NCBI GenBank assembly: GCA_946803715.1
Contig: CAMPET010000429.1
Location: 1-36,289, forward strand
Direction of reading: 5' to 3'
Source: Beroe ovata
Taxonomy: Eukaryota; Ctenophora; Nuda; Beroida; Beroidae
Length of the DNA: 36,289 nt
A program made the translations under genes and the position numbers. The number at the start of each line of letters is the position of its first letter. The stretch's first letter is position 1. The notes beneath the pieces were generated by a model. That model was not told the origin of the DNA. It saw only the letters and a program-made list of their open reading frames with translations, and searched no databases. Positions 1-36,289 of this stretch are shown here, piece by piece.

Positions 1-1036
1 AGCGAAGCAGTACCTACGCTTCAGCCTGCTGCAGTTGAAAAATTTCCGGACTCCTTTTGTCTATTGATGATAGACTCTTTGAAGAATTTCATTTATAATT
101 GTGCAATGTGCATGCGCAAATAATCATTGTGCAAGAAATCATCACTGCGCTTGCTGCTTTGAGGCTTGCATCAATGCGTCAGCTGGGCCTTGCATCGCCA
201 GGAAAGGGTCCTATGGCAAATCAATCAAGGAACACCAGAAAATTATGCTCATCTTATTCTATTGAAAATCACAAATCTGCAGTAGCGATCAGCAACTCTG
301 CAAAGTTTATCCATATCAAATCTTGAAGGCCTTTGGAAATCCATGTCATCACATTTTGTTCTTCCATACAATAGGTTCTGTAACCCGGAGCAGGATTCTG
401 GGGGCGCAGCCCCAAGAAGCCAGAGAGATAATTGCTTTGACCTGCCAAATTTTGAAGGTTTTCAGATTACTTTTTCCTTAACTCTAAAACTTGACAGGCT
501 CCATAATCTGAAGCAGGAGTTGTTATTGTCATTCATGTCAAAACCCGAATATGGTTTGACATTATTGCACTTGCCATAAGCCATTCAAAGTCAGGCTTAG
601 AATCAAGCTTGAAGCTTAAAATTGGAGTTTGTTCAGCTTATTTGGAGTCTATTTTCACCCATGGTCTAAAAGTAAACCAGTGATGTTGAAGAGTTTAAGT
701 GCATCAAATTGAATAAATATAGCCCATACACCTTGTAGGTTACCAATCAACTCAATAGGTTACCAATCAACTTTTATGAATGCAGTACTTGGAGCCCAAA
801 ACCACCATTTCTCAGTATGTTAGTGCCTCAAAAACTTCGGCCAAACTTCGGCATAATTTTGCCGAAGCCGAAGCCGAAGCCGAATGTCAAAAAAGTGCCG
901 AAGTTTGCCGAAGCCGAAGCCGAAGCCGAAGCTTCGGTCGTTTCATGCCACCCCTTAACATGGACTATTATAATAACTAGCAATCAATTATATCATTATG
1001 TGCCATCATCATTAGTTGATGGCTCATGTGTCACAG
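1..1036. other. upstream region, no gene identified
   Basis: I see no convincing exon here, although the first readable exon of the cystine-knot gene (starting at 1037) is not a start exon, so a 5' exon with signal peptide must lie in this stretch or before the window. The only clear structure is the GCCGAA hexamer array listed separately. Confidence 0.5.
861..934. repeat. GCCGAA hexanucleotide microsatellite
   Basis: Two blocks of the hexamer GCCGAA (about 861-884 and 897-934) are separated by a short AT-rich spacer. The inverted form TTCGGC flanks both sides (838-852 and 931-937), so the array could fold. The small ORFs across it (Glu-Ala or Lys-Pro repeats) are products of the repeat and not genes. 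Confidence 0.9.
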
Positions 1037-4000
1037 GTTCTACGGTTTTGACCCATCAGACGATAGCAATGCACCACAAATCGATGTCTGCTACAAGGTG
1101 GTAGAAGTGAAGAGGTGTCAAGAGGGCGAGACTGAGGTTAGCTGCAGTAACGAGTGGTATTTGACAAATTATATATAGTTCTTAGTGATAAGCTTCAGAT
1201 TTGGTTCCTATGGGTGATAATTTTTCGATGAGTCGGTATAATCATTCGCTATCAGTGCGAAACCTGCTGCAGAATTGAATTGATAACTGATAAGGTGTCC
1301 CTAATTTTGGTGTACTTTATTCCTAATTAACCCCAATTCAAATATCTCGAGGTATAACTCCCAAACTCTTGTAGGTAACTGTAGTGGTGGAGGATAGTGT
1401 GACTATCAGTGCTGAAGATCCAGACTCTAACCTCGACAACGAAAACCTCGTCGCGGGAAGCACTGACGGGTCAGATACTGCCAAGAGAATCCTCATCAAG
1501 TTCAACCCAGAATCCTTCGATAGTGGTGAATATCATGATACCTCATAATATATCCTTTCCATATCTAGAGATACGTATGCCATCACGTGATAGCTGCCTT
1601 TTCAATTCTTGTCACTCCGTAGAAATTGTGCAACTTGATAGCTACTCCGTCATAATGTGTCATGTCACGTGACATTTCTCTAACCACGTGATTATTTGCA
1701 GCTAAATACGACATAACCACAACAACAAGTGCATGGATACACCTCACCATTGATACCTTCACTGACGGCACTCCAACCGACAACTCCTTCACCGTCAAAA
1801 CTGTGAGTTATTGCATTCTATCCGAGCCCGTGTTTTATCCAAACCCGTGAAGTGTGTGTTTCCTTGTCCGAGTGTGTGATGACGTCATTATACCGTTGCT
1901 AGGTAACGGAAGACTGGACCGAGGAGTCAGCAACCTGGACCTCGTCGTCTACCTCTAGTGACGATGGAGTAGAGGTTTCAACATTCGAGGTTCCAGCCCA
2001 CCAGCCTGGACGAACACCTATCGTGGTAAGCATCAATCCGATACAATCAGTTTCTTAGGAATATTGACAGCTTTTCTGAGGAATATTTTGTTGCCATCAT
2101 CTGGCCCTGAGCCAATGATATATCTAACCGAATGTTGACACCCGTCACAGATTGAGCTGACAGAGGCTGATGTAAGCAAACTGCTGTTCGAGGACAGTGG
2201 TGTCATGATCATCAACGACAACGAGGATACATCTGGTGTCAAGATTCCTGAATTCTTCAGCAAAGGTGGCTGTAACTTCCCTGTGCTTTTCGAGTATTTG
2301 GGATACTTCCGTTGACAAAAACCTTCTTATTTCGACCCCCTTTGATTCCAGTACCACTCTACCTTTAGATACGAGTAGCACGAACAAGCCGACTCTCAAA
2401 GTTTGCATCCCCGAGTTGCCGACGACGACCTCACCCACACCGACATTCACTCCTACCTTCACTTCCGCCTCTTCGACAACTTCCGAACCTCCAGTCCTCA
2501 CCAACTGTACCATACCAGACGGTAAGTAGCGGCGTGATAATCTAGTGCTAGTTGCATGCTGTGGCGTGATTTTCCAATCTCGACTGTACCCCACGGCGTG
2601 TTCTATTCGACTCACCGATGTTCAGGTGGCGACAGGGTGGTTATCGATATTTCCAAGTATATCGAGATACAGAAGGACCCAACATCCGGTGTGGGAGATA
2701 ACTACATCCAGATTGGTCAGACAAAGGACAGCGGGGAGAAGATCGTCCTGATGTATTTCGACCTCATCCAGGCAGTATTGGATGCTGGAGTCGATCCAGC
2801 CCAGATCACTGTCACTGACTCGAGAATCAACTTCAGGTAAGTGGTGTGTCTGATTGTCACGTGTGTTATCGCGCTTGAGTTGCTATGGTTACACCACCCT
2901 GGTCCTCAGGTTGTCTTCTGTTGAGGATGGTAATGACGACCCTTGGGTCGCTGGTCGACCTGTGATCTACCCTCTGAGGTCGCTGTTCAACCCTGAGGAG
3001 AATGATTATGACTGGGAAAACCCATGGGAAGGTAAGATCAATACTCGTATACTCAGGGTTGTTCTTCGTTTTATTAAATCGCTTCCGTGTTCCATGTTGT
3101 CAAAGTAAGTCCATCTGAAGCAGTAACACATTAACACGTCCTATTGCAGGTGGAGATGGGCCGGAGCCAACATCAGACTACCTGGTGACAGTGAACACCA
3201 TCTTCAAGCAACTCAACAAGAAACCTGAGATAGGCCGCTGGTTGCAGGGAATTACAACCAACATTGTCCGCTACTTCTTCACTGATGTAGCGGAAGTTAA
3301 GAAGGTGAGCTTCCCAATCTCCAAAAAGCTAGGATTCTTTAGTCTAATTTATTCATTTATCCTGCCTCTGACCCTGTTTTCCTCTGGCAGTGCTAGTAAT
3401 ACTCGTTCTAACGTCACCCTCCTTTCTCCAGTCTAACAACGGTTTCTTGATGAAGTATGTTCCGACTGAATCAGGAGAAACTGCCTCACACTTCGTCACT
3501 TTCGATTCCCCCAACTTTGACGATGAGGAATTCCGACCATTCATGGACATCTGCTATCTACCAGGTAAATGTAGACTCTAGAGGAGTTGTGGTTATGCTG
3601 TCTGGATGCTCATTTCTCATCATGGAACACCCCCCTCTCCATTCATACGAACTATTCCCCCTCACCACGCACTCCTCAGTTGAATACCCCATCACGTGTG
3701 AGGAGGGAGAACTCAAGATTTACGACCTGGTTGCGGACACGTACATCGCTCCCGATCACGCTGTCCACGGAGACGAACAATGGCTGCTCGTCGGTAACTC
3801 CGGGTGGAACGGCAAAGCCCGGTCTCTCCTGGAGTACGATATGGGAACATTCAACACGGAGCTGACGGAGCTGTTTGACGATGCTCAGTCGGTGTATCTG
3901 AGACTGTGGTATGATGGTCCGGTCATGGGCAAACCGTACAACGATCCTCAGATGATTGAGAGAAATGTTGCCGCACACAAGGTTAGTGCGAGCAAAGAAT

Positions 4001-5211
4001 TGTGAAGGTTTCCTGGAACCAAGGGTTGAAGAACACTTTGGAACCTTCTATTTTCACACAATGAATTTGATTTTCTCCAGGTCCGTAAATCGTGGAACGA
4101 GAACTACGCAACGAACACCAAGAACATTGAGAAGGGAAGCTGGGGAAGTCACATGATGGAGGAAGGTGTGGACTATGTCAGTGACATTGTGGACGCTGTC
4201 AAATTCCAGGACGGCCAAGGCAAACACTTTGCATACGTGAGTGTTAAAAGATCGCGAGGATATGACTGCTATCCTTATACTAATTTATCACTTCATTCCT
4301 TCATCATTCCTTCATCTTTCTCCTTTAATCATTCCTTACTCATTCCTAGACTCCCCTTGAACAGTGACATAATATTCTAACCCCACTCCCCCCCTCAGTG
4401 GAACCTCACAGCTGTTTTCACCGAATGGATGGAAGACACGTCCAGCGCGTACGGTGTTGTCCTCAAGGACAACCTCCACGAGAGTATACCTGGAATGTAC
4501 CTCAAGTTCTCTTCCACAAACCCATCCCTATCGGAACCTGATCAGAGTCACCCCACTCTCAAACCCAAGCTCATGGTCTGTCAGAAACCGGCCAAATGCG
4601 AGCCAGTCGATGAGGATCCTCAGGTGTATTTCGACGAGGATTCGTGCGTCTCGAGCAATGTCACTCTCAACAGATGTGTCGCAAAGAATGGAGCTTGCAG
4701 TAACACCATGGCCAGTCAAGAGGATATAGATAACGGGTTCTACACTGGCGTGAGCGCGCTATGGGATAGTCATCACGTGGTATGTGTTGCCATGGTAACG
4801 CGTGTGTGCTCACGCAGTATAATTGCGAGTAATTTTGGCAACGCCCAACGACAACTCTGATGCTCAATTCAGCTACATTTCAGCTGAGAACGTTCTGTAA
4901 GTGTTGTGTTGAAGCTGAAACCGAAGTCAAGGAAGTTCCGATGGACTGCTCTGGCTCACCGAGTAACAAGCCAAACTACACAGCTCAGGTAACAGCTCAC
5001 ACCTGACTAACAACATGTCTCGCTATGACATCCGTGCTGTTAGTGTTACAGAATCCATGATATAACATTCCCTTCCCTTCAGATGCAATATATCAAGACG
5101 TGCGAGTGTCAGGCTTGCCAGGAAGTTTCCAGTACAAGGAAGAAGCGAGCCACTCCGAGCAAGACACGATTGCTCCTGCGATCTGCTCTTAAATCCATCC
5201 TCAAAACGTAG
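1037..5211 (+). CDS. secreted protein with three DNRLRE-like modules and a C-terminal cystine knot (5' partial)
   Basis: Fifteen exons join in frame: 1037-1136, 1375-1525, 1702-1802, 1903-2025, 2151-2265, 2369-2521, 2626-2836, 2910-3031, 3150-3304, 3432-3564, 3680-3981, 4081-4236, 4399-4779, 4884-4988, 5083-5211 (stop TAG). They give about 811 residues without a start. The chain holds three related beta-rich modules of DNRLRE type, with signatures such as SNLDNENLVAG, GDNYIQIGQ and DEQWLLVGNSG followed by an R/K-(I/S)-L-(I/L)-x-(F/Y) strand. Each module ends in a cysteine motif (LKVCIPE, MDICYLP, LMVCQKP). Modules 1 and 2 are joined by a Thr/Ser/Pro-rich linker likely to be O-glycosylated. 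The last three exons form a CTCK-like cystine knot: DSC, NVTLNRC, GAC, FCKCC, MDC and finally CECQACQ. The tail is very basic and carries RKKR, a furin-like site. It is probably an extracellular matrix or mucus-type protein that dimerises through the knot. Family identity of the modules is by pattern only. Function is unknown. Confidence 0.85.
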
Positions 5212-6293
5212 TTTTTGGGGGAAATTTGCTCGTCCGTGACCTTGATCGAGTGTTAGATATGAAGTGTATTGAAAAACCTTAGTTTTACATGAGACATTAA
5301 AAGAACGGCAGTCATGAATCTTAATTTAGCAGTTGTTTTTAAACTTACACGCCCCTTTAATCGATTTGTTATGGGTTGCGATCTCCAAATTTAACGCATT
5401 GATCAAGTTCTTTTGTAAGTGTTGCTGTTCAATTGTGTGAAACTGAAATTTAATGGTTGTCAAACTGAACCCAGTCTATAACTTGTCATGCTGACTGCTG
5501 AATAGTGATACTAAAACTAATTGCTCGGGCAGAAGCAGATTATTCGCGCTGGAAGCGCTCTTGAACTGGCAACTCAGCCAAATTTTGGCATCTCAATATG
5601 CCCCATGTCACAAAATTCTGGTATTCATGTTTGGTTCTCGTAACGCGCGATAACGCAAGCACAGAGAACCATCACGCGTCCTGCACAAGCTTCACGCACG
5701 CTAACCGCGCGGCGCGTTGGTTTGAGGCCGCGCGCACGTACGTTTTTATTTTACAGAAGTTGAGATTCAGGGGAGCAAAGTTGAATGAAAATAATACAAA
5801 ATCAAACTACAAATGTTCTTTCATTGAATTCTATGATCAAAGACCACAACAATATCTTCATTTTTTCAGCATCATATTCAAAAACACATCAAATCCACAT
5901 ATTTACACAGTATACACACGTATCCTAAGACATTCCTTTGTATGTATAACGTAGTGTTTAAATGAAAATGATACAGCTTAGCATGATTGTTCGGCTAAAG
6001 CTGCACACGTGACCAGTGATGATACCATTCCCCCTCAATGTCGAAACTCTTCCATTTTCCATGTCTTCCAAATCCACAAACACTATTAATATCCAATATC
6101 CATGTCTGATCTAGTGGCATCAATGACAGTCGAGTGATGCCTGCCCATAAACAGCAGTTGAATGATGACAGCAGATTGATGACACACTGACAGGAGTGTC
6201 TCTCAACCGATGACAATATCACCACAAAAGACAGTCCTTGATGAAAAGGTGACACGGAGTCCTCTGATAAAGTTTAAAACAGTGGGGGTGTGA
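5212..6293. other. convergent 3' intergenic region
   Basis: This stretch lies between the 3' ends of the cystine-knot gene and the dynein light chain gene. An ATTAAA at about 5296 could serve as the polyadenylation signal of the former. A CpG-rich patch at about 5639-5745 (many CGCG) has no ORF of interest. I see nothing else. Confidence 0.6.
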
Positions 6294-7363
6294 TCACTCG
6301 TAGTACACACCGTACACCACTCCGACAGCGAATAGCGACTCGTTGTGATATTCGTACTGAGCGAACCTGCGAACATGGAGGTTAGCAGCTGGGATACATA
6401 CTACACAGTAAAATCAGCTTCTCGAGTTATCATGGTCGGTATGCCAAGAAAGTGGAAAATTGAGTGTAGCGCTCATTACCTGTCGTATTGAGGGTACCAC
6501 AGACATCTAGACGCCACTCTCGCTCCCTGACCATAGTTGGCCCCAATGATCACCAACACAACTATCTTAAACCGGTTGTTACTGCCCAGCTCTGCTTTGA
6601 CCTACAACGGATCGTGTGAAAAGCAGAGAGGATGAATTTGGGGTTGATATCGAGCTTGACCCACCATTGATAGGTGAAAATTTGACATTATATTCTCAGT
6701 ATCCACTATCCCCAGCATCCACACTCTCATCAAAATGAACATGTTCGTACCTGAGTTTTGACTGATTCCGTGATCTGAATGGTGAGCTTATTGCACGTCT
6801 CTCCGTTATACTTAGCATCCAGGAGATGGGTTAGGAACGTGTTTTTGAGGATGTCTTCAGCCTTCTTAGTCGGGAATTTCTGACTGTCCTTGGGTGCGAG
6901 TTGGAACGTGTTCTCGTACACCACAGTCGGCCCTTTGTTCACCTCCTGCGGAAAACAGTGTCAGGATTGATGAAGGAGTAGTGTCGTGAGGAATGTAGAC
7001 TGTGTGCAGCGATCGACGTCAGAATTATTTGACTCGTAATATCTTATTGCATGTTTGAATGTCTGGAATGAGCGATTGAATTACGCGTAAGAATTCACTC
7101 ATATTAATGCCATGTCTCGACATGTGGCATGTGACATGTGTCATCTTAATGTTGTTATAATGACACATACACACCATGACATACAACATGACTATCCCGC
7201 GGTAACCATGACAACGGTTTCATGACACCACCACCACCGTGTCCCGATAATTGACACCACTTACTTCGTCCCCTCCAGATGATGAAGCACCTGACTTAGA
7301 ATCTCGTCTTTGGGACAGAATGAGCGAAGACACCTTCCTCTTAAACAAACCGCGTAGTGCCAT
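6294..7363 (-). CDS. Tctex1-type dynein light chain (DYNLT5/TCTEX1D1-like), form with the proximal first exon
   Basis: Exons read on the minus strand are 7363-7265 (ATG, 33 codons), 6945-6751 (65 codons, phase 0), 6601-6480 and 6366-6294 (stop TGA), giving 162 residues. The last three exons encode a full Tctex1 domain. It opens with YENTFQL, then FPTKKAEDILKNTF, then the beta strands FKIVVLVIIGAN, SRCLWYPQYD and the closing SLFAVGVVYGVYYE. These match the TCTEX1D1/DYNLT5 pattern (ENTYQL, IGSRCLWDP, SLFALANVYAVYFE, from memory of the family). Such proteins dimerise and bind dynein intermediate chains or act in cilia. The first exon supplies a basic, Ser-rich tail with the motif RRDS. Five more upstream exons on the same strand can replace it (listed separately). 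The choice among DYNLT subfamilies is uncertain. Confidence 0.9.
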
Positions 7364-7789
7364 GGTAACTACTACAGTTTACAGAAAATTGTGCAAGTTT
7401 GTCAAGAAGTAGACGTGCAATTGCTTGGCAAAACATAGCACGTTCTACTTGATATGAAGTGTAAACACGTCAAATTGAATGGTAGTGCAGGGAGGGAGAG
7501 AGAGTGGGGTAAGGGGGCATAGAGTGTCGCTTAGCAACGCGCGTCTAACAACTCAACCAGCATACAACATGAACAGTTAAAATTCAATTAAACAATACAT
7601 ACAGTGATTGGAGATTCTAATACGAATATAGCAATATATTAAAAGCGATTTGAAGAAAAAACATACGCGTATTGCATTGAGTGAGCTGACAAGCATAGGT
7701 CAAAAGAGTACTTGCAAATCAGCATGCAACACCAGCTCCCGACGACCGATCTCACACACAAATAACAGTGCTAGAACACATAACACATA

Positions 7790-7975
7790 ACACATGGATA
7801 CACACACGGACACACGGACACACGGATAAAGATATAGTCGAACGGACGAAAACATGAACGCACAATCGGATACAGATATCGCATAACACAAACGGACACA
7901 CAGAAGCGGACAAACACAAAACAAATACAGATACACACAAACACACAAACACAAACACGCACAAACACACGAACA
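7790..7975. repeat. ACAC/ACACGG-rich simple repeat
   Basis: This is degenerate CA-rich low-complexity DNA with repeated ACACGGAC and ACACAAAC units. The Cys/Val-rich ORFs on the minus strand here are artefacts of the repeat. It lies between first exons 1A and 1B of the dynein light chain gene. Confidence 0.85.
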
Positions 7976-8539
7976 GAGATGAGGCGCACAAAATGGAAGA
8001 AGGTATCACTTGCAGTGACATTTGTGTGTGTCTCTGTGAGCATGGCAGCGGTGGTCATTGGTATCAATCGGAGCCAATAGCAGACCTGCATTCACAGGAA
8101 CTCATGACCAATCAGAGACCTGAGATTCAGGACCTCCAACCAATCACAGAGCTTGTTAGAGTCACTCTGAGCCAATGAACAGTAAGATATCAAGTGATAT
8201 GGTGCCACTATTTCAGTTGAGAACATAGTTCTGATGTAACAGGATCTCCCCTCATTAATTCATTAATGCTAGCACCAACCAAGGTCCAACGGACCATAAG
8301 TGTTAACTAGGTACTTAGTTATGATGGACATGATGATCAATGAATATAGAAGTTTTACCATACACTGTATCATGTGGGATGAAAAACATGAACTTCGATT
8401 GGAGACAAAGGCGGGGAGGGTTGCACTTACAAAATACTCGTCTCTACCTATCTGACAGTTGAACCAGATGGCCCAACTTTTTGACAGAAAATGTGTATAC
8501 TATTTTGTGTGTAGTGTGTAAATTATGCGTACTATGTAT

Positions 8540-8745
8540 CATGGATCATGCATATTGTTCATACAATGTACAATGTACATAGTGGATACAATACATAGAA
8601 TACACATTTTATACAATAATTTACACAATGTATAGTGTCTGTGTACATTGTACAATGTATACAATATGTCGTGTGTACATAATGTACACTGTGTACATTT
8701 TACATCATGTACAGTGTACATTGTGAAATGCACGAAATGTACTGT
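8540..8745. repeat. TGTACA/ACATTGTACA palindromic minisatellite
   Basis: The tract is a degenerate array of the self-complementary words TGTACA, ACAATGTACA and GTATAC. Similar DNA occurs at about 35540-35695. It begins immediately downstream (in gene orientation) of the donor site of first exon 1B, so it sits at the start of that exon's intron. Confidence 0.8.
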
Positions 8746-8751
8746 GTATAC

Positions 8752-8868
8752 CTCCTCAGTAGTGCTCTCCGTCTCAGATCGACTCGGTCTCAGGTTTTGC
8801 AGGACGCTCACTTTCTTTACCACATTTTTGAAGCTGAACTTCTTCTTTTCCAATAAATTAGCCAGCAT
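8752..8868 (-). CDS. alternative first exon 1B of the Tctex1 gene
   Basis: This 39-codon exon begins with ATG at 8868 and ends ...STTEE at a GTATAC donor in phase 0, so it joins the constant exon at 6945 in frame. It encodes MLANLLEKKKF followed by FKNVVKKVSVLQNLR, then a Ser/Thr/Glu-rich end. The core resembles exon 1C (FKNVVRRVSTIQNLR), which argues for real coding sequence rather than chance. No Tctex1 exons lie between it and exon 1A, so it has no other partner nearby. The codon preceding the frame extension is TTG, so the ATG at 8868 is the likely start. Confidence 0.75.
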
Positions 8869-9874
8869 CTTCGGATTCAACGAAACTACAAAAACAAAAT
8901 TCTAAGTCGGACAAACTAATGAAAACGTAAAATAGCGGAATAGAATCTTCAAACGTTCTATCGGTGGCAATTTTTTAAATTTATAATGCCATCTGGTGTA
9001 CCAACGTCCAACATTCCTGTCAATCAATCAAGCCTACAATAAGACTGGTATTGTTCTTGTACAATAAGAATACATGAGTCGGAAATATGGATTGTCAAAG
9101 AGCGGAATCGTGCCCTAGCGCATACGAGCAATGGTGAAAGCAGAGACTCGAGATTGTGTAACGTGTTGATATCACGTGATATCACGTGATACCACATATC
9201 CGGACGTGCATAGTGGAAATTCCCACACAATCGTCACGGCTCACGGAGTGAAGGGAAAAACTGTTAAATGTTCAATTTCATTTGCAACAAATGAAAAACT
9301 CAGAAATATGTGTGTTTCTTTATACCTGCACATATGTATATTTAAAACAGCCGATATAGCTCTACTATATCCACATTACACTATCACAAAGCTGCTGCTA
9401 CTTTTGTGCGCAAAACAGAACATTATAAAGTTTGTGATTTGGAGAGACAAGATGTTTAAATAACACAGACACAATAATATAATTGTGATATTCTCTCTTC
9501 CCGAAATGAGTTGTCCAGCGCTCCATGCGCTGCTTGACGATATAAATTGTGATCTGGAAACTGCAGGGGAAGTTACCGCTGCAAAGTTATCCAGCGAGCT
9601 CATTTGCAAAGTTATATTGTGTAGTATATCTACAAGTATGATACTGCTCGCTACATTGCTACATTGTGGCAGTGGGAGCATGGTTATTTTGAACTTCATT
9701 GATAAGTTCTGTATTCATTTCACAACCTATTACAGCTTGATATTATGATGACACTCCCAACTTGATTCATTAATCCCTCCTCACAATTGTCTTTCCCTCC
9801 ACAAGTGTTATCCTCTTCTTACGACACTGTGTATCACGTGTTGCCCATATAAGGTAATCACGTGTGTCACTCAC

Positions 9875-10012
9875 CTCATCCCCCACACTGCTCCTTGTTT
9901 CTGACAGGGTATCGGACCGATTGCGGAGATGAGCCAGTCCACCGGTCGTCCGGAGATTCTGTATCGTGCTTACCCGCCGCACCACGTTCTTGAACGTGAA
10001 CTTCCGGTTCAT
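9875..10012 (-). CDS. alternative first exon 1C of the Tctex1 gene
   Basis: This 46-codon exon starts with ATG at 10012 and ends ...SSVGDE at a consensus GTGAGT donor in phase 0. The encoded segment opens MNRKFTFKNVVRRVS and continues IQNLRTTGG. It carries RRVS, a basophilic-kinase type site. The end GDE is the same as in exon 1A (GGDE), and the core is shared with exon 1B. Joined to 6945-6294 it would give a protein of 175 residues. Confidence 0.78.
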
Positions 10013-11605
10013 TTTCACCGCAATCCGCTGTGGTTATTGCAGGAACGCGCGAACGCTAACGGGAAGGAACAGAAAGTAACATATATAGTAAATAAACAAG
10101 TTTTATTGGGTTTTTCAGTTGCATTGTGTGGGTAAAGACTTCGATTTAGCAAACTTGGAAATTTCGATGGAGATAAACACTGGAAAGCACAAGTTATACG
10201 TTGTTGGGACTAACAACCAAGGTTACGAGAAATATATACCGACTGATGATATGCAAACTATCTTCGTTAAATAGTAATGCAATACTGCTTGCTAATGCTT
10301 AATCAAGCATAAAATATGAGAATATTAAACCAAAATTATTGTGAGTATCGTGCAGAAACTAGAAGCTTTGGAAAAAACGTTAAAACACCAACACTCAGTC
10401 GGATTGTAGTGCTATGTAAACTACAAGTCTAGTCAGGAATCCTGGTAATCGAGAGGGCAGGAGAGATCAGTTTAAACAATCTGCTTTATATTGCACGATG
10501 AGGGCAGGGCCGCAGGGAATCATGCGTCCTGCATTCCCCATGTTGATACTGAGTAAATTGATTCATCATTCGACTCATACAAAAATTGTTCTGAGGTTTA
10601 GTAAAATCAGTGAGCGAACGTATCACAGAGACCACGGAGCATTAGAGTATGGGATTATAGCATGGGCTATTACACTATAGTGTGTACCAGCTGAAGTGTA
10701 TTGGAACTCTGTAATATAAAGAGAGAGAGAGGAGTTATCAGCAGTTGAACAATGAGTTGAGTAAAGTGGACACGGTAATGGAGAGGCCTGTAATTGATAG
10801 TTCATAGTTTGTTGCTAATTACCTCACTAATTGCCTCATTAAGTGATTATCTCATATAGTTACTACCACGGTGATGAACTTAGCTATAGATTGATTCTAG
10901 ATGAATGGGAAGAAACGTAAACTGACTCTCTTCTGGTCAAAACCAGAAGAAATTCAAAAGAGAGGGTGTCTTCAGTAATTCACGAGTTTACATTCCATCA
11001 TCGAATAATCAAATTTGAGAACAGTGCTACCCTGGCAGTTTTGAGTGGGAGACCCTCTTGTAAAATCTCATCAAATGCTCCAGCGGACCGCTTTATTGAC
11101 CATCATGGAAACTTCGTGTCAAACTTGCCCATTTACTAGGCAACATAGAGCTTTCCAATTTCTCTGAATGTGAACAAAGGAATGAAAATGGAACTCTACC
11201 CTCAACTTTCGCATTCGTTCACAATAGTTAACTGTTAAGGGCTCCGGTCGGGTGCGAAGCTCCTTCAAACTGTACAATGTTATAGCTATCAGCTCTTCAT
11301 ATGAAGCAGATACCCAAGCAAAAGCTGTTATCGATAACACACACATAGATACAGCCGATACCTCGTGAGTAATAACAACTTGAGGGAAAGTAGTACTCGA
11401 TACATAATAAATGCGTGCGTGTCTGTGAGTGAGTTGAAATGATGAAAACATATCGCTGCCGAGGTGAATGGATTGGTTATAACAGCTGTAGCTCATAGGA
11501 AGGCTGGTACTGGTATTATAGCCTGCTGGCATGGCTGTTGCACACTTAACTTATTTGACACCAAAATACTAATAAACACAACAACAACAGCAACAACTAA
11601 CTCAC

Positions 11606-11758
11606 ATCAAGGAGGGAGGAAGAGGTCCCTGCTGAAGTCCCGGCTGAGTTGAGACCACCTCCGCCCTGGTGGTAGAGACCACCAGATACCATGTGAGACC
11701 ACATGTTGTTACCACGACTACCAGGCTTCACCAGAGTAACCGGACTAGCTTTCTTCAT
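11606..11758 (-). CDS. candidate alternative first exon 1D of the Tctex1 gene
   Basis: This 51-codon stretch starts with ATG at 11758 in a strong context (GCCACCATGAAG) and ends ...SSLLD at a consensus GTGAGT donor in phase 0. The segment begins MKKASPVTLVKPGSR, is Gly/Ser-rich, and has no evident similarity to the other first exons. It is included because of its position in the array, strand, phase, start context and donor. It lacks the RRxS-type motif of its neighbours and is the least certain of the six. Confidence 0.55.
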
Positions 11759-12636
11759 GGTGGCACAAATGTGGTGTCAAGCGGACTGTTGGAGTGGTGT
11801 CAAGAGAGCAAGGGCAAACTGAGAGTTGTTCTGATAGTAAGACTGCTTTCTCTCTCTCTGTTGATGAATTCTGAAGAAGAAGCTGACGATGCGTAGCGAC
11901 GAATAGCAGCCTCTTGTCGAAGGTTGATATGTCAAACTTCACTAAAGTCTGAGACTAGACATAAACGGAATAAAACTGGAATGATCTGCGCACTTTTTCC
12001 ACAGCAGCGAGATACGCTAGACATGTGATAAAGTATATAGAGGGGGATATCATACTTCAGGAAAAAACCGCAATTGTTTCAGCATAACGGTCAATTTAAC
12101 ATGTAGAGATCTGTTCATGCACGTACACACACACACACGTACACATGAACCCACTCTTCTACGGATACTTCTCGGATATTCTCAGATAACGCACCATCAT
12201 TCCCATCTCCAGATGCGTTCCTATCGCTGTTATGACAACGTTATCAATTATCTCATTCGCAACACTCCAATACATTCTTCACACTGTAAAAACAGTCACG
12301 TGGCCCAGCCACACACGGCCCCATTCTTGCATGATGAGTGTCCAGCTGCTTTAGCACGCATGTGTGCCTCGAATCTCTGCGATTCGACACAGGGACGATG
12401 GTCGAAGTATCAGCACTTTCAGTTTATTATTCATTCTGGCCTGATATAAACGGTGTTATGACGAGATGGTATGTGCGCAGCTTTCATAAATGACTCTTGG
12501 TGATAAGTCTCCATATTAGCATGATGGGGTGTCATTATATACTAGAAAATCCGTGAAGTGGACGGGATACACTTAAGAGGACGTAAATTCTAAAAGACAG
12601 CAACACATGAAGTATGTTGGCAAACCAACGAGCTCA

Positions 12637-12800
12637 TTTCACTTTTACCGATACCTACTCAGATCAGAAACTCGAAGAAAAATTTTTGTCCAATTTCCAT
12701 GCAAATACTACGCATCCCTAAGTATTTTTGGACGCTGAATCGATTCCCGGCCGAATTTTGACCCTATCTCGCTCCCCTTAGGAGCTGTTCGTCAGGTGAC
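12637..12800. repeat. interspersed repeat, copy 1
   Basis: About 160 bases, running from a CACTTTTACCGATAC-like start to GTCAGGTGAC, recur as a direct copy at 13181-13340 with an estimated 90 percent identity. No ORF. It is likely a short non-autonomous transposable element or a segmental duplication within the intron between first exons 1D and 1E. Confidence 0.9.
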
Positions 12801-13180
12801 GTCTAACCAAACATATGAGAAAAAATCAAAATTTTCGTCGATTTCCCGATGAGCTAGCTCAAAAATTCCTCAAGATTTAAATTCTACGGCAAAAAAGAGG
12901 TCAGGAACACCTATTTCTAGTATAACCTCTATAAAATAGTTTTTGGCCTTTTTTCGGTATCGGTGTGTCTCATTGATTTTCGCGTTTTGTTGTTTTTGCT
13001 TCCCACAGGTTTGGAATCGTCATTTGGGCGTGGTTTCACGGCAAGTATGAACTTAAATGATCACAAGGAGGGTCGATACTTGTAGAGTGCGAGTAGGAGA
13101 GATGATTTGGTGGTCACCAATGCCAGTTAAATTCTCATTAGAGACCCTCGAAAACAAAGTGTAAAAGTTTGGAGTCACTC

Positions 13181-13340
13181 TTTCATTTTCACCGATACTC
13201 AGATCAGAAACTCGAAGAAAATTTTTTATCCAATTTTCATGCAAATACTACGTAGTCCCACGTATTTTTGGACGCTGGATCGATTCCCAGTCGAATTTTG
13301 ACCCTATCTCGCTCCCCTGAGCAGCTGTTCGTCAGGTGAC
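13181..13340. repeat. interspersed repeat, copy 2
   Basis: Direct copy of 12637-12800. Both copies share ACTCGAAGAAAA, GCAAATACTACG, GACGCTG and the terminal CAGCTGTTCGTCAGG-like end (copy 1 has GAGCTGTTC). Copy 2 ends about 115 bases before the donor of exon 1E. Confidence 0.9.
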
Positions 13341-13455
13341 TTCACAACTATCAGCATGAGACATTCCCATAATATACTATCTAATAATTACTGTCTAATA
13401 ATAACTATACGACTCTGGAACCCCTCCCCCCAATCTGTGTGATACTGTGATGTAC

Positions 13456-13569
13456 CTCTTGTGCAGTGGAACTGTCCGACGTAATGGAAGCCCGGTGTGC
13501 AAGCGATGTCCTTCGCATGGCCGGAGCTATGACCAACTTGGTCAACACTTTCTTCTGCCACAACTTCAT
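13456..13569 (-). CDS. alternative first exon 1E of the Tctex1 gene
   Basis: This 38-codon exon starts with ATG at 13569 and ends ...SSTAQE at a GTACAT donor in phase 0. It begins MKLWQKKVLTKLV and contains MRRTS. It is clearly related to exon 1F, which lies 0.85 kb upstream and has identical length. The conservation at protein level (V/I and L/V exchanges) in two separate copies supports purifying selection on the coding frame. Confidence 0.78.
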
Positions 13570-14205
13570 GTTCCTTTGAGTGATGAGGAGGAAAACACGG
13601 GGAGGAGGAGGCGGAACGAAAAACGAGAGATTGGAAAAGAGTGCGAGAAAGTGTATTGCGTGAAACTCACTATGTACACACAGACACTTCTAATTGTGTT
13701 TTCCGAGTTTAAAACTGTGTTGCCCCTGGCTGATCTCTTTCCATTGGAAATGATTGGAGTCACGTGACACGCATTTCACGTGATCTCAGGGCGGGATATA
13801 ATAGACTCCTCATCTTCAAGAGTCATGAAACTTCTCACATGCAGCAAAACTTCACCATCTTTTTTAGAATCTCTCTCTCTTTTTAACCGCGGCTATGTTA
13901 CAAGTGCACGTATTGTTTTTTGCCTTTCGTCGAGGAATTTTGAAATGCACGTGCTACTCATGGTTATTTTGACGGTGGTTAGTTGCGATCCTGGAATCCA
14001 CAACTGAAAATCCTCGGGATTTGACGTTTTTTAAACATTTGTCAGCATGGCTGATACAAGCTCAAGCTGTTATACAGTATTAAAACTTCCATTGTTTTTA
14101 CTTAATAAAACAATCGGCTATAGTGAAAATTCATGTTTATCATTCAGCAACTCCATTACTGCTATCGAGTCTGTGTCCCACAGAAGAAAAAGTGATCGAG
14201 CTGCG

Positions 14206-14300
14206 TAACACCTTGGTAACAGTGCAGTAACACCTTCGTAACAGTGTAGTTACACCCTGGTAACAGTGTAGTAACACCCTGGTAACATCCTGGTAACAGC
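14206..14300. repeat. GTAACA(N)GTAGTAACACCCTG minisatellite
   Basis: Five or six degenerate units of about 17-20 bases with the core CCTGGTAACAGTGTAGTAACA start directly after the donor of exon 1F. The same core CCTGGTAAC (opposite strand) recurs in a small array near 27580-27660. Confidence 0.85.
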
Positions 14301-14304
14301 TTAC

Positions 14305-14418
14305 CTCGGGAAATGCGCTGCTCCCAGACCCGGAAGTGAGCGAGAGGGTCCGTGACCGACGTCGAATTTCGGTTGCCGTGACAACCTTTGTCAGTATTTT
14401 CTTTTGCCACAACTTCAT
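14305..14418 (-). CDS. alternative first exon 1F of the Tctex1 gene (most distal)
   Basis: This 38-codon exon starts with ATG at 14418 (an in-frame ATG at 14424 would add two residues) and ends ...SSAFPE at a consensus GTAAGC donor in phase 0. It begins MKLWQKKILTKVV and contains RRRSRTLS. It is a paralogue of exon 1E. The transcript would have to skip 1E to 1A and join at 6945, an intron of about 7.4 kb, long for this genome. Confidence 0.78.
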
Positions 14419-15469
14419 TTGCATCAGAGGGATACTAAAGATGGTATTGTACAAGATGGGTCATGAAAATGCAGGAAATGATTTCAACTCCTTGTATTAT
14501 CGTTAGACGATCGATATCAGTTGAAACGTATCGAACAAAAACAGTCGATTAGAACAAAACTACAATATCATCAAAAGCTGAAGTTGTTTCTCTGTACTGT
14601 GACCGCGACATATGAATAAGAAGTAGATATGACAATCAGCAGATTATAGACACGCATCTCATGACAACTTCTGAGACATTGTCATCAAATACTATATTAT
14701 CATGAGAGAGAGAGTGTGTGTGATTGCACGAAGTGTAATGAGCGTCGAGGAGTAAAAAGTTGGCAACGTTTACATCGCATAGTATATATATATATAGTGG
14801 TGCGTGTTTTTCTACTGTATATATGAACTGAACAACTTAATTGGTCGGAAGCTGCGCTAAAACGTCCGAGCTCCAATGACAGACGCTCGACGAGATTAAT
14901 TTGCTTTCTCTCTGAAAATTCCACTCTCTGGAAATATGAGAGAAGATTAGCCGAGCGTGAGAATGTGATGCACTTGTGATGAGCTGACGGCTGCGCTCTG
15001 AGTTTTCGGACTCTCACGTGCTTGTCTAACGACACAGCACGGAACCGAATACAAGAAGAGTCTCCATTTTGGGGAAGGAGCTGGATAATAACAAGAGCTG
15101 CACTAACCCCCCCCCCTACAACTTCTAGAAGAATTGACTTGAGTAGCACTAGCATTGGGATATAGGTGGAGCTCCATTTCAAACTACAGCAATTATCAGG
15201 GTACTCAGAATAGACACCTGTACTCTGTCAACTGTGACAGTATCAGGTGACAAAACTGACTTAGAAGTAGTCCAGCACTATATCTCATGTCTAAATACAA
15301 GTGTGCCACCACTGACCACCACTGACCACCACGTGCCACCCAGGGCATGAGTCATGAGCACACCTCCTCCCCCTCCCTCATTATACTAGTTCATGGAGTT
15401 ACTGATCATAACAGTAACACGTGTAATCTGGTGTAACCATAGTTACACGATGCGTATGACGTATGTTAC

Positions 15470-15533
15470 CTGGTGTAGCGATGTGAGGGAATTGCCACGC
15501 CTTGTTGCAGATAATCCTGACGACTGGGACATC
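15470..15533 (-). CDS. possible isolated internal exon, unknown gene
   Basis: On the minus strand a TTTCAG acceptor precedes 21 clean codons (DVPVVRIICNKAWQF then PHIATP) and a CAG|GTAACA donor. I do not recognise the peptide. The plus strand of the same DNA can also be read as a terminal exon after TTGCAG (NPDDWDILKPRDIRF, then stop), so strand is not settled. Confidence 0.25.
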
Positions 15534-15863
15534 CTGAAACCACGTGACATCAGATTTTATATTGTGTAAAATAGAAAGAAATGGATTTGAACAATAATTT
15601 GACAGCATCAATCTACAGAATATTTGCTGACGAAGAAGAAGGCAGCCGATTTGCCACAAAATAGTCTAACAATAAATAATTTAAGCACGTGCAGTCCGAA
15701 CCACAACCTAAGAATAATTCCGGTAAAAACTAGAAGAAAACCTATGGATGAGCCACTTCGCTGTGCTTGATGATTTGCAGTATACAGCATACGATTTTAG
15801 CATATTATAATCGTAGTTTCACCGGTAACTCCAGTTATCACTGACTGGTTGTGTGCACTCTGC

Positions 15864-15915
15864 AGAGTGTGTGTGTGTGTGTGNNNNNNNNTATTTGTGT
15901 GTGTGTGTGTTTGTT

Positions 15916-15947
<32 letters not shown>

Positions 15948-15974
15948 TGTGCGTGTGTGTGTGTATGTGTGTGT
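15864..15974. repeat. TG dinucleotide microsatellite with 8-base n-run
   Basis: Long TG/TGCG tract interrupted by unknown bases at 15884-15891. The reading frames across it on the minus strand (His-Thr repeats) are artefacts. Confidence 0.95.
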
Positions 15975-16745
15975 GCATGCGTGGTGACAAGTGATCATCA
16001 TCGGTCATGGATGACAAGAGTTTATTAACTGTCGGACACAAGAGGACACAGATAAACTGCCTGTCAGATCAGCTGTATCGGAAAAAAGTGATGAATTCTG
16101 ATCTATCAAAATATGTTAGTTTTTCAGAAACGATAATACGAGTGGCAGACGCAAGAACTCCAGATCGCAGTGCATTTTGTAAAACATTTACAGCCGTATT
16201 TACACGAGCGTGTGTGTTTAACAAATCGCTCCAAACTCTCAATAAATCCATGCGTAATGTAAACATGTAATGTATGAATAAGATGTTTAATAACGCTATT
16301 TGTGGAATTAGGACAAAACCGCTTCAGTTGGCATGCACTATGATTATCAGCGCTGCGGAAACCGCTTATTGAATGGTAGGAGATTGGTTCAAAGATGAGA
16401 TCTGGAGTTCCAACAACCGCAAAAACAGTAGGAACTTACTGATACCCAGTATGCAAGCTATGAGATATTGAGATACCATGTAAAATATTCACTGTATCAG
16501 GGATACAAGCAGGATACCGACCAACCAGCACTCGTTGTCAGGGTTGTATCAGTAATGGATCAGTAATGGATCTGGTATAATAGTACCAGGTATTTACACA
16601 AGTCATCTGGAGCTAGGTTCAGTGATACTAGTGCTTCATGTTCAGGATATCATAGGATAGGGTGGGATGTAGACAGATGATCCACATACGGTAATCACTA
16701 ATTACCGTAATTACGGTAATTACTCATCACCCGATAATGACTAAT

Positions 16746-16859
16746 ATGTCGGTGAGGAATGCAGTAAGGTCGAAACGCATTGTTGCCAATGGCAACACCA
16801 ACAACAATACATCACAAGCAACATTCACAACAACCACAACTAGGAAGAATGAGAAGCAG
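16746..16859 (+). CDS. possible first exon on the plus strand, unknown gene
   Basis: An ATG opens 38 clean codons ending ...KNEKQ at a GTATTT donor. The peptide starts MSVRNAVRSKRIV and is then Asn/Thr-rich. Basic start, phase-0 end and length resemble the Tctex1 first exons, but it lies on the opposite strand and no following exon was found before 18437. Low-complexity chance is a fair alternative. Confidence 0.25.
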
Positions 16860-18437
16860 GTATTTTCCCCCTGACCGTAATGTGGTTTCATTTACCTCCG
16901 TTACCATTGGCAACTCGCACATAAAATACACATTATACAGATATTATACGTAGCGATTGTAGCAAGTACCAACGACACTAGTAGTATCTATGAGGATGTA
17001 GTTTTGCTCTAATGAGGATCTCCGAGATTATGGAATTATCACTATGGAATGTAGCTTGGCGACATGAGCGTGTGTTTCATCTGTTAAATACATAAAATGA
17101 TGTCACTTCGCACACACGCGAGTCACACATCTAAACACTCAAATTATACTAAGCATAAATGCTATCATATTCACATAGCATGATCAATGACAAATTCCAG
17201 TCCCGTAATTTGCTAAAATTTAACAGCGGTTGCACGGAATTCTGCAACTTTAAGGGTGATAAAGCTCTCTGCTGTTGAAGCAAGGTCGAGGGAACTTAAA
17301 GTATCGTTAGTAGCTAATAAAGCACAGTTAGACAGAAAATTTCCGCTAGACAAAGCGTTGGTCTGAGTTGCAGGAATAATAATTCTATTCGTTATTCTCG
17401 TGAAATAATGCTGAATATTAGAGATAATTAGATCAGCACTCGTATAACCATTTTCGTCTCAGGTACGTTGACCGTCGAATGGGAATTTTATCGGTACATG
17501 TCATTTGGAGAATACGATAACGAAATAAGTTCGACTCTTGCAAAACTCGGTTTTGAACGGTAGATTTGTATGGTATCTGATAAAACGGAATTTTTTGAGC
17601 AATTCATTATGAAAATATGCCGAATTTTAATGATAATGGGGTCGTTTTCAAGGGGAAACCTAAGAAACGCTCGAGAAAAAACCGAGTTCAAAGGAAGCAC
17701 GACTGTTACTGAGCTATGATCTAAGTTACAAATCATTATCATTACAACTGGTAACTACTGGTAAAGTAACATAATGACACTATTCAGTTGTTATGACAAC
17801 ATATACCGGTAGTGATGTTAAAGGGATGGTGGTGGTTACAACTTAACACCACGGTGCATGAATCTGATGGGGAAATCAATGAGGAACGGGTGAATCACTC
17901 GTGACTGACTTAGCAACTCACTATAACTCACTTTACAACACACTACTACTTACCATAGAGATTAGAGGGCGATCCGGGATATGTTATTCATCTATGTGGG
18001 AATGTATCAACTGTCTGCAGTACGCCTCTCCTCTTGAAGCTTTCATATTCAAGAACATTTTGCTACAGCAAAATGTAGTATTAGAGGTAGCTAGATTTGT
18101 AAAAGGTTACATTGATATTGATCATCATATTCTTCGAAAACTGAAAAAGAAATATGAGAAAAAACAAATTCAATGAGGAGAAACGGTAACCTAAAATCAC
18201 AAATATATTCGAGATTCGTACATAGATAACGTAGATACTCAGTTCAGAACTTCGACAATACTAGTTGGATATTCCCTTACTGGTCATGATACGAAATTGT
18301 ATCCAAATCATGTCCTATTCATACAACTCACACAAAACAACTCGACTCTCATATGTCATACTATCACTATCATAAACAAGGCACTATTCACTCATCCTAA
18401 TATCAGTCATACTCGAGTAGGCCCTCATGAAAGTCCC

Positions 18438-21280
<2,843 letters not shown>

Positions 21281-21600
21281 TAACTAGCAGGAATGCAGGA
21301 ATGCTCCTACAAATTTCAGGCAGTAGCATTATGTAAGGCCGTTGCTTACTCCTTATTTTCATTCATTTTGCGCGGTGACGTGGATACTGCCACGATCTTA
21401 ACACCGATACATCTGATTTGACAGAACTGACATAGGGCGTGGGTACAGAATATTAGGTCCTCAAAATTGCATGGGAAACAATGAGCTAGCAAATTTCCAA
21501 GACCCTATCTGACCCTCCATTTGATTATAACTGACATAGGGTGTGATCCTAGTATATTTGACTAGGAGACACTAGGTCATAGAGCCTTTCAAACACAAAA

Positions 21601-21725
21601 ACAGAATCAGCGCTCTTAATTAGGTATGAATTGATGATGAGGGGATAGAAATTTAACTAACAAACAGAATCAGCGCTCTTAATAAGGTAGAAATTGATGA
21701 TAAGGGGATATAAATTTAACTAACA
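21601..21725. repeat. 63-base tandem duplication
   Basis: Two adjacent units, both starting ACAGAATCAGCGCTCTTAAT and ending ATTTAACTAACAA, differ at a few positions. Non-coding. Confidence 0.85.
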
Positions 21726-22737
21726 AACGCCTGAGACCCTTATTATTAGGACCAGTGCTTGATTATAACCGACTTAGGTCATGGTTAGAACCTTCTGACC
21801 TCAATAAATAAATCGTTGCAGATTCCATTTTCGAGGTTCATAAGGCAAAGGCTCTGTGCCAACTGCCAATGTTGATTTTATTCATTTAAGGGCTGGGATA
21901 AGGGTCTCAGGCACTCCCTAACTCAATTTCTATCCCTTAACCATCCTTTTCATTGTATATTAGAGCATTAAATCTATTTCTTGATGTCCAAAAGCTCAGT
22001 CACCATCACCTATGACACCAAGGACAGCACAAACAGTGTTTGTACGGTTCCTCAAACACAGATACAGAAAATAGTAAATAAGTTATTCTCTGGAGTATGT
22101 ACCAGGCACAAAATCATTTATTCTCATCATTAGGTACTTACAGCCATTTTTGCTCTTTTTCATTTAACTGAAAAGGGGCCAGGAATTAGTCTCTTCTCAA
22201 TTTATCATTTTTTTCTGGTTGCAGAACTGATCAATATAGAAGATACAATGAATTTTTGGACCATTGGGGAGAAAATACCTTGTGATGATCATGTCCATCA
22301 TGTAATAGAGCCCTGTCCATCTTACATTCAATTCACCTAAAAAAGTGAACAGAATACAATTGAGTTGATCCTCTTAAAATAAATCGACGACTATCATTGA
22401 GATAAGAGATAAGATAACAATCATGGTATTGAGCCATCACTATTCACACAGGCATTCACACAGGCATTCAAAAAACATTCAAGCAGTAAAATACATATTC
22501 CATGAGCTTCCAACAAACTTTCCAACAAAGTATCAATCAATTTTCATGTGTTTCTGAATGAAGGTATTCTCCTTGTAGCTCGATTTTGAAAATTGCGCGG
22601 CGCGACGGGAGAAGGAGATCCCATAATTACGTTCGCGTAATTTTGAGATGCACGAATTGAATGTGCATCACTTAAATTAAACATTTGTGATTTGAACCCT
22701 GCTCAGTGCTAACTTGGAGCTTTTATACAAATCCCCG

Positions 22738-23061
22738 ATGATAGACCCTGTCGAGATCGAGAATTTCGTTTTGCGCGCGCGGCGCGCAGACTTATTCGCG
22801 GCTTGCATATATCAGCGGCTTAACATCGCCATTCGCCAGACAACCCAAAACAGGCCTCCGATGAAGGCGCGCGGGCCGCGCGCAAAAAACAGTGGACAGA
22901 TAACCTGATAGTATCCGGCGATGCAGGAGTCGAGTTGTCGGGCAATGCCAAACCGCTGATGCAAGCCGCGCGGCGAAGCGGCTTGCGTCAGCAAGCCTGT
23001 CTGAGAATAAGTTTGCGCCGCGCCGCGCGCGCGAAACGAAATTCTCGACAGGGTATATCAT
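22738..23061. mobile_element. 324-base foldback element (MITE-like)
   Basis: The ends are inverted repeats: ATGATAGACCCTGTCGAGA on the left against the reverse complement of the right end, ATGATATACCCTGTCGAGA, both continuing into AATTTCGTTT and a GCGCGC-rich stretch. Weaker inverted similarity runs further inward (CGGCTTGCAT...ATCAGCGG), so most of the element can fold into one hairpin; the right arm has about 40 extra bases. No coding capacity. I could not identify a clear target-site duplication. Confidence 0.8.
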
Positions 23062-23088
23062 TGATCGACAATGCAGAAGCAATGAAAG

Positions 23089-23185
23089 TTGTAGGATTCC
23101 ACCCTACCCTTGCTGGCGGGATTTTATCCCAAGCAAGGGGCGGATTGAAAATCGCGCGCACCGACGGTAGGGTAAAATCCTACAA
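23089..23185. mobile_element. 97-base foldback element with 9-base target-site duplication
   Basis: Terminal inverted repeat TTGTAGGATT...AATCCTACAA with inner arms CCCTACC/GGTAGGG. It is flanked by the perfect direct repeat CAATGAAAG at 23080-23088 and 23186-23194. A 9-base duplication fits Mutator-like and related transposons; the element itself is non-coding and would need a transposase in trans. A second family member is at 32111-32186. Confidence 0.88.
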
Positions 23186-23376
23186 CAATGAAAGCTACAA
23201 TTGCAATGAAGCAGTTCGGTCAGATAAGATTCACTGATTCGACAGTATTATTTTCAATAATCATTTGGCAAACTGCATCACTCGGTTTTGATAAATTGAA
23301 TTATTGTGGACCAGACATGTTCAATATCATTTTTGTTGTTTTTCGTTTGGGTGTTAAAAGCCAACTTCATTTGATA

Positions 23377-23465
23377 TGAGCATTTGCAATACTACCTTTA
23401 TCCTGATTTGAGCATTTGCGATACTATCTTTATCCTGATATGAGCATTTGCAATACTATCTTAAC
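23377..23465. repeat. three-unit tandem repeat of about 33 bases
   Basis: Units contain TGAGCATTTGCAATACTA followed by TCTTTATCCTGAT with few changes. Non-coding. Confidence 0.8.
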
Positions 23466-24338
23466 CCTGTCTTGCATGAGGGCAGGAGTTTCATTGGTAG
23501 GCCATTTGTATTGCCTGGAGTTGTATAGATAGGGTCATGGGAAAAATTCAACAATGTAAATGAAAAGATTCCTCATGCAGACTGACAGATTTGACAAGAA
23601 TAATATGACGGCTGTTTGTCCCATCTGATTGCTGCAATATTTTTACATGACATACTTTACATGACATACTTTACATGACATCAGGAAATTCCACCTTTAT
23701 CTGGCTTCTGACTGCACCCTTAACTTGGAATTGATAAAATTTTGTGTTCCGTATCTTTGGACTGTGTCTTTCTTAACCTATTTAGTCTTTTTATGTTGGT
23801 TTATCTATTTATTTGGTACAACCCTTCCCTTTATTCCTATCTTCATTCCCCATCCATCTAAACTGTGAAGCCTGTAGTTGTAAGCTGTGAGGAATACAGT
23901 GGTTCAAAACCCCTTCGTCTCTCTTGCCACCTGCTGATATTAAGATCCATATCGCAGCTGACAGGAGGGGGCCTTACATCTGTAAGGTGACCACTGATGA
24001 TTCACAATTTAGACTCTTGTGTCAATCCTTGGGATTAGAAAATTGATATCTAGTATTTTGCTATGTTTGCACTTCAATAGATGAGACTTTGGTTTCAATG
24101 TTGAAATTGGCAACAGATAAGAAATTTTATTGATTAAAATAAGAGCTGGGTAGACACTACAAAATCAAGAAATAATCTGCAATTTGATAATATGCAACTA
24201 ACCATTCTAAATTAACTAGCACAAATGTTGTGGAGATTGATATCAAAAATGGTGAGTTATGTATAATTGATTCAAAGTTTGTTTTACATGTTTGAATCTA
24301 ATTTACCTTGTCCACTGTGATCCATCATATCTCCAGGA

Positions 24339-27300
24339 ATGGACCAGGGAGTGATTGCTGGCATCGCATTAGCAGCAGTCTTGGTGATATCAATCATCAT
24401 TCTCCTCATGTGCTGGAAAATTAGAAACAGAAAACATGCCTCAGCCAAGTATGTAAAACTTGTTCTGTGTTTGCATCTCTCCTCCATTCCTACCTTGTTG
24501 CTTCTGTATTTTGTTACTCGAACATAGATACTAGGCATCACTGTAGCTGTAGGTAGCTAGGCTTATTAAGTTGTAGTTGTGCCTACTCCAGTAGTACACG
24601 TGAACTGAGGAATATCATTCACTGTAAAGCTGCCTAGCAGATAGATGCAGTGGCAGCTTATTTTTGCTACTCTTTCAGTATTAACATTCAGCATTACATG
24701 TTAAAGACAGTATCATTTTTGTCAGGATTTGCTGCCAACTAGCTGAGTGGTGTTTGTAATACACATCACTCCGGTGTACTACTGTCAAACAATGCTGTTT
24801 TTTGTAGTATAAATGCTTATTTGCAGCAAAAGTTCAATTTTTTTCACAAGAGAAGCCACCATCTGTGCCCTAGTGTGGCTGTATGGACCCTGCTGGTCCA
24901 TCCCCCTTTTAGTAGCAGAACCCACCACCTCAGAAAATTCTCTAGAAACAAGCTCGAGAGGTAGTATATCACTTGTAACATCTGTAGCTCCCAACCCAAG
25001 AAAATGTATTCTGTAGTGTCTGTCTATTAGAGAGTCTCCCGTGTGATCCAGCTAGACGAAGGAGGATGGCTGATCCCTCCACGAGGACAAGTTTGAGCTT
25101 GCTGAATGGAGCACCAGCTCTCGAATTCTTTCCACCTTGAAAGACTCGGGTGTTCAGCTCAGCCCTGGCCTCAAGTGAACCGCTCAGCCCTGGCCTCAAG
25201 TGAACCGCTCAGCCCTCAGTGTAGACCGTCCTGAGTGTAGAAAAGATCGCAAACTGGATCCTTAGTGTCTTTGCTCCTGCAGACACGCTACTAGAGTCGT
25301 CAAATTCTCGGCAGTCAAATTCGCGGCAGTTTCCAAGAAGCCCGACCACGCATAAACCCCCATTAACGAGCTTCACATCAATACATCTGATAAATGAGTC
25401 TATCGCTCCTTGAGTTGGTAACATGTACTAATGTACTATGGTGTCAGGTAACGAGACCCTGAATGGGAATAGAACTGTCATGCGATCCGATCGCGCAATG
25501 CGGTCAGGTCGTATATTTTCGTGAACTATAAATCTAATCCATGAGGAGGTCAGAAAATTGTTGGAGCATTTGACACTTTGACAGGACCCTGACACGCAGC
25601 ATTTTGCGCAAAATTTTGCTTCTTGGATACTGCCAAATTCGCACTGGTGGTCTTCAACAGATGGTCTAGCTCGGATTTCCGGCAAAATCCTACATGATTT
25701 TACTCGAGAAGTAGAATCTGTAGCTCCCGACTCTAGGTGTAGCTTGAAAGCATGCTTATCCAAAACAGGAATGCGTACTACATTTAAATGCCTCATTCTT
25801 TCAGAAATACAGAACATAGCAGTTTATACAACAAAACATTGCGCTTGGTATTTGCGAACAATCGAAACACGTGGTTCAAGTTGTGCCAAAATCGCTGCTT
25901 ATTTTGATTTGCGCGGCACATAAAGCATGAATTGTCAACATTTTGTTGCTCATTTGTGATGAAAGCATTCATTGTTTTATCCCAGTAGATGCGCGTCCTA
26001 TAATGCGCGCGCACCCAATTCACCTGGATCAGAAAGTGATCTAAACTATAATGAGTGAGGTCATCAGTCATCGAATCTCTTGGGAGATGAGCTCAGATAG
26101 ATCATACTGGTATGCCAAATATTTTGGTAGATAAACAAATGCTGTCTGCAGCATTCCTAGCTCTTGTCGACAAGATTTCGCTAACATTTTCAATTTCAGT
26201 GGCGGAGGAAACATCGTTTTGTCGAATCCAAACCCGGAAATGGGCGATATGAATGCAGACAGGATCGCACTGTCCAAAGCAAAACTCACATCAGATCCGT
26301 TCATGCTAAGTGAGTTATTATAGTGAGCGTTGTTGACATGGCTGGTGATTCGTTGTCAGTGTTGTAATATCACATGTTAACAGACGCTGGTAACTTGCTA
26401 CGGGCAGAAGACAAGGATAGATTTGATGATATCGCAAGGAACATGCAACCCGACAGAGTAAAATTCCTTGTCATACTCAACGCCCTGAGGAGGGATGCTA
26501 AACCGATTAGCGTGGACTCAGATGCTTTCTACACGTACAGGTAATCAAACTCAGAGAAATGTTTCATCTAAATACACTCAATAACCTGTAAGTATTCGTC
26601 AATCAGACTCCTCTACAACCGATTTACCCAGGGAGTGTATCCATGAGTTGTCACGGTTTTTGCACCTGCTCAACTCTTCGCCTGAGGGCGTGGTACCTGA
26701 TGATGGACTTTACCTCGCGAGTTGGGCTCAGCAAATCCTCAACATATACGAAACTGAGAGACGAGTAAGGATTATCATACCTCAATAGCCCCCTCCCTCT
26801 CTCCACACCCCCTATCTCACACCCCCTCTCTCACACACGCCCTCTCTCACACCTCATCTCTCCACACACCCCTTCTCTGTGTTTCAGATCATAGCAATAC
26901 CGTACAGTCACCTCGATATGGAGGTGGAAGAAGCTATTGAGGGTTGCCCCATTCAACAACTCAGAGCTAGTATGAGAGCACGGCGATCATCACTGGGAAG
27001 CAGTGAGGATAGCTCTGTTAACGACAGCGAGATTCGTGTTGATGTACGTTACTTCCTACTTATCATAGTTACCATATGATTTATGAAGGAGCACATGTGA
27101 TTATTATGAAGGAGTACCCATTATATCACTGTCTCCCTGTGCAGGTGGAAAGTGACGACGAGGAGGAAGAAGTTCCGCCCGAAGTTCGGAACTCGATATA
27201 CGACGATGATGGCGGGAGTTCCGGCGGAGATGTAAGTGTGTGTGTATCTGTGCGTGTCTGTGTCTGTGTCTGTGTCTGTGTGTGAACTGAGAACGTGTTC

Positions 27301-27518
27301 TGCTGAAGAAACGGGTTCCACATTAAGTCCGATCAGCACTAAAAACATCCCTCTCACTCTCTATCCGCCAGGTAATCGTGAATCCGCTTCATTCCGGAGG
27401 CGGTGGCGGACACGTCACAGACTCCGAGGAGGAAGAGGAGGAGTCTCGTAGTCACGATAGTGACATCATAGCGGCTCCGTTACAGTTCAGTAAACTGAAC
27501 GCAGAGCATAACAGCTGA
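24339..27518 (+). CDS. single-pass membrane protein with acidic tail, possibly NICE-3/C1orf43 family
   Basis: Exons 24339-24448 (ATG within an exon opening at 24337), 26200-26309, 26384-26540, 26632-26764, 26888-27043, 27145-27231 and 27372-27518 (TGA) total 900 bases, 299 residues. Exon 1 encodes a short luminal start MDQG, one membrane helix (VIAGIALAAVLVISIIILL, then MCWKIRNRK), so a type III topology is likely. The cytosolic part has a helical region (YTYRECIHELSRFLHLLN; LNIYETERR) and then a Ser-rich, strongly acidic tail (VESDDEEEEVPPEV; TDSEEEEEESRSHD) with casein-kinase-2-like sites. Position of the helix, the LRR-free alpha-helical middle and a resemblance of LLDGYETARYG to LNIYETERR suggest C1orf43, a Golgi/mitochondria-linked protein, but I place that at only about 40 percent. 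The gene structure itself is firm: every exon boundary keeps phase. Confidence 0.82.
24449..26199. other. 1.75-kb intron with scattered repeats
   Basis: This is the longest intron of its gene. It contains a 25-base tandem repeat (25158-25216, CTCAGCCCTGGCCTCAAGTG) and at least two copies of the AGAAGTAGTATCTGTAGCTCCC-type motif (about 24955-24995 and 25700-25735) that forms an array at 32738-33300. No exon seen; the ORF at 25428-25817 (-) is unrecognised. Confidence 0.6.
25158..25216. repeat. 25-base tandem repeat
   Basis: Two perfect units of CTCAGCCCTGGCCTCAAGTG+AACCG and the start of a third (CTCAGCCCT). Intronic. Confidence 0.9.
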
Positions 27519-29123
27519 TAGATGTTTATACACAGAGAGAGAGTTCAGTAGTACAGAGTGCAACCATGCAGTATTATAGCGAGTGTTACCAGGGTAGCTT
27601 TACCATGTAGTTACCAGGGTAACATCACCATGTAGTTACCAGGGAAACATTACCATGTAACACATGCAACACAGCCTTTATCATCCTGCGATAGTCTTCA
27701 GATACTATGTATAGTAGTGTGCAGTGTTTTAGAGGGTTTTGTCAGGGGTTTGACCTCCAGAGACAGGGTCAAATTGAGCAACTCCCATATTTGGATAGTT
27801 TTCTCTCAGATAGTAAAATACTCAGAAATTTGCTGGGGGTGTTTCAATAATATTCACTTCATCATGAGCAATCAAATCGCGATAAAACTCCATTTTCTCT
27901 GACATAAATCACTGATAACGGAAGCTTGGGAATTGGTTATGCAGCTCTTCACTTCTCCATCAATAGATGAAGATCAGATAAAAGTTGCTCGGAAATCTTG
28001 TAATATTTACCCCTGTTTATCTTCGAATTTTTATTGTGGTTTGGATATCAGAGGGAACTTTCAGTCGTTTGACGATATACATATATTATCAGTGATCAGA
28101 AATTTGTTATAGATAACTAAATCAATGATATGATTTGGTCAGATCGAAATTTTGTATGATTGAGTTGGAGGAATCTGATAAACTCAAACTGTGATTAACG
28201 AAAACGATTTGCGTAGTAGAATCGATAGCTCCTTTGTATGACTGGTGAAACTGCTGTTTCTGAAATTCGTGGTTTTTGGTGATTCTATCATGATCACGTG
28301 GTTTATTTTGTAAAGCTTCGTCTAGTTAGATTCTAAACACGTTTGTATTAGAAGAGGAATTTACCTCTACAGCGAATCATTCATCTCAAACTATGCTCCA
28401 TTTTAATTTCTTATCGATCACAAGTAATGTGTTTATGTCGACATGTACATATCATTTCGAAGTTATTTCACTAAAATGGGAGTCCCGCTTTAACATATGA
28501 CATGTCATCTATCGAAGTTATCTGTCAGTCATCAAATGCGCTCTGCTTCAAAGCCAGCCTAAATAGTAAACAATCGTGCGTGACGCGCGAGCCTTCTCTG
28601 AGTCATTGCACAGCGCGTTACAAATATATGCAGTCAGCGCACAAATTTTAATTGCCAAATTGTGTCATAACACTGACAAAACCCTGTTAGCGGTGTTCAA
28701 TGTTCATACCAATACACTATATAATACAGCATATGGCGCAGGGTGTCCTGGTTTGTGAAACTCAATATCATATGATCGGTCTTCAGATTCGGTGATTTGG
28801 ATGGAGTAAGGAAAACTCCGCTACTCAGTAGCAAGATTCAGACAGTACACACGGAGGCATTTCTGAACTTTTACATTGTTTCATGGACCCATAGCTTCTT
28901 CAATAACACATATATGACAAATTCTCCAGAGGAAGACAGTTACTCATTGACAACGTCCATTTACAGCCTTACCCGACAGTAATCATTATGTGATTTCTGA
29001 GTATCCTTCTCCCCTCTCCGTCATAGAGAGACTCGTGCTACTCACTGCTATAGTTTATCATTTTACTGCTGTTTGTACCTGCTTTGTACTGTTTTTACCG
29101 ATCTCAGTGCAACGTTAATCACA
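27519..29123. other. intergenic region between membrane-protein gene and IRF gene
   Basis: It includes the 3' end of the upstream gene and the presumed promoter of the IRF gene. A small array of ACCATGTAGTTACCAGGGTA units lies at about 27580-27660. No further gene is recognised; the small ORFs have no features. Confidence 0.6.
27580..27660. repeat. TTACCAGGGTAACATCACCATGTAG minisatellite
   Basis: Three to four degenerate units of about 27 bases in the 3' flank of the acidic-tail gene; the core shares CCTGGTAAC (reverse complement) with the array at 14206-14300. Confidence 0.8.
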
Positions 29124-31942
29124 ATGGATCATTGCACGGCATCCAAAGCTGATGCCAAGCTATGTTTCACACCGTGGCTCATAAACGAGGTTTGATTGCA
29201 ACACATTAGCAACTTTCTGTATAGCAACATTCCCGTCAATTAACATACAGTTAAGCAACATTCTATTAGGTTTCTATACGACATCATGAGGGATTACATT
29301 GGCTGAACATGGCCGACAGGACAATCTGTATACCTTGGCCTAGAGCGACAAGTAGGAATATTTGAAAACACGTGTTTTACTCACACTACTATCGTTATGT
29401 TTGACCAGGTACTTGCCTCTTTATACGTTTCCATGTTTGTATTGCCCCCTAACAAACCTCGTTCAGAGGACACGCCTTTGGAGGACCTTGGTGTGATCTA
29501 TTGCTGGCATAAACATCGCAAGGGTCTGAGTTACGATCAAAACAGATCCCCGAGCACAATGAAAAGTTTGTTTCTGAAAATATTTACTTTCGAAACTCTG
29601 TTTTCCAAATTATTATTCATATCCACGATAGCTACTTATTTACAGGCGCGTTCAGGTCTCTCATACGATCCCGAAATGAGTTGATAAAGGAAGATTCAAT
29701 CAATGGAAAACTCTACCTACAACTAAGTGAGCTTCACAATTTCCGTAAATAATCGCGTCAATTTGAAGTTATGTTACTGATCATACACATCACAGAGGAT
29801 GATTACGACGTCAGCCCATGCTCAGCCCAATTTTCTGAGGAACAGAGAGATGACGGTAACGGTGAATTCGAAACTTATCTCGACCACCAGAGCTGTCAGT
29901 ATAATGTCAAACGCAAATGGAGTGACCAGAGCAACACAAACTCGAGTTTTTGCAGTCAGGAATACCAGTTAAACGACAGTATGATGACCGACTCCAGCTC
30001 AAGCCTCACACCGAGTGATAACTTCATTTCCGGTAATAGATTCATAAGTAAAGTCGCAGTTATGTATTCATCAGTAAGAAAGTTATCGTGTTGTAACTTG
30101 GTAACTTGTGCCACCACTCAGGTCCAAGCTACCCGATACCATATCACAATCGAGCGCTGTCCTCGTATGAGTTGGCCACAGCTCCATCGTGGGCCCAGGA
30201 CCTCCTTGCTAGAGAGCGAGCCTCAACCGACCTCTCCTGCATAGGTGAACTCCCGATATCATGTATGGTAGATAAACAATAAACATAAATACAAGTAAGT
30301 TCTGGTATCTCAATTCAAATAGTCCTGAGCTGATCGCGTAATGTTTGATATCCCTGTAAAGTAATAATGTGACTATCTGACTTCTCCGTCAGCACACGTG
30401 ACAGTGTATAACAGGGACAAAGTGCTGTGTGAAACGAAAGCAGATCTCAGACTTGGACTCCTGATCTATAGGTCGAAAATAAATACAAAAATAAGAAATT
30501 TTCCGGTCTACACGATATTACACAGAACAATTTTCATCTTAATTTCCCGACAGCGATACCTTTGAGGTTGATTTCGACAAGTTGAGTGAGGGAGAATGCA
30601 ATGCGATCTATGGCATTGGGTCTCAGGTTGCCAAGAAACTCTTAGTGGGTGAGGTACAGAAATGAGATTCAAGGTGCACTCTATCAACGCAAGGAAATCA
30701 ATGTATAGAAGTGAAAGAGATTCTGACTTCCTCCACAATATACTTTCTTCAGGTCCAGAGTAATGGAGACATGGAATTAGAGGAGATTCTCCCTAGTTTT
30801 AGACGAGGAATCTTGCTTTTCAGTGACTCAAATTTCAATATAATGGCCATAAGACAAAGCAAAGCAAGGGTAGGTATACATAACCATTTGCCATATCTCT
30901 GATTTAGAGTAAATCAATAACACTGACCTCGGACACTCCCCTTCAGACATTTGTTGGATATAGTAACCAAGGAGGAGCCCAGCAGATGAAACGTTCTCAC
31001 ACTAATTTGATATTCAGCTATATAACTTATATTGAAGTAGCTGGAAATGTAAGTAGTTGGTCATTTCAGTGAAGCAAAGTGTTAATAATATCTGGGATCC
31101 TCCCAATTCCAGTAAATGATTAGTCTCTGATGATTGACTGATCATGAAAGACATGTCATGGTTACCTTGTCATGAAACAAGTGTCAAGCCAAATGTACGT
31201 GTACATTGTTATTTGTTCTAATACAGCTCCTTCTGATTCTAAGAAACACTGTTTTCATAGGATTTATCTACTAATTCAGTATCAATCTTTATGATATGAC
31301 TATCTTCTCAGCTATTGACACAAAAGCACAATAATAGGAAAATTTATTCATCTGATCATCCAACTGCCACTACAATAGTTGCTATTGGTCAGAAATGGAC
31401 CATGAAGAGATCTATACATGACTTGCCACTTTATATTCAGGTAAAACATCAAACTTTTATAAGTAAAAAAGTAAGGTGTCAGTGAGGTAAGGCAGTGAAT
31501 GACAGTGAGTCCAGAGGAAGTGGCTACATATTTGTGAAAGAGGTGTTGTTGTGAATCCACATGAGGGTTTTTAACAATGATTATGATGCACTTTCAGATA
31601 ATTCACGAGAGAGCGCAAACATTTGGTAAAAATAATCTCCAGGATGAGGAACTAGCCCTTTCAGAAAATATTTTATTAAGTGCATCTGATAGCATTGACG
31701 CTCAAATCAAGAACAATTACCTTGTCACACGTAAGTTCTATTTTATCTGTCATCTATGCTAGAATAGATGAATCTATTTTTCTATTACACACTACACAGC
31801 ATAATATTTTGTTCATAAATTGTACAGTAATGAAATCCCATCTATTTCAGCGGATTTGATGGAAGCAATGCAGGAAGAAATGGGGGAAGATGATCTGAGT
31901 GGTTTGGAAGCAATCATTTTTGATGATTTAGGAATTATTTGA
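29124..31942 (+). CDS. interferon regulatory factor (IRF) family transcription factor
   Basis: Thirteen exons join in frame: 29124-29189, 29270-29351, 29467-29565, 29646-29726, 29796-30032, 30122-30244, 30393-30471, 30554-30653, 30753-30869, 30947-31048, 31312-31440, 31598-31730, 31851-31942 (TGA), giving 479 residues. The first four encode the IRF DNA-binding domain with its tryptophan pattern: FTPWLINEV, GLHWLNMADRTICIPWPRAT, YCWHKHRKGLSYD and the recognition-helix region STMKSAFRSLIRSRNELI, closing with GKLYLQL. A Ser/Asn/Asp-rich linker follows. Exons 7-12 look like an IRF-association domain (SMAD/FHA-like fold): HVTVYNRDKVLCET, ILPSFRRGILLFSDSN, NIMAIRQSKARTFVGYSN and ATTIVAIGQKWT. The last exon is acidic (EEMGEDDLSGLEAIIFDDLG), like an activation segment. 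The IAD suggests dimerisation and phosphorylation control as in bilaterian IRFs. The start ATG lies ten-odd residues before the first tryptophan motif, as usual. ATTAAA at 31981 is a possible poly(A) signal. Confidence 0.92.
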
Positions 31943-32110
31943 TATTTGATAATTGACTTTGAAGCATATACTAGTTATGTATTAAAAAGGTGCATGACAT
32001 ATTAAATTTCCACGGTCAACAATTTATTTTATTGAAGCCACTTACTCAGCGCGAACAATTTGCATTCAGCTTCAGTTGCATGCAATGGTTGCATTTAGTC
32101 ATGAAATTAA

Positions 32111-32186
32111 TTGTAGGGTTTTTCCCTACCGTCGGCGCCGCGCGCAATTTTCATTTCGCCCGCAAGGGTAGGGAAAAATTCTACAA
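32111..32186. mobile_element. 76-base foldback element, second copy of the TTGTAG family
   Basis: Inverted ends TTGTAGGGTTTTTCCCTACC and GGTAGGGAAAAATTCTACAA, the same arms as 23089-23185, with a shared inner GTCGGCGC...ATTTTCATT...CAAGGGTAGGG. The flanking nine bases TGAAATTAA and TAAAATTAT agree at seven positions, so a decayed 9-base duplication is plausible. Confidence 0.85.
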
Positions 32187-32737
32187 TAAAATTATACAAT
32201 CATGAACGAAAAATACTTAGATTTGCGCGCGCGGCTCAGATATCAAAACGGCACCGCGCCGCGCACGAATTACGCACTGCAGTTTTATAGTATGATAATG
32301 TAGTTATTGAGTAGAATAAGGGCGCGCAACGTGCACTCGTGCTTATTTCATTTCCCTAATTTTTTGAAAATCCATATTTTTGTCTCTCTTTAGTGTTTAG
32401 ATAAAACAGACATGAATCGACGTATTTACTATTTAGGGCGATGGATGTGTTCACAGATTTTTGCAATTGGTGACTTTGTTAGATGCATTTCATTGCTCTG
32501 CGGAATTCTATTATCATACAATGAATTTTCAAAGGATGAGAGATTTCTTGAACATTAATTTATTTTGTGATTGATTTTTATATTTTATTTTATTTTGAAT
32601 AGTGGATGCTGAATATATATCAATGTCTCAAATGATACTTTCTCTTTGGGATATCCTTCGTGAAGAAAAGATAATACAAACAAGTACTAGTTTACACCTC
32701 CCTCAAAAAACCCCTTTACTTATAACTCACGAGTCAG

Positions 32738-33300
32738 AATCCTAAGCCCTCAATTCAATAAGTTATATTTGTAGCCACCAACTCAAGAAGTTATATCTGT
32801 AGCCACCAACACAAGAAGTAGTATCTGTGGCTGCTAACTTGAGGGGTAGGTAGTTTCTGTAGGTAAAGAGGGAGTATCTAATTTAATGAGATTATGACTC
32901 AGTACTGAATAGGAAAGAAACTCCAAAAATTATTATGGGATTGGCCCAGACTTTAACTCAGAACCTGAAGAATATAATTGTTGCTCTGCTGATTGATCAA
33001 CCTATTCCTAAAGCTGTTGTGTGGATGTATGTTGCATAAGGCATTAATGTTTTGGTGCAGGAGATAATTTATAACTAATGTAGTGATATTAGTTTCTCCC
33101 AACTCAAGAAGTAGCATCTGTAGCCCCCATGTATCAACTCAAGAAGTATTGTCTGTAATTCCCATGTATTAACTCAAGAAGTAGTGTCTGTACTTGCTTA
33201 CTCGCTAGTAGTATCTATACTAAAGATTGTGTAGCTTTCACATCAGGCAGTTGTATCTGTAGATCGAAATTTGAGAAGTACTATCTGATAGATATATTAT
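32738..33300. repeat. degenerate array of ACTCAAGAAGTAGTATCTGTAG units
   Basis: Six or more recognisable units carry ACTCAAGAAG followed by (T)AGTATCTGTAG and CCCCCA or CCACCA, with spacings of roughly 28-40 bases in clusters at 32760-32830 and 33100-33190 and weaker outliers to 33300. Single copies in the intron at about 24955 and 25700 show the motif is dispersed. Confidence 0.75.
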
Positions 33301-33632
33301 CCTGACTGTCAAGTTTGGATCTACAGAACTCATGACAAAGGTTCTGTTGTCAATTAAATAAGTATTTTCTGTATATCCCAGTTCACAAAGAATTTTTAGC
33401 CTCCAACTCAAGAATAGTATATGTAGAATGTATCTTACAACTATCTAAAGTAGTAGCTTTAAACCCAAGTGATGGTGACTCTAGCTGATAAAATGATAGA
33501 TAACATGTGTAGTGTTGCTTTGTTTACAAAAGCAAATATTGCCAGAATAAATTGTATATTTTACTCATTGTGACTCTTGAAGATAACCTTTCCTCATTTA
33601 GAAGACATGTGAAGTGGCAAGATCATTGAGCA

Positions 33633-34961
33633 ATGCAGAGGAAGATTTCGACATGTGAACACAACGTGAAACGGCTGAGACGATGCAAAACAAACATTTC
33701 CGATCATAACATACTCCTAACTATCCAAGTGCCAACTCTCCTCGAACTTTGTGTTTTCAAAATCTCTCAGAATGTGGGAGCTCACCTGAACGCTAGTTCC
33801 CTACAACACAACTCCATCAACAACAAGATCGCACAGATCCTGCTCCACTACCTTGACGACAGGCAGCTCAGTGATGTCCTGTCTGCCACCAATTCATTCC
33901 TCTGCACTCCTGCCATGTGTCATCTGAAGGAGCTGTGTGTGGCTAAGAGGAATATTGACGGGCTAACCGATGTTGATATCATGGCACTACTTGCTAGGCA
34001 TAGCCTGGATTCTGTGACCTTGTCGGAGTCTGACATAACCCATCATACACTTGAATACATGGCGAGATCACAGCATGGACTATCATATCTGGATCTGTCA
34101 TTCTGTTTGAGGATTGAGGTGTTTTATTCAATCTTCTCCTTCAAGAACATAACCCACCTTAACTTGGAAAGAACTTGCTTCAAGCTCACTCCAACAGTCG
34201 CTGTCAACTTTATACAGTAAGTATTCCTGTAGACAGTGAGTTTTTAGATGGATTAATTGACAACTGGAATTTTCCCCCTAGATAGAAATTTCATAGAGAT
34301 TTAATAACAAAGTCCACTCTCAGATTGCCGAAGCTGCGTTGGCTTGGACTTGGGAAACTGAAGAAGCACACAGCCTCGAATCCACTTTCTCTACAACTCC
34401 TCACGTGCAACGTTACCTCCGAGCTTATTGTGCTAGACCTGAACGAAACCTACTGGAGCTTAGCGCATCATCATCATCTTATTCAGTAAGTAGATGTTGG
34501 AGATCGGCTAATAAGCGTAGTATAGCAACAAACGTAAACATACTCTCGCATCTACCTGGCGGCTTTCCAAACCCTTCCTCACTCAAGACATGCAGTCCTT
34601 CAGCTCCTTCTATGAATCCGCCAGGATCGGCACCGTCTGCTCTTCAGCCACGGCATTGTGGAATCACATGATGCCTCCCTCTCTCTGCATTTCACATCTA
34701 TCATACCATTGATTAGGCCAGTTGTCCAGAAGGATGAGTGGCCTAAACATAAACAGTATAGGAATGGTATATACACATAGAATCTAGCTCTCTAGCCCCT
34801 CCCCTCTCAGTTTCAAGAAGCTGGAGCACCTCGACATCTCCAACTACCCTGCTGCCACTGGTGATGTTGATGAGATGAAGTTTGACGAAGTTATCGAGCA
34901 CACTGTCTCCAAGATGTCGAGTCTCAGGTCCCTGGACTTGAGTGGGTGTCATTTTAGACAG
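33633..34961 (+). CDS. ZYG11/ZER1-like leucine-rich-repeat substrate receptor (3' partial)
   Basis: Exons 33633-34216, 34324-34485 and 34811-34961 join in frame (phases 2, 2, 0) and encode about 299 residues before a GTAAAA donor. Residues about 33-46 (PTLLELCVFKISQNV) fit the N-terminal VHL/BC-box type helix of ZYG11 and ZER1, which bind Elongin C and CUL2. Leucine-rich repeats follow: HLKELCVAKR, LSYLDLSFC, NITHLNLERT, LPKLRWLGLGKL, LIVLDLNET, KLEHLDISNYP, LRSLDLSGC. The family reads N-terminal glycine degrons. The expected C-terminal armadillo-like half is not present in the window: sequence after 34961 has no continuing exon that I can join and is crossed by unknown bases. An upstream 5' exon is possible, although the ATG at 33633 is plausible. 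Confidence 0.75.
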
Positions 34962-35065
34962 GTAAAAGGATAAGCTACTCCTCATGTGACATCTATCCTA
35001 ACATCTGAGAAGAAATTAGAATTTTCCAGTACACTCAGTTTTTTCTATAAGAAACTCTCTATANT

Positions 35066-35501
35066 CTTGATTACACGTGTAGTTACCGACAACTGGCTCG
35101 CAGTATTTTGAACACGTGCTTGAGTAATAGTAAGCCGAGCAAAAGTTGCATCCTAATCCCGTGAAATTGTCATCGCATTTTGAAATCTTGATATCAATAT
35201 TGAAATATCCATAAGGATTATCAAGTGTAAAATTTTTTCTCAGCCATGAATTTCCTGCTTGAATGGTATTGAAAGGTAATACTATTTGTATGGTTCGAAT
35301 TTCTTTGTCCGTCCCTCTCTCCTCATCCCATACCTCAGTTTTAAGCTGTACAGTTGTATTTGTGTTGAGTGTAAACTTGAACTCGGAGTTGAATTCTTCA
35401 ACTTCTGAAAAGTTGACAGTATCGCTGTTACCAACATCATCCCTATTTCTGTCAACATAGACTAGCCTGCTAGTTGTTGAGTCAAACACTTCCAGCTGAT
35501 A
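35066..35501 (-). CDS. Delta/DSL-type Notch-ligand-like exon (fragment)
   Basis: An uninterrupted 145-codon frame runs between two unknown bases and may continue slightly beyond each. It starts YQLEVFDSTTSRLVY, like the N-terminal MNNL/C2 domain of Notch ligands, with further beta-strand material (VQLKTEVWDEE; IQIVLPFNTIQAG; WLRKNFTLDN; YFNIDIKI). It ends in a cysteine-rich part: CDDNFTGLGCNFC, YYYSSTCSKYC, then VGNYTC, which fits the first half of a DSL domain. Three or more N-glycosylation sites are present. No signal peptide or EGF repeats are in the window. It lies antisense inside or behind the ZYG11-like gene. Confidence 0.6.
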
Positions 35502-35539
35502 NTGTCCCCGCTTATATATCTCGCAGCAGGTTTGTACGT

Positions 35540-35695
35540 TGGATGTACATTGAATCAATATTTTGCAACTATAAACTAGCTTGGATGTACATTGTACATT
35601 GTATATACAATTTAAGTACATAGTATGTAAATCATACAGCGATGAAAATTGTGTGTACATTGTGTGTACATTGTACATTTTGAATTTTTGCGTTT
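35540..35695. repeat. TGTACATTGTACA palindromic minisatellite
   Basis: Same word set as 8540-8745 (TGTACATTGTACA, TTGTATATACAA). It lies immediately upstream, in minus orientation, of the DSL-like exon. Confidence 0.75.
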
Positions 35696-35724
35696 GTGTT
35701 ATGACTATATTATTGTTTGTGTAG

Positions 35725-35838
35725 GCAACTGACTCAAGCACTGAACGATATGAGTGGTCGCCTTGGATTCAGTTTAACGCTTGACGAAATGTCGACCATG
35801 CATCTCTTCTGTNAGAATCACATGATGGGTGGCATCAT
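35725..35838 (+). CDS. possible exon, unknown (weak acid-phosphatase-like look)
   Basis: After a GTGTAG acceptor the frame reads QLTQALNDMSGRLGFSL, then LDEMSTMHLFC and NHMMGG across the unknown base at 35813. The pattern of a helix, RLG and a short cysteine-ending helix recalls the lid region of histidine acid phosphatases, but I cannot support that firmly. It does not join in frame to the ZYG11-like exons. Confidence 0.25.
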
Positions 35839-36256
35839 CAATCCTTTTAGCTATAAATATGAAGTCAAATATTCTTTCTACAATACACAATACAAATTAT
35901 AATTGATTTGAATGGATTTAACGATAATAAACATTCACTTTCAAGACTTAAGATAAAAATTTAGTGAAGTTCTGAGTATCTTTACTAAAATTTATCCTTT
36001 GCACTACAACAACTATCTTGCACTGCGTTGAACCAGTTTCACTGCAGTGCAAAATCCCGATCAATTTTTGACCTCTAGTCCTGAGATCAAACGGTATATG
36101 CAGTCGAATGTGTGGAATCAACCCTGACAGCTTCTACTGTCAAAAATGATAATATAATGGAAGGCAACTGCACAACACATGAAATCAGCAAATACCCCAG
36201 CAATATTGTGTGTTAATTTGTTATTGCCATTCAAAATTGATGGAGAAAAACAAACT

Positions 36257-36282
36257 TGAATAGAATAGAATAGAATAGAATG
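36257..36282. repeat. GAATA pentanucleotide repeat
   Basis: About five units of TAGAA/GAATA at the very end of the window. Confidence 0.9.
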
Positions 36283-36289
36283 TTTTTGA

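Follow-up and report, generated by a model that had tools for sequence, protein, structure and literature searches.

Tandem alternative first exons predicted upstream of a single Tctex1-type light chain domain in a ctenophore

Six minus-strand exons, each starting with ATG, spanning 33 to 51 codons and ending at a phase-0 GT donor, lie upstream of a three-exon Tctex1 domain in a 36,289-nucleotide stretch of DNA from Beroe ovata (the window). This organization raises the question of whether one gene equips a single domain with several N-termini. Based on sequence comparisons, we consider it probable (about 0.86) that the locus is a single ctenophore gene for a Tctex1-type light chain whose alternative coding first exons form a tandem array. 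Every one of these exons would provide its own start codon and a tail of 33 to 51 residues, followed by the phase-0 donor. The chosen exon would be spliced to the acceptor at 6945, and the intervening first exons, devoid of a consistent 3' splice site, would be skipped. The products would share the Tctex1 domain and differ in their tails. Under this reading, all six exons would be used in this species.

First exons and constant exons of the locus

The six open reading frames have the lengths (33, 39, 46, 51, 38, and 38 codons, from 7363 to 14418) and the phase-0 donors assigned to them by an earlier, sequence-only reading of the locus (Table 1). The exons are designated by the start positions given in that reading. 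For exon 14418, the open reading frame and the donor were retained; P0001, a protein of a relative, aligns Met to Met at 14424, which makes this position, two codons upstream, the more likely start. The codon at 14418 would be the second in-frame Met.

Table 1. Predicted features of the locus (window positions).
Feature	Position	Strand	Description
Variable first exon 1 (most distal)	14305..14424	-	MQMKLWQKKILTKVV...FPE; donor GTAAGC at 14304
Variable first exon 2	13456..13569	-	MKLWQKKVLTKLV...AQE; weak donor GTACAT at 13455; duplicate of exon 1
Variable first exon 3	11606..11758	-	MKKASPVTLVK...SSLLD; donor GTGAGT at 11605; start context GCCACCATG
Variable first exon 4	9875..10012	-	MNRKFTFKNVVRRVS...GDE; donor GTGAGT at 9874
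Variable first exon 5	8752..8868	-	MLANLLEKKKFSFKNVV...TEE; weak donor GTATAC at 8751; duplicate of exon 4
Variable first exon 6 (most proximal)	7265..7363	-	MALRGLFKRKVSSLIL...GDE; donor GTAAGT at 7264
Constant exon A	6751..6945	-	65 codons; phase-0 acceptor CGCAG|GAG; Tctex1 part begins here
Constant exon B	6480..6601	-	122 nt
Constant exon C	6294..6366	-	end VYGVYYE, then stop TGA
Candidate poly(A) signal AATAAA	5745..5750	-	3' of constant exons; motif match only

In silico splicing of exon 7363 to the constant exons generated a product matching the Pfam Tctex-1 family at 5e-24, with a domain score of 84.9 bits for a curated cut-off of 22.8. The proposed uniqueness of the Tctex1 exon set (6945-6294, phase-0 acceptor) was borne out both by tblastn in the window and by a genome search. 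Within the window, the three constant exons recovered only their own positions; the best remaining match (E = 0.053) is interrupted by a stop. Genome-wide, the nearest paralogue, on contig C110, is 57% identical and is encoded by a single open frame of 212 codons. The view that the first exons belong to whole-gene duplicates was rejected, in agreement with the sequence-only reading, since no further Tctex1 exon is present in the window, including between the first exons.

The minus strand was scanned blindly from 18400 to 6946 for an ATG followed by at least 30 open codons and a phase-0 donor with a score of at least 3. Exactly four donors were recovered (14304, 11605, 9874, and 7264), all of which belong to the array. 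On the plus strand, this interval gave none, and 200 dinucleotide shuffles gave a mean of 0.61 and a maximum of 3, four never being reached (0/200). Elsewhere in the window, no match was found on the minus strand (18400-36289 and 1-6293), two were found on the plus strand of 18400-36289, and four on the plus strand of 1-6945. Thus, the scan was not silent outside the array. With a lax donor threshold of 0, the minus strand of 18400-6946 contained 11 donors (shuffle mean of 3.75, maximum of 10) and the plus strand 8. The donors of exons 8868 and 13569 are weak (scores of 0.07 and 1.36), and 9.4% and 5.1% of all GTs in the window, respectively, do as well.

The exons have the same orientation and the same donor phase (0), and include two clear duplicate pairs, 13569 with 14418 (shuffle z of 15.8) and 8868 with 10012 (shuffle z of 15.3). 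In both pairs, third codon positions are the most divergent and the likeness ends at the exon borders. The array would thus have grown in this ctenophore lineage as its first exons were duplicated in tandem. Exon 11758 is unlike the others by sequence. A genome-wide search with four of the six exons (7363, 10012, 11758, and 13569) only detected matches on their own contig, where 8868 and 14418 surfaced as partners, arguing against the distal exons being parts of other genes.

Tails of relatives and the identity of the array

The longest contigs for the relatives' proteins P0001 to P0006 comprise 915 to 1346 bases, with continuous reading across the junction between tail and domain, and are apparently spliced. 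For P0013 and P0031 (contigs of 2483 and 2535 bases), other sequence flanks constant exon A on both sides, as expected of unspliced DNA. The window sequence forms one clade with P0001 to P0006 (97/94), and the nearest named homologue is from Bolinopsis. The tail of P0002 is identical to exon 7363 (33/33 residues) and is joined to EVNKGP, the constant part showing 6/126 differences. P0003 has a tail of the 7363 type (tblastn E = 4.7e-12) and P0001 a tail of the 13569/14418 type (E = 1e-10 with 14424 and 1e-6 with 13569). The tail of P0004 belongs, less surely, to the 8868/10012 type (z of 5.8 with 10012, for which the tblastn match was weak, E = 0.11). These tail types differ, and the constant domains of P0001, P0003, and P0004 are mutually 1 to 2/126 residues apart (3/126 for P0005 and P0006).

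A profile built from eight tails of relatives was run against 926 open reading frames of the window. Exons 7363 (E = 4e-7), 14418 (6e-5), and 13569 (0.0025) ranked first to third, all three being significant. Exons 8868 (fourth, E = 0.062) and 10012 (sixth, E = 0.47) were not significant alone, and an unrelated plus-strand open reading frame ranked fifth. The tails of P0006 and of the Bolinopsis protein had no match in this genome, an empty result that is weak as evidence. In the relatives' proteins, tails of these types meet the constant domain where the junction was predicted, and the distal exons of these types therefore do not appear to be unconserved or joined to other genes. Thus, the proposals that alternative first exons feed one Tctex1 domain and that distal exons are conserved are supported by relatives, clearly for the 13569/14418 type (and, for the former proposal, the 7363 type) and less surely for the 8868/10012 type; they do not extend to exon 11758, for which no relative was found.

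Alternative accounts differ in how much of the array they retain. It is conceivable, if unlikely, that 11758 is a chance open reading frame with a good-looking donor, or a first exon that belongs elsewhere, and that the true array has five members. Its tail resembles no other tail (best z of 2.8), neither a homologue (90-residue query, residues 1 to 51 scored) nor a second genome copy was found, and it was not seen among the 7993 candidates sharing most words that were scored in a homologue search open to transcripts with this tail. However, this exon is among only four matches of the blind scan, shares the orientation and phase of the array within which it lies, and has the start context GCCACCATG. 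Apart from the Tctex1 exons, no gene is evident downstream of it on the minus strand ahead of the candidate poly(A) signal. It is very improbable that duplicated whole genes shed their Tctex1 exons and left orphan first exons, 7363 alone being used. This exon is the closest to the constant exons and the only one with an identical counterpart (P0002), and the donors of 8868 and 13569 are weak, but no trace of a Tctex1 exon remains between the first exons, the frames are open, and the duplicates diverge mainly at third codon positions. In addition, relatives join the domain to tails of the 13569/14418 type and, with less certainty, to tails of the 8868/10012 type. A further account, in which the tail types belong to separate full genes in the relatives and the single constant set here is an assembly collapse, could draw on the 534 contigs of the assembly and on the few residues that separate the constant domains of P0001 to P0006; we nevertheless regard it as extremely improbable. 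No N occurs within the 8 kb between 14424 and 6294, the closest gap being at 15884-15891, and the differences between the constant domains of P0001, P0003, and P0004 are on the small scale of those between alleles or sister species. The relatives' proteins could each derive from a different sample or species, and their constant domains are only nearly identical, so that the source animals may carry separate gene copies.

Choice of the first exon

Under the preferred reading of a single gene with alternative first exons, the tail would likely be chosen by separate transcription starts, perhaps with addition of a spliced leader. No convincing common promoter motif was detected across the six upstream regions. 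A CT-repeat 9-mer present in four of the six was equally common in 3% of random sets, and 7-, 8-, and 10-mers in about 30%.

The array might also be real and the choice made by RNA processing, a rather unlikely scheme in which a leader is trans-spliced before any tail exon of a long pre-mRNA started upstream, the donor of that exon being then joined to 6945. The genome contains 257 near-copies of the ctenophore-type spliced leader versus 0 for the control, and the leader is reported on 56% of Iso-Seq reads in Hormiphora (PMC8527503, in the part of the article cited). Because the genome carries spliced-leader genes, a 5' end does not necessarily indicate a promoter. A good acceptor is located 17 nt 5' of the ATG of exon 8868 (top 4% of random places) and a fair one upstream of exon 11758 (9% of random places). 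In contrast, the best acceptors within 120 nt of the four other exons are no better than those of random places, which equal them in 53% (7363), 26% (10012), 59% (13569), and 72% (14424) of cases according to a generic acceptor score, so that no consistent 3' splice site precedes the first exons. The window also lacks a spliced-leader gene.

The tails may select partners or sites of the dimeric light chain. It is tempting, and decidedly speculative, to extend this proposal to a combinatorial code, in which six tails would form 21 homo- and heterodimers of an intracellular light chain, transcription start and spliced-leader acceptor would jointly set the choice cell by cell, and one gene would provide many ciliary or transport addresses.

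Relation to known arrays and to the Tctex1 family

The familiar examples of variable/constant first-exon arrays are those of receptors and detoxifying enzymes. If the array functions as proposed, it would show that motor-associated proteins can likewise vary through exchange of tails on an invariant domain, and the tails would offer specific handles on a poorly characterised class of light chains. Ctenophores swim with giant ciliary plates. The array also lends itself to a clean test that would tell promoter choice from choice of the spliced-leader acceptor.

The resemblance to UGT1 and protocadherins proposed by the sequence-only reading held for the layout: one strand, phase 0 throughout, and one downstream constant set. 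In the sections cited for vertebrate UGT1 and GCNT2 (PMC1885805), variable first exons lie in tandem, have one phase in common, and are each joined to one constant set, resulting in a variable N-terminus and a common C-terminal part, and the exons were duplicated in a lineage-specific manner. Unlike the short tails of 33 to 51 codons, their variable exons encode a large domain and each has a distinct promoter, with a conserved upstream motif in UGT1. The clustered protocadherins alpha and gamma also combine variable first exons with one constant set, but are cell-surface receptors with large variable ectodomains rather than small intracellular proteins of the light-chain type (PMC1885805, same sections). 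Among invertebrates, chelicerate sDscam genes have tandem 5' cassettes selected by alternative promoters plus splicing, although they encode receptors and each cassette consists of two or four exons for Ig domains (PMC4835542, in the part cited). Mammalian Dync1i1/2 produce several isoforms per gene of a dynein subunit, the intermediate and not the light chain, and no tandem array is stated in the cited part of the report (PMC2908135). No paper describing a tandem first-exon array for a dynein light chain was found, as the sequence-only reading had anticipated. We consider the array genuine, with a layout known from UGT1, protocadherins, and sDscam and a new instance in a light chain.

Named homologues were mostly DYNLT5/TCTEX1D1 (Tctex-type 5), with a few DYNLT2B-like proteins, and by these names the gene would encode a DYNLT5-like Tctex1-type light chain. 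The best PDB sequence matches were LC2 and DYNLT2B, in a listing that contained no DYNLT5 chain. Members of the DYNLT5/TCTEX1D1 family likewise have an N-terminal extension ahead of the Tctex1 domain; unlike the present gene, each listed protein has a single N-terminus, and a tandem first-exon array was not found described in the part of the article cited (PMC8754002). The same source terms DYNLT4 and DYNLT5 not well characterized, dynein binding not being established even for human DYNLT5 (PMC8754002). An amphipathic helix suspected in the tail from its sequence was absent from the predicted structure of P0002, in which residues 1 to 40 had low confidence and formed no helix; the variable tail is probably flexible. 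The model had a mean pLDDT of 77, with core blocks mostly at 85 to 97, and supports a Tctex1 fold for the constant domain: 37 PDB matches were obtained at E ≤ 0.001, the best being Tctex-type light chains.

Candidate first exons upstream of the Tctex1 exons

Six short exons, designated by their minus-strand start coordinates, each carry their own ATG upstream of the three Tctex1 exons. They comprise 33-51 codons and all terminate at a phase-0 GT donor, as the sequence-only reading had described. Following in-silico splicing, the 7363 form contains 162 residues and harbors a Tctex-1 domain scoring 84.9 bits (cut-off 22.8), with sequence matches in the PDB to outer-arm LC2 (2.4e-19) and DYNLT2B (4.8e-17).

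Coordinates of the features, predicted introns to the acceptor at 6945 (computed from coordinates) and matches to an HMM of relatives' tails
Feature	Position	Strand	Intron to 6945 (nt)	HMM rank	E value
Exon 7363	7363	minus	319	1	4e-7
Exon 8868	8868	minus	1806	4	0.062
Exon 10012	10012	minus	2929	6	0.47
Exon 11758	11758	minus	4660		
Exon 13569	13569	minus	6510	3	0.0025
Exon 14418	14418	minus	7359	2	6e-5
Tctex1 exons	6945-6294	minus			
ORF	26789	plus		5	0.16
Direct repeat	12656-12803, 13196-13343				
21-codon frame	15518-15456	minus			
RING-finger exons	18438-21362	minus			

Positions 18400-6946 were scanned blind for an ATG, at least 30 open codons and a phase-0 donor scoring at least 3. Four donors were obtained on the minus strand, exactly those of exons 14418, 11758, 10012 and 7363, and none on the plus strand, versus a mean of 0.61 and a maximum of 3 in 200 shuffles. 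The same scan returned 0, 2, 4 and 0 matches in four other stretches of the window; the stretch with 4 was plus-strand 1-6945. Lowering the donor threshold to 1 gave 8 minus-strand versus 4 plus-strand donors, and to 0 gave 11 versus 8, indicating that only the strict setting clearly separates the strands. The donors of 8868 and 13569 miss this setting; both exons are retained as putative members by homology to 10012 (z = 15.3) and 14418 (z = 15.8), respectively (300 shuffles each). Both pairs differ most at the third codon position (7, 6 and 14 of 21 codons; 6, 3 and 11 of 21), and identity drops beyond the exon limits. We consider the array genuine.

An HMM was built from the tails of eight related proteins (P0001, P0003, P0004, P0006, P0007, P0009, P0010 and P0011), leaving out P0002 (nearly identical), P0005, P0008 and P0012. 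It was run against the 926 ORFs, taken from stop to stop, in the window and, as a control, against 896 ORFs from the reversed window. Since the best control E value was 0.3, the matches of 7363, 14418 and 13569 are significant, and those of 8868 and 10012 are not on their own. Exon 11758 was unmatched by this profile among the 926 ORFs; its tail resembled no other tail (best z 2.8), and neither the genome search nor the homologue search found a relative. Its position, phase, start context (GCCACCATG) and match in the blind scan are in its favor. Of the six exons proposed to feed one Tctex1 domain, five are well placed to moderately supported members of the array, and 11758 is probably a real member too.

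The interval between exons 13569 and 11758 contains a direct repeat of 148 nt at 91% identity. A 21-codon ATG frame, MSQSSGLSATRRGNSLTSLHQ, lies upstream of the array and is followed by a weak GTAACA donor; it might be an additional first exon, for which no support was found. Head-to-tail upstream of the array are exons of a RING-finger membrane protein, which we take to resemble RNF121/175; its Pfam RING matches fall below the cut-off.

Tails and domain in related proteins

Close relatives of the window gene (P0001-P0006) account for six of the 13 proteins in the first homologue list. Their longest contigs span 915-1346 bases and their frames pass unbroken across the tail/domain junction, as in mRNA; in P0013 and P0031, other sequence flanks the first constant exon on both sides, as in unspliced DNA. 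By inference, the short contigs represent transcripts. In P0002, the 7363 tail is unchanged (33/33) and the constant part carries 6 changes in 126 residues. P0003 carries a 7363-type tail (83% over 29, E 4.7e-12) and P0001 a 14418/13569-type tail (E 1e-10 and 1e-6). The P0004 tail is similar to 10012 and 8868 (z 5.8 and 4.9; tblastn weak, E 0.11), P0005 has the same tail end with a start at a later Met, and the P0006 tail is weakly similar to 7363 (z 4.6; tblastn E 0.80). Across the 126 residues of the constant part, P0001, P0003 and P0004 differ among themselves at 1, 2 and 1 positions, and P0005 and P0006 at 3. Unlike tails on near-identical domains are what alternative first exons would produce, and expression of the array is suggested only through these relatives.

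In the AlphaFold model of P0002, the confident core consists of helices 59-74 and 81-103 and strands 109-119, 139-146 and 150-160, and a Foldseek search of the PDB gave 37 hits with E <=0.001, led by Tctex-type chains of axonemes. Residues 1-40 are modeled with low confidence (block means of 56, 51, 44 and 46) and devoid of helix, indicating that the tail is probably flexible. By eye, most tails contain basic residues followed by serine (RRDS, RRTS, RRRS, RNRS, RPSRS), presumably a candidate kinase-like pattern, which 11758 lacks. The tails may select partners.

The distant ctenophore proteins P0007-P0011 have another common tail, KRWQDAIN[RK]VSL, preceded by divergent starts (MMRKKFGGLGQ, MALTVRFEDYKANRRTSLYTT, MPIKFQLSQ, MPLKF and MVKKVFKLPAG) that fit species differences and splice differences equally.

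Exon choice and comparable arrays

The upstream acceptor is no better than random places for four of the six first exons, the exceptions being 8868 (4%) and 11758 (9%). Because first exons seldom have an acceptor, the donor of an mRNA begun at one of them would join the next acceptor, 6945, and the remaining first exons would be skipped. Separate transcription starts for each first exon provide the simplest reading; no common motif was found upstream of them. Spliced-leader addition before the first exons is also possible: a 27-letter pattern of a ctenophore-type leader, recognized initially through its similarity to the Hormiphora leader given in PMC8527503, has 119 + 138 = 257 genome copies within 3 mismatches, versus 0 for the reversed control. 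Among four leader loci examined (L027-L030), GT follows the leader in L027 and L029. In L028 and L030 the leader continues directly into other sequence, a layout that could reflect leader-tagged retrocopies.

PMC1885805 describes the same organization for UGT1, GCNT2 and clustered protocadherins, in line with the likeness to UGT1 and protocadherins drawn from sequence, and PMC4835542 does so for sDscam. DYNLT4 and DYNLT5 are termed "not well characterized" in PMC8754002. Among the matches listed from PMC titles and abstracts, a collection with most subscription literature outside it, we recognized no first-exon array in a dynein light chain, a Tctex protein or a ctenophore.

Ctenophore homologues and paralogues

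Just one protein in the first homologue list carries a species name, that of the ctenophore Bolinopsis microptera (56%); its tail, used as query, found no copy in the source genome (77.8 Mb in 534 contigs). In a tree of 27 rows with 12 of 24 inner branches open, the window gene and P0001-P0006 form one clade (97/94) within a 16-row group (99/99) that includes Bolinopsis and Mnemiopsis proteins. A single-frame paralogue of 212 codons (C110:223873-224244, locus L015), 57% identical in the Tctex1 part, clusters with P0012 and P0014 (98/100), and no leader-like motif was found in the stretch examined around it. Another Tctex1 gene, on contig C337 (L025), has an N-terminus that by eye resembles that of the Mnemiopsis protein P0015.
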